Assembly: GCF_029227915.1 (NCBI RefSeq)
Contig: NC_079876.1
Coordinates: 28,183,828-28,247,827 of the forward strand
Source of the DNA: Hydractinia symbiolongicarpus
Taxonomy: Eukaryota > Cnidaria > Hydrozoa > Anthoathecata > Hydractiniidae
Direction of reading: 5' to 3'
DNA: 64,000 nucleotides
The notes under the pieces were generated by a model. It did not search any database. It was not told where the DNA came from and saw only the letters and a program-made list of their open reading frames with translations. The translations under genes and the position numbers were made by a program. Positions 1-64,000 of the stretch are shown piece after piece (the first letter of the stretch is position 1; the number at the start of each line of letters is the position of its first letter).

Positions 1-97
1 CACTTTCGCAACTCATACGGCACTTTCACCACCTTATTTATGGCACTTTTACCACCGCGCCTATGGCACTTTCGTCCCCAGGCACTTTCGCAACCCG
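1..97. repeat. Tandem GGCACTTT motif array
   Basis: Five near-copies of a motif that reads GGCACTTTCGCAACC or a close variant start at about 1, 19, 42, 65 and 81, spaced 16-24 bases apart. The same motif recurs at 6041 and 6451, and inverted at 5864-5880 and 6621-6632. No other stretch of the window shows it. It looks like a terminal or subterminal repeat of a DNA element, but the array starts at the window edge, so its true left limit is unknown. Confidence 0.6.
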
Positions 98-3000
98 AGG
101 GCTCCCTACGCGCATGCGCGGATATCTCGTTTTGCAAATTTTTAAAAACATAAGCGGGGACATATATTTATTTCATTCTGCTAGCAGCTTTTGACCAACT
201 GTTTATACTGTTTTTAGTAAGTTATTGAAGTTATTTCTTATATTAAACGTCTAACAAACTTTGTTGTAAGTTAACACATATTTCTCTATGGTTTATAGTA
301 GTTTGACTTTACAGCGAGCAACAGAAAGCTTTGCTACCAAGCTAGCTAGAGCTGGCTCATCTAATGAGCTGTATTGAAAATACACATATTTCTTCATGGT
401 CTAAAGTATTTTGTCTTTATAGCTAGCTAGCTAGCTAGCTGAGAGATAATAAAGTCTCACTTGTCAGTCTCATTATTGACAGCAGGCTTTAACGTTAAGT
501 AGTAGTAGTATATATATATATAGCTATATATATAAGAGAAAAATTGCACTGGAAATGTTATTTCTCTCAAGTATATATTATCTTTTTTGTTTCTTGATCA
601 TTGCAGTGTTCTTAAAGGGAAATATAAATGTTAGGTATTGCCGGAACTATACGTCTGACGTTTTCTGAAAGAGGGTGCCGATAAGCCGCAAACGCCCGCA
701 TATATACAGGCGAGTTCGGGCGACTTTTCAAGTAAAATTGGCGGCTGTCCCCCAAACCGCCCGCACTTTGAACTCGCCCGGAACATTCCTGAAATGCAAT
801 TCCTTGTAATAAACCATGCAGACGATGATTGGGAAGAAGGCGCTTGAAGAGAAAGGAGGTAATAAAGTTTATATAAACTTTATTAACTCCTTAACTTTAT
901 TATAAAATAAACTTTTTCAAAAACCATCAAAAACAGTTCTTCTAAGAACTTTGCTACCACATAGTAAGTTTATTTTAATTTTTATAGTTTTTTTGAATCA
1001 TATATTATTGTTGTTGTTTTTTTTTTTCGGGCATTGTTCGGGCCTATGCAGGGTGTTTCGGGCGAATACTTGAATTTTTTTCAAAACGCCGAACTCGCTT
1101 GAATACACCCGCACTTTTTACGGCGTATTCGGCTTATGGACGCCCTAGTGTTTTCTGATAGCTACCTTCTCATCTAAAAACCAAGGATATATGTTTTTAC
1201 GTATGTAGTTCAGTTCCTGAATTATGGCACTGATGACAGCACATAAATTTGTCAAAAATAAATTTGCAGAAAATACTAAGTAATTCTTAGTATTGAAATA
1301 AGTCGGATTGGTTCTGAATTTAACATGTGCTTTATAACAAGTTTTTATAACACTAAGGTTTGGAAAAATTGAGAACTGATCCGACCTGTGTTATCAGTTA
1401 CCCCAAGTTGACCGAGGTTTTGAATAGTCGAGAATGGTCGAAACGGTTCGGCTTCTACCACCGCGGGTCGGGTCAGGCATTCTTTTTGTCCTGCTTTCTG
1501 CGAAAGCAGTTATCGCTAGCCATGCCATGATGCAAGTAGTATGTGTTATCTTGTGTTGTCTTGTTATTTCTACTGTATTTTTAAGGTATTTTTTTCAGCA
1601 GTGATTTATTGTTCCACCTATCTGATTGGTTAACGTTGTATTTTTGTCTGTAGCTAGCTATCTAGTGACTTATTTTACTAGAGTACTTAAGCTTGCTAGA
1701 TTTCTTTGTTTATATTTTAACTATGGGCTCTTCTAACATGTGTCTGGCATGTGAAAAAGATGCTAATGAGCTACAACTTTCTACAAATGCTATTTTCCAT
1801 TGAGTTCTTCAAACAATAGTACAATAGTCAGTGATGGACAACAAGGGTTATAAAATGAATCTTGAATTCTTCCAGTCAGAATGTCACATGGTACAACTTT
1901 CAGTTGAGGGAAAGCATGGACCTTTCACAGTCAAACTCTCACAGAAGAAGCTTTAATTATTCAAGAACTACAATTATATATCTGAATTAAAGTAAGACTA
2001 AATTAGCAAAAACACACCTAAAACTACACAATATGACAGGTTTGAAGTTAAAACACAAAGATTCTACAAGAAATTCAGCCCCTATTTATAAAAAGGTGAC
2101 TGCGTGAACAGCGTGTTTTCCCTCAATTCATAATGGCTACACTAAAAAATACAGACATGTATTTGGTTGAAAAGTATCACGTCCCCCCCCCCCCCCTCTG
2201 GTTTGTACACAATAAAAATTGTTTTTGATGTACACATAGAAAAAAACTTCACTGTCATAAGTTATCAAACGCCAGCTCACTTTAAATTCTTTCTTTTAGA
2301 CAACATAAGGTTAAAAGAATATTTTTTAAAGTCTTTTATTCATCTTTTACTTATGTTTTGTAAGAAATTGTTGATTAGGCCACCGGCGAAAATATGTTTG
2401 GTTAGCATCATTTCTAATTACAAAAGTGAGTCGGTCGGTCGTGTAAAAATTTTTCCTGAAAAATTACAAAAATACTATATTTCGAAGCCATATTTTGTTA
2501 TTCGTTTTAAATGTACGCCAGCTGTATTTTTAGCCTTCATTTCAAGTTTGATTTTTATCAGTCAGTGTTGTTCCCATGGTTTTCGCTTGTATTGTCGTAT
2601 AAATGCGAAGCAGAAAAATATAGCACTGAGTAGTGCAGCGCAGTCCCCTATCGAAATAACATTCGGACATAACGACTGTAATTGGGAGGACCACTGAAAA
2701 GGTAAATGGTGGATTTTGTTGTGTGTTGAAGTTTGTTCGTGGATTGTTTGGCTTATTTTTTACAAATTTACTAACTCCCTGACTCGACTTTCGCCTTTCA
2801 AAGTGAGTCGGTGGGGTGACTCTAACCAATTATATTTTTGAGGGTGGCCTTAGCATGTGCAATGATCTAGTGACTCATCTAGACAAACTTGTTTCAGAAC
2901 TAGCAAAGCAATTAATGCCTCACCTATTATCTCATTTCCCAGAAATGGGCATGTTTGCATGCACAGGAGTTTTCATATGCTTGTGTTGGTGTTTTGTTTT

Positions 3001-3224
3001 CTTAAAGAGCTCAAAATTTTATAAAGTGTTTATGATCCAGCTTTCAGTTGGTATTCTGTTAATTTGAAGACATGAATATACAGGTGCAAATCCTGTCTGG
3101 ATCTTCTATTTAGTTTTTATCAGACCAGTGTTTATTTAAGAATACCAAGGGCAATATATATATGTTTTTAAGTGTACTTTTTGCTATTAAAAAGTTTTAC
3201 CATGTTTCTGGTTGTTATTTTCTA
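98..3224. other. Non-coding stretch, no supported gene
   Basis: I see no recognisable protein, RNA gene or complete exon set. It holds the simple repeats at 419-532, a 14-base C run at 2183-2196 and several T-rich tracts. Open frames around 2167-2697 and 2816-3067 have no family resemblance and low-complexity composition. A short frame from 1722 (MGSSNMCLACEKD) could be an exon but has no support beyond being open. Confidence 0.6.
419..532. repeat. Simple repeats (GCTA)n and (TA)n
   Basis: A run of about five AGCT tetranucleotides at 419-441 is followed at 498-532 by GTA and TA repeats. These are microsatellites with no coding content. Confidence 0.9.
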
Positions 3225-3436
3225 TAGGGCAACCTTTATTGCTGACCCTAGTTGACCAGATCCTTTCTAGTCACTATGGGGCAACTTTTGTTGCTGACCC
3301 AAGTTGACCAAGGCTTCTAGACAGTCAACACAAAATGTTGCCCCATAGTGACTAGAGGGTGTTTGGTCAACTTGGGTCAACAATTAATGTTGCCCCATAG
3401 TGACTAGAGGATGTTTGGTCAACTTGGGTCAACAAT
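3225..3436. repeat. Imperfect inverted/direct repeat cluster (foldback)
   Basis: A block of about 50 bases containing CTAGTCACTATGGGGCAAC occurs forward at 3269-3287 and in reverse complement at 3337-3355 and 3388-3406. Flanking arms containing TTGACCAAG/CTTGGGTCAACA repeat the same symmetry. The block can fold into a long hairpin and resembles a small MITE or the end of a foldback element. It lies immediately upstream of the recombinase fragment. Confidence 0.7.
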
Positions 3437-4339
3437 ATGAATGTTTACAGAACACACAAAGATCTGGCGTTTGTTCTAATTTGACTCTGCAAGAGTTTAA
3501 CAATGGCTGCTGGGAAGGAGACATGTTCCGGATTCGTGTAAAGAAACATAAAACAGCTAGCGCTTATGGAACAGCTAAATTTTATCTTCAGCGCCATATT
3601 TACGATTACATAAAGATTTTCGTGGATAGCGTAGGAAGTCAAGTTATTGGACAAAGTCCGTACCTTTTTGTATCATTTAATGGTGGCCAAATGGACTCTG
3701 GACAGTCGGCAAATTAATGCTTCTTGGCAAAAAGCTGGAGTTTACGGCGGCGACAAGCATGCTCGGAACTTGACATGCACAATATTTAGAAAATCAGCTT
3801 CAACAGCGGTCCTAGAGCATCACCATCAGGGGTCGAAAGACGTGGCTGATTTGCTTCTGCATTCAGAGAAAACACAAAAAAAAATATTACGATGCTCGTC
3901 GGAGAGAGTTAAGCACAGCAAGAGGGGCGAAATGTGTCGGAAATTTAATAAGATACAAAGCTGTTGATCCGGAATCGAGTCCTGTTCCTGAAAAATCTTG
4001 TGTTGAAGCAATGACAGCCCAAGACGGAAATGGTCCACTGATGAAATTAAAGAAGTTGAACAAGTTTTTTAACGCGGAAATTAAGAAAGGGTTGTGTCTT
4101 TGAACCTAGTCGTGGAAAAAGAAAGTCATTTTAATTTGTTGTGTGGAAATCCGAATCGTATAATATACGATAAAGTTCGATCATTATGCAAAAAGATAAC
4201 TCTTGATCCCAATCAAACTTTGGGAGGGATACCAAAAGAAACGCTGGCGGAAAAAATAAAGAGATACGATGATACTGCAGGTTGCGATTTGCAAATGGTC
4301 GCTGAGGTTCCTGATGATAAAGAACTTGAGTCCTACTAA
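3430..4339 (+). pseudogene. Tyrosine recombinase (Crypton/phage-integrase-like fold), frameshifted
   Basis: The translated pieces, taken across three frame changes, carry the layout of a tyrosine-recombinase catalytic domain. NTQRSGV fits the first catalytic Arg box, VKKHKT the beta-hairpin Lys, LTCTIFRKSA the HxxR box (with Cys in the His place), and LLLHSEKTQKKYY the H/W-to-Tyr nucleophile box. The frame changes lie near 3700, at the A-run near 3885 (after which the frame reads KYYDARRREL), and near 4100. The C-terminal part ends at a TAA near 4339. Such recombinases drive Crypton and related elements. The N-terminal half and a start codon are missing, so this is a decayed copy. Assignment rests on the motif order; a captured host recombinase-like domain is the alternative. 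Confidence 0.7.
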
Positions 4340-6647
4340 GCATAAATGTTAATTAAGGCATTGACTTTATATAGCTTAAGCGCTTGAACATTTTCCTCCC
4401 TTAAATTTTAGGAATGTTAACCTTGTTTATCCTTGATGTTCTGTGATTTCCAAAGCTTTTCAACAATAACCAGGTCAATTTAATTTATGTGTATTCGATG
4501 GAAAAATAAGGTAATGCACGTACGTCTCTTGGTTTTAGTTAATTTTCAACTTTACTTTGCGTTATTCACCTGTATTTTTTATGTAATTCGTTTTCTCGAA
4601 CCATTTTTTGGTCCCCCTTAAATTAATTTTTTCCAATAACTAAATCTTTTTAGTGTCTATGTCTAAGAAAATAAATGTTCGAAAAATGAATACTGGTATG
4701 TAACGTAGCCACAAGTTTGGAAAAAACTATTCTTAAATAGTTCTCTTTACAAATACATCAACCTAATAAGTCGAGTTATTGAACAAGAACTATCAGCAAG
4801 GTTAAGTCAAGCCGACATACGAAATTTCTTTCAGTGAAACTTGATGGGTTGTAACAATTGAAAGTTTGCCTTAACTGGAACTAACATCTCATTTTTGTCT
4901 AAGTCCGAATTAACGAGAGCTTCGCTTAAGTCTTTAACTGTTTTCTCTGGTCCCTTGGGGGTTCGAGTTTCAGGAAATAACTGTATATATAAAAATTTCG
5001 GTTCTATATACCATTAAGTCGCGTTTGGTTGACTGGCGAAAGATTTCACTTATCCAATGTAACATTTAGTCTTATCTATTTTTTTGAGTTAACGCTTTAT
5101 GTATTCTCTATTAGTCAGTTAGTCTCCGTTCTTCCTTTGTGACGCCTAAGTGTTAGAACTGGGCTAACGCAAGTCTTGGCTACTACTTCTGTTGGGAAAT
5201 TGCCTGTTAATGGGCTTCACACGATAAGTTTTTTATCGAGCGCTCATAGCGTTTTTATATAGGACTTCTAATACTGGAAGGCACTCCACCCTAAAATAAA
5301 TTTTGGACGTTAGGTAGACTGCAAAGTTAAACTCCGCGAGGTTTTAAGACTCATTTACTTGTTCTTATAGTAGATATTAATAAACATTGTTAACCCTTCG
5401 CTACTATTTGTTTTTGCTAAATAATACCTTTCCTCACATCAAAATATCGCGCTTTTTTCTGAAAAGTGAAAGAACGTACTAGAAATTATCTTATCAGTAA
5501 AGTAATCATTTCCAAGTAAAGGCAGGTGGTACATTTTTTGCTCGTCTGGTATAATTTCTCCGGTACCCTTATGATCTACAATAATTTCTTAGATATCAAG
5601 TTTTGCATGCAAACATTATAATAGGTTAGCTAACACTAAGCAAAATAAGCAATAAAAATAGTTATAAAAATAATTTCAGTCCTTAAATATTATTGTCAAT
5701 GTCGTTTCACAGAATTTTTGACCAAAATTTGCAAAATTTGAGAAATTCGCAAAAGTTAGGTTTCGCGACAATAAATCCTAAAGCAAATATTAAAAAATTA
5801 TGCAACTTTTTACTAACATATTATCCGAACAACATAATAGCGTAGGCATTAATACATCCTATAGGTGGTAAAAGTGCCATTTTATAGCAAAGAGAATGTT
5901 GGTTTTAATGTAAAAACAATAATTCCAGGTAATAGTTTTATATTTTTACTCACACTAGTGCTAACATTGTATGTAAGAAAAGCGAAGTAAATTCCTTGTA
6001 AAAATATGGGTGTGGTCTGTGACCATGCATTTCTCAAATATGGCACTTTCGCAACATCTGCAAAATTCGGACCAAGGCCTAAAATCAATCATTTTCGACA
6101 TGAAAACATTCTTATCAGAAGTTAATTTTTTGCTTAGGCTTAGAAAATAGATTTGGCCATTAAATGGCCAAGTTATAACTATATTTGATTTCTTTTGCGG
6201 ATTTTATAGCATATTAAGGTAAAAAAACACGAAAAACGCTTTGTTTCAAAATACGAGGTTGAACATTGGGTTAAATATGTATACTCGATCTTCACCTTAC
6301 CTATAAAATCGTAAAAAATCAAAATTTGGGCAAAAAACTATAAAGTGGTTATTGGAAGGGTAAAAGTAACACCAAGTGGTTCTAAAAGCTTGAGCGAATG
6401 GAGCCGTATGGACCAAAAACACTTTTAGGGAATTTGGAACCACGGATTCTGGCACTTTTAAAACCTGGGCAGTCATCTTTTGGCTCAGATTTGTTAGATT
6501 TTCCGCAATAATAAAAAATTATCACTGTTCTGCAGCATTTACACAATGTACATCATAAAATGATTGGACTGGATATGGTAGCGCAATTATAGGTACTTAT
6601 TATGCGCATGTGAAGTTTAGGTTGCGAAAGTGCTACAAAACGCATTT

Positions 6648-6649
<2 letters not shown>
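4340..6649. other. Non-coding stretch with dispersed GGCACTTT motifs
   Basis: There is no coding region I can support. Copies of the GGCACTTT motif lie at 5864-5880 (inverted), 6041, 6451 and 6621 (inverted). The rest is AT-rich sequence with no similarity to other parts of the window. Confidence 0.6.

Positions 6650-6704
<55 letters not shown>
6650..6704. repeat. (GA)n microsatellite
   Basis: An uninterrupted run of about 27 GA dinucleotides, directly 3' of the last inverted GGCACTTT motif. Confidence 0.97.
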
Positions 6705-6711
<7 letters not shown>

Positions 6712-6974
6712 GTGGTAAAGTTTTGTTAGCTAATACTTTCTTATTTTATGTAAATAATTTTTTAGGTCTGGATTTTATAGAAACGAATGTATACTGATTT
6801 CTGATAGGATAAGCACTGAACTTACGGCATCCTGCTCCCAGGTTGCAACACATCCATATGGGGTTACTTCTTCTGAATGTAATAAGGAATTAAATGATCA
6901 ATTTGAGACTGACCAATCACATGATTCTACATATAATTTACAAAATTCTCTGAAAATGTCTGTGATATTAGAAT

Positions 6975-8480
6975 CAAAAATCCTTTCAATCTATTGATAG
7001 GATATTTGAACATAAATAGTTTAAGGAAAAAATAATTGACTTAAGGGAAATCTTTGTGAAATTTGCTCCAGATTATTTTGTATTATCTGAAACAAAATTA
7101 GATAGTACTTTTCCAAATAGTCAATTTACTATTGATGATTATGAATTAAGATCTAGAAAAGATCGGGATAAAAATGGGGGTGGGCTAATTGAGTATGTAA
7201 AAAAGGGAGTGGTTTGTAAGCAAATAAACATAGCTAACTTTACAAGTAATAAAATTATATGTTCTGAGCTAAACATCAGAAACAAAAAATGGATTATTAT
7301 CACCCTTTATCGTCCACCACGTCATTCTAATCTTTAAAGTTTCTTTGAAGATTTGGAGAAAATTCTAAACAAAACACTCTCATTTTGTGATGACATCATT
7401 GTGATGGGGGACATCAACATTGATACTCATAATAAAAATAAAATAATAAATTATCATTACATAACTTCTCCTTGCGATACTTTTGACCTAAAAAACTTAG
7501 TCAAAGACAAAACATGTTTTGCAAGTGAACAAGGAACATCAATTGATGTTATTTTAACAAATAAACAAAGGTCTTTTCAAAACACTATGCTCAGTGACCA
7601 TCATCTGATGATTACAACTTTTCTAAGATCTCATCTGGTAAGATTGAAACCAAAACTAATTGTTTATAGAAGTAACAGAAAGTTTGATAAGAGAAAGTTT
7701 CTTTCTGATGTTAAGAATACACGTTTTGATTTTAATGAAAATGACCCTGCTTCAAATTACGACCACCTGACAAAAACGTTTAGTTCTATTATTGAAAAGC
7801 ATGCCCCTTTAAAACAGAAACTGCTCAGGGGAAATGAAGCACCTTTTATGAATAAAGAACTTAGGCAAGCCATTTATACCAGGTCAAGATTTAAAAATCG
7901 ATACAATAAAGATCCTACTGAAGAAAACAAGATTAAATATAAAAAACAACGAAATAAGTGTGTTGGCCTCAGAAAGAAAGCCATAAAAATGTATTTAAAA
8001 AATGTTATAGATTCTGGGATTGTAGAAAATAAAACTTTTTGGAAAACTATTAAGCCGTTTATAACCAATAAAAGTAGTTTGAACAATGATAACATTATGA
8101 TTATCAAAGATGGTGCTCAGATAACCAATGACAGTGAGCTTTCTGAATTATTTAATGATCACTATATAAACATTGTAGAAAAAAGTAGTGGAACCAAGCC
8201 AATATCAATTGGTTATCGAAATTCCTTAGACAAAGAGAGACTAATTAACTTTCAACGCAGCGAAACAAACAGGCCAGTACGAAGTCAATATGTAAATAAT
8301 CTTAAAACATTGAACTTTATTACTAAAAACTTTGGGGAAAAATGTCTTCGCTCATTGGGGCCTAAAATTTAGAATACTTTACCTTCCGAATTGAAAAGTT
8401 GTAACAGCCTTAAAAAATTTAAAACGAAACTAAAGGAGTATGATTTCAGTGACTCGGTCCATTTAAATAATTTTTCATAA
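6975..8480 (+). pseudogene. CR1/Jockey-like LINE, internally deleted: endonuclease joined to C-terminus
   Basis: The 5' part is an apurinic-type endonuclease (EEP fold). GYLNINSLRK opens the domain, LSETKLD gives the catalytic Glu, MGDINID the Asp/Asn pair near 7405, and LSDHHLM the catalytic SDH near 7590. Two lesions break it: a frame change in the A-run near 7030 and a TAA at about 7335. The linker continues to SLDKERLINFQ at about 8250 and is then joined to a typical LINE C-terminal tail (FGEKCLRSLGPKI, stop in place of W, NTLPSELKSCNSLKKFK). Everything that should lie between, including reverse transcriptase motifs 1-7, is absent. The product cannot mobilise itself. It may have spread by trans-mobilisation or simply be a deletion derivative. 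Confidence 0.85.
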
Positions 8481-8650
8481 TTTTTATACATAACATAAAC
8501 TATAAAAAAAATTTTGTCGGATTTGATTAGTTTCCTGTATATTTATAAATATGTATTCATTTATTTTTTTATATCAAGAAATAGAAAAAAGATGAATAAA
8601 AAAATAAAGAGAAATAAAAAAAAAGAAAAAAGAAAAAGAAAAAAAGAATA
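8481..8650 (+). repeat. A-rich LINE 3' tail
   Basis: An AT-rich 3' UTR ends in about 75 bases of A-runs broken by G and T. It is followed by TAGTCAAACCCCCTTGCTGAC, which closely matches the 68-bp unit of the USP-LINE 3' UTR (see 15321-15567). The boundary is therefore a junction between two elements. Confidence 0.6.
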
Positions 8651-10059
8651 GTCAAACCCCCTTGCTGACATAAGCTGGAAGTTGTAGTGCTGACTGCGAT
8701 TTACCTAACCTCATAAAAACATTGCAAGATGGAATTGATGTAAAATGTATTGCTCATAATAACCCCCCCCAAAATAACCGTTTATTTTTTCTTGATGGCC
8801 CTGGTGGAACAGGAAAAACATATACGTATAACTACATCATAAAGGAGTTAAAGCGTACAGGCATGAAAGTTGGTACGTCTGCTTGGACAGGCATTGCAGC
8901 AACACTTTTAGATGGAGGAAGGACTGTTCACAGTCTTTTCAAGCTACCTGTACCAATTCTAGAGACAAGTACATGCAATGTCCCTCCTACCAGCAAGCAT
9001 GGCACTTTCCTAATGCAACAAGATCTATATATATTTGATGAAGCAACAATGATCCCAAAATATGCCCTTCAAGCTATTGAGGGCATGTTTAGGGATATAT
9101 CTAATGTTGATATCCTTTTTGGAGGAAAGATCATTCTTCTAGGAGGTGATTTTTGACAAATTTTACTAGTTGTAAAAAGAGCCAGACCTGCTGAAATTGT
9201 AGAAACATGTCTTAAAAGCTCTCATATTTGGCCCATGGTTCAGGTATTCCAGCTTGCAAATAATATGAGAGCTGGGCAGAATCAGCACATATTTTCAAAC
9301 TGGTTGTTACAACTTGGCAATGGCACTCTACCTGCAAAAGAATCAGAACCATTTAGAAATAGCATTGAAATACCAGATACTTGCATCATACGTGAGCAGG
9401 ATGACCAATCACATATTGATGTAGTATTTGGAGATGAAAACATTGATGACTTTGCAAGTAGAGTTATTCTGACTCCCACAAATGATGTTGCCCTTGATAT
9501 TAACAACAAGATACTAGATAAGATTCCAGGGCAAGTAGTAGCATATAACAGTGCTGACTCTGTTGTGTCAGATGACCCTGAAGAAATTGCACTTTATCCA
9601 GTCAAGTTTCTTAATTCAATTACACCTTCTAGAATGCCACCACACAACTTGCAATTAAAAGTGGGTGCGGTTATAATGCTTCTTCGAAATCTGGATTTGA
9701 AACATGGATTATGTAATGGCACTAGATTAATAGTACAACAATTAAGGCAAAATGTAATTGATGCAGAAATAATCACTGGTATTGCTATTGGAAAAAGAGT
9801 GCTGATAGCAAGAGTTCAATTGGTCTGCCTTTTTAATTATGAAGACGGCAGTTTCCTATTCGTTTGTCTTACGCTATGACATTTAATAAGTCTCAAGACA
9901 AACTTTCAATAACGTTGGGATTTATCTTCGTAGACCATGTTTCTCTCATGGACAATTATATGTTGCATTTTCAAGTGCACGCTCTTTTGAGAATGTCAAC
10001 GTGAAGATTCATCAAACAGAAACACAAGGATATGTCGAACATAAATGTTACAAGTGTTA
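8651..10059 (+). pseudogene. Helitron PIF1-like helicase fragment
   Basis: This is the helicase half of a Helitron Rep/Hel protein, used to unwind DNA during rolling-circle transposition. Walker A is GPGGTGKT at 8797-8820, followed by VGTSAWTGIAA and the Walker B-like YIFDEAT. GGKIILLGGDF is followed by TGA at 9154-9156 where an Arg is expected (DFxQIL). The frame then continues through NLANNMR-like, LTPTNDVALDINN and LNSITPSRMPPHNLQLK. After about 9825 a frame change leads to RPCFSHGQLYVAFSSARSF and a TAG near 10059. The Rep nuclease domain upstream is missing. It is clearly related to, but diverged from, the Helitron at 50939-55132, which lacks exactly the part preserved here. Confidence 0.9.
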
Positions 10060-11240
10060 GTATTATCTAATTTTTGCTTTCCCTTAATAAGAGAAAAAAT
10101 TGATAAACAATTTTGTTGAAAATTCAATGTTATTTACTTTGATTTTCCATTTTTGAAGCATAAAATTACTTTTTTGCAATGAGAAATAAAAAAAAAAATT
10201 TTTCCCCTCTTTTATTTTATTAAATTTTGGCATTATAATGATAAGTATGCGTAAAATCTTCGCAATTCGTCAAACTTAATTTAAAAAAAATTAGTGTTAG
10301 ACCTTTGTGAAATTTTCTTTTTCTTTTTGTCCTAAATAAAGTATTATGTTAATTCACAGCACCAGACAGGATGAGATGATTCCTGTGCAGGATGAGATGA
10401 TTCTTGCAAGAAGAATGCCGTGGATTAACATTTACTTTAAAATTGCACACAGGTGGTTTTTGAAAAGTACTTTTGTTAAAAATGGAATTTCAATGCATCA
10501 GTCATACGAAATAAAATGATAACCAAAAAGATCTGTCAATATATAAATAACAATTAAATATACAGAAACTTCAACATTTACAATCATTATTTTACTTTAT
10601 AACCTGCTTTATACTGCTTCTCAAAAGTCACCAACTGTTAGAAAGTCACCAACTGTTGGAAAGCCTGTGTAAATATCTGTCTAGGCAAGTGCAATGTTAA
10701 GATCCTGATAACTTTAATGTGTGTGCAAGCCTAAAAAGGGTAGAATCATAAAAACCTAGCTTTATGTCTTTTTAGGTGAAGTGCAAAGACCTATGGCCTT
10801 AAATGTACGGCTTAAAAATTTCATTTATGTTACAAAAAATATGATTTAATGGACCGTTGTTTTATTTTTATGTTAGGTCCTTGAAGAAAAATGCTTTCAT
10901 TTTAAAATTAATTCCAGTGAAGTGTTTTCTTCATGTATCTAAATAAATTTACAAGATCTGTTTTTTTAAGTTTTCCTCTACAACTTCTTACATTAATCCA
11001 AGGCATTTTAATTAAAAGAAAGAAACCTCAGAACTTGACTAAAAGTCACTGAGAAAACCACGTTGTGATTTGCAAGATGTCCTGTTTTTATGATTTTCTT
11101 TATAATTTCTCACATTAAAGTACTTTTCATGAACTAAAAGCCAAGTCATTTCAATTAAGAGTAAGAAACCTTAGAAGTAAACTGAGAAAGGTGTAATTTG
11201 CAAGTAATTTAACAATTTATTTTGTAGGTATATAAACAAT
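10060..11240. other. Non-coding stretch with a diverged direct repeat
   Basis: No gene is seen. Sequences near 10999-11085 and 11139-11205 are diverged direct repeats (AATTAAnAGnAAGAAACCT ... TTTGCAAG). The stretch ends just upstream of the first exon of the coiled-coil gene, so part may be its promoter or 5' UTR; a possible splice acceptor TTTTGTAG lies at about 11227. Confidence 0.5.
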
Positions 11241-12442
11241 ATGTCTGAAAGTCTACAATTGGAAGTTTTAGAATGTGAGATGGAAGAATTAAATGAGGAT
11301 GTTTTAATGGAACACAGTCTAGAGAGGAAAAGTAAGTAGCTACAATTTTTATTGTGTAACAATAGCATGCACTAAAATTCTTTTTGAATTTTAAATGTTT
11401 ATTATTTCTCAGGCTAGGAAATAATATAGAATCAGTATTAATATACATCTAAATATTATAATGATTCCAAATAAATCATGTTATGCGTGTTTAATTTGCG
11501 AATACTATTACAAAATCTACGTCAGATTAAATAGCTGCCAGTTTACACGACCTATTTGAATTTATTGAAAAATTAATAATATGTAGTATTCTTCATAGTT
11601 GCTGAACAAGACAAAGTCATAGCAAATTTAAAATTAATGTTGGAAAAATTAGAAGAGAAAACTAGGAAGGAAGGTATGTAGCTTAGATAATATGACAAGA
11701 TTATTTTTTTATTATTGTTAGTGTTATAATGGCTACTGTCATCATTTTTTTAGTTGAAGATCATAAACGTACAGTGTTAAGTTTAAAAGGAGAATTGAAG
11801 ACATTCAAAGAAAATCAAAGGAGTGGAAGTAATTTCTATTTACTATTTAACAATTTAAGGAATAAAGGATGCCACAAATAATAGTCTATGCCATACATTA
11901 ACAAGTAGAATTTTAGTTAAGTTTTTATTATTCAAATTTGTTTCAGTTAAATTATTAATTTAAAGGTTCACTTCTTTCTTTTAAAAATATCAGGCTGGGA
12001 TTTCAGATTAAAAACAATAGGTCTATTGTTTAGAACAATGGAGTACCTTATACCCTATAAATTTTAGCGCTTTTTCGCGCCAAATTCTTAAAAATACGCA
12101 AAAATTTATAACATTATTACGCACATATGGTTTGTGCGCCAAAATTAGTACGCCCGAAAATGCGATGAAAGTAGGGTGCGCCGAAATTAGTACGCGCCAA
12201 ATTTTATATCAATAAGGTAATAACAATTTTGACCAGCTGGTTAGAATTATGAAAAGGCAATACACTTTCAGACTTTAACAAGCATATTTTTTTCAGAAAA
12301 GGAAAATAAGGACACACAACTGTGGGAGAGGTACAAAGAGTATCGAAAAGAACACCCTGGCCCAAAAACTAAAAAGAAAAAGTCTTTTAACTTTTGGAGG
12401 CGCAATGGTTTCAGAGATACTGAAAAGTTTACAAATTATTGA
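11241..12442 (+). CDS. Small coiled-coil protein, four exons, all introns phase 1
   Basis: I join exons 11241-11331, 11599-11673, 11754-11828 and 12297-12442. Every intron has GT..AG ends (GTAAGT, GTATGT, GTAATT donors) and sits in phase 1, so exons 2 and 3 (75 bases each) can be skipped without a frame change. The joined frame encodes 128 residues with no stop. Residues 1-80 are Glu/Lys/Leu-rich heptads (for example LKLMLEKLEEK), predicted coiled coil. The C-terminal exon is basic, contains YRKEHPGPKTKKKK and SFNFW, and ends in NFTNY-like residues before TGA at 12440. I do not recognise a family. The YRK-x-x-PGP...KSFxF signature recurs in the micro-exon gene at 56299, so the two are probably related. 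The open spliced frame argues for a functional or recently functional gene. Confidence 0.6.
12000..12215. repeat. Short repeat inside intron 3, GCGCCAAAATTAGTACGC motif
   Basis: Within the last intron of the coiled-coil gene, a GC-richer patch carries repeated GCGCCAAA and AATTAGTACGC motifs (two close copies near 12137 and 12182, with a partial copy near 12076). It looks like a small non-autonomous insertion. No clear ends were found. Confidence 0.4.
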
Positions 12443-14079
12443 AAAAAAAAAGACAAAAAAAAAAAAATTAAAAAAAAATTGAAAAAAACAGAAAAAAAAC
12501 ACAAAACAGAAAAAAAACACAAAAATACAAGAACAAAGCAGCAGTGGCAAGTGTTCTGTCACTGTATCACACTGCTGTAATGTTATTATTATTGAGCAAC
12601 ACGTAAAATCGATAATACACGATATCACACGGTAACTTATTTTTTACATATTGAATCACGTGAAAACTGCGGGGTTTCACCATTGGTAGCATCGATATAA
12701 CTAATTAGTATTCGCTGATTAACCAAAAAATATCTTAGTCAAACATCAATCATTGGTCGATATTGGTTATTCGGAGTTTGATTCACAAGTGGATTAAAAG
12801 AAAGGCCATTTTATATGTGCAAACATTTAGTTTTTCGTTATCATTCCAAGGTGTTTCTAATAAAAATTTTACGTAAGAAAAGCCAATCCAGCAGATTGAA
12901 AGACAAGTAAATTAGTGGATATAAACTCAATAACACTGAATTGCGCATTTCTAGGTTTTTATTTAATTTGTTAAGGATTCTTTTTGGGGAAGAGAACTGT
13001 GTATCCCAAATTTGATGATAAATGATGATTGGCAAAGACCTACTTTAGTTTCGTCAGATTAGGCGTTTTATGGTCAATAATTCTTCCTCAAGATTGTAAC
13101 TTATTTGCCTCGTCAGAAAAGGATAAATTTTCCTACCTTCAAAAATTGTTTTTTTTGCTACCTCCTAAAAGTGGAAATCTATCCTTTTTGTTTAGCATTC
13201 AGAACAAGATCAAGATTGGTATCTTTGCAGTTGTGTAGTTGATAGAGTTCTGTGCTTGTACAAAACACACACGCAAATAAAATCAAACCAAATATCATAA
13301 TAAATTCAGCTTTTACGATGTATACATGTAGTTTATTCTTTAACACTTTACACATGCTTAAACTGGTCAGCTTTAGAAATATTGTATGAAGTGGTAATCA
13401 TAGAAGCTGAAGAAAGAAAAGAAAAAAACGCTGATTAAGACAATAAAGGTAACTTTATAACGTAGCACTTTCTGAGATTAACCAAGAGAAAATCTGGAAT
13501 GTCTTATACCTTCATACAAAAGAAGTAAAATATTTCGTAGCATACTGTTTGCTCGTACTTTCTTGCTGTGTGCGCAAATTAAAAATAACACAACTTTAGA
13601 TAATATTTGCACCAACAGCGACAGAAATTAACGAGAAGATTAGATATGAAAGTTTATAACGAGTTCAGCTTGTGAACACTGGTTTCACATATGACACATA
13701 ACAATCAATACAAACAAAAACTATAACTGTCGCGTTAATAGAAGTTTATTTCCCTCAAAACAAAACAATAAGGTTGATCACTATCAAAAGTTTATTTTGT
13801 CGAAAAATCAAGGTTAAAAAAAGCCTATCACATTGTAAAGTTTTAGTATTAAATTTTGATATTTATTGTTAAAATTGCAAAACCTCGAAAATTTCGAAGG
13901 TTTCTTCTAAAAAAGTAGCTCATTATTAATAAAATGATATTTGCGCAGTTGAAACGTCGAATAAAGAAGCAAAAATCTAGCTTTTTTGACAGCAAATAAA
14001 CAAATATACTATTAAAAACGTTGCCTTGGTAACATAAAAACGCAAGTAATTAAAAACAATAAAATATATTATCACCAAC
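12443..14079. other. Non-coding stretch
   Basis: No gene, RNA or ordered repeat is visible. It begins with A-runs (12440-12530) downstream of the coiled-coil gene stop. A minus-strand open frame over those A-runs is only the complement of the homopolymers. The remainder is AT-rich. Confidence 0.6.
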
Positions 14080-14605
14080 TTTCTGATTTCCTCGAAAAAG
14101 AATTTGGATTTCCAATTTGGATTTCGTCTAAACAGAACAACGGAGCTTGCATCCACTCTTTTTATTGACAACATCAGGCGTGAAGTAGATAATGGAAAAC
14201 TAGTGGGTTCCGATTTCATGGATCTTTCACGTGCCTTTGACACTATAAGTCATAGTCAACTTCTAAATAAACTCCAAGCATATCGTGTCAGAGATAATGA
14301 ACTGAAGTGGCTTACTAACTACCTATTTAACCGCACGCAACTCGTTGAAATCAACGGTATTCAATCTTTGGAGTAACCTGTTTATACTGGTGTCCCTCAA
14401 GGGTCGATATTGGGACCTTTGTTGTTTATCGTATTTTTTTAACGATATTGTAGACTGTCTGCATCACTCTAGAATTATTTTATATGCAGACGATGCAGTA
14501 ATTTATCATGCTCACAAGAATATCCACCTTATAGAAGAAAGCCTTAATGATGATTTCTTACGTATTGCAGACTTTCTCGATAAAAACGAACTTGTCAGAC
14601 GTATT
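14080..14605 (+). pseudogene. LINE reverse transcriptase fragment (CR1/Jockey-like)
   Basis: The central palm of a non-LTR reverse transcriptase is present. FQFGFRLNRTTELA corresponds to motif 2a, DLSRAFDTISH is motif A, VPQGSILGPLLFIVFF is motif B and LYADDAVIYH is motif C with the two catalytic Asp. A TAA and frame change near 14375 separate motifs A and B. The fragment is cut at both ends: it starts after LSDFLEKE and stops after DFLDKNELV, where the SWIM-containing gene begins. Most similar in this window to the RT at 31832-33378. Confidence 0.85.
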
Positions 14606-14951
14606 GTAAAAAGTCTACTGCAATAAAAAAACATTTCATACGTCGTGATCAATTTATTGAAGAAAATTTTCTTGACTCGACCAGCATGTATGCGAAACAC
14701 AGTGACTCATTATTTTTTTTGAAGGGCGTGGCAGCTGTTAGTTTAAAGAAAGCAAACAGATGGGAATTTTTAGTTTTAAAAAAAATCAAAAGTGAAATTC
14801 AATATGCCTATTGTCAATGCCCAGCTGGAAGTGTTGGAACATGCTCACATGCTTATGCTCTCATGAAAACTTTAGCTAAATGGGTGGTAGATAGACTATC
14901 AATGATTCCCGATGCAAAGCTTGTACCTCGAAACCTTGTGTTTGGAATGAG
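14606..14951 (+). pseudogene. SWIM zinc-finger N-terminal part of a YqaJ-type nuclease gene
   Basis: The frame runs from about 14615 (KKHFIRRDQF) through GVAAVSLKKANRW to the SWIM zinc finger YCQCPAGSVGTCSHAYALM (CxC...CxH), then IPDAKLVPRNLVFGM. SWIM fingers followed by YqaJ-family nuclease domains are a recurrent cnidarian arrangement. At 14951 the coding sequence is cut by a 616-base insertion (14952-15567). Joining 14951 to 15568 restores the frame (VFGM-R-QHSRDKMEKIP), so both parts were one gene. The upstream end abuts a truncated LINE, so the true start is lost. Confidence 0.75.
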
Positions 14952-15567
14952 AAAAAATAATTTACAAAGAGGTGGCAAGCCACCACAATGATGAACTCAA
15001 CCTGTTAGGTCCTTGGAAATAAGCTAGAAGTTGTACTCCTCTAGAAAAAATGCCTCTAAAAGCACAATTCTCCCTTTTACAAGGATTTAATTAAAAAATA
15101 TAAAAAAATAAAAAGGACACAACACATTTGAAAAGATGAACAGAACTTTAACCAAGTGCAGGTAGGTTTCGACCCATATGTCTGAACCTAAGTACCCTGG
15201 ATGTCTAGCTGGGTCACCTCGAAGAGATCCGCGGACGGTCATCAGCAGAAACTAGACATCCCTATCATCCTAAAGTAAACTTTGACCATTTTCTGTTCAA
15301 CTGTGCTATTCTTTGTTTTTAACTCAGGTAATAAGTGGAGTCGTTACTCTCCAAAGACAAGATCATATGTGATCAAACCCCCCTGCTAATGCTTTTTTTT
15401 AACTGGGGTAATAAGTGGAGTCGTCACACTCCAAAGACAAGACCTAGCATGATCAAACCCCCTTGCTAACTTAATTTTTATTTGATTTTGTTTTATTTTT
15501 GACTGGGGTAATAAGTGGAGTCGTCACTCTCCAAAGACAAGACTGAGTGTAGTCAAGCCCCCTTGCT
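14952..15567 (-). mobile_element. USP-LINE 3' UTR copy 1, inserted in the SWIM/YqaJ gene
   Basis: This 616-base insert is only the 3' UTR of the USP-bearing LINE family in antisense. Read on the minus strand it holds, in order: three tandem units of about 68 bases (plus-strand positions near 15502-15567, 15401-15470 and 15323-15392), the conserved hairpin with arms GGATGTCTAG/CTAGACATCC (15199-15261), an A/T-rich spacer, and the terminal hairpins ending in GTAAATTATTTT at 14952. It is 5'-truncated exactly at a unit border. Its insertion breaks the host gene frame without loss of bases. Confidence 0.85.
15321..15567 (-). repeat. 68-bp tandem unit of the USP-LINE 3' UTR (three copies)
   Basis: Each unit contains GGTAATAAGTGGAGTCGT then CTCTCCAAAGACAAGA and CCCCCTTGCT on the plus strand. 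Three copies occur here, two at 26630-26800, 27695-27855 and 38190-38365. The copy number differs between insertions, as expected for variable tandem units in LINE UTRs. Confidence 0.85.
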
Positions 15568-16760
15568 ACAACATTCTAGAGACAAAATGGAGAAAATACC
15601 TGTGATACCTGTGGTATTGACAATAAAGTCACCTAATGAAAAAAAAATTAAAATAGAGAAAAATAATGATACTAACTGTACACCGAAAGAAAAAAAGGAA
15701 TTGTTTCGTCCTTATACGAGTCACGTGTTTCTTCATATACTGCTCATGAGGATTTTACGTTCCCATTATCACACATGCAAAATACAAAAACCAACATTTG
15801 TGCCACAAAACTGATTAACCCAAATCCTGTTCACTTTAAACAAATTCAGTTTGGAAATGTACCATCAGGTTCATTTCTAAGCTACCAATGCCCTATGATG
15901 CCTCCTGATTTTAAGGTTTATTGTTCTATTCCTAATTCATCATCAGTATGTCAAGATGGTTTTAGTTTTCAACAGTATCCACCGGTTCCATTTCAGCAAG
16001 TACAAAATAATATTGACGAATATATACAAAAAATTCACATCGTTGAAATAAAAAAAATGCAAAAGCTTGAAACTATGCAAACAATGTTGAAAAAATCAAA
16101 TCAAGTACAAAAAACCAAGCTGATGATCCAAACTGGTTTGCGTATCGTAAAAATAGATTCACCGCCTCGTTATGCAACAAACTTGGAAAAACTGCACCAA
16201 AAACAGAAAGAGGGTCAAAAACTTTAGCTCGTAATATTGTAGCTGGTGACCCAGCAAAGCTTAATAAGATTGTAAAAATGAAAATGGCGTATGGGCGGTT
16301 TTATGAACCAATAGCAATTCAACATTATGAAAGATATATGACACTTCAAAACTTCAATATAACGGTTGAACAATGTGGCTTGGTCATTGACAGAGTTAAT
16401 TACGTGTTAGGTGCTACACCTGATGGCAAAGTAACCTGTGATGGTTCATTTGGCATACTAGAAGTAAAGTGTAGCGAACAGTATAAGGATATTGATCCGA
16501 AGACAATTTGTCACATATCACCTAATCCCTGTGTTGTTCTTGATAAAGATAGTGGCTTAATCAATATTAACAAGCAGGTTCAAATGCAGTTAGCTATCAC
16601 TTGTCGTACTTGGTGTGGTTTTGTATTTTACACATCCAAAGGTTTAGTGATCGATAGAGTTTTGTTTGATGAGAAATTTTGGGAACAATTGCAGAAAAAT
16701 ATTCTAGATTTCTATTTCAAGTACATGCTTCCGGAAATTGTTGCATGTGACCAAGATTGA
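15568..16760 (+). pseudogene. YqaJ-like (lambda-exonuclease fold) nuclease, C-terminal part
   Basis: After a low-complexity linker the frame reaches DDPNWFAYRKNRFTAS, then KMAYGRFYEPIAIQHYERYM, VLGATPDGKV and GILEVKC, and NKQVQMQLAIT. ATPDG and EVK are the Asp and Glu-x-Lys of the PD-(D/E)xK nuclease core; the Tyr-rich helix follows. TGA lies at 16758-16760. Two one-base frame changes, near 15720 and near 16110, break the reading frame. YqaJ-family exonucleases degrade one strand to prime single-strand annealing recombination; with a SWIM finger they occur in multicopy cnidarian elements. This copy is disrupted both by these shifts and by the insertion upstream. Confidence 0.8.
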
Positions 16761-16979
16761 GTTAGAATCAAGACACAATCATGTATTTACTGTATACATA
16801 CTATATGTGAACAATACATATTTTATATAACTTTTTTATTTAATATCCATAGCTTTGTGAAAAGCATTCGAAAAGCTAAAGTTTCTTTTTTTAAAGTTAT
16901 TCTCTCTTCAAGGTCTAACAGTGTAAGTCTATATATATATATATAAAATATATATATATAAAATATTAAAGTTTGTATC
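16761..16979. other. Short spacer with (TA)n microsatellite
   Basis: AT-rich spacer between the YqaJ gene and the convergent transposase gene; (TA)n tracts at 16930-16962. Nothing else is seen. Confidence 0.7.
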
Positions 16980-18450
16980 TTATTTTAAAATAGGCTCTTG
17001 AAAGTTAGTCAACATTGCACAAACTGATATTATTTTATTTAGTGACCCTAGCATATTTACTGGAATCACTCTATCAAAAATATGAAAACACTTTAGTCTT
17101 TGGATCATACGTTCGACATAAATTCTTTCTGTGGCTAATTGTTGACTACGAACATCTTCACTTTCTGTAAACTGATCACGCCCTTTTAGGAAAGACGGTA
17201 TAATGAGTTCCACACCCAATGGATGGACATAATCGGCTATTAAAAATCCACGGTCTGCCATTATTGCTTCGCCAGGTTCCCATAATTCTGGATACAAAAA
17301 ACCACTTTTGATAACAATGTTTTTGTCTGAAATACTTCCGGGATAAGATGAAGATACAAATGTGAAGCCACCACCAGGTGCAATTCCAACTTAAACTTTA
17401 ACAGTTGTGTTGACTTTTGTAATCCGAATACATGAGCTTATGTATTCTGATTACAAAAGTCAGTGAGGATGATACTGCTATTTTGAATTCGACACAGTCT
17501 ATGATGCAACGTACATTAGGAAATTTGGCCTTCATTGATACAGGAGATCCAAATTTTATATACATAAAATTTATCCAAGTTAATATCGTATTAGTTAACC
17601 TACCTTCTGATGCTTGAAAAAAACATGATAGGTGAAAAATATCAAAGTTTCGTCTTAGTCTCACCAATGTCAATAAGAAATTTTCTAATGGTGATAAAGT
17701 ACGATGTCTACCTCTTGATGAATCCCCCTTGATTTGTTGGTTGTTATATAATACAATGTTCTCGCCATTCTCACCAGCATTTAAAAATATTAATATTCCC
17801 CGGAAAATATCAACCGATGACAAACCAGTGTAGTGATTGCATCCTTGATCTGATAACAGCACTTGTTCAACAAATTTACATTTAACTGTACTTGTATTTG
17901 CTTTCAAGGTCTTATTTTCTTCTATTAACATAGAAATTTGCTTTTGTAAATCTGCTGATTTTTCTGTTTGAGTAGAAGAATCTATGGTAAAAAATTATCT
18001 TCAAATACATCCATTTCGGGTTCAGGTTGTGCAATTTCTGACACCGAAGTTCTGATTTTTTTCGTGGAGATGGTCGGTCAACTGGTGGCTTTCTCCTACT
18101 CGAATCATCTTTTACCATTGTCTCCAAAAGTACAGGTCTAGCACCCTTCTTTAGACGTCTCAAAGTACCGCCGGGAGGTCGAATAATGTCCGTTTTAGAA
18201 AAGTGTTTTTCACACAGAACAGTGTGGTTAGTTACACGAAAGTTGTCCTTTCCATCCACACGTTTGATTCTACTACACCACGCTTTTCTCTCACCAACAT
18301 CTTTTGGAAACGTGAAAAAACTTGTTGCTGTTGAAATACGTTCACCTTCAAACTCTACTAAACCAGTATTGTCACAACCCCAGGCTGCACATTGCTTTCC
18401 AAGACTTTTTGTTCTTTGTTTACGTTTTTTGACACACTATCCGCCATTGC
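16980..18450 (-). pseudogene. THAP-domain DDE_Tnp_4 transposase
   Basis: On the minus strand the protein starts with a THAP zinc finger: GKQCAAWGCDN, FFTFPKD, RKAWCSRIKR and HTVLCEKHF supply the C2CH ligands (18430-18190). A basic linker and a Leu/Lys helix follow. The catalytic half shows KFPNVRCIIDCVEFKI (first Asp), PGSISDKN (second Asp), IMADRGFLI, and RIYVERMIQRLKCF with the Glu. Lesions are a frame change just after the start region (near 18430), one near 17990, a stop in the VKV*VGIAPGG stretch near 17397 and a shift near 17410. THAP plus DDE_Tnp_4 is a known combination in PIF/Harbinger-like and related animal transposases. I could not identify terminal inverted repeats. Confidence 0.85.
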
Positions 18451-18529
18451 GATTTTTATTATGAAGAAAGTACACAACGGCTACCTCGTTTTCGTGTTAA
18501 CGCAATTACGTCATCGCGAATTTATGAAA

Positions 18530-18985
18530 AGAAGTATAGCATAAAGATTGCTGAGCATCACCACTTGATAGATACCTTATGGTAATGACCAGCCGCTGTT
18601 CCACTGATATCGATTCTCTCATATGAGTGTCTTCTCTTTGAATTACTGGACCAACCAACGACAACAGATGTTCGAATCGGTACGGTGACATGCGCCTACC
18701 TTAATAAAATTAACACCGATACCCTAATCGTGATATGCAAATACAACTGGCTGTAGGATCAGCGAACATAATTTTACCTAAAGAAATACTCTATGTCGGA
18801 AACTTTAATTTCTTGTAATAAACGATGGTATTCTCCAAGCTCTTTTCTTCTAAGAAATATTTCTCTGACCCAAAATCTTTTCCTTCTTTGCAATTTTGTT
18901 AGTGCTCTTCTTTCTAGGCTACGTTGTCTTCTTCCAAGTAACAATAACAACAAGACTTTTTTCGTTCTTTCTTTTTCATAACTCC
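18530..18985 (-). pseudogene. PIF/Harbinger transposase, 5' exons only
   Basis: Minus-strand coding from about 18985 gives RRKRFWVREIFLRRKELGEY and LLQEIKVSDIEYFFR, then a short intron (GTAAAA donor near 18783, AG acceptor near 18700), then RMSPYRFEHLLSLVGPVIQ, ISVEQRLVITIRYLSSG and DAQQSLCY. This is the N-terminal DNA-binding region of HARBI1-type transposases. It stops abruptly at about 18530, before the DDE core, next to the THAP transposase region, so it is truncated, probably by that insertion. Confidence 0.8.
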
Positions 18986-19714
18986 TTTTTGTTTTAGTTT
19001 CGGCTACAAAAGAGCTAACGATGAGCTGTTAATGAACATATCAGGTACATGTAGCTCAAAAATCGATGATGAAACATCTCTTGTTGAGGTCGGACGTATC
19101 TAAAACGCTCCGGTCTTGGCGCGCTAAGTCGAAGAAAGAAAAAAGAAGACTAGAGCTTGAAGAGCTCCTGCTTTGACAGCTAAGTCCTTTTTGATTCTTA
19201 CATATTGTACTGCCTTCTTTACTTCATTTATATCTTTTTATTTCTTTAATTTGTTGTTTTGTTAGTTTTTAAATTACTGTTTTTGTTACTAAATTGTTTT
19301 TTATCCCAGTCTGTTTATTTTATCCATCTATCATCTAATATGGTAGCTTTGCTGTGTTGTGGGTTCCTGCTGCTGCTTCTATTTAACATCCTAAGGAAAT
19401 GGGCTTGCCTCAGATCCTTCAAACATAGTTTTGGAAGAGCACAAAACCGTAAGATGATCTTCCTACGACTTAAAAATAACTTTACACAGGTAGGAAACCC
19501 CACATTTACGATAAAAGTGATTTTTGTGTTCGTTGTATTTTTGAGCAATACAAAGCTTTCGTTCAAAAGTAGTTCACCCAACAACAACGAAATTAGTCGA
19601 CTAGATAGGAGTTTCTTTTCTATCTCTTCACTTGATGCCTGCAATAGATTTTCTGAAAGTCAGCTCACTCTCCAATTAAAATTAATGGCTTTATCAACAA
19701 GTATTTCTATTTTT
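18986..19714. other. Non-coding stretch upstream of LINE-2
   Basis: T-rich sequence with overlapping open frames on both strands (19259-19717 plus, 19315-19644 minus) that show no family features. It may be the 5' UTR of the LINE that follows. Confidence 0.5.
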
Positions 19715-22035
19715 TAGCAATCTGCCTCAACCCAGGTCCTCTTAAGTATCCCTGTTCTTTATGCTTAAAACCTGTGGCAAAAACACACAAAGCACTTTCT
19801 TGTGACAAGTGTGGATTATGGGCTCATAAAAAATGTGAGCGTATTTCTGATAAAAAATATCAACATTTTATGAAGACTCCTAAAGATAAACTGTTTTTCG
19901 TTTGCAGTCCCTGTTTTTCTCGTAATTTGCCCTTTGCTAATGAGGAGTCATTTGGTGACGAAATTCCGGACAACATCAATTTTACTATTGATGAAAACTT
20001 TGATTTTGGGGCAATCAGAAATGGGAAGGGCTTAAAAATGGCCCATCTCAACATTAATGGTCTGTCATCCAACTAGACTATGTTAAATTTCTGCTACATC
20101 AAACAAAACTTGATGTATTCTCCATCTGTGAAATCAAAATTGATGACACCATCACTGACAATATCGTTAAAATTGATGGTTATGTTTGTTATAGGGATGA
20201 TCGGAATAGACGAGGTGGGGGAGTTCTGATTTTTGTTAATGAAAACTTCGATAGCCATGTTTTGAAACACCTTTACTTCGAAAATATTGAATCACTATGA
20301 GTGAAAGTGTGCCTGAAAAAAAACTAAACCTATTTACGTGTGTGGGGTTTACAGTCCACCTGGAGGTAGTGATTTCCAGAGTACCGAAAACCTGTGTACT
20401 CATTTTAAACAGTGTTTTAACAAGCTCATAAAAGAAAAAGAAGTTTTTATCTTGGGAGATTTTAACTGTAACATGCTTTCAAAATATGCTCTTTCCTCCA
20501 AAATAAAGGAATTATGCTCCACTCTTTTCCTAAAACAACATACTACGGAGCCAACTCGTGTTACTGAAAATAGTAGCACTCTTATAGACTTGATACTTTC
20601 TAACAGTTCTTGTATTTCTAAAACTAGTGTCATGGATTTGGGCATCAGTAATCACAATTTAGTTGATGTGAACAGAAAATTCAAAAGGCCAAAATTTGAA
20701 CCTAAAACATGCAAGGTTCGTAGCTACAAGAACTTTAGTGAAGATGCTTTTCTAAAGGACCTCAGGAATTTAGACTGGTCATATTTTAATAATTATGATG
20801 ACCTTGATGAAGCATGTGAGAAACTGAATAAAAATGTTAAAACAGTGGCTGACAAACATGCCCCTTTCAAAAGAGATAGATTTTTTGGCCGTGTTGAGGC
20901 ATGGGTTACTGATGAATTAATAATAGCCATCAAAGAAAGAGACTTCTTGAAACGGAAAGCATCAAGAACAAAATCCATCATAGACTGGAAAAGCTTTCAA
21001 ACAAAAAAGGAACCAGGTAATAGGTCTCAAAAATCGACTCAAAAACGAGTACTATAATGACGTTTAGCAGGACTTTTAAAAATGGCCAAAATAACTTTGG
21101 AAAACCATAAAAAATTTGTTCCTGATAAGTCAGGCAATACTACCTGGATAAAACGAGTAGACCAAAACGATGATACAGAAACTTCTCACCCCAAAAAAAA
21201 TTTCCAAAACATTCAATTCATTTTTTGTCAGTGTTGCCTGCCAAACGAGCCTCTAAATTTTCTGTTAGCGGACACAATTTTCGGTGGACTTGTTTTGAGA
21301 CCAAAAGTGTCGAAAAAATAATTAGTTCACTAAAACTTAATAAAGCTACAGGCTTGGGACGGAATTGGTTCACGACTGCTAAAAGCAGGTTCGTCAGTTT
21401 CAAGTATTTATTTATCAAGTCTTTTCAACAAATCTTTATTTACTGGTTATGTACCTAAATGTTGGAAGACTAAAAGGGTCTCGCCTATTTTTAAAAGTGG
21501 CAAAAAACAGATCCTACTAATTATCGGCCTATCTCCATTGTGCCTATTCCTATGAAAATTTTTGAAAAGTTAGTACATGAACAAATGTCTCATTTTATTT
21601 CTGAGCACAACTTCCTAAATGACAGACAGTCCGGATTTCGAAAACTCTTTTCCACAGAAACTGCAGTAGTCGATGTCTCTGATTTTATTCTTACTAAGCT
21701 CGACCAACATAACTTTGTTTGTGCTGTGCTCATTGACCTTAAAAAAGCTTTTGACACTGTTGATCATAAAATTTTGTTTAAAAAACTATGGAGTTTTGGC
21801 ATCAGAGATGCTGCCTTTGACTGGTTCCAGTCCTACTTAACGGGCCGAATGCAGCTGACTCTTGTAAACGACACAGGATCAGATCTGCTTCATGAAGACG
21901 CTTTTGGGGTGCCGCAGGGATCTGTTTTGGGGCCCCTGCTCTTTCTTTTGTATATCGATGACTAAAAATCTTTCATCGATTCCAACTACCACCATCTATA
22001 TGCAGATGATACAATAATTATTTCGTCTCAGTTAA
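19715..22035 (+). pseudogene. CR1/L2-like LINE, 5' part: PHD-like finger, endonuclease, RT
   Basis: The protein opens with ICLNPGPLKYPCSLC and SCDKCGLWAHKKC...FFVCSPC, a PHD-like zinc finger. The endonuclease follows (MAHLNINGL, FSICEIKIDD, RRGGGVLIF, FILGDFNCN, LGISNHNL), then a linker and the reverse transcriptase (NYRPISIVPI, SGFRKLFSTETA, IDLKKAFDTVDH, VPQGSVLGPLLFLLYIDD, YADDT at 21998-22012). Frame changes near 20067, 20310 and 21050, stops near 20299 and 21962, and a shift near 21500 mean no full protein. It is interrupted at 22035 by a Kolobok element and resumes at 24563. NPGP at the N-terminus recalls the 2A-like starts known from some CR1-type LINEs, but the preceding residues do not give a full 2A consensus. 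Confidence 0.88.
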
Positions 22036-22336
22036 AGGGGAAGTCCGGTCATTTTTCAAAATTTGTGTGTTGAATAAACACCATCGTGTTATTAATTTCT
22101 GCAAAATCTTTTTTAAAAATTCGTATTACAAATGATATAAATGTCTATCAAAGTTTAGGATTGTTACTGTTTTTTTTCAAACGACGCCATCTTTTTGTTG
22201 TTATCATCGAGGTCTGGGCTCTAATGTTTATCGTGACGTATTTTATGACAACAGCTTTCTGCACGCCGGAATACTTCAGTTGTCGATTACACCACTTCAA
22301 ACAAGTCATAAATGTACCATTGATTTTACTGTTATC

Positions 22337-23416
22337 ATGGTTACTTGTGGTGCTTTAAATTGTGGTAACTCTTCCACCAAAAAATCGGTAGCTGATGTAA
22401 AAGGGTGGCATAACGTTCCCACCGAAAAAGAAAATAAACAACGTCGTAAGAAATGGCTAGCAGCTATGAAGCGAGATCCACCATATCCAGCAGACACGAA
22501 TTTCGTTCTTTGTGGTATGCATTTCACGTCCGAATGTTTTCAACGCGATCTCAAGGTATTTCTTGCACTTCTTAAATTTTTCTTGACTTCTTTTCACATT
22601 ATTTCTTTTGTAAATAAGCTTGTTGCGAAACTGTATTCACCTTCAATAATTTTCTGAACACCTGTCTTTTGATCTTTTTGTCCATAAATAACCAGGGGGT
22701 AAAAATACATTTTTAAATTTTATTATTTAGGCGGAGCTCTGTGGCTCTGTGAGAAAGTTTATATTATTACCAAACGCTCGACTTGCGAAGGAGATCCAAT
22801 ATTATTGAAGGAAAAGTGGCAGAGTTTACTCTGTCATATCCGTGGGGTACATTATTGGGTAAATAATACGCTATATCATAAATGTGCTCATGAAGAACTT
22901 ACCCTGCTACAACAAGCTCAGAAGAAGTGGTTAACTGAAGAAAGCCCTGCTTACATCGCCCTGGAGAAAATTGTTAATGAAAAACAGCTACTAAACGATT
23001 TAAAACACGTAGCTGATTTCAAGCACACTGGACAGCTCGAGGTTTACCATTCCCTGTTGAATAAGTACTGTCCCAAACGCTTAGCATTCTCGTACGCTGG
23101 GATGGTTGCTAGGACGCAACTAGCTGTGCTTGACCACAACTCGGGTGTAGAACGACAACAAGCCACTACATCCGATGGGAGGTTGAAGTTCAAAGTTTCT
23201 TTCACCAAAATTACGAAGGAGTGGGTGGCAAAAAAAGTAATGGATCCGAAAGAAAAGAAATACCAAGAGGACTTGATGAAGGAAGTGTTTGATTTGGTTC
23301 AAAAAATCAAAGCTCCTATATTTTTTAAGTTGCCTGAAACACCCAGAAATATTGCATTAAAAATAAACCCTGGGAAGGAAGTTGTTGTCTCGAATATGCG
23401 TTCAAGATTTACCTAA
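22337..23416 (+). pseudogene. Kolobok THAP transposase, core deleted
   Basis: Exon 1 (22337-22555) encodes a THAP finger: MVTCGALNCGNSSTKK, GWHNVPTE, RRKKWLAAMKR, FVLCGMHFTSECFQRDLK, ending at a GTATTT donor in phase 0. Exon 2 starts after TTTATTTAG at about 22732 with AELCGSVRKFILLPNARL. Near 22785 the frame breaks and the text jumps to the transposase C-terminus: EKWQSLLCHIRGVHYW, KCAHEEL, DLKHVADFKHTGQLEVYHSL, KYCPKRLAFSYAGMVART, ending at TAA near 23416. The several hundred residues expected between, with the DDE core, are missing, so the copy cannot encode active transposase. Confidence 0.8.
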
Positions 23417-23564
23417 AAGTAACCCCCAGGTTTATAAATGATATTTAGCATTACATCAAGAAACGCTTATTTTACAATTCCGGGGGACATTTGTTATATT
23501 TTAAAAACATATATTGTAAAAATTTCATTCATCATCTTTACAATTATACATGTTCTTATACATT

Positions 23565-24305
23565 TTATGTGTCCAAATCCATTCCTGATTCTGTGTATGG
23601 CACGTATACCCCATCGGGCTGCGGGTATTCATTACGGATTACCCACACAACACATGATGGTATAGGCTTTCGATAACCTATGCCCAGTCTTCCATACACC
23701 CACCATATATATTGTTTATAAGCAGCAAACCGATATGATCTGTTGCAAAGTTTATGACGAATCCCTCTCATGTTGTGAATAGCACCTAGTGCTGTCCGTA
23801 ACACGGGTTCCGGCAAACAAACCATTTTGAATTCATCCGAATTTGTAACACACGTATGACCTAAGCGAAAAAAGAAAAAAGATCTTTAAAAAGGCGTACC
23901 CCCGTGTGTAAATAAACAACGTTTAGCTTTCTAAAACTTTGTTGTGACAGAACAGAAAGTGATTGATGTAGCAAACAAGGAAGTAAAATACACGATAAGA
24001 AGATATTTTAATCAACAGAAACCTTGAAAATGACCGTCCGGAATATCATTATTATCACGACAACATAAACTTTCCGTTTCAGTGACCATAATTTTACACT
24101 TTTTGCACTGGCACCACTCAACATTTCCAACACGATTTCCAGCTTCAACATTGCAGTTTTTAGCACCAACGTTGTTTCCTAAAGCTTCTAAAGCTGCAGC
24201 CACTTCACTTTGACTCCGTTCCGGTTCGAACATGAAAGGAGATAAACCAAACTCTTCATCTTCATTAAATTCAACATCGCTTACATCAGAAGAGGAAGAT
24301 GACAT
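23565..24305 (-). CDS. P2X7 C-terminal (ballast)-like zinc domain protein in Kolobok
   Basis: Exons 24305-24023 and 23860-23565 join across a GTTTCT donor and CGCTTAG acceptor in phase 1 to give an uninterrupted 192-residue protein. It starts MSSSSSDVSDVEFNEDEEFG, an acidic tail, then RVGNVEWCQCKKCKIM and ESLCCRD, then across the junction GHTCVTNSDEFKMVCLPEPV, NRSYRFAAYKQYIWWVYGRLG, RKPIPSCVVWVIRNEYPQPDG. The Cys spacing and the IPSCVV...IRxxYPxPDG block are the signature of the cysteine-rich cytosolic domain of vertebrate P2X7 receptors, which also occurs as a stand-alone multicopy domain in invertebrates. Here it lies inside a transposon on the opposite strand to the transposase and is intact although the transposase is not. 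Its role in the element is unknown; zinc binding is inferred from the family. Confidence 0.8.
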
Positions 24306-24562
24306 AACTACTTCAAGATAAGTTTACTACTGCAAGAAAGTAACGCGCCGAATGTTGTTGTCACGAATGACGTCAGAAGAATATTAGTGTCCAGACTACT
24401 CGTTGCGGAAATATATCATGAAGTGAAAGTAGAAATGATATGAGGCAAAATTGCTTTTTTCATGACTTTTAGAACTTTTTAGCTGAAAAATTTTTTTTGG
24501 CTGTTATACAGACATGTAATATTGTGATTTTAAAAATTTTGAAAATTTACCGGACTTCCCCT

Positions 24563-25392
24563 TTAAAAAAAGTTGAGAACAAAACTATCAACTATATGGA
24601 TATTCCTTTGAGGAGGAGCGAAAAAGTTAAATATCTTGGGGAGACATTTGATCAAAAAATGCAATGGGGAAAGCACATTAATGACACAAATACAAAATAC
24701 TAATTAAATATTCTAAAATTAGAACCATTGCATCCTGTTTAACACCTCACACAAAAAACCTTTTAATTCTACTGCTCCTCGGCATGGGCTTGTGCCACCC
24801 AAGGTAGATTAGGAAAACTAGAAAAACGATTAAAATGTGTCCGTACCTTTCTTGGGAAAGAGAGGGAATATTCAATGAATAATTTACTCATCAAAAAACG
24901 ATGCCATATTAGTTTTGAAAGTCATGAATCACATTGCTCCTGATTACATGCGCTCAAAATTCCTTTTGACAAAAAACTGTCATAATCATCAAACAAGAGG
25001 AGCTTCAAAAACAGGTTCACACTTCCCTTGGTCAGCACGAAATTTGGCAAAAAAGCCTTCCTATTTAGAGCTGCAAAAGTGTGGAATAATCTTCCAGACC
25101 AAGTGATCTGTGATGGAAGTCTGCTTTCGTTTAAGACTTCCATCTCTAATGTATTTCGCAAATTCTAATGGAGATCACTTTTTAACTTTTGTTTTTTATT
25201 TTTTTTCTATTCAATTTTCACAGATAAATGTTACTATGTTACTATGTTTGATTGAGCTGAGGGAGTCTAAGGTTTATCATTTTTTGTGTCTTTTTTGTTC
25301 TATTGGCCCCCAGTGAAAACAATCCACTAACTATAGGTTTTTGTGATTTTCTGGGCTAGCCACTTTCAATATTTATTATTATTATTATTATT
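24563..25392 (+). pseudogene. CR1/L2-like LINE, 3' part (continuation of LINE-2)
   Basis: After the Kolobok insertion the LINE resumes with KVENKTINYMDIPLRRSEK, VKYLGETFDQKMQWGKHI, then in changing frames FKVMNHIAPDYMRSKF, RAAKVWNNLPDQVICDG and SLLSFKTSISNVFRKF, the usual thumb and C-terminal tail. About 50 residues expected between YADDT and YMDIPL are absent, so the LINE had an additional deletion at or near the insertion site. The 3' end is a (ATT)n run at 25374-25392, typical of CR1/L2 LINEs, which end in short tandem repeats rather than poly-A. Confidence 0.8.
25374..25392 (+). repeat. (ATT)n LINE 3' tail
   Basis: Six ATT units close the LINE-2 3' end; short tandem repeat tails are a CR1/L2 hallmark. 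Confidence 0.85.
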
Positions 25393-25429
25393 AGCATTAG
25401 CATGGGCACTATTGGTTAGATCATCGTTA

Positions 25430-26110
25430 GCCCATAGTGAGAACCAAGCTTAAAAAAGACAGATATGCGGTTGTAAAGGCAAGCAAAGGTGGAGCTTGTC
25501 GTAAGTTGTCGCTACCAACAAACTGTACCAAGCGTGAACTGTTTAACGAATGTATAGAATTGTTTTGGAATCACCGTAAAGTAAGGACAAATACAATTTT
25601 ATGTTGGCAGATTATAAAAGAGATGTTTTATCAGATGTGATAGGTAATCACGATACACCCCTTACAATTGCGAAATACTGTGAAGTGAACTAAATGGCTA
25701 GACCACGAATATATTTTCTCTCAAAGTCAAAACCTGTGGTGTCACTTATAAGGGATATAGCATCAAGTATTACAAGTATTTCTTCTGATAGTGATTTTGA
25801 AATTGATAATTTTTCAACTACGGAAAACGAGCAACAAAATTCTAACCATTCTACGCCAAATAATGTGTTGTCTTCTATAATAGGTAACAATAGTTACAGC
25901 CTAATTGGGTCACTTGAAGAAAGATCATCTCTCAGAAATGAGATTGATTGAACCAGTTACAAGATCAAAGTTGACTTTGTCGATCAACCCTATACTCATA
26001 TTAGACCACAGTTGGCAACTTGTTTCAAAATCCTTATTCTACCACGGCAGTATACATGTTTCACTCAACTTGAAAATATTAACTTACATCCTAATTCGAG
26101 CAACTGAAGT
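25430..26110 (+). pseudogene. Unrecognised gene remnant (RYAVVKASKGGACRKL)
   Basis: A broken frame gives DRYAVVKASKGGACRKLSLP and RELFNECIELFW, then after a shift near 25570 KDKYNFMLADYKRDVLSD, AKYCEVN, a TAA at 25690, and MARPRIYFLSKSKPVVSLIRD. A Ser-rich acidic linker (ISSDSDFEIDNFSTTENE) follows, with a further stop near 25950. The order of segments resembles the N-terminal half of multicopy cnidarian kinase-like proteins, but this is a weak impression. No kinase core follows. Three lesions mark it as dead. Confidence 0.4.
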
Positions 26111-26459
26111 GTCCATGATAATGAAAATATTGACTTGTATTGAAATATTTTTAAAAAGCTTTTTTCTTGAGTTTTGTTGACATTTTTTTGATTTTCTTTT
26201 TGTTAATTAAATTTTTTGATATTTAGTTTTGTTTTTTGTTTTGTTTTATGTATATTGCTTTTTAAAATATTTGTCTTTCTGGATTACTTTTATTAAGTAT
26301 AAAATTTCAAACCAAAAAAAAAAAACAAAAAAAAATCGTTCCTTGTCTAAAATTCAATGTGTATTCATCACTAGTTTTTGTGGGAGCCTACTAAAATACA
26401 CAGTAACTTTATTTAATATTATATTTTATTTCCTATGTAAATATACAAAGTTTGCAGCA
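26111..26459. other. AT-rich spacer
   Basis: T- and A-rich sequence with an A-run at 26315-26335. No gene or ordered repeat is seen. Confidence 0.6.
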
Positions 26460-27326
26460 CTTTCGACCCATATTTCGACTCATATTTCTGAACCTAAGTA
26501 CCCTGGATGTCTAGCTGGGTCACCTCGAAGAGGTCCGCGGACGGTCATCAGCAGAAACTAGACATCCCTATCTTCCTAAAATAAACTTTGGCCACTTTCT
26601 GTTCAACTGTGCTATTCTTTGTTTTTAACTCAGGTAATAAGTGGAGTCGCCACTCTCCAAAGAAAAGACCTAGTATGATCAAACACCTTGCTAACTTAAT
26701 TTTTATTTGATTTTGTTTTTATTTTTATTTTTGACTTGGGTAATAAGTGGAGTCGTCACTGTCCAAAGACAAGACTGAGTGTAGTCAAGCCCCCTTGCTG
26801 ACTCATTCTGGTTAAAATATTCTTACCTCAGCTCTTCTAAAAAGAAAACATATGACTCGTGACTGTTAATAAGGCGGTCATCACAGAAAATTACTGCTCT
26901 ATCGTTACAATGTATCCACCTGTGAACCATTTGATCGAAGGCTATGGTTGTGTAGTGACTATTATTTAAGTTGCCGCAATGGTTAATAATAGCCCTTAAT
27001 TGAAAATTTTTGCGAAATTTCACTTCCCCATCTACGGTAAAAGGTATGGAAAGGGTACCAGGGTAAGCAGTAATACGAGAGGCAATTTTTGACACAAGGC
27101 CGTTGGCACTGGCAAAACGTTTTAGCTGTAAAATGAGATGGGAACCGCACGACACTACCTCTTTTTCAACTAGAGCAGTTTGATGAGCGTTGCAAACATG
27201 GCAGAAGTAGGCATTGGTGTCTGACAACTCCTTGCTTTCGAAGAAATTATCTAAGGAAGATTGTAACGTAGGGTGCAGAGAAAGTTGGATGCATGGTGCT
27301 ATAACTTCTGAGGAGCTGGTATAAGA
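26460..27326 (-). mobile_element. USP-LINE copy a: USP C-terminal half plus 3' UTR
   Basis: On the minus strand this copy begins inside the USP domain at 27326, runs through the stop at 26823-26825, and continues with 3' UTR (two 68-bp units at about 26800-26630, hairpin at 26567-26505). The 3' end is cut or rearranged at 26460, where GGTCGAAA is partly duplicated, so the terminal hairpins are missing. It directly abuts the 3' end of copy b in the same orientation. Confidence 0.8.
26823..27326 (-). CDS. USP-type ubiquitin hydrolase domain, C-terminal half (copy a)
   Basis: This open frame (partial; its first 10 residues come from the junction with copy b) shows SSSEVIAPCIQLSLHPTLQ, a Cys pair CHVCNAH that pairs with an upstream CNSCH in other copies as the USP zinc finger, LILQLKRFA (conserved KRF), INHCGNLNNSHYTTIAFD (His box, with Ser for Gly before HY), RWIHCNDRAV and a final SYVFFLEELR. 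These are the USP (peptidase C19) palm and His/Asp boxes. USPs cleave ubiquitin from proteins. It is the longest intact version of the C-terminal half in the window and shows where the polyprotein ends. Confidence 0.85.
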   Translation of the reverse strand, partial: SYTSSSEVIAPCIQLSLHPTLQSSLDNFFESKELSDTNAYFCHVCNAHQTALVEKEVVSCGSHLILQLKRFASANGLVSKIASRITAYPGTLSIPFTVDGEVKFRKNFQLRAIINHCGNLNNSHYTTIAFDQMVHRWIHCNDRAVIFCDDRLINSHESYVFFLEELR

Positions 27327-28594
27327 AAATAATTTACAAAGAGGTGCCAAGCTACCGCAATGATGAACTTAACCTGTTAGGTCTTTGGAAATAAGCTAGA
27401 GGTTGTACTCCTCTAGAGAAAATGCCTCTAAAAGCACAATTTTCCCTTTTTACAAGGAATTAATTAAAAAAAATCTAAAAAAATAAAAAGGACAAAACAC
27501 ATTTGAAAAGATAAACAGAACTTTAACCAAGGTAGGTTTCGACCCATATTTCTGAACCTAAGTACCTTGGATGTCTAGCTGGGTCACCTCGAAGAGGTCC
27601 GCGGACGGTCTTCAGCAGAAACTAGACATCACTATCTTCCTAAAGTAAACTTTGACCATTTTCTGTTCAACTGTGCGCTATTCTTTGTTTTTAACTCAGG
27701 TAATAAGTGGAGTCGTTACTCTCCAAAGACAAGATCATGTGTGATCAAACCCCCCTGCTAATGCTTTTTTTTTTATTTTTGACTGGGGTAATAAGTGGAG
27801 TCGTCACTCTCCAAAGACAAGACTGAGTGTAGTCAAGCCCCCTTGCTGACTCATTCCGGTTAAAATATTCTTATCTCAGCTCTTCTAAAAGAAAACATAT
27901 GACTCGTGACTGTTAATAAGGCGGTCATCACAGAAAATTACTGCTCTATCGTCCACCTGTGTACCATTTGGTCGAAGGCTATGGTTGTGTAGTGACCATT
28001 ATTTAAGTTTCCGCAATGGTTGATAATAGCCCTTAATTGAAAATTTTTACGAAATTTCACTTCTCCATCTACGGTAAAAGGTATGGAAAGGGTACCAGGG
28101 TAAGCAGTAATACGAGAGGCAATTTTTGACACAAGGCTGTTGGCACTGGCAAAACGTTTTAGCTGTAAAATGAGATGGGAACCGAACGACACTACCTCTT
28201 TTTCAACTAGAGCAGTTTGATGAGCGTTGCAAACATGGCAGAAGTAGGCATTGGTGTCTGACAACTCCTCGCTTTCAAAGACATTATCTAAGGAAGATTG
28301 TAACGTAGGGTGCAGAGAAAGTTGGATGCATGGTGCTATAACTTCTGAGGAGCTGGTAATATGACATGAATTGCAAGTGGTTGATGTCTTGATGCCAATA
28401 CTAAAAAGACTTCCCAAGAAATGGAAAGTCTAATGACAGACCAGGTAGGAGATATTCAAGATTCGGGGGCGTCGTGCTGAGCAAAGATATTAAATGCACT
28501 TCCCTTCGCAGCTGAGATATGATGTTTCATAGCACTCCAAAAATAGGAGGGATCAACTGGACTTCTAGAAACAGCCAAACTTGCGGCGTCTCTG
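27327..28594 (-). mobile_element. USP-LINE copy b: USP domain plus complete 3' UTR
   Basis: Minus-strand order: USP coding from about 28594 (SLAVSRSPVDPSYFW, MKHHISAAKGSALNIF) through IGIKTSTTCNSCH to CGNLNNGHYTTIAFD and HRW at about 27948. A 10-base deletion relative to copy a then shifts the frame. The 3' UTR (27860-27327) holds two 68-bp units, the GGATGTCTAG hairpin at 27632-27569 and the three terminal hairpins, ending GTAAATTATTTTC at 27327. The 5' end is truncated where it joins the integrase fragment at about 28594. Truncation at the 5' end with a conserved 3' end is what target-primed reverse transcription produces. Confidence 0.85.
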
Positions 28595-28917
28595 AACCCC
28601 TTCCTGGTCCATTTATTTTAACACTAACTTCTATTTCTAGTTGTCCGAAGACCAGCTTGAACACATCTTTGATGAATTTGTCGATATCCATGACACTGGC
28701 CACTTTGAGCAAGAACATTACCAATAAAAACAATCAAGTCGTTGATATTGGATAAATGACCTTTCCTGAAAAGAGACTTTTTTCGTAGAATCCGATGAAA
28801 TTGACGAAAACTCAGTTTTATTCCATGGAATGAAGAAAGAATATGTAGTATTTCTTTGTAACTGTATCCTTGCTTAAAATATGTGGAAATCAAATCATTT
28901 TCATTCTCCCCAGCCAA
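28500..28917 (-). pseudogene. IS3-like (integrase-core) transposase, N-terminal fragment
   Basis: The minus-strand frame starts MAGENENDLISTYFKQGYS and continues YKEILHILSSFHGIKLSFRQ, RILRKKSLFRK, INDLIVFIGNVL, SGQCHGYRQIHQRCVQAGL. This helix-turn-helix then SGxxxGYRxxHxxC block is the N-terminus of eukaryotic IS3-like integrase transposons (IS3EU/Ginger-like). The catalytic core is missing: after LRTTRNRS at about 28624 the sequence passes to the 5'-truncated USP-LINE. A core fragment of the same type occurs at 41430-41835 on the plus strand. Confidence 0.7.
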
Positions 28918-29139
28918 TTAAGATATCGGAGTTAGGGTGTTGCTATTCATGGCTAAAAATGATGATTAAATTAACAAGGGTAGTCAAAAATTAACCACAA
29001 AAAACCCACACCCTAACCAAAGCTTACCTTCTCTCTCAAGCAAATAGTACAAATGAAAAGAGACTAAAGGTCATTAATAAAAGCATATTGTCACGTGGCC
29101 CCTAATTTGGGTTCTAACAATTTAAAATTCTCCAATACT
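28918..29139. other. Spacer
   Basis: Short AT-rich spacer upstream of the integrase start; nothing recognised. Confidence 0.6.
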
Positions 29140-29466
29140 GAAATTTGCACAATAGAGCTGTGCTATGTTGAAATTTGCACGATAAAGTTGTGTTATGTTG
29201 AAATTTGCATGATAGAGCTGTGCTATGTTGAAATTTGCACAATATAGCTGTGCTATGTTAAAATTTGCACGATAGGAATTTGCACGATAGAAATGTTCTA
29301 TGTTGAAATTTGCACGATAGAGCAGTGCTATGTTGAAATTTGCACGATAGAGCTCTGCTGCGTTGAAATTTGCACGATAGAGCTGTGCTATGTTAAAATT
29401 TGCACGATGAGTGGTGCTATGTTGAAATTTGCACGGTAGAGCTGTGCTATGTTGAAATTTGCACGA
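29140..29466. repeat. 30-bp minisatellite (TATGTTGAAATTTGCACGATAGAGCTGTGC)n
   Basis: About ten to eleven units of 30 bases, built on GTTGAAATTTGCACGATAG, run across this stretch with a shortened unit near 29270-29290. Because 30 is divisible by three, the minus strand stays open and would read repeats of ANFNIAQLYR. I regard that open frame as a by-product of the repeat. Confidence 0.9.
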
Positions 29467-29656
29467 TAGGTTGGATTTCTGCGACATAAAGAGTTTGTTT
29501 AAAATAATTTGAAGAAACAAATTTTGCGAAACAGAATTTTTTTAAAGTTGCAAAATTGATAGCAGATATAAACCACGGTACGTTTGTTATCTTTGGAACC
29601 ATATGTAAACCACAATCTAGGTCATCAGAAAACGCCTTAAATATGTGTCTCCACGT

Positions 29657-30200
29657 AAGAAAATTACGCGTTTTACATGCTACGTGTACACCTGCCAGCA
29701 AGAGAGTTTGACAAACAATTTCTTGCAGTTTTAATCGAAGTGTTAGCGATGAAAAAAATATAGCGTTCTTTTTCAGTCATGATGTTTAATGTGCGATGTC
29801 TTACGTTAAAATCTTCAACACGTGTTATGTGTAAATGCCTGCAAAACATTAAACAGCACAATCACAGGTTAGGTCTTTTTAACGACACTTCTTACAAGAA
29901 TACTTGTACATGAGAAGCAATTTTTTTTTAGAAAATTACGCGTTTTAAATGCTACGTGTACACCTGCCAGCAAGAGAGTTTGACAAACAATTTCTTGCAG
30001 TTTTAATTGAAGTGTTAGCGATGAAAAAAATATAGCGTTCTTTTTCAGTCATGATGCTTAATGTGCGATGTCTTACGTTAAAATCTTCAACACGTGTTAT
30101 GTGTAAATGCCTGCAAAACATTAAACAGCACAATCACAGGTTAGGTCTTTTTAACGACACTTCTTACAAGAATACTTGTACATGAGAAGCAATTTTTTTT
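29657..30200. repeat. Tandem duplication of about 272 bp
   Basis: The stretch from AGAAAATTACGCGTTTTA at 29657 recurs at 29931 with only a few differences (for example GTTTAATGTG versus GCTTAATGTG), head to tail, each copy ending in TACATGAGAAGCAATTTTTTTT. High identity points to a recent event. No coding role is evident. Confidence 0.85.
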
Positions 30201-31831
30201 TACAAATTGGCATAATTTAATTCTGCGTCTTCTAAGTCAACAAATTCGATCAGGTATGTTCATCCTACACCAACTTTTCCTGAATATCCATCTCGTCCAC
30301 AAGTATTATACAATATTTTTTAATGTTTTAAATTTTAACACAATTTGACAAAGGCTTGTTGAGGACAGATATGATTTTTGTAGTCCCATAGGCGATAAAG
30401 ATTCACCTTGTGTTTGTGTTAATGAGAAGTTCACGGAAAAAAGATTTTCATTTTACAAGATTGGACAAGTGATGATGGAAAAATGGCTTACAGTATTAAA
30501 ATGTTTGAAATAAAAGAGGAGTGTGTATTTTTCCAGAACAATTACAATCAGATGCATATGTGAATAAATTGTCAATAAAAATAAATCTCATGCTGCAAAA
30601 GTTTGGAAATTCTTAACATTGTGCAACGAGAATATAGAAACCTTTGTGTCATTCTGGGAAAATACCATTACTTTTTATGGAATAAAAGACTTTTCAGATG
30701 ATGTGGATTGGATTTCGCAAGCAGGTTACCTCTTCTGATGGCTCAAAATTGTAAAGGTTAAAACCAAAGCAATGGTTAGAATAACTTTTATGTAATCAGA
30801 AACAATAGTTTTCTCCTAATACACTAAACAGAAATTTAGATTTGTGGAAATTGCTCAGTGGTTAGAAAGAGCTTCACACAAATCGTAGCAGGCAACTGAT
30901 AAAAATTGTGCTGACAAAAATCAACTATCGAAAAGTAATTCGTGATGATTTGGAAGATAGGTATAAGCAAGCCTAAAAGAAAAGAGGCCTAACCAACCCT
31001 GAAGCAGTTACCTAAGAAAAGCTAAAAGTTAAAAAATCTATTAAGAAAGATGGTGTTCTGTTGAACGCATCTCAGGAAACATTGATGATAACAATTTTGA
31101 CAAAGAATATGACATGTGATTTTAAAGAAGATAGCGCCAATGTTTCTTGCGGCAGCAGCAGAAAGAAATTGGCACTAAAAATGACGCCAGCAGCATGATG
31201 TGGCACCCACTTATTAATCGTGTAATCGTGATTAAGCATATCCCATAGATCACCAACAGCATACACACAGTTGTCTCATAAGGACATTGGATACACAAAG
31301 CTTCCACATAAAACATCTTAAAGAAGTACATTTACTTTACTGATTCTGCCAATGGATTAAACAGATATCTTTGAAACTTATTTATACAGGATATGTACAT
31401 TTCAGTTATAAAAAACTGCTATAAATATGTGTCCTGATTAAAATATAAAAGTAATGAGTTAAAAAAATAAATTATATATAAAATATGCTCTAAAATTACT
31501 ATAGATATGTTAAAAAGTAAAAAACTATTCAAAAGAAAAATATTTATATAATAGACAGAGAAGATAACAAACATACCCAAACAGACTATATCCAAACAAA
31601 TGTGAGAGAGAAGGGTAAATTTACTAAGTATATATTAAAAATAGAAAACTATAAATGATAAGTCTGCGCACATGTTATATAACATAATATGTTCTTCAAA
31701 ATAAATAGTTAGATAGATTGAAACGAATGTGAGAAAATAAAATTTTGAAAACTAATACGAGACCAAAAATAGAGAGCTGTTGATAAAAAGAAATTAAGAA
31801 CCACCGTAAAAGATATTAGGTAAATAATAAT
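30201..31831. other. Non-coding or unrecognisably decayed stretch
   Basis: Short broken frames on the plus strand between 30340 and 31080 could be a heavily decayed gene, but no motif is preserved. From 31330 on, the sequence is AT-rich and probably the 3' UTR of the minus-strand LINE that follows. I see no RNA gene; a tRNA A-box-like string near 30855 has no B box. Confidence 0.5.
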
Positions 31832-33378
31832 CTAAAATACGAAATCATTCACAGTTGTCGCTTTTCGTATATCTAGTGGCAAAATGTTATATATTTTCGC
31901 TCCTATATAACGAAAACTGCCTCGTGTTACTTCCAATTTGATTTTTGGAATCTTCAGCAAACAGTTTTGGTTTCTCGTGCATTTGGAGTGAGAATTTACT
32001 TCAAAGTATTCTTTCATGATACTACATGTTTCACCAGCAATGCATTTCTTAACTGTTTTACAAGCATGTCGCAAAATAACAGAGAATTCAATTTATTTAT
32101 TTCGGTTCTTGAGAAGTTCAAATTTATGATACTCTTGAAAATTACCAGTGGTATAATCATAGTGTTGTAAATTGATGTGGCAGTATTATTGTCCATGTTC
32201 TTTCTCAGATTTTGTAACAGACGTAAACGAGAAGCTTTTTTATATGCTTTGTTGAAGTTATCTGATAGAGTTAGAGTTGGATCAATTGTAGAACCAAGAT
32301 ACTTGTAGCGCTTCGTTACGTTAATATCAACTGTACCAAATTTAATATTCGGTTTGTGTGGTATAGAAATTTTTTCCCACTACCGAATAACATCACCTCT
32401 GTTTTACCCTTTTTCAAATTTATAACTAGATCGTTATTTGCGAGACATGTCGATATATTTTTAAGTTCATCATCCAAAGCATTTTTAATATCCTGTACGG
32501 ACTTGTGTGCAACATACAACACGGTGTCATCAGCAAATTTCACTGTTTTACTCTTACGTAGGGCTGATTTAAAATCGCTGAAGTAAATCAAAAACAACAA
32601 GGGTCCTAAAATAGAGCCTTGGACACCGCATGTTATATTTGAAACGTTGGATTTCGAATTTTCATAAACGACTTGTTGTTTCCGATTGAAAAGGTAGTCA
32701 GTGAACCATTTTAACTCATTGTCGAGAATGCCGAAAGATGGTAGCTTTGATAGCAGAATACTGTGGCCCACTGCGTCGAAGGCTTTAGACAAATCTATAA
32801 AGGTTGCTCCAACTAAATTTCCACGATCAATTTCAGTACGAATGCTGTCGAGGAATACTGTAGCTGCAATATCAGTTGATCTCTTACGTCGATATCCGAA
32901 CTGTTGCTCAGAAAGCAAATTATTTTTCTCCAGGTATTCCATCAATTGTGTATGTACAGCTCGTTCAAGGATTTTTGAGGCAATTGGTAGAATCGAAATT
33001 GGACGATAGTTGTCAACTTTGGTAGATGGTCCCGACTTGTGTATTGGTGTAACAGTAGCGTGTTTCCATTCTGTAGGTACGTCTGCTGTACTCAGTGACA
33101 AGTTTATTATGAAACATAGCGGTTGTGATATTTCATTAGCACTATCTTTCATCAAAACTGGTGGAAGGTTATCAATACCAGTTGCCTTGTGGCGTTTTAA
33201 GTTCTTCAATTCCTTTTCTACGAAAGACTTGGAAACATATTTAAAATCAAACCTTTGTGTCGTTATTGGTTCGACTTTGTTTGGTTGGCGCCAAATGAAA
33301 TCTTTCATGAAAATGGATTTCTTTTTTAAAGTCGTTGCAACATTTGAAAAGAAATTGCTTAGTAAGTTAGATTTTTGA
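31832..33378 (-). pseudogene. LINE-3: CR1/Jockey-like reverse transcriptase
   Basis: On the minus strand the frame from about 33378 reads LLSNFFSNVATTLKKKS, then FVEKELKNLKRHKATGIDNL, ATVTPIHKSG, DNYRPISILPIASKILE, FGYRRKRSTDIAATVF, FIDLSKAFDAVGHSILL (motif A), CGVQGSILGPLLFLIYFSDF (motif B), KFADDTVLYV (motif C). It breaks near 32330 and continues in other frames with YKYLGSTIDP-like residues, to the C-terminal GAKIYNILPLDIRKATTVNDFVF, stop at 31832. The endonuclease is missing at the 5' side, a usual 5' truncation. This is the best-preserved RT palm in the window (330 residues open). Confidence 0.9.
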
Positions 33379-34485
33379 ACAGAAGTCCAAATAATACAGC
33401 AGGGCTGGAGGAAAAGTCAAAGCTGTATCTGAGCAAACGCAAAATGTTTGGCTGAAAAAACAACAGGTAATAATTTTAGTGTAGCGAATGCGAGAAATTA
33501 ACTTCATCGCAATGAAGATATGACTAGTTTTTAAGACGGGAAGTTAAATAAAAAAGGAGGTTTTCTTCTAAAAAATAAAAAGCCGATAGAGAACTTCAGT
33601 ATTCTCCCCTTTACAGGATGATCGGAAAGCTAATGGAATTCAGCTATACTAAAACTAACACCTATAAATTTGGAAACACAAAGATTGGTAAAATTCACTT
33701 ATGCTTGGGATCTGGTATGACCCATTGAGTAAGCATCCCCTGCCTCCTGCTAAACACCAGCCAAATTCATTGACACTATTTGCCAAAAACCAATAACGTT
33801 TACTAAACATTGGAAAAAGACGAGACGAGAGCTGACAGAGAGCCCAAGGCTAAAAGAGGTAGAATTGGAATCCAACCCTTAGGGAGGTTGTCACAAAGAA
33901 TAAAATGCAACAATCCTGGGAACAGAAAAGCTTTCTAACCTTATACATGAACACTGCAGAAATCTTATTGTAGCGCTTGCGCTGACCAAGAAACGGCATC
34001 TTAGAAGCTTTAAATCACATTGCTTATTTAATAAGACCTTTGTAACATTGGTGATGGTGAAAGATTTTCCTAAGACCCACTGGGGCAGCACTTTAGCCAG
34101 CAAAGACGTGTGATGGTGGATCAAGTAATAATCTTACATTACATCAGTGTGGTTTTCAGGGGCTTGCCCTAAAAATTATGGAAAATGATTTAATCAGAAA
34201 AATACAGGTAGAAATGAAAATGCTTAAGTAAAGCTGCACATTCACAACAAGAGGAAATTGCAACATAAGAAATTATTGATAGACAATACTTATGTGTTAT
34301 CTTTGTATTTTTTTTACTACATAATAGCTAACCCGTATGTCAATTTTCTTTGTGTAAAAATAATAAACACAAGTGACTGTACAGCTCGCACGTGGTAAAG
34401 CTTTTTTAGTGTTTTTTTTCCTATTTGCTATAATTTTTATACCTATGAAGTAGTTTCTTTTTCATATCTGTTTTTGTTGCACAGA
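33379..34485. other. Non-coding stretch
   Basis: No supported gene, RNA or repeat. Open frames are short and without family features. Confidence 0.6.
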
Positions 34486-35530
34486 GATAATGGCTCGTCG
34501 ATATACTGCAGAAGACGCTTGCTATATGTTATACGGTGAATTGGGAGAGTTGAATCATGTGATTCTTTAGGCGATGATGATTCTAGTGATGATACATCAT
34601 CGTATCTGAACTAAATTTGGACCCAGGTAAAGATTTTTGCGGAAGGACTATTTCTGTAGTCCCTAGTCCTTCTGCTTCTCAAACAAGAGCCTCGTACAAC
34701 AGGTGGAAACGCTAGAAGAATCCGAACATGAGGACGAATCACTTTGGATAACCAAACAACAAATTAGCCGCTAGGGCAACATTCAGATTCTAGGTATCCT
34801 GTAAGTGAGGATTCAGATTCCGACAGTAACGATTGGAAAAAAGATCCTCCTTTTATCTAAAACTTTATTTTCAATGAAACACCTGGCTTAAATGTGCCTG
34901 TTCCTGATAATGCACCTTTAATATTTTTCTCAATTTGTTACTGATAGATGACTTACTGCACACTTTGGTACGGAAGACAAATATGAATATGCTGACAGAG
35001 TTATAAACGCAGCTCGACCATTACGACGCAGGTCTATATGGATTGAAAAAATGTCAGTCTGGACGAGATGAAAAAGTTTATTGGGATTATTTTCAGTATG
35101 GGTCTAATTTCTCTACCATCTTACAAAAAGTATTGGAGTAAAGATGTCTTGTACAAACACGAAAATTTTTCTTACCCATTTACGTTTTTTAAATTTCGGT
35201 AAAAAGCCTAAGTTTAAGAATGATAGGCTGAGCAAATTGCGAATGATAACGGATCATTTAAACGATTTAAGTAACGCTCAAACTAGTAACACTTGAAAAA
35301 AACCTTTCGATTGACGATTGGACGCTTATTATTTCGTCAGTATATTAAAAATAGGCGCCATACGGATGAAGTTCTATGAACTTTGTACTTATGATGAATT
35401 AGTCCTAAATGCAGAGGCGTATGGTGGACAAGATTTCAATGATGAGCAAAATGTGGGGCAGACAGCAGCAACAGTATTAAAACTTATGAACTCTAGCTGA
35501 ATAAAGGTTATCACACGGCGATTTGACCCA
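34486..35530 (+). pseudogene. piggyBac-like transposase (DDE_Tnp_1_7), heavily broken
   Basis: The sequence begins ATGGCTCGTCGATATACTGC and then passes through acidic Ser/Asp-rich pieces. In shifting frames it gives WKKDPPF, FNETPGLNVPVPDNA, IFFSQFVTD, EMKKFIGIIFSMGLISLPSY, KKYWSKDVLYK, RLSKLRMITDHLNDL, ENLSIDD and finally KFYELCTYDELVLNAEAYGG and GQTAATVLKLMNS. These match the piggyBac transposase N-terminal half in order. At least five frame changes or stops are present and the C-terminal zinc finger is not found. Inverted ends with TTAA were not identified. Confidence 0.85.
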
Positions 35531-37069
35531 TCTACTATCAATCTGTGAGTATTTCCAGAAACACAGCGGGGTTGTTTACATCACAATATACACGGCCCCG
35601 AGCAAACCATCTTGTCCACTGTGTTAGCGCTTTTCATATATCGGGCGCCGTAATATTGTTTTCCATAGGCGTGGCTCGCTCCCAGCGAACTTCAAAGAAA
35701 AGAAACAAGTTCAAACAAGTATATAGCTATCAGCGTTATTTTTCAGTATTTATTACTTTCATTACATATAACATACAGGACAAAATGCTTTAAGCTATTA
35801 TCAGTGAATACGTTGACAGTTTGAGTAACAAAGTCAGGGAAAATAAGACGCTCCCTGTTAATGTTCAAAATCCTGTTAAGAAAAGGTTTCTATCATACCC
35901 CATTCAATTTGGACTTTTTAGAAGGGGTTTTGGAGAAAGATTCGAAAAGAAGGAGAAAAACTTCCATGTAAATTTTTTGATCAGACATATGAACTGAGTA
36001 GCCTATCAAGACTGGAGAATTTTTAAAGATCGGGTAGGGACCCGATCTTTAGTGAGATTCAACATGTTTAACGATGTGGCACTTATAAGTATATGTTTGT
36101 GTAATTGTCACTTTTTTTTTTTGAATCACAGACCCAAGCACATTTTTAGAAATCTTTCGAAATGCATCAGCAAGAGCAGACACTTACTTTCATGGGAAAA
36201 CCGTGTTTTTTATAAAGTTCATGGTGACATAAAAATGCGGGTAATCGTTGTCATAAATCCTTTCCTAGGTGAAGGAAAAATAATCATTGTTCCAAGTACT
36301 GAGGAGGGAAAATAAAAATTATGTGCCAAAACAAAACATTGCAACAAGCCACTAACAATAGTGAAAGCTCTTAAATTCATCATTTGAATCCGCAACACTT
36401 AAATTTAAGTGTTAAGTGTTTTATTTTTTTTCAGTAATTTTACAATCATTAAATGAACTGCTAAAAACTCAAATATGTCGTACTGAGATTACTTTAAAGG
36501 AAAAAAGTCTTCACTGAAACAATTTTGTGCAATGACTTTTTTTGAGGTGCCAAAACAGTTGGCTGTAATAATAATACGGTAAAAGCTCTGTAACTACCTT
36601 ATTGTAATAAATTTATGTGTGGTTTAATTGTGAGTGTCATTTTGGTTATACAGTTTTCGAGAAATTATTAATATGCGATTTTAAAATTCTGTTAGCCCTA
36701 ACGCCTTAATTTATCGCAATGAGGTATTATGCTTAGGTTCAAACTCTAAAAAATTATCCCGTTACAGTTAAAAAACATGCATGGAATCAACTTTTTTCAG
36801 CACTTTGGGATCCCTAAAATGTAAATATCAGCGTCAATTGTTTTATTTTTATTTGTTGAATGACAGTTTGAAAGCGATACTCGTTCAAATTGGTACATCC
36901 AAATTCCATTTGCCTAATACGTTAATTCAGATGTTCGGAACCATTACAATTGAAATATCCATATCCCCAGTTTAAGGAGAAACCCCATAACTTCATAAAA
37001 TCTCCAATGTGATCACGTAATAAACGCAAATATGGTTTTCTTGAGGTACACATCCCTATTAAATACTTT
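35531..37069. other. Non-coding or unrecognised stretch
   Basis: An open frame at 36052-36315 (MRFNMFNDVALISICL...) follows a T-run and has no recognised domain. Pieces near 35820-36020 may be decayed coding sequence. No ordered repeat is visible. Confidence 0.5.
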
Positions 37070-37828
37070 TTAAATTTCAGAAAAATTTTCTTCCGCACGT
37101 TTATTGAAGCTGTCAACTCGAATTGGATCATATTTACTGGAGCGAATATCATCAGACAAATCTTTGAACATTGTATATAATGTTATCACTTGACGCAAAA
37201 TTTTCATTGGATTTGATTAATTTTCTCACAAATTTATTGATACTTTTTTCGAATTGTTTGCACTCCTGTCTGATCACCTTCAAGGTAGAACTACCATCGT
37301 AGTACTTCTTTTTACTGAAGAAATAAGCAAGCAAAAAACAAAATAAATTGATGAAAAATTGAGTATATATAGTACTTTAAGACTTAATTCGGAAGGACTT
37401 ACATTTGCAAAAACAACTGATATTATAAAGAAATTGCAAAAATCGATTCCTACAATGAATTATGAAAAAAGTGGAAATATACTTTTTGAAACAGCTGTCT
37501 ATTTGAAATGCTAAAAAATGACAGTCTTTTGCTTCAAGTGCGTCAGGGATGATATTTTCTTGAGATTGTCTGACAATGATGTCAAACAGATATTTCCACA
37601 CATATCGATGATGTGCCAAAATCAGGTGAACACCACATGGAGGAATCAGCATAATGTCGAAAGCATCAAATAATGGTGTAGCCTGAACCCAAGGAATATA
37701 TGATACATGAATAATGTTTCATACAGCAACAAAAGTTTCGTACAGGTATTTTACAATAATAAAACAAGAAAGAAAACTTACATATTGCCCAAAATTCTGT
37801 TGTTGAAATGTTGCGAATTGTTTAGATA
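37070..37828 (-). pseudogene. Unrecognised spliced gene, 3' exons (part 2 of split gene)
   Basis: Minus-strand exons: 37828-37782 (LSKQFATFQQQNFGQY, GTAAGT donor), 37682-37483 (ATPLFDAFDIMLIPPCGVHL, ILAHHRYVWKYLFDIIVRQ, GTATAT donor) and 37314-37070 (NKKKYYDGSSTLKVIRQECK, then after a shift near 37170 FKDLSDDIRSSKYDPIRVD, stop at 37070). Splice phases agree at both introns. I do not recognise the family; it has the look of a multicopy cnidarian gene. The first exon is continuous in frame with sequence at 39546-40179 once the LINE copy between them is removed. Confidence 0.6.
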
Positions 37829-39545
37829 GAAAATAATTTACAAACAGGTGGCAAGCCACCATAATGATGAACTCAACCTGTTAGGTCTTTGGATATAAGC
37901 TAGAGGTTGTACTCCTCTAGAGAAAATGCCCCTAAAAGCACAATTCTCCCATTTTACAGGGAATTAATTAAATAAATACAAAAAAAATATAAAGGACACA
38001 ACAAATTTGAAAAGATGAACAGAACTTTAACCAAGGGCAGGTAGGTTTCGACCCATAATGCTGAACCTAAGTACCCTGGATGTCTACTTGGGTCACCTCA
38101 AAGAGGTGCGCGAACGGGCATCAGCAGAAACTAGACATCCCTATCTTCCTAAAGTAAACTTTGACCACTTTCTGTTCAACTTTCAACTGCTTTTAACTCA
38201 GGTAATAAGTGGAGTCGTTACTCTCCAAAGACAAGATCATGTCTGATCAAACCCCCTTTCACACTTAATTTTTATTTGATCTTGTTTTATTTTTGACTGG
38301 GGTAATAAGTGGAGTCGTCACTCTCCAAAGACAAGACTGAGTGTAGTCAAGCCCCCTTGCTGACTCATTCCGGTTAAAATATTCTTATCTCAGCTCTTCT
38401 AAAAAGAAAACATATGACTCGTGACTGTTAATAAGGCGGTCATCACAGAAAATTACTGCTTTTTTGTTGCAATGTATCCACCTGTGTACCATTTGGTTGA
38501 ACGCTATGGTTGTGTAGTGACCATTATTTAAGTTGTCGCAATGGTTGATAATAGCCCTTAATTGAATTTTTTTTAAGAAACTTTACTTCTCCATCTACGG
38601 TAAAAGGTATGGAAAGGGTACCAGGGTAAGCAGTAATACGAGAGGCAATTTACAAGGCCGTTGGCACTGGCAAAACGTTTTAGTTGTAAAATGAGATGGG
38701 AACCGCACGACACTACCTCTTTTTCAACTAGAGCAGTTTGATGAGTGTTGCAAACATGGCAGAAGTATGCATTGGTATCTGACAACTCCTGGCTTTCAAA
38801 GAAATTATCTAAGGAAGATTGTAACGTAGGGTGCAGAGAAAGTTGGATGCATGGTGCTATAACTTCGGAGGAGCTGGTAATATGACATGAATTGCAAGTG
38901 GTTGATGTCTTGATGCCAATACTAAAAACACTTCCAAGAAATGGAAAATCTTATGACAGACCAGGTAGGAGATATTCAAGAACCTCGGGGATGTCGTGCT
39001 GAGCAAAGATATTAAGTGCGCTTCCCTTCGCAGCTGAGATATGATGTTTCATAGCACGCAAAAAATGGTAGGGATCAACTGGACTTTTAGAAACAGCCAA
39101 ACTTTGAAGAACACCTACAAATGCTTCGCCTAACTTTGAGGTTGTTTTGCTGATAGAAATGGCTTCTTTAACTTTAGGTTATAAAAACATTGTAAGATGG
39201 AGTTTGCATAACATGTGTTTCCCAAGTTTTTTAGACCGCTATTCCTAAAATCAGGGTTAGATGGCAATTCGACTGTTGTTTTGGAAGACCTTGTAGCAAG
39301 TTTTTCGGGTTTTTTGATTTTACAAGATTTTGTTTGACTTGCGGAAGATTTCTCAGGGGTTTTTGATTTCTTACATTCCATATTTGTAACAGAAGAAACT
39401 TCAGGAATAATTGGGGCCTTTTCAGGCTCAACCCAAGTGGTAGAATTTCGAGACATCCAGATGTAAAAAGAAGCACTCATGGAGGTTAAAAGTTAGGGAT
39501 TTTATTAGGGAACGTTAAGGCTTCTTAGGGAAACCAGGGCGACGA
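37829..39545 (-). mobile_element. USP-LINE copy 3: RLE tail, complete USP region and 3' UTR
   Basis: Minus-strand order: end of the endonuclease domain (about 39545-39482, related to LRSLLKSLTFTS in the 57.8-kb copy), then MSASFYIWMSRNSTTWVEPE at 39480, linker, USP Cys box, USP body and His box, then 3' UTR with two 68-bp units, the hairpin (38141-38078) and terminal hairpins ending at 37829. Both borders fall inside one coding exon of the split gene: D-H-T-D at the left and L-S-K-Q-F at the right become adjacent when it is removed. This copy proves that RLE tail and USP belong to one element. Confidence 0.88.
38390..39480 (-). pseudogene. USP-type ubiquitin hydrolase, near full length (copy 3)
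   Basis: Continuous from the LINE endonuclease tail IWMSRNSTTWVEPEKAP, a Ser/Lys-rich linker of about 50 residues leads to GLKNLGNTCYANSILQCF, the USP Cys box (catalytic Cys about residue 90). In later frames come SLAVSKSPVDPYHFLRAMKH, IPEVLEYLLPGL, IGIKTSTTCNSCH, LSLHPTLQ, CHVCNTH, LILQLKRFASANGL, RITAYPGTLSIPFTVDG and the His box region. Frame changes lie near 39130, 38940, 38655 and 38575, and the His box is degraded. Family knowledge: USPs need Cys, His and Asp/Asn boxes in this order. The fold therefore appears complete in the ancestor of this copy. Confidence 0.85.
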
Positions 39546-40179
39546 AATCAGTATGATCAGGATTGGGACCAAGAATTTTTTCAGCTTTTTTCCCAAGCCG
39601 GCACACTTCTATCATTTGTTGATTTCCAGAATGCTTATCATTAATATCCCATTTTGATATTTCTGTTTTACAGTAATGACAGCCATACCGTCCAGTTGTT
39701 CCACATTTCCCAAGCATTTCCTTAATAAAACTCAAATCTAAACACATAATTCCAATAACATTCATTCTTTCTATGTTACCCTTAGGGCATTTAAAATATT
39801 TACCATCTCGTATAAATGATTTTATATCCTCATGTTTTTCAGTGTGAGTTTGCAAATTTCAACTGCTTTCTGGTCCACGAAAGATACACGAAATAAACTG
39901 ACCATATGGTGAATGAAGAAGTTCCTTCACATTCAAAACTGAGAAAGATATCTGCTCTGTTTGAGATTTGGAACTGGCACGGAATTTGTCACCTGTCATT
40001 CTTATGAACACAGTTTTCAACTTTGGATCAAAGCTTTGAAATACTTCCGGATTATGTTTTTTTAGCAGGGTAGCCAACACGTCTTGTTGTTCATTGGATG
40101 GAAATACCATTCTCGAAACCCAGAAATCACACGATATAATTTTATCTAACGTATCTCCAGTATTTGCAACACATGACAT
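39546..40179 (-). pseudogene. Unrecognised spliced gene, 5' exon (part 1 of split gene)
   Basis: From 40179 the minus strand reads MSCVANTGDTLDKIISCDFW, VFQSFDPKLKTVFIRMTGDK, HSPYGQFISCIFRGPESS, a TGA at 39859-39861, then in the same frame HTEKHEDIKSFIRDGKYFKC, KCGTTGRYGCHYCKTEIS and ILGPNPDHTD, where the USP-LINE copy begins. The CHYC pair suggests a metal site. One in-frame stop plus the insertion inactivate it. Upstream exons are not identified. Confidence 0.55.
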
Positions 40180-41429
40180 GCAAGCGGTACTGCAATTATA
40201 AAATCTATAACTTGAATCCCTATTTTATGAGAAAAAAAACAGCAAACTGTAGTGATTCGACTAGTCTAATGACTCTTATTTTAAGTGCTAGAGGTTAAAC
40301 CTTCTAAAGATCTCTATGCAAAGCAAGATCTCCCTTCTACAAGGATGGTCTACACAACCAAGTTAACTGAAAAATCAACCCTCTGGAAATACAAGTTTCG
40401 AGTATTCAGTATTTTCCTTTACTTTTTTATCAATAATATCTGGATGGTTATCAATGATATAGCCAACATAACCTAATAAGAGTATAAAAAGTTATGAGCT
40501 ATGTACAAAATACTTCCTGAAATATTATATAACACGTGTCAGTGGAACTAATTATGAATTTGTCCTTGCTGTTCCAAAAGGTCTCTTAAATCTATGGAAG
40601 ATATTCTCAATATGTCTGTCTGCAATTCTGGATTTAACACAGACGAAAAACAAAAAGAGTAGGTAAAGGAGGTAGCTATTTTAAATTTAGTAGATCGGAA
40701 ATATTGTTGCTTTCTTTCTATGCTTGTTCTGTCATCTGTCACTAACAGTAATAAATTTTCTTATTACCGAGATTATGGATGCAAAAATGCTCAAATGTTG
40801 TTCAACCAATTAATAGAGCCTAGACAACCAAGCACTGCGTTTGCCATTTACATTTAGTTTTTCTATGAGGGATTAATTCTATCCAGAGAAAATTTTGCAC
40901 CTAATCATTTCGTTTCAATTATTTTTAAGCAGATACGTTAACGCAAGGAAGGTTTACCTGCGAGCACAACAGTTTCATCTTGTGTGAAAAAGCAAACAAG
41001 TTTTTTTCCAGATGCACAGGCAAAAGGGAAATTATCTTTCGCAAAATCTGTGACTAAAGATAAAAAGTATAATTTATTTCCTAACTATGGTGGCCGAGAA
41101 GTGCATAAAAATGTTTAAATGTGTAAAAACAATCATTAAATACGTAAAAAAGGCTTAAATGTATAGAAATAATCTTCAAATACGTAAAGAAAATGTTTAA
41201 ATGCCTAAAAATAATTTTAAATAAGCAAAGAAAAAGACTCATCGGAAAACTTTAGGTGTTTTTTCTCAAAAGTAGCTTGGTTAACATTTATTTGCGAACC
41301 GGAAAAAGGAAATAATTGTGGTTCTCTAAGCTGCCCCAAAACGATCTGGATGAAATTCTAACTAAGTTACTTCATCAATGAAAACAACGTCACAATCTTC
41401 AGTGCTGGTTACGTACGTTAAAAATAATG
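40180..41429. other. Non-coding stretch with a short tandem motif
   Basis: Near 41105-41230 a unit of about 55 bases containing AAATACGTAAA and TTTAAATG is repeated two to three times; related TTTAAATG words recur near 42810-42950, so they may be subterminal repeats of one element enclosing the integrase and MADF remnants. A stretch at 40285-40340 (GTGCTAGAGGTTAAACCTTC...) resembles the CTAGAGG hairpin of the USP-LINE 3' end but is diverged. No gene is seen. Confidence 0.5.
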
Positions 41430-41835
41430 TTTAAAGATCTTGGTCGTAGGGGGGAGCGGTTCCGCCGAGCATGCTAATAAGGTAATAAATGCCATTGTAA
41501 CAGAACCGCGTGGTCCATCGTCCCTTATGGGATACTGATCAATGTAGCAGCATTTAAAGAGGAATTGAGGAGTAATAACAATGCGAGATTTTTATATGAC
41601 CACCTCTAGAGTCTTGATCCTGATAGTGTATCACTTCGTGGAGCAAAAAAGCTGAAACGGAGGAAAGATACCAACGGTGGAGCAAATGGATGCTGGCATG
41701 TTTATGGGTACGTTTGGGCTTCCCATCCACGGTTGTTGCGACGGCTACAGCAGGAAGGAATCATATGGCTCAGTTGGTCAAGTCGAAAAATAACCTAAAT
41801 GTTTTTTGGCAGTTGTTTTTAGAAGCCATTAAAAC
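41430..41835 (+). pseudogene. IS3-like integrase-core transposase, catalytic fragment
   Basis: Frames shift often but the text gives LDPDSVSLRGAKKLKRRK, NGGANGCWHV-GY (first Asp replaced by Tyr in the preserved frame), FGLPIHGCCDGYSRK (second Asp) and a IIWLS-like strand. This is the retroviral-type DDE core found in eukaryotic IS3-like elements. It complements the N-terminal fragment at 28500-28917. Stops and shifts exclude activity. Confidence 0.65.
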
Positions 41836-42435
41836 CTAACACAACAGTTATTGATGGAACCACCACAGCTGTGGGCGAAAGTCAAGTTTGTGTCGAAATC
41901 CTCATAGAAGTAGTAAGGCAGTATCCAATAATTTTAGGAACTAGTGGTCGTGGGTACAAGGGGACTACAAAGAAGGATAATGCTTGGCAAGAGGTAGCCA
42001 CGAAAATGGAAGCTATGGAAGGTAAAATATGATTAATTTAGTAACGATTTTCTACGTAAATACCTGGTATACATTGCAAACAACCACCTAAACCAATGCG
42101 AAATGTAAAATTTTGGGTGTATGTACTGATTTAAATATATATAGCAAGAAATGTTATGTGAGTTTTTTTCTCTGCAGGTGTGTTGCGAAACAGGTGGCAA
42201 AATTTACGAGGTGGTTTTGTATGCTGTAATAAGAAAAGAGGTGGCAACTAAATCTCGGTCTGGTGCTTCAAGAACACCAACATGTCCGCACTATGATCAG
42301 TTTCTGTTTTTACTAGACCATGCGTTAAATAAACAAACTTGCAGCAATGTCAGATTATCCCAGGACCATCAATTGAGCCACAGTGTCACTGGGACGAGCA
42401 ATAATAATATTTTTCCGGAACTGCCAGAGGATTAA
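41836..42435 (+). pseudogene. MADF-domain protein, two exons
   Basis: Exon 1 ends at 42021 (GTAAAA donor) and encodes VCVEILIEVVRQYPIILGTS, GYKGTTKKDNAWQEVATKME. Exon 2 begins at 42178 after CTCTGCAG with VLRNRWQNLRGGFVCCNKKR, then after a one-base shift near 42240 TKSRSGASRTPTCPHYDQFL and FLLDHALNKQTCSN, stop at 42433. LIExVRxYPxLW, the AWxxVA helix, the RWxNLR helix and the YxxLxFL helix are the MADF DNA-binding fold. MADF/trihelix proteins often accompany Harbinger-type transposases. The exon 1 start is unclear. Confidence 0.7.
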
Positions 42436-43345
42436 TTCAGAATGGAGGAGAGGGGGAACTGAGCTTAAATAATTTCGATACGCATCTCTAACCAACTTTG
42501 CATATTTACAATTCTGGTGACAAATGCAAACTTTATTGGAGAAATATTGTAAGACCAAAGAAAGTATTTTCAGGCTTAAATGTAATAAAACTGAAAGAGA
42601 AAAGTGGAAATTGTGAGCTAAGCAAATAATAAAATGATTTTTTACTTAATTGATGCTCCTAATTTTTCATTCTTTACACTAATATATTCATATTTTCATG
42701 GCATTTTCTTTTTTGATAATTATATATTACAGCTTTCAAAAATGAGATCTTTATTGTTTTTTTTTGTTTGTTTGTTTCCTACCATCAGGCTAGCAAAGAT
42801 TCTTAAATGATGCTTAAATGTTTCATAAGTTTTTGGCATTTTGAGCTTCGTGTATCCTCAAAATAATTTTGTAATGTTTAAATTGGCATTGCATTATTTA
42901 GTATATATTAGAAACATTTAGGTGGCAATTTTGTTTATAAATGTTTGACCCTACATTGTCAGTTCACACAATTATTTAAACATGACAGACAACAATAACA
43001 ATAACAGAAAAAGAAATCATGCCAAGGAAAAAATTTGAACAAAAATGTAAGACTGTTTTTTTGCATAAGTTCGAAAAAAAGTATACACTATTAAAATTTT
43101 GGAAGTATTTTTCCTCCGATGTTTCTTTTTTTTTTTTGAGTGCTTTGATTGTAGCTATCTAATAGTTCGAGTTTTGTTAAACACAAGTGGCATTATTGTA
43201 TTTTTACAACGGAAACTTTTTTCATGTTGAGGAGGAAATTGTTATTATACTGATAATTGCCAGTATATTTTTTTGCATTACTGCGTCAAAAGAAAACCAG
43301 AATCCCATCAATTCTTTTTAAGGGAACGATCTGCATATTCAAGAT
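42436..43345. other. Non-coding stretch
   Basis: AT-rich with T-runs; TTTAAATG-like words near 42810-42950. No gene or RNA recognised. Confidence 0.6.
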
Positions 43346-43553
43346 AAGAAAATAATTCACAAAGAGGTGGCTAGCCACCGCAATGATGAAGTCAGCCTGT
43401 TACGTCTTTGGAAATAAGCTAGAGGTTGTACTCCTCTAGAGAAGATGCCTCTAAAAGCACAATTCTTCTTTTTTTCAAGGAATTAATTAAAAAAAAATAA
43501 CAAAAAAAAATAAATAAAAAGGACGAACACATTTGAAAAGATGAACAGAACTT
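43346..43553 (-). mobile_element. USP-LINE copy 4: terminal 3' UTR fragment
   Basis: About 200 bases matching only the extreme 3' end of the USP-LINE family in antisense: terminal hairpins GGTGGC/GCCACC (here with one change) and CTAGAGG/CCTCTAG, the A-rich spacer, then AAAGATGAACAGAACTTA where similarity ends at about 43553. Its 3' junction again reads TTATTTTC followed by TTATC. Confidence 0.85.
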
Positions 43554-43759
43554 AATTCTGTTGCAGTTAAAGAAAAAATTATTAAGTACTGTGGCTGCAG
43601 AATCGAACGTCTGATAATATTGGCAAAGGTGATATAAATCAAATCTCCTTTTGCTACAAAAAAGAAAATGTAACATTTGAGTATTGGGAGTGTCAGTTAA
43701 AGAGATTTTTGTCTGATCGTTCAGTCCCAAATATATTTTTTTCTCTTTTCTCTTTTCAG

Positions 43760-44732
43760 GTGTTTTTAGCAGCATATTTAAATTATTGAGGCATGCATAT
43801 GATCAGAGAGGAACTTTAAATGATATGGCTTCTCCAAATATTATTGATTGTGTAAAACTTTCATCCAGGTAATTTTTTAACTTTTGTTTGTCCAGAATTC
43901 ATTTGTTGCGAAGAAGTTAAAATATTTAGGTTGTTTGATTTTTTATTTATTTTTCTTTATATATACTACTTTTTTGAGAACTAATAAAAATATTTGAGTG
44001 GCATTATTAAAGGAGAACTAACAAAAAAAACCTACATTCATATGACATAAATTTTTGCTGTTCAAATTTTCAAATTTTTAATTTTTTTGATGAAGTGTTA
44101 TTAAAAACTTTAAAGTGTTTTGTTTTATTTATAGAACGATTGATCCAACCATTCAAATATGGCACAACGTGACTAATGTTGTCAATTTGCGAATTCCAAC
44201 TGTATATACATTATCTTCATATGAGCTTGAGAGTCTGCGAAAAACATACATGTACATGTATCCACTTGTTGATTTCAATTCTGCTGTAATATCTCCATCT
44301 TCTTTGAAAGTTACTGAGTTAAGCATCAGTGGTAATATTTATGGATCTGACCTTTCCAGAAACAATAGATCTTCATATATTGTAGCCCATTGGGCATCTA
44401 ATGATGGTAATATCAAATCGTTTGACGAAATGGAATTATCTCCCCGACCAGGTATAATCAAGTATTTTCTCAAGCATACTTTAACTATTCACGATACGAG
44501 CTATGAACATTGGTTGGCGTTTTGTGATTGGTTTCTTTCAGTTCCAGATCATATAAGATTTGAATTTGGAAAGCCATTAGAGTTATGGCATAATAACCTT
44601 TATGAACTGGCTGGAGCTTCCTCATTCATCCCTGTTTCGCGCATATTGGGAAAATATGTGCATGCTCGACTGCACCGCCATAGTAAAGATTTAATGGTTA
44701 TAGTTCCTGTGGTGAAAAATTCGTGTTTTTAA
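43760..44732 (+). CDS. Unrecognised gene, last two exons
   Basis: Exon 43760-43868 (after TCTTTTCAG, before GTAATT) reads VFSSIFKLLRHAYDQRGTL and IIDCVKLSS. Exon 44135-44732 (after TTTATAG) continues in phase as RTIDPTIQIWHNVTN, then YELESLRKTYMYMYP, IVAHWASNDGNIKS, ELSPRPGIIKYFLKHTLTI, HWLAFCDWFLSVPDH, KPLELWHNN and SSFIPVSRILGKYVHARLHR, TAA at 44730. Both exons are open and the junction phase agrees. I do not recognise a named domain; the pattern of a long conserved last exon suggests a multicopy cnidarian gene or element-encoded protein. Upstream exons are not found, perhaps displaced by the LINE fragment at 43346. Confidence 0.6.
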
Positions 44733-45335
44733 TTTGGACATTTATATATGTGCACTCTTTTTATTTATTATGCTTTCAACTATCTTATTTGCAAGAGAAT
44801 ATTTTAAAAGTTCTTTTACAAAATAGATCCTGTAAGTTTGAATTTTCAACGTAAGTTTTTATATTGTCTATTAATCTAACGTTTTGTATTAGAAACATTT
44901 TAAAGCCAGGCTCTAAACTTTTATAAAATATAGTTTATACATTTAGTACAACTTTTTTTTCTAGTTTCAGTCAAAAACTTCTTCATCTTTATCATCAATG
45001 TTTGTGTTGTTTTTTGTATGTTTGTCTGTGTTTTGTTTTTCTGTTTGTGTTGTTTTTTTTATATTTGACCAACATTTTTGACTAAAATTTTAAAAATCTA
45101 TCTGAAAAGTTTTCTGCCAAAGTTTTTCTGCCAAAACCTTTTTGGATTAAATAGTTAAGCATCTAGGCTAAGCTCGAAAAGTATATTTTTGATAAAAGAT
45201 TGTGTAAGTTTTGATTAGTTTGCTTTTCCTGATCGCCTTTTCTGACAAAACAACAATGCTACCATACTTTCAATTACTCTTCAGATTTTCACCTTCTAGA
45301 TAATAATAATCATAAAAGTGTATACTATCTCAAAA
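44733..45335. other. Spacer upstream of kinase-like gene
   Basis: T-rich sequence with GTTTGTGTT repeats near 45000-45060. No gene; may contain the promoter of the kinase-like gene. Confidence 0.5.
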
Positions 45336-46552
45336 ATGGAAACTGGTGGAAGTACAATGGACACTGTTGCTGCCTCAGCAAAAAAGAAATACAGGTATGA
45401 GTATATATATACAATTAAAGTATCCTTTCTAGAGAAAAATAGGATAACTTTTTACATGGCATGTACATTAGTGTTTACTATAATTTTAGTTCTGTTCACC
45501 AGCGTTCTGTGGAGAAAAAGTTATTAAGAAACAAGGAAAAAAAGCAACGAAGAAAAGAGCAACGTAAGCGCCTCTATGAAGCTAAAAAGAAAGAGACACT
45601 GGAAAAAGATGAAAAACTGTTATTGCTAGAAAGACAAAATTCGGTTTTAAAAAGAGAGGTTCAAAAAACCCGAAAAGTAGCTGCTTCAGGTTCCAACCGA
45701 ATGATATCAATGAATTCTCTGTCGGTATCAATATTACACCAAAATCGAAACAAAAATGTGGGAATTAACAGGTTTTTTACCTCAAGAATAACCACATTCA
45801 GACGCAGTGATGTGATTGACTTGGAGAAGGATATACATTCCGGTGCATTTGGGTCAGTCTTCACTGGGTACATTAAAAGTATTCAACAAAGGGTAGCAGT
45901 AAAGAAAATGGATGAGAATTCAACCTCTTTAGATGTTTTAGTTGAAGCAAAGATCACTTCACACTTAGCTTCGCTTTCAGGTGGAATCTATTTTCCTTAT
46001 GTATATGGTATTACCGACTCGAAATGTATTTTGTTGGAGTTTATTGGAGAAAACAACAAATTTTCTCCCAATCTTAATACCGTGATGGAAAAAAGTGACC
46101 TATCGAAATCAAGTTGGATCCAAGTGCTAACAGAAATTTGCAAGGGATTTAGTTTCATGCACACCAAAAACATTTTGCACAACGATGTACATAGCAAGAA
46201 CATTGTCTTACGAAACAAACAATTCGTCAAGATTATAGATTTTGGCAAAGCTACTTTAATATCCGACCCCTTGCGGTATGACATAAAGCGTGGTAGTGAA
46301 AGGCAGAAAAAATTTAATACTAAACATTGTCATCTTGCCTACGAGTTAAGGAACGTACCTGGCTCTTATCAAAGTTTGGAAACAGATGTTTTTAGTATTG
46401 GATACACTTTTGGAAAAGTTGCACAAAGATTAAAGTGGGAAGGATTGGACAAAATTTCTACTTCCATGATGAACATAGTTCCGGCGAATCGTTCTACTTT
46501 AAGCAAAGTGGTATACAGTCTAGGACAACTGGGAACTAAAGTTACTTGCTAA
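45336..46552 (+). CDS. Protein kinase-like gene with N-terminal coiled coil, two exons
   Basis: ATG at 45336; exon 45336-45394 (GTATGA donor) joins exon 45490-46552 (TTTTAG acceptor) in phase 2, giving 373 residues without a stop. Residues 25-80 are highly charged (KKLLRNKEKKQRRKEQRKR, KDEKLLLLERQNSVLKREVQ), predicted coiled coil. The kinase fold follows: IHSGAFGSVFTGYI (Gly loop), VAVKKM (Lys), LVEAKIT (helix C Glu), IHL-like ILLEFIGE hinge, ILHNDVHSKNIVL (catalytic loop, HND for HRD), IIDFGKA (DFG) and LETDVFSIGYTFG (helix F Asp). All catalytic residues are present; the APE motif is not obvious. No lesion is visible. It could be a host gene or one carried by an element. Confidence 0.8.
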
Positions 46553-46699
46553 AAACTTAGTAAACATTATACGTTATGTATGTTATAAATTAGATGTTTT
46601 TTTAAAAAAAAGTTTGCGCTGCGCGTTTGTGTACAAGTCTAATACATGAAATATTGTCCCGCGGCGTATTTTTACATCGCGATTACCCGAATAAAATTC

Positions 46700-47370
46700 A
46701 GTTGGTTGATGATGTGTGCACTAGTCTAGTTTGACGCGTTTGTGGATGGAGCTAGCTAATAGGCGGTACGCGTTCGTGTACATGCCTAGCACACTGAACA
46801 TCCTCATGCGGCACAGTTGCGTTTTTGTTTTGCGACTAAAATTTAGTTGGTTGATGATGTGTGCACTATGGATGGAGCTAGCTAATAGGCGGTACGCGTT
46901 CGTGTACATGCCTAGCACACTGATCATCCTCATGCGGCGCAGTTGCGTTTTTGTTTTGTGACTAAAATTTAGTTGGTTGATGATGTGTGCACTAGTCTAG
47001 CTTGACGCGTTTGTGGATGGAGCTAGCTAATAGGCGGTACGCGTTCGTGTACATGCCTAGCATACTGATCATCCTCATGCGGCACGCGTTTTTGTTTTGC
47101 GACTAAAATTTAGTTGGTTGATGATGTGTGCACTAGTCTAGCTTGACGCGTTTGTGGATGGAGCTAGCTAATAGGCGGTACGCGTTCGTGTACATGCCTA
47201 GCACACTGATCATCCTCATGCGGCGCAGTTGCGTTTTTGTTTTGCGACTAAAATTTAGTTGGTTGATGATGTGTGCACTAGTCTAGCTTGACGCGTTTGT
47301 GGATGGAGCTAGCTAATAGGCGGTACGCGTTCGTGTACATGCCTAGCATACTGATCATCCTCATGCGGGA
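46700..47370. repeat. Satellite, five units of about 126-145 bp
   Basis: The word GGTTGATGATGTGTGCACTA starts at 46704, 46849, 46975, 47116 and 47261. Each unit also carries GACGCGTTTGTGGATGGAGC and GCGGTACGCGTTCGTGTACA; the second unit lacks about 19 bases. Units are nearly identical and richer in CpG than their surroundings. Open frames on both strands here merely follow the repeats. Confidence 0.93.
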
Positions 47371-48007
47371 TGTTCTCGTTTAATTTGCGTTTTAGAGTTT
47401 ATATTTTGAGTTGAAATGTTATATAAAAATTATTTGTAAATTCCTTTGCGTATTTTATTGTTTGTTATAATTTATTATTTTAAATGGTGTTTGTTCTGAT
47501 TCTGAAGAAAAAAATAATTTCCATTAATATTTCCTTAAAAAGGGACTTTTGGTTGGTGAAATTTACTAAAGGTGACTAATATTTTTACCGAGCAAAAAAT
47601 ATTGCCGACTTACGGCTCAGGTGATTGCAGCGACCTTTTTCGCTGTGAAAAAGTCAAATACTGCCACCAAAAGTTGGGCCACTTATTTAGAAATAATTCG
47701 GTAGAAGTGCGCAATTTTAAAAGTAGGTTTTCAACAGAAAAACGTCATGTACGATTTGAGATAACTTGCAACACATCAGGTTTGTTATTCGGACAACTCC
47801 AGAACATCTTATTTAAATCCCGACTATTTGCAAACAAGAAGTTTTTCGTCAGCTAACATGCAAACGCCTTGTTGGATTTCAGATAACATGCCAACATCTT
47901 GTTTGTTATCGGATAACACGTAAACATCGTGTTTGAAGTTGTCAAAACTGAAAAACATCAAGTTATCGCCGTCTCAGATTTCAGATAACATCAAATTTGG
48001 TGCAGTG
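47371..48007. other. Non-coding stretch with a short repeated motif
   Basis: Around 47845-47935 the words AGATAACATG/GGATAACACG with AAACATCTTG-type partners repeat about three times at 40-base spacing. An open frame at 47572-47856 has no recognised features. Confidence 0.5.
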
Positions 48008-49395
48008 ATAATAACACGTCAGGGCGTAGTTGTGTTATTGCAATGTATGGTGGAACAACTAAAACGGAATCTAAACCTGACAAGATTTTCCAATCGTAAG
48101 CAAGGTGAAGAAGGCCTGGACACTCTGAATTCCTTTTCTTAGATAATGATTGACCGCCGGGAATAAAAGTAATTTTGTTGCACTTGGAAACCTTAAGAGG
48201 TTCATATGATACCAAAAACTCTTTTAATGCTTTAACCAGAACAAATAAAAACGGGTCATGGCGGTATGTGTATCTACCCTGCGTAAGGGAGGTCCTACAG
48301 GCACCCAATATGTGAGAGACATTTAGGATGGTTTCTTGCACAGAATGCACCTTTTGTCTTTCTCAAATCAAGGGTGTCGTAGGTTGCCCCTATACAAAAG
48401 GAAGTTAGACATTGTGGCAGTGAAAGAATTGTTCTCCAAGATAAATCATTTTTCACATAAGAGCACCATTTTGTCCAAATGCCTTGCAAATGCAACTGTA
48501 CAGCTCTGGCATGGTAAATATCATTTTCTTTAATGATATTGGAAATAAGCTTTCGGTAAGCATAAGTGCCTTTTGGTGGTATATTTTTGTGGTCTAAGAG
48601 CCCTAAGCCAGCTCGACCAGTCTGATGCAAACCTAAAATGTTTTTGTAATTGAGCTGACTATCCGCCGAAAGAACTGCCTCACTAACTTTCCAATTTCCA
48701 GCTTTTAAATCTGGAACGCACTTAGACACACAAGGGTTGACAGAATCTCTTAGTAACAGATGTCCACTGATTTTGGCACATTTGAAAACAGATGCAAGAC
48801 TTTGTCGAGGAATATAAGGAAATGTTGGAAATTGAATGATGTAGTTTTAACCATTTCCTAATGAAAAAAGAAAATCTTTGCTCTAGTTTTGTGATAGTAA
48901 ATAGAGAAACTTCATAAATTAATAATGCCCAGCGGATTCTGGGAATTAACAGATGGTGTAAAAACCAAATATTATGGATCCCTTTATGAAAGGACCTGTC
49001 TATAGCTATAAGTTTGTCTTCGGCATCATTTAGAAATTCTTGTATTGCAGCAGAATCAGATAAGGATGAGTTTATTGTTCTGCCTAATAACCTAACTGGA
49101 TTAGAATGAACGGATGAAATTTTTTTGCTGCCAACTGTAAACGGTTAACTTTGGACGACTTTTTGCTTATCAATAACAATGCTGCGTGATTTAGAAGGCC
49201 TAAACGACATGCCTACCCAATCAAGAGCTGTTGTACACCTGTTTAATAAATTTTAAGTACTTAGAATTGACGTGCACATTAAGAATATATCATCCATAAA
49301 AGCTTTTATTGGGGGTTGGTCTGGAATTTTATTTTTATTACCTTCAGTATCAATAAGGCTTGGGGTAACAACACATTTATATAATAATACGCCAG
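48008..49395 (-). pseudogene. USP-LINE copy B: RT thumb, zinc knuckle and start of endonuclease
   Basis: Minus-strand sequence begins at the RT catalytic box region (KIPDQPPIKAFMDDIFLM, about 49330-49265), continues through the thumb (CLSKCVPDLKAGNWKVSEAV, GLHQTGRAGLGLLDHKN, YHARAVQLHLQGIWTKW), the zinc knuckle ending NVSHILGACR, and the start of the restriction-like endonuclease (YTYRHDPFLFVLVKALKEFL, CPGLLHLAYDWKILSGLD, ITQLRPDVLL). It stops at 48008, just after RPD, so both ends are truncated. In contrast to the 57.8-kb copy, the knuckle-to-endonuclease join (48350-47995) is open here, which shows the correct frame of that join. Confidence 0.85.
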
Positions 49396-50938
49396 TTCCG
49401 TGTATCTGTGGCAGGCAAAGTGGATGTGTTGTTTTTTTGTGTGCTTTTTCAAATTGATTTAAAACTTTTGTTTTAAAAAAGTCACAGTTAATTTATTTTA
49501 TTTTTCTCATAAAAACCTTTTTGTAATGATGTAAACTTTATTACACAAAAGTCACGAGTAATTAATCTCTTATAATAATACGCTAAGTGTGTCTGTCTGT
49601 CACTTTTGCAAACACGATATTTTTTACCACCCGAATGCGCGAGTTTTTCGAGTTTTTTTGTTTTGTTTACATTTGTCTCGCAGCCGTTAGAAACCACGTG
49701 ATAGAAAATAAGCAGTATGATTCGTTCAAATACGTACTTTCGAACGGGACGGCATTCGAATAGAAAGTTTCCTTGGCGTAAAAACAAACAAACAAAAAAA
49801 TTGTTTTTAAAGTTCTCGCGACAAAAGACGAACTTAAAAAACTTAAAAAATTTAGAAGAGAAAGAAAAAGGCGAATTAACAAAAAAAAACCGTGAGAAAA
49901 TAAAAAGAACAACAAATAATACAGTTAATGAGAAGTTTAAAGGGGATTTACAGGTAAAGTTTTAAATACTCTCTCCTCTTTCACTGTTGTGTTAATAAAT
50001 AGGGTAGCTAATACATCTTTGTTTTCAAATATAAAAATATAAAAATGTTGATGGTATTTTTTAAAATACAGAGAACAAATCACATTTTAACAAATATAGC
50101 TACAGCACATCAGCTAGCTTTCAAGTTAACTATGAGTTTTACTTTTACTACGTTAAGAAATATCCTATTCAGGCGAAAATGTAGGTGCGCATAAATCAAA
50201 GTGAAATAAAAAGAGAAGGGAAATGTTTCTTATACTTTCGTTTTCTGATTTGTTTATAACAACAAAGCTAGCATAATTGTATCCCCAGGTGCGTAACTAA
50301 TCTGCGTGTTTAATTATTTAAAATGCTACACAAATGTGTTGAGCACATGGATCGTTGTTTACAGTGTTGTATAAAAAGTTTAGTTAAAAGCTAAAGATTT
50401 CAGTCATAGTTAGTTAGTTAAGAAAAAGAAAGGAAAGAAGTAGCCATAGTTGTAGCCATAGTTGTAGATAAAGACAGCAAAATATCACTTTATCTACATT
50501 TTTTAGCAGTCTAACTAGCTTCTTTACATCACTACTCACGTCATCCTTATCTGTTTGCCTGCCACAAGACTGTTACAAATGTGTGAAAAGAAGCCTGTCT
50601 AGCTAAAGTATCCTATATATATATACAGCTAGCCTTTTGTATTAAAGGCAGGTTGTGTTTTTATGTATATGTTTTTAAGACTAGCTACCTAACTTAAAAG
50701 AGTTTCTCTTTCTATTATGGTTTTTAGTATAGATACAAGACCAAAACAAAGGTTATCAGAATCTATATAACTTGGAACATAGAAACTGCGAGTAAGAAAT
50801 TATATAGTTCTTAAATTTGAACAAGTTAGCTTCATTAATAATTATACATATATATAGATCATTTTCTTTTCTCATTTTAGGAATTGTGGTATATACCTAT
50901 AATTTGTTTCATTTAGTTTTAATCAGGATATATATATA
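49396..50938. other. Non-coding flank of the Helitron
   Basis: A basic open frame at 49717-49965 ends at a good donor (CAGGTAAAGTT) and could be a 5' exon, but no acceptor partner is proven. A possible acceptor TCATTTTAG at about 50880 precedes the Helitron start. The remainder is AT-rich with AGTTAGTTAG-type short repeats near 50405-50475. I could not identify the 5' TC end of the Helitron. Confidence 0.45.
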
Positions 50939-52489
50939 ATGTCAAATGAGTCTGGAATTAATGACAGCAGTAATACTGTTCGTGGTTTTAGGCTGTTTAA
51001 TAATTTAGGTAGGTTTGTGTTGCAACAGCATGACAATAATCAAGGTTTGGTAGGTGCCATCTTGAGGCAAAGACCACATATTTCCCAAAATTTTCAATTG
51101 CCACAAGAAATGCAAAGAAATGTAGTACCACGTTTATCAGATAATGATGATGTTTCCTTAGCTAGACGCAGGCAAAATGCTCAATGTGTTGCCTCTTTAC
51201 GTCGATTGGAATCGACTGATCAGGCCAATAATAGGCGGCATAATGATGCTGTTAGACATGCGGCTAGGCGCAATGCAGAATCAGCTCAGCAAACTCGCAA
51301 CAGACAAGTTATGGATGCTCAACGGCACGTTGTTGCTAGACAATTAGAATCTAATGAGCAGGCTGCCAATAGACGTGCTGAAAATGCTCATAGACAAGCC
51401 ATGGCTCGAGAAATGCATAATGCGCCGTATTATAATATTGCACGTCAAAATGTATTGCCTAATTTATATTTTTTAGGTGCTATGGACAAAAAATGTTATT
51501 ATTGTCAAGCTTTAAAGTTTGAAAATGAAAATTGTTTTAAATGTTGTCACACTGGTAAAGTTGCATTAGATAATTTGTCTCCTTACCCTCAGCAGCTTGG
51601 GGAATTATTAACAAATACAGATACTGTTCAGGCAAAAAACTTTCAGTCAAATATACGTAAGTATAATAGTGCCGTTGCCTTTGCTTCTTTTGGAGCAAAC
51701 CTTCGCCCCCCACCTGGCCGTGGACCACCATGCTTTCGTATCTGTGGTCAAATATGGCATCGTGTTGGGGGTCTTTACCCTCCTGAAGGACAAACCCCTG
51801 TTTTTAACCAACTTTATATTTATAAAGCAGGTAGGGCTCTCAACGAAAGAATGGCACGCCAAGAAAATAATGGCTGTCGTGAAGACGTGATGCGAACTGT
51901 TCAAGATGTTATGGACAGAGTAAGCCCGTTTGCTGCTGCCTATAGGTACATGGCTGAAGTTGAAGCTGAATAATTGAATCAGGCAGCAGCACAAAACCGT
52001 GCTCCATCTGAAGTGCGTATGTACATGAGAGTTGGCAATGACCAAAAGCGCTACAACTTGCCACATCATGATGAAGTTGCGGCAGTATTTGTTGGCCAAG
52101 ATGGAGCACCTCCTGGAAACAGGGATGTTGTTATCTATCCGCGTGGAGGTGATTTACAGAATATTTCCACAATGTCTGCAAACTTGGATCCAATGGTGTA
52201 TCCTCTTTTTTTTCCAAGGGGTGAACCAGGTTGGCATAATAGGATACCTCATGTTGCTGTACGTGCAACCCGTACTCGCAACACTACTACAATGTTGCAG
52301 TATTATACTTACCGTTTAGCTGCTCGGGAATATTTCAGCCCGATTCATTATGGTAAGAAATTGTTTCAGCAGTATTGTGTTGATTCTTATGTTAAAGTTG
52401 AAGGTAATAATTTAAATTACATTCGAGCAAATCAAACCAACCTTCGTGTTGATAGTTATGAAGGTTTAGCTGACCATTTGAATGCATGA
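50939..52489 (+). pseudogene. Helitron Rep/Hel N-terminal region
   Basis: Residues 70-150 are four degenerate Arg/Ala/Asn repeats (ARRRQNAQCVASLRRLES, AARRNAESAQQTRNR, NRRAENAHRQAMARE). A finger CYYCQALKFENENCFKCC follows, then LRPPPGRGPPCFRICGQIWH and GGLYPPEGQTPVFNQLYIYK, the conserved Helitron N-terminal text. TAA at 51970 interrupts between AEVEAE and LNQAAAQNRAP. The frame then continues through VVIYPRGGDLQNIS and LAAREYFSPIHYGKKLFQQY to a TGA at 52487, after LADHLNA. Both stops are single-base changes in an otherwise conserved frame. Confidence 0.88.
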
Positions 52490-52561
52490 GCTGAAGAGCG
52501 AGGCCTTCTACCAGGTCGTATTGTTGTTCTTCCTTCGAGTTTTCAAGGAAGTCCACGTGCC

Positions 52562-54409
52562 ATGGCTCAAAACTATCAAGATGCTATGGCAGTTATTGGT
52601 AAGTTTAGAAAACCTGATTTTTTTCTGACTTTTACGTGCAATCCAAAATGGCGTGAAATTACAGAAAATTTGTTTGCAGGCCAACGTGCACACGATCGGC
52701 CTGATTTAGTTTCTCGAGTTTTTAAATTGAAACTAAATGAACTCCTTAAAGATGTTACTGAAATGGGAGTTATAGGTAAGACTATAGCACATGTGTATGT
52801 TATAGAATTTCAAAAGAGGGGTTTGCCTCATTGTCATTTGTTAATTCATTTAGATCCCAATGACAAACTTAGGGATGCAGATGACATAGACAGTGTTATT
52901 TCAGCAGAAATTCCTAATCAACAGGAACACCCTGAGCTGTTTGAAATTGTACGATCGTGTATGATTCATGGACCATGTGGACATCTGAATCCTAATTCCA
53001 GATGTATGGAAGATGGTGTTTGCACAAAAAGTTGTCCAAAGAACTTTTTAGCATCTACGGTAGCTGAAGTCAACGGATATCCATTATATAGACGTCGTGA
53101 TAATGGTATACATATCAATGTCAATAACGTTGACGTAGATAATCGCTGGATTGTTCCATATAATCCATGGCTTTCCAAGAAATACAATGCACATATAAAC
53201 TTGGAGGCGTGCATGTCTGTTAAATCTGTTAAATACCTCTATAAATATATTTATAAAGGTCATGATTGTGCCAACATTGAGATCAATAAACGTATTGATC
53301 ATGATGAGGTGCAGACATTTTTAGATGCACGGTATGTCAGTGCACCAGAAGCCATATGGCGTCTTTTTGAATTTACCATGCACCAACAATCTCATGTTGT
53401 CCATAGATTGCAAGTGCACTTGCCAAAAAACCATATTGTTTATTTTCAGCAAGGACAGGCTGAAGAGGCTCTGGACAGAGCTGCAGATCAGGCTACAAAA
53501 TTAACAGCTTGGTTTGTGTTAAATGCAGAGAATCATGATGCTCGCCAATATATGTATCCAGACATTCCTCTTTATTTTGTTTTTAATAAGAACAAAGTTT
53601 GGAAACCAAGACAACGCGGTCATGGTAAAATTGTGTCCAGAATGTATAGTGTGAGTCCTCGCGCAGGTGAGCTTTTTTATTTACGTATGTTGCTATTGCA
53701 TACACCTGGTGCAACTTCTTTTGAAGATTTACGAACTGTCAATGGCAATGTTGCTGAAACATTTCGTGACGCCTGTTTATTGCGTGGTCTCCTGCAAGAT
53801 GATACTGAATGGAACAATACTTTGCAGGAAGCTGTTAACTTTCAGATGCCTCGACAATTAAGGCAACTGTTTGCTGTGATACTTACTCACTGCGAACCTT
53901 CTGATCCTTTTACTTTGTGGACAAGGTACAAGGATGCAATGTATGAAGATTATATTCGCCAAATGAATGAGGAACATGCTGAGTACAGGCTGCTTCAAGA
54001 TATTAATTCTGTACTTAGGCAATTTGGTAAATCTCTTACTGATTATATTCTTCCTCATTTAGATGAATTACCCCCAGCTGAAAACATTGATGTAGCTATG
54101 GAGGCTGAAAGAGCTTCCCAACTAAGGGCTCAACTTACTGACGAACAGACTGCACTGGCTAATGCAGTCATAGAAGCTGTTGTAAATGTTGCTAACAATG
54201 CAGCCCAAAACAACCGTCTGTTTTATTTAATTTGTAATAATGAGCTTCCATTTGGAGGTAAAGTTGTTATTTTAGGTGGTAATTTTTCACAGTTACTGCC
54301 TGTTGTCAGAAAAGGAAAAGCAACTGAAATTGTGGACATGTGTTTAAAAAGTTCTTGGGAAAGGTGTTTTACCTGTTCGGGAGCAAGAACCTTTCCAAGG
54401 CGCAATTGA
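52562..54409 (+). pseudogene. Helitron Rep nuclease and truncated helicase
   Basis: The Rep part is intact: FFLTFTCNPKWREI, IEFQKRGLPHCHLLIHL (the HUH metal box, here HCH) and SVKYLYKYIYKGHD with the two Tyr and Lys of the YxxKYxxK motif that nicks and joins DNA. The helicase starts LTDEQTALANAVIEAV and reaches AAQNNRLFYL, where Walker A (GGPGGTGKT, preserved in the 8.65-kb fragment) should follow; instead the text jumps to NNELPFGGKVVILGGNFSQL. About 80 residues with Walker A and B are thus missing. A second deletion after CLKSSWE removes the segment before LPVREQEPFQG. The helicase could not hydrolyse ATP. Confidence 0.9.
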
Positions 54410-54410
54410 A

Positions 54411-55132
54411 GTGCCATCCCAATGTGTGATACAAAATGAATGTATTGTTGATACTTTGTTTAGGAATCTTTCACCGGAAATTATGGCATCATCTGTGGTA
54501 CTAACACCCACAAATGATGACTCACTTACCATTAATGATCAGGTGTTGGCGCTGTTGCCTGGTGAAGAAAAAGTTTATTTTAGCGCAGATGATGTTGTGT
54601 GTGATGAGGAGGAGGAACGGAATCAATATCCGGTAGAATTTTTAAATAGTATCACACCTTCAGGTATGCCTCCTCATTGCCTTAAATTAAAAACTGGTGC
54701 CATTGTTATGTTATTAAGAAACATAAACATGAATAATGGTTTATGTAATGGCACTCGACTAATTATAAGACGTCTTCATGACAACTGTGTCGATGCTGAA
54801 GTACTCACTGGCAATGCCATTGGAGATAGGGTACTTATTCCAAGGGTGCAACTTGCACCTTCGGATACAGGTATGCCTTTTGTTTTACGTCGCAGACAGC
54901 TTCCACTAAGTCTTATGCTATGACAATAAACAAGGCACAAGGTCAAACCTTTGAAAAGGTTGGAATATTATTGCGCAGGCCATGTTTTTCTCATGGTCAG
55001 CTGTATGTTGCTTTTTCTAGAGCAAGAGCATTTGGTGATGTTCGAGTAAGTGTTGTTCCCTCATCCAGGCAAGGGTTTTTTAATAGGGAATGTTATACTC
55101 AAAATGTGGTTTACCGTCAGGTTCTTACATAA
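54411..55132 (+). pseudogene. Helitron helicase C-terminal part
   Basis: The frame gives REQEPFQGAIEVPSQCV, SSVVLTPTNDDSLTINDQVL, EFLNSITPSGMPPHCLKLK, AIVMLLRNINMNNGLCNGTR, then after a one-base shift near 54918 SYAMTINKAQGQTFEKVGI, LLRRPCFSHGQLYVAFSRAR and VYRQVLT. These are the PIF1-type motifs V and VI. The order and lengths match the fragment ending at 10059. Confidence 0.9.
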
Positions 55133-56298
55133 TTTATTGAACAATTGTGTTGTAGTATATGTAATGCAAATATAAAGTAAATAAAATAGATAATTTGCTC
55201 TTTATATCTATCCGCCGTGTTGTGCGAAATGTACTGCCAACATGAGAGTAGCGTGCACTGTTGATGGGGGTAAATGTTCCTATTCGGTGCACCCATGTCT
55301 TATACATTTATAAGGCTCATCAGAATAATTAGGGTTCAGCAGTATCCTAAAGTCAGGGGGGGAGGTTTTTATCTGATAAGAAAAGTCTTGGAAAACAAAA
55401 TAATATCTTTTGACTGTACTGAACAGGATGGTAATTTCGTATTCACATTTAAAAACAGTGAATTTGGGAAGAGTGCTACAACCCTTACAAAAAGCTGATG
55501 ATACTACTTTTTTGCGGATATTTATTTTGGCTTTTTCAAATTTATTGTATGCCAAAAACTGTAAATCTTTATATATCAGAACAAACAAAAAACACTTAGA
55601 AACACTTAGAAAATTTGAAATGATTGAAATGATTGTGGCTTTACTGATTTTTTGCACCTTTTGAACATGAGGAAACATTAAAATCAGGTGTTCTAACAAC
55701 TTTAAAAATAATATCAGCGTTTATTTCAGGGTGTTAAACGGTAGTAAAAACTCGATCTTTAAATTGAATTTTAAACTCAATCTTATAAAATGAAAAATAT
55801 GAGGTAAAAAAATCCTTATTTGATTAAATTTTTAAAGTAAGAAGTCTGTACAAATAGAAAAAAAAAACATTCAGATACGAAAAAGGTTGAAGATGGATAA
55901 ACAGAATAGGGTTAAGTCAAACTTTAACTATACGTCTGGGTTTAATTCAACTGAAATTCATTAACAAAAAAACCGATTGAAGTTTTTAGGATGCTCTTTT
56001 TTGTTATGCGAATAAAAGGTTTTTGCCAAAAAAATTGAGCTGAAAAAGCATTTTTACTAATTCAACCAATACTATAACTCACACAAAAACTTTATGTAGA
56101 AAAATAGCTGCGTTATATATGCTAATCATGAACTGAAAGCCAAGGCACATTTTTAAATGAATTCACATTGCTCTTATTTTTACATTATTCTTCCTATTCA
56201 GCCATATATGTATTGTCACAACAGTTACCACTGAACCATTACTGTCGTAAAATGTACATTTTATTCTTAACATTCTCTTTTAGTCTTATAATAATATA
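55133..56298. other. Non-coding stretch
   Basis: Downstream flank of the Helitron and upstream flank of the micro-exon gene. No coding region or repeat I can support; the Helitron 3' hairpin was looked for and not identified with confidence. Confidence 0.5.
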
Positions 56299-57097
56299 AT
56301 GGAAATAGTGATGGAGGAAAAATTGTTAAAAACTCCAGAGAAGGATAAATCAGGTATTTGGCATAGCCTTATTTAACCAAACTTAATTTTGTTATCGCCC
56401 TTATTTTTATACACATCATTATTATTTAGAGCATAATAACAGCCAGCACAAACATTTCATATACTTACACATCCATGATCACACAAACACTAAGGAAGTA
56501 TCCATTTTTTATTGTGATTAGTAATAGTTTTTCCTTTTTTTTTAAAAGGTGGACAAGTTGAAAACAGACAGGGTATTCTTACTTTTTTACATCTTAATAT
56601 TTCGTACAGCATGAGGAAAACATTGTGATTAATAGTTCTTATTGTCGTAAATTTTTGTTTTTTAGAGAGTAGTGGACGAGTTGCAGAAATGCAGGGTATT
56701 CTTATTTTTTACATTTTAATATTTTCTTAAACTCCAGGCTACAGCATAAGTGAAATAATGGGATTAATATTTTTTATTGTTCTTAAATTTTTTAGAAGGT
56801 GAAGTTGAAAGTGTACACGGTATGTTTTGTTGTCCTATTTTGTCACCTCCGCCTTCAATTTTTTAATATATTTTTTCCTTCCAGATTATTATAACAGAAA
56901 TATTTTAGATGACACAGAAAAACAAGTAGAAAAAAAGAAAGAAGGTACGGATATGTTCATAATAAATAGTGTCTATTTTTATTATTTTTATAACATATTC
57001 CATTTTGTTTTATCTTTTTTTAGTTTTGACGTATACAGCTTACGTGGCTTATAGAAAGCAAAATCCTGGCCCCCTGTCCAATAAATCATTTAAGTTT
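56299..57097 (+). pseudogene. Micro-exon gene, six exons, all introns phase 1
   Basis: Exons 56299-56353, 56549-56572 (24 bases), 56666-56695 (30), 56796-56819 (24), 56885-56944 (60) and 57024 onward. Each is bounded by AG and GT, all introns lie in phase 1 and all internal exons are multiples of three, so any may be skipped. The joined protein starts MEIVMEEKLLKTPEKDKS, continues with short Gly/Gln/Glu-rich exons (GQVENRQ, SSGRVAEMQ, GEVESVH), an acidic-basic helix (DYYNRNILDDTEKQVEKKKE) and ends with YRKQNPGPLSNKSFKF, where a USP-LINE copy is inserted. The downstream flank at 57625 would continue LIATVRKDNE and stop. The PGP...KSFxF signature matches the gene at 11241. Function unknown. Confidence 0.65.
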
Positions 57098-57625
57098 CTT
57101 CTGTTACAAATATGGAATGTAAGAAATCAAAAACCCCTGAAAAATCTTCCGCAAATCACACAAAATCTTGTAAAATCAAAAAACCCGAAAACTTGCTACA
57201 AGGTCTTCCAAAACAACAGTCGCATTGCCATCTAACCCTGATTTTAGGAATAGCGGTCTAAAAAACTTGGAAAACACATGTTATGCAAACTTCATCTTAC
57301 AATGTTTTTATAGCCTAAAGTTAAAGAAGCCATTTCTGTCAGCAAAACAACCTCAAAGTTAGGCGAAGCATTTGTAGGTGTTCTTCAAAGTTTGGCCGTT
57401 TCTAGAAGTCCAGTTGATCCCTCCCATTTTTTGCGTGCTATGAAACATCATATCTCAGCTGCGAAGGGAAGTGCATTTAATATCTGTATTGATATTATTA
57501 TATGAGAATTGTGCTTTTAGAGGCATTTTCTCTAGAGGAGTAAAACCTCTAGCTTATTTCCAAAGACCTAAAAGGTTGAGTTCATCATTGCGGTGGCTTG
57601 CCACCTCTTTGTAAATTATTTTCTT
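57092..57625 (+). mobile_element. USP-LINE copy D, internally deleted
   Basis: It begins with linker sequence TTTCTTCTGTTACAAATATGG, includes the USP Cys box region (SGLKNLENTCYANFILQCF, with Gly-to-Glu and Ser-to-Phe changes) and the following SRSPVDPSHFLRAMKHHISA, then at about 57485-57512 jumps to the terminal 3' UTR (GAATTGTGCTTTTAGAGGC). It ends with the CTAGAGG and GGTGGC hairpins and GTAAATTATTTTC at about 57622. TTTCTT flanks both ends and may be the target duplication. The insertion point is inside the last exon of the micro-exon gene. Confidence 0.8.
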
Positions 57626-57829
57626 ATTGCTACTGTCCGAAAGGATAACGAATGACAATCTGGAAAGACAGATTGACACCGGGAAAGACTAGACCCTTAC
57701 TTTTTATTTATTCGCTTATTTTTTATGTGTGTGTATGTATGTGTGTTCTTTTTCTGTTATATGTAACGTCACACTCCCTATTGTCAGTCACCAGTTATAA
57801 GTGAAGTATTTAGCAATAGACAGATAGTA
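57626..57829. other. Spacer between two USP-LINE copies
   Basis: About 200 bases of low-complexity sequence (TGTGTGTATGTATGTGTG near 57725). Includes the presumed last codons of the micro-exon gene at its left edge. Confidence 0.5.
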
Positions 57830-57957
57830 CTGTCACGCAAGGGGTCAATAGGTAGAGTCGTGGGATGGCATGAAAAACATGCCTGCTTAGCCCGCGTAAA
57901 AGTTGGCAGCCCCAACCCAATTGTTATCTGTCGCTCCCACCAAGCTTAGGCCGGCCC
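57830..57957 (+). other. Structured 5' leader of the USP-LINE
   Basis: The leader is clearly richer in G and C than its surroundings. It contains a perfect hairpin GGCATG-AAAAA-CATGCC at about 57867-57883, plus CCCGCG, GGCAGCC and GGCCGGCC words. R2-type LINEs often carry a self-cleaving HDV-like ribozyme at the 5' end. I cannot fold a convincing HDV double pseudoknot by eye, so this remains a candidate only. Confidence 0.4.
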
Positions 57958-59911
57958 GTGGGATTTTTATGGTCTGCAACAAAGTTAAATTTTTCAAACA
58001 ATGATACCCCCAACGATATAGACCCTGACCGTATAAGGACTACCCCTCCGGATATCGATTTCGTTATTACTAACTCCTATGTCCTTCCTGCTACCTGTGA
58101 TTCTTCATTACTCCCTTCCACTAGGCATTGGACATTAAAACCGTGTAAAGTTGTTTTGCAAGATGTGCTAGCTGTTGATTCCACTGAAAAGTCTCGGCTG
58201 CTGAAAGCTAACCCGCATAACTCCCACAGTGTTCTTTCTCAGCGTTCAACAGAGCCTGACCATCTTGGCACTATGAAATGGAAACAACCTATTACTTGGC
58301 CGAAGTCAATTGACACAAAATTGTGGAATTCCCTTGATGATGCAGTTTTCCACAATTTTCTAGGCTCTTACCCATTGTCAAAAAAGTAGAGCTGTTGGAA
58401 TCAACAATTTACTACCATGCGTCTCACCTGTTTGTTTTAAGGTCACTTCCCCAGCACAACCTATCAGGTTTGAACAGGAGAGCTTTACGCAGCATCAGTT
58501 TGGTGAACGACAAGAACAGTCTACTCCGAACTCTTAAGAGCACATCTGACCCAGTTGAGAAAGGAAACATGCAAAACCTTTTAGATGATGTAATGGCCAA
58601 GTCAAGGTTATTTCGCAGAGGTGAGCGGAAAAGAAAAAAACGTTGGAAAATCCCGAATGCACGCCGGGCTTTCTCTAAGAATCCTTATCAGGCTGGGAAA
58701 AATATTTTAGATCCTAAACGTTCAATAAAACTTGAAGTTGCCCAGGACGAAATAGATTCACACAAACATTCAACCTTGAACGATCCTTCACGCCATATAC
58801 CTCTTTCAGATCTCCCTGGATTGCCTTCACCACCAAATGTAGTCTCAGCTTTCGATTCTTCCAACCTAAAGTTCAAGGATTCCCAAGCTGTCCTACATTC
58901 TCGTAGAAGTGCTTCTTCTCCTGGGCTGAACCAAATTCCTTACACAGTATATAAGAATTGTCCTCATATTGCATCGTTTCTGTTTAACATTTTTCAAGCT
59001 TGTCTAAGAAAGTCTTTCATTCCTGTGCAATGGAGATTGCATCAGAAGTTCACATACCTAAAAACAACACACCTTGTCCATCCAACATAAAGGATTTTCG
59101 CCCCATAGCTGAATGTTGAAGGAAAGCTCTTTTTAAGTTTGATTTCCAAGCGGTTAGAATCGCATACTATAAAGAAAAACAACTTTATTAATACCTCCAT
59201 TCTAAAAGGTTGTATGGAAAAAGTTCCGGGTTGCTGGGAACACATTTCTCTTGTTTGGTCCACACTTAAGAATGCGAAGGCAAAACATTCTTCACTTTCA
59301 GCCATATGGCTTGATATTGCTAATGCGTACCCTTCAGCTCCGCACAAACTGATTTTATGGCTCTCAGACGCTATGGTGTACCAGAATCTTTTGCGGCTTC
59401 TGCTCCATCCAGTTGGCATCAACACTGTAGTGGAATTTTTATCGGCTGTACACTTTCCATTATACTATTTCTTGCAGCTATAAACGTTATTATTGAATAT
59501 GTGTTTGTTACCCCAAGCCTTATTGATACTCATGGTAATAAATATAAAATTCCAGACCAACCCCCAATAAAAGCTTTTATGGATGATATATTCTTAATGT
59601 CCACGTCAATTCCAAGTACTCAAAATTTATTAAACAGGTGTACAACAGCTCTTGATTGGGTAGGCATGTCGTTTAGGGCTTCTAAATCACGCAGCATTGT
59701 TATTGATAGCGGAAAAGTCGTCCAAAGTTCACCGTTTACAGTTGGGAGCGAAAAAAGTCCATCTATTCATTCCAATCCAATTAGGTTTTTAGGCAGAACC
59801 ATTAACTCATCCTTGTCTGATTCTGCTGCAATACAAGAATTTCTAAATGATGCCGAAGACAAACTTATAGCTATAGACAGGTCCTTTCATAAAGGGGTCC
59901 ATAAGGTTTAG
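57958..59911 (+). pseudogene. USP-LINE copy C: N-terminal domain and reverse transcriptase
   Basis: The frame from about 57958 reads GFLWSATKLNFSNNDTP, VLPATCDSSLLPSTRHWTL and AVFHNFLGSYPLSKKVELLE; no N-terminal zinc finger is seen. After a shift near 58430, NRRALRSISLVNDKNSLLR, LFRRGERKRKKRWKIPNARR, SRRSASSPGLNQIPYTVYK lead to the RT: DFRPIAECNVEGKLFFSLIS, INTSILKGCMEKVPGCWEH, AIWLDIANAYPSAPHKLI (motif A Asp), FIGCTLSIILFLAAINVIIE (motif B), KAFMDDIFLMS (motif C, 59576-59587), SFRASKSRSIVI and FLGRTINSSLSD. FMDD in place of YADD, and the GCMEKVPGCWEH and NAYGSxPH-type text, place it with R2-like LINEs. Shifts near 58430, 59060, 59125 and 59400. Confidence 0.88.
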
Positions 59912-61380
59912 TTTTTACACCATCTGTTAATTCCCAGAATCCGCTGTCAATTATTAATTTATGAAGCTTCTCTATCTACTATTACAAAACTAGAGCAAAG
60001 ATTTTCTTTTTTTCATTAGGAAATGGTTAAAACTACATCTTTCAATTTCGAACATTTCCTTATATTCCTCGACATCGCCTTGTCCTCTTCCCCTGAAAAG
60101 TCTTGCATGTGTTCTCAAATCTGCCAAAATCAGTGGACATCTGTTACTAAGAGATTCTGTCGACCCTTGTGTGTCTAAGTGCGTACCAGATTTAAAAGCT
60201 GGAAATTGAAAAGTTAGTGAGGCAGTTCTTTCGGCGGATAGTCAGCTCAATTTCAATAGGATCTTAGGTTTGCATCAGAGTGGTCGAGCTGGCTTAGGGC
60301 TCTTAGACCACAAAAATATTCCACCAAAAGGCACTTATGCTTACCGAAAGCTTGTTTCCAATATCATTAAAGAAAATGAAGAAGATATTTACCATGCCAG
60401 AGCTGTACAGTTGCATTTGCAAGGCAATTGGACAAAATGGTGCTTTTATGTGAAAAATGATTTGTCTTGGAGAACCATTCTTTCATTGCCACAATGTCTA
60501 ACTTCCTTTTGTATAGGGGCAACCTACGACACCCTTCCCTCTCCAACCAATCTTGTGAGATGGGGAATTGAGAAAGACTAAAGTTGCATGCTGTGCAAGA
60601 AACCATCCTCAAATGTCTCTCACATATTGGGTGCCTGTAGACCTCCCTTACGCAGGGTAGATACACATACCGTCACGACTCGGTTTTAATAGTTTTGGTT
60701 AAGGCATTAAAAGAGTTTTTGGTATCATATAACCTCTTAAGGTTTCCAAGTGCATCAAAATTAATTTCATTCCGGCCGGTCAATCACCATCTAAGAAGAG
60801 GCATACAATGTGTCCAGGCCTTCTTCATCTTGCTTCCGATTGGAAATTACTGTCAGATTTAGATTCCGTTTTAGTTGTTCCACCATACATTGCAATAACA
60901 CAACTACCCCCAGACGTGTTATTAATATCCAGTTCTTGCATGGAACTGACTTGTCCATGTGAAGAGAACACGGAATATTGGCACAAACGAAAGCTTAACA
61001 AATATTCTTCACTTTGTTATGCTATAAAAAACAATGGATTGATCGTGCATTTCTTTGCCATTGAGGTGGGTACAAGGGGTTTCTGTTCAGAATCAGTAAG
61101 GACCTGTTTTCGTCGCCTTGGCTTCCCTTACAAGCCTTTACGTTCCCTATTAAAATCCCTAACTTTTACCTCCATGAGTGCTTCTTTTAACATCTGGATG
61201 TCTCGAAATTCTACCACTTGGGTTGAGCCTGAAAAGGCCCCAATCATTCCTGAAGTTTCTTCTGTTACAAATATGGAATGTAAGAATTCAAAAACCCCTG
61301 GGAAATCTTCCGCAAGTCATACAAAATCTTGTGAAATCAAAAAAAACAAAAAACTTGCTCTTCCAAAACAACAGTCATTG
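59912..61380 (+). pseudogene. USP-LINE copy C: thumb, zinc knuckle, restriction-like endonuclease, USP linker
   Basis: Thumb residues (IPRIRCQLLIYEASLSTI, GLHQSGRAGLGLLDHKN, YHARAVQLHLQGNWTKW) lead to the knuckle CMLCKKPSSNVSHILGACR (CxxC...H...C). The endonuclease follows: YTYRHDSVLIVLVKAL, then in the frame open from 60808, LASDWKLLSDLDSVLVVPPY, ITQLPPDVLL (the PD), CMELTCPCEENTEYWHKRKL (the acidic ExT-P-E strand and Lys), EVGTRGFCSESVRTCFRRLG. Without a stop this passes through FTSMSASFNIWMSRNSTTW into EPEKAPIIPEVSSV and KSSASHTKSCEIKK, the same linker that in copy 3 continues into the USP Cys box. The frame is open from 60808 to the truncation at 61380. Confidence 0.88.
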
Positions 61381-61570
61381 TTAGAGGAGGCGTCTTTAGT
61401 ACTTTTTGAGACGGGAAGTCCGTTATATCCATATCCTCCAATTCGAAGTCCGGTATTGCATTGAGGGATTTTGGTGCGTTTTTTCTCTGTTGTTTTCTAC
61501 CACTGACAAACAGTCTTTTTGTTTTCCCTACGATTCCCGGTGATTTGGTGTGATTTTGTTCTGAAACCAT
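61381..61570 (-). pseudogene. Truncated paralogue of the 320-aa Gln-rich protein
   Basis: The first about 60 codons match the gene starting at 63766 except P-to-S and a small in-frame loss near FPSQK. The rest is replaced by LINE sequence, so the product would end in unrelated residues. Confidence 0.8.
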
Positions 61571-61804
61571 GAATTAAAAATTTAAGTTAGTTAGATTTAT
61601 TACAGTCAAGGGTATGCAGTTGAGTATTTACTATTTTTCAACGGAAATTTGTAAATAGCACTAGGCACGAAGGTGTCAATTAGCATATTTGTGCTAAGAT
61701 GGTGTTTTATCGAGTGATTTTAAAAGTAGTGCCAGTACTGTTTCATAAAAAACTGTTGACGAGTATGCAAGGCGTGATTATGCGCAAAGTCGACGTTGTT
61801 TGTA
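61381..61804 (-). repeat. Partial head-to-tail duplicate of the 320-aa gene 5' region
   Basis: This stretch matches 63574-64000 at an offset of 2193-2196 bases with few differences, including a 3-base indel. On the minus strand it contains the shared 5' flank (61804-61571) and the first codons MVSEQNHTKSPGIVGKTKRL at 61570, running to DITDFPSQKVLKTPPL, where it is cut at 61381 by USP-LINE copy C. The right-hand copy reaches the window end, so the real duplication is longer than visible. Confidence 0.85.
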
Positions 61805-62803
61805 TATCACAATCAGTATTGACGTTTGTCTTTGTTAATTAAAGCTGGTGGTTAATTGCGAGTTGCTGGTTTTACAACAACGTTTTCGCAAAGGCGTGTG
61901 CTCTTTTACAGAAGATCAGTATAAATCTTACGAGAATTTTTTGTGAAGGAAACAATTTTTCCAAGAGAACTTTGCAGTAAATGAAATACCAATAAAATAA
62001 ACTGTAGCGTATTTTTCTCTTTCCTAACCACTGCGTTTACACTGTGTACACACGAAAGGAGAAACGAGGGTAGCAATGTGTGAAAATCAGTGTGTTACTC
62101 CCTCTCGCTTTCCCCATCGTACATTAAAAAATCAAATTGGTTTAGTTTAAGTTTGTTCGAGCGAACATGTTGTTGTAGTTTGCTCTGGTTATCTACCAAT
62201 ATATAAGTGTTGATATTGGCAATTTGTGTTTCGTTCTTTTTAAAAAACTAACTGAATAATGAGATCATCAGTTGATTTCTACCGTCATTTGAGTTTTCGG
62301 CCCCGTCCTACCGCGGACTAATTAATAACTCCTCCTAATAGTGGGCCATACCTTGGTTTAGGTATTCTCATCAGTTAGTAAAAACAATTTTCTTTTTTCA
62401 ACTTACCGTTCTTATTGTCGTGCAACGGAAACAAATTCAAAGGATCGTTTTGATTCATGATGCGTATGTATATCTTGCGTATGTATGTCTTGCTACGACA
62501 ACTACTCGAGTGAAAAGAGGTCGATTATAAGACATGTGTAGCCATATATAGTTGAAGGGCCGTTGTCGACTGTTGTTCGGTTAAAGTAATTGGTTGGTTA
62601 AAGTAATATTTGAGAGATTAACAACAAGGTTATTTGTTTGTTTATGTTTTATTTTCTTATAAAATTGTTGTTTAACAAAGTTTTTTTTATAAAATTGTTG
62701 TTTAACAAATTTTTTTTCTTTGAAGAAGGAATCTGGATCTCAAAGCGTTCGATGTTATGCTTTATACATGAAATGTGACCCGTTGTATTTGATGGGCACT
62801 TAA
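61805..62803. other. Non-coding stretch
   Basis: No gene recognised. It contains a 40-base near-repeat AAAATTGTTGTTTAACAAA at 62661 and 62693. It lies downstream (minus strand) of the 320-aa gene and would hold its 3' UTR. Confidence 0.5.
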
Positions 62804-63766
62804 TTATCGGTATTTTTCTCGATTCCAGTTTGACAAGTTTTTTGAAGGGTACTGTCCTTGTTGTGGTGGTTGTTGGAATCTTGGTGTTTGTTGAGAACGT
62901 TGTTGTTGTTGTAATCGTTGTTGCTGTTGTTGATGAAATCGAGGTGTTTGTTGTTGTCGAAAACGTGGTTGTTTGCGATGTATGTGTTCGTTATTTGTTT
63001 TAAAGTGGTCATGGGAGCGTTTTCTATTTTCTCGAATTGCAACGTTTTGATTGTGTTCCTGAATTAAAGTTTTATTTAGGATAGTTAAATCTCCCTCTGG
63101 GAGTTCCTGCTTGAGTTTGTCACGCTCGTCTTGATAAATGTTGATTTCCTGTTGGTGGTGTTCCAACAGTATTTGCAGGAGTGTTTCACTGCAGAAATGT
63201 ATAGTGATATTCCATTTGTCTTTAAGCTCTTTCGGCAAGTTCACGGTGCAGCGTATATTCACTTTGAGCACAGATGGCATTGTTTTATTGGTGACGTGTG
63301 CCTCTAGCAGCTGAATTTGTCGCAAATAATCCAATTGTTTGTTTGGGGATTTAATGTACTTTTCTCGTGCTTTACGGTTGGATGTTGATGAAACCTTTGA
63401 AATCGACATTGAAATGAAACGTTCGATCTCATCTCCACCTTTAGGTTTTGTTGTCGAATTGCCAAGGTTGTCGCCAGGTCCAATATTATTTATTATTGGC
63501 GGCTTTACAGGTTCTATTTTTTTGGTTGCCATTGTTGTTGAGGTTGTTGTTTTAGTTGATGTAGATGGTGTGTTTAGAGGAGGCGTCTTTGGTACTTCAT
63601 TTTGAAACGGGAAGTCCGTTATATCCATATCCTCCAATTCGAAGTCCGGTATTGCATTGAGGGATTTTGGTGCGTTTTTTCTCTGTTGTTTTCTACCACT
63701 GACAAACAGTCTTTTTGTTTTCCCTACGATTTCCGGTGATTTGGTGTGATTTTGTTCTGAAACCAT
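62804..63766 (-). CDS. Unrecognised 320-aa basic protein with Gln-rich tail
   Basis: A single open frame from ATG 63766 (MVSEQNHTKSPEIVGKTKRL) to TAA at 62804. Residues 1-130 are Ser/Thr/Pro/Lys-rich and look disordered. Residues 130-230 form a probable folded or helical part (NKQLDYLRQIQLLEAHVTNK, VLKVNIRCTVNLPKELKDKW, ETLLQILLEHHQQEINIYQD, ERDKLKQELPEGDL). The C-terminal 80 residues are basic and Gln/Arg/Phe-rich (FRQQQTPRFHQQQQQRLQQQ, then FQQPPQQGQYP), like RNA-binding tails. Gag/ORF1-like proteins of retroelements can have this composition, but no zinc knuckle or RRM is seen. The frame is intact. A 5' copy of its start lies 2.2 kb downstream. Confidence 0.65.
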   Translation of the reverse strand: MVSEQNHTKSPEIVGKTKRLFVSGRKQQRKNAPKSLNAIPDFELEDMDITDFPFQNEVPKTPPLNTPSTSTKTTTSTTMATKKIEPVKPPIINNIGPGDNLGNSTTKPKGGDEIERFISMSISKVSSTSNRKAREKYIKSPNKQLDYLRQIQLLEAHVTNKTMPSVLKVNIRCTVNLPKELKDKWNITIHFCSETLLQILLEHHQQEINIYQDERDKLKQELPEGDLTILNKTLIQEHNQNVAIRENRKRSHDHFKTNNEHIHRKQPRFRQQQTPRFHQQQQQRLQQQQRSQQTPRFQQPPQQGQYPSKNLSNWNREKYR

Positions 63767-64000
63767 GAAGTAAAAATTTAAGTTAGTTAGATTTATTACA
63801 GTCAGGGTTATGCAGTTGAGTATTTACTATTTTTCAACGGAAATTTGTAAATAGCACTAGGCACGAAGGTGTCAATTAGCATATTTGTGCTAAGATGGTG
63901 TTTTATCGAGAGATTTTAAAAGTAGTGCCAGTACTGTTTCATAAAAAACTGTTGACGAGTATGCAAGGCGTGATTATGCGCAAAGTCGACGTTGTTTGTA
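63574..64000 (-). repeat. Right copy of the 2.2-kb-spaced direct repeat
   Basis: Partner of 61381-61804. It includes the first about 60 codons of the 320-aa gene and its 5' flank up to the window edge. It could be an LTR-like or Penelope-type pLTR arrangement, or a plain tandem gene duplication. Confidence 0.8.

Follow-up and report, generated by a model that had tools for sequence, protein, structure and literature searches.

The LINE family described here encodes a single protein in which a reverse transcriptase (RT), a CCHC knuckle, a restriction-like endonuclease (RLE) and a flexible S/P/K-rich linker are followed, at the extreme C-terminus, by a ubiquitin-specific protease (USP). Remains of the family lie in the window, that is, the whole 64-kb stretch (64,000 nucleotides) of Hydractinia symbiolongicarpus DNA analysed here, in which self-comparison with blastn, together with translations, identifies eight fragments, copies A–H (Table 1). 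Every one of them is broken or truncated, and no single copy reaches from the RT to the USP. The order RT, CCHC, RLE, USP, which the original prediction had tiled from separate copies, is proved by proteins from outside the window. Taking the explanation as a whole, we think it probable that this is an RT-RLE-USP LINE whose USP protects the element's own protein in cis.

To examine domain order, the protein collection was queried with the translation of copy E only, in which the frames were joined by X and no USP residue was included. The search returned 129 matches, 120 of which were listed and analysed. Among these 120 matches listed, local HMMs find the RT in all 120, the RLE in 114 and the USP in 76, and in every one of the 76 USP-bearing proteins the RLE precedes the USP in the same protein. 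A motif scan of the 120 matches listed finds a CCHC knuckle and then an RLE with the RPD...E..K motif, as in copies E and F. A second count used a different set of 76 proteins, with at least 400 RT and at least 200 RLE profile positions; at least 240 USP positions are present in 45 of them, and at least the start of the USP in 49. The 45 proteins with RT, RLE and USP are 1,107–2,012 aa long, with at least 1,350 aa in 36 of the 45. A clean example is P0002 (1,435 aa), which has RVT_1 at 348–617 (E 6e-19) and UCH at 1156–1431 (E 3e-36, 125.6 bits), while a zf-RVT match at 840–900 scores 21.6 bits, below the cut-off of 27.5. Over the matched stretch, the fragments P0135 and P0178 are 98% identical to P0002, with their USP divided between two ORFs; therefore, a broken near-twin of P0002 exists. 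The closest named protein among the matches listed is P0012, an NCBI-named gene model from H. symbiolongicarpus with RLE and then USP.

Most homologues come from metagenome contigs. The same RT-RLE-USP layout is found in P0052 and P0076, NCBI records of Pseudomonadales MAG proteins, for which contamination is the most likely source; along with P0119, another of the bacterial MAG proteins (Pseudomonadales, Marmoricola), they look like eukaryotic LINE contamination. Two peptide patterns each, run against viral contigs and prokaryote genomes, found no relative.

Table 1. Copies of the LINE family and related features in the window (window positions)
Feature	Positions	Strand	Content
Copy E	57830-61376 (start is the original prediction's figure; similarity to the P0001 N-terminus starts near 57883)	+	N-terminal region, RT, CCHC knuckle, RLE, start of Ser/Lys linker
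Copy E RLE and linker frame (PPD...ELTCPCE...KRKLNKY)	60733-61464, stop-to-stop	+	RLE and linker
Copy F	48009-49387	-	RT end to RLE start, RPDVLL kept; blastn 89% to 59487-60924
Copy A	37828-39551	-	RLE tail, linker, USP, 3' UTR
Copy A junction frame, 120 aa	39133-39492	-	RLE tail, linker and USP Cys box
Copy B	27324-28582	-	USP (acidic box, both zinc CxxC pairs, LKRF, GHYTT) and 3' UTR; blastn 91% to copy A
Copy C	26473-27321	-	C-terminal half of USP and part of 3' UTR
Copy D	57092-57627	+	Linker, USP Cys box, 3' terminus; most of USP deleted, gap at 57485/57504
Copy G	14954-15568	-	3' UTR fragment (blastn)
Copy H	43344-43555	-	3' terminal fragment (blastn)
3' UTR repeat unit sites	15304-15568, 26613-26803, 27681-27851, 38191-38361		Unit of about 77 bases

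The window copies meet this layout piece by piece. Copy E has several frame changes and stops, and translations place its 3' limit inside the linker. Its RLE frame is unbroken, as originally predicted, continues via IWMSRNSTTWVEPEKAP into the Ser/Lys linker, and is 88% identical to P0012 over 214 residues. Family identity stops at 61376, and an unrelated repeat starts at 61381; this repeat (61381–61804), which cuts off copy E in the linker, is 97.7% identical to 63574–64000 over about 425 bases. The prediction that the same linker runs on into the USP is borne out in copy A, where one 120-aa frame joins the RLE tail, the linker and GLKNLGNTCYANSILQCF, the USP Cys box; the frame is 92% identical to P0012 over 105 residues. 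The motifs expected from other copies, namely CHVC, LKRF and the His box, are present in copies B and C, the His box reading GHYTTIAFD in B and SHYTTIAFD in C.

UCH exceeds the Pfam cut-off of 23.9 in copy A (E 1.6e-7, 31.6 bits), copy B (E 2.8e-11 on 27938–28429, 43.9 bits) and copy C (E 2.3e-12 on 26826–27368, 47.5 bits), while UCH_1 in a later frame of copy A (38576–38950) scores 20.8 bits, under its cut-off of 22.2. RVT_1 on 59324–59908 of copy E (E 1.6e-6) falls just short, with 28.5 bits against a cut-off of 29.6; in P0002 it is well above. Pfam matched no family in the RLE frame of copy E, and found no Ulp1 (PF02902) in its N-terminal frames.

RLE LINEs insert by target-primed reverse transcription, and this ordinary route would be expected here as well: the 3' terminus is common to copies A, B, D, G and H, and their 5' ends vary, as in 5'-truncated copies. 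Blastn gives copy D 96% identity to 39401–39007, and 93–95% identity to four other copies at their 3' ends. Head to tail, the 5'-truncated start of copy C follows immediately on copy B's 3' end (26473–28582, minus strand), an arrangement expected from a template jump within a single insertion or from nested insertion. Shortly past the USP Cys box, copies A (39133–39183, minus strand) and D (57310–57362, plus strand) share a frame-breaking lesion, and on this basis both probably stem from a single source copy that was damaged beforehand and may have been mobilized in trans; alternatively, one of the two may derive from the other. Differences among the window copies are mostly post-insertion decay, and in codon-position counts among them this decay is too advanced to show selection. 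The 3' UTR has two diverged copies (about 80% identical) of the repeat unit, which contains CTTGTCTTTGGAGAGTGACGACTCCACTTATTACC and is possibly an RNA signal recognized by the RT; Rfam gave 0 matches on the 5' end of the element. Elsewhere in the window, the translations of long frames at 50903–55132 and 8674–9879 (both plus strand) read like Helitron/Pif1-type helicase proteins.

Could the RLE-USP join be an artifact, produced by broken copies, by the assembly or by gene models? Such an origin would fit window copies that never span RT to USP, and the P0012 gene model, which is without the RT catalytic motif region. However, copy A crosses the junction unbroken in one frame, and the 45 proteins counted above carry their RT, RLE and USP profile positions in one frame, so that we regard an artifact as having a negligible probability. 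A chance or chimeric join is likewise rejected by the copy A frame and the uninterrupted ORFs of relatives.

We also reject the idea, named in the original prediction as one that would refute it, that the USP occurs mainly without the LINE, on the basis of two protein searches, which are not genome-wide counts. The USP profile search, whose length limits exclude full-length LINEs (matches of 185–526 aa), gave 70 matches: 16 retain part of an RLE, others have short leaders and fall among the LINE USPs, and the rest resemble host USPs. With the USP of P0002 as query, 9 matches were obtained, namely P0002, 7 further LINE proteins and 1 weak match of another kind.

The C-terminal domain is supported as a real, conserved USP of the C19 type. 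With catalytic and zinc residues assigned by alignment on USP2, the catalytic Cys and His and all four zinc Cys residues (two CxxC pairs) are kept in 65 of 65 USPs, and the third triad position is Asn or Asp in 62 and Ser in 3. The predicted structure has a USP fold for this domain; for the RLE and everything upstream of it the model has low confidence and is left uninterpreted. We infer that the USP is very likely an active deubiquitinase. It is improbable that the domain is instead a ubiquitin-binding module, a module specific for ubiquitin-like proteins (for example of the ISG15 or SUMO type), or a pseudo-enzyme, as its best matches are ubiquitin-specific USPs and a pseudo-enzyme would have no need of so well kept a triad.

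Nor does the USP look like a functionless passenger, a piece of a host gene picked up by one element. Some relatives are without the USP, and the domain diverges faster than the RT (mean identity of 32% for the USP versus 53% for the RT), both of which would suit a passenger. Yet a passenger would have decayed, whereas the catalytic and zinc residues are invariant despite this divergence and USP and RT distances agree; we therefore consider this reading very improbable. The agreement is seen in the pairwise distances of the 45 proteins, which correlate between RT and USP at 0.81, a value reached in 0 of 2,000 permutations. Nearest neighbours in RT and USP agree in only 18 of the 45. As judged from these distances, RT and USP have been inherited jointly.

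In an RT tree of 100 proteins with midpoint root, the USP-bearing group and its base comprise 75 proteins (support 0.997). Of these 75, 58 have the USP, 11 break off before the RLE is complete, and 6 have the whole RLE but lack a USP. Four of these six are basal (P0065, P0070, P0071 and P0072), ending 5–32 residues past the RLE, and two lie inside the USP group (P0017 and P0035), ending 38 and 96 residues past it; these ends are as listed, and may be true stops or contig ends. With six proteins of the wider clade having a complete RLE without a USP, RLE LINEs in general can do without the domain. In the sister group of 24, none has a USP; 21 have a complete RLE and end 2–10 residues later, and 3 are cut earlier. 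Among its members are a Branchiostoma protein, a protein from the fish Festucalex, and P0103, which has Ulp1 at its N-terminus. The picture is unchanged in a quick tree of 38 of these RTs with an R2 outgroup, where the USP group and its base have support of 94.

The number of captures is less clear. Among the proteins scanned for patterns, C2H2-like fingers upstream of the RT were seen only in P0065, P0068, P0072, P0082 and P0103, and thus the main USP clade appears to be without them. P0068 has both a USP and N-terminal C2H2-like fingers, and groups in the RT tree with four elements without USP, a placement compatible both with one gain followed by losses and with two gains; P0068 may represent a second USP capture. 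The USP of P0068, a protein with several such fingers, branches with P0141 at the base of the LINE USPs. The USP tree holds 50 of 102 USP rows, comprising 31 LINE proteins, 2 RLE-less rows (P0138 and P0141, counted as LINE; P0175 was left out) and 17 host-like rows. In this tree, the 33 LINE rows unite only with the long-branched host row P0164 inside (support 89/80). An exclusive LINE USP group appears in 0 of 200 bootstrap trees, and at least two changes are required by the starred branches. A single LINE USP clade is not rejected by the AU test (p 0.303), which does not demonstrate one either.

The original prediction called the family R2-type, a label that the analysis does not support in that form. 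The RT does align clearly with the R2 clade (structures 9nl3, 9dou and 9nl2; whole-protein E 6e-18 to 9nl3), the RLE weakly, and the best PDB matches of the RT are R2, then 8c8j and L1 ORF2p; no USP match is found in the three R2 chains. However, two R2 RTs from solved structures are separated from the 38 relatives with support 100, in a tree where R2 is the preset outgroup and the only named clade, and the sister group of the family holds the Ulp-bearing, fish and amphioxus proteins. R2 inserts at fixed rDNA sites, whereas five 3' flanks in the window, compared with one another and not with 28S, all differ; therefore, the copies show no fixed target site within the window.

Among other RLE LINEs, NeSL and Utopia elements have one ORF with a Ulp1-like protease, according to the available part of PMC4640811. 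The present family is similar in being an RLE LINE with one ORF and a cysteine protease of the ubiquitin/SUMO-deconjugating kind, but theirs is an N-terminal Ulp1 (C48) and the protease here is a C-terminal USP (C19). P0103, with Ulp1 at the N-terminus, then RT and RLE and no USP, lies in the sister branch and is the only carrier of PF02902 among the 120 matches listed. The N-terminal Ulp1 is absent from some published NeSL-clade members (PMC4640811, same part), and the present family may therefore still belong to the NeSL clade. HERO, an RLE LINE clade in which many elements are without a fixed target (PMC4640811, same part), was compared by description only; the likeness lies in the RLE and in the fish and Branchiostoma proteins of the sister branch, the difference in the lack of a USP in the 24 proteins of that branch. 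The clade may be HERO-like or on the NeSL side.

Ubiquitin/SUMO proteases are also found in DNA transposons: the part of PMC2836005 available describes Ulp1 or OTU domains in Ginger1, Mutator and Helitron elements, and a Peptidase C19 domain in an IS5-like transposase (XP_001314237.1). In these, a mobile-element protein is likewise fused to such a protease, in one case even of the C19 type, but unlike in the present family that protein is not a reverse transcriptase. A further parallel is Prp8, whose Jab1/MPN domain has a deubiquitinase-family fold. In the available portions of PMC4830896 and PMC5678591, the large domain of this spliceosome core protein is described as containing RT, thumb, linker and RLE; RNaseH-like and Jab1/MPN domains come after it, attached by disordered linkers (PMC4830896). 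Thus, both proteins have an RT, thumb, linker and RLE and then a flexible linker and a deubiquitinase-family domain; Prp8 differs in its intervening RNaseH-like domain, and in a fold that is of the metalloprotease type rather than USP. We read the resemblance as convergence in layout and not as common descent of the deubiquitinase.

What would the USP do for the element? We propose that, on its tether, the domain would accompany the protein-RNA complex and strip ubiquitin from the very protein of which it is part, both ahead of target-primed reverse transcription and in the course of it. In this way the element protein would escape degradation triggered by host E3 ligases. This role in cis is favoured because the USP is joined to the protein that it would protect, the tether varies in length, and ubiquitination is known to restrict human LINE-1, whose ORF2p is ubiquitinated by TRIM41 and degraded (PMC10716122). 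Protection in cis is a tentative proposal, with a chance that we put a little short of even. In the main rival reading, the substrates of the USP would be chromatin or repair factors where the element inserts, such as ubiquitinated histones, PCNA or Fanconi proteins, and its action would open the target or steer completion of the new copy. A role of this kind was proposed for transposon Ulp1 and OTU domains by the Ginger authors (PMC2836005, part available); for the present USP we hold it to be rather unlikely.

In the open-access literature, which lies outside Repbase and most subscription journals, we found no described LINE with a USP, in agreement with the original prediction, and the available parts of PMC4640811, PMC2836005, PMC7650587, PMC5678591, PMC4830896 and PMC10716122 describe no USP in a LINE. 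It is possible that the family has already been catalogued and passed unremarked. P0117 is already annotated 'ubiquitin C-terminal hydrolase', and pieces of this LINE family thus already go under that name.

Proteases of the ubiquitin and SUMO pathways recur in transposons, and here an RLE LINE carries a deubiquitinase-family domain in cis. On a broader and more doubtful view, a LINE clade would have captured a host USP essentially once, and the domain would since then have given the element its own counter-defence whenever the host ubiquitinates the retrotransposition protein, standing in, in kind, for the N-terminal Ulp1 of its NeSL-side cousins and reaching the Prp8 layout independently. 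The catalytic residues are kept across deeply diverged relatives, and the role of the protease can be tested by one point mutation in one protein. The family offers a living parallel for an RT-RLE protein gaining a C-terminal deubiquitinase-family domain, as Prp8 has.
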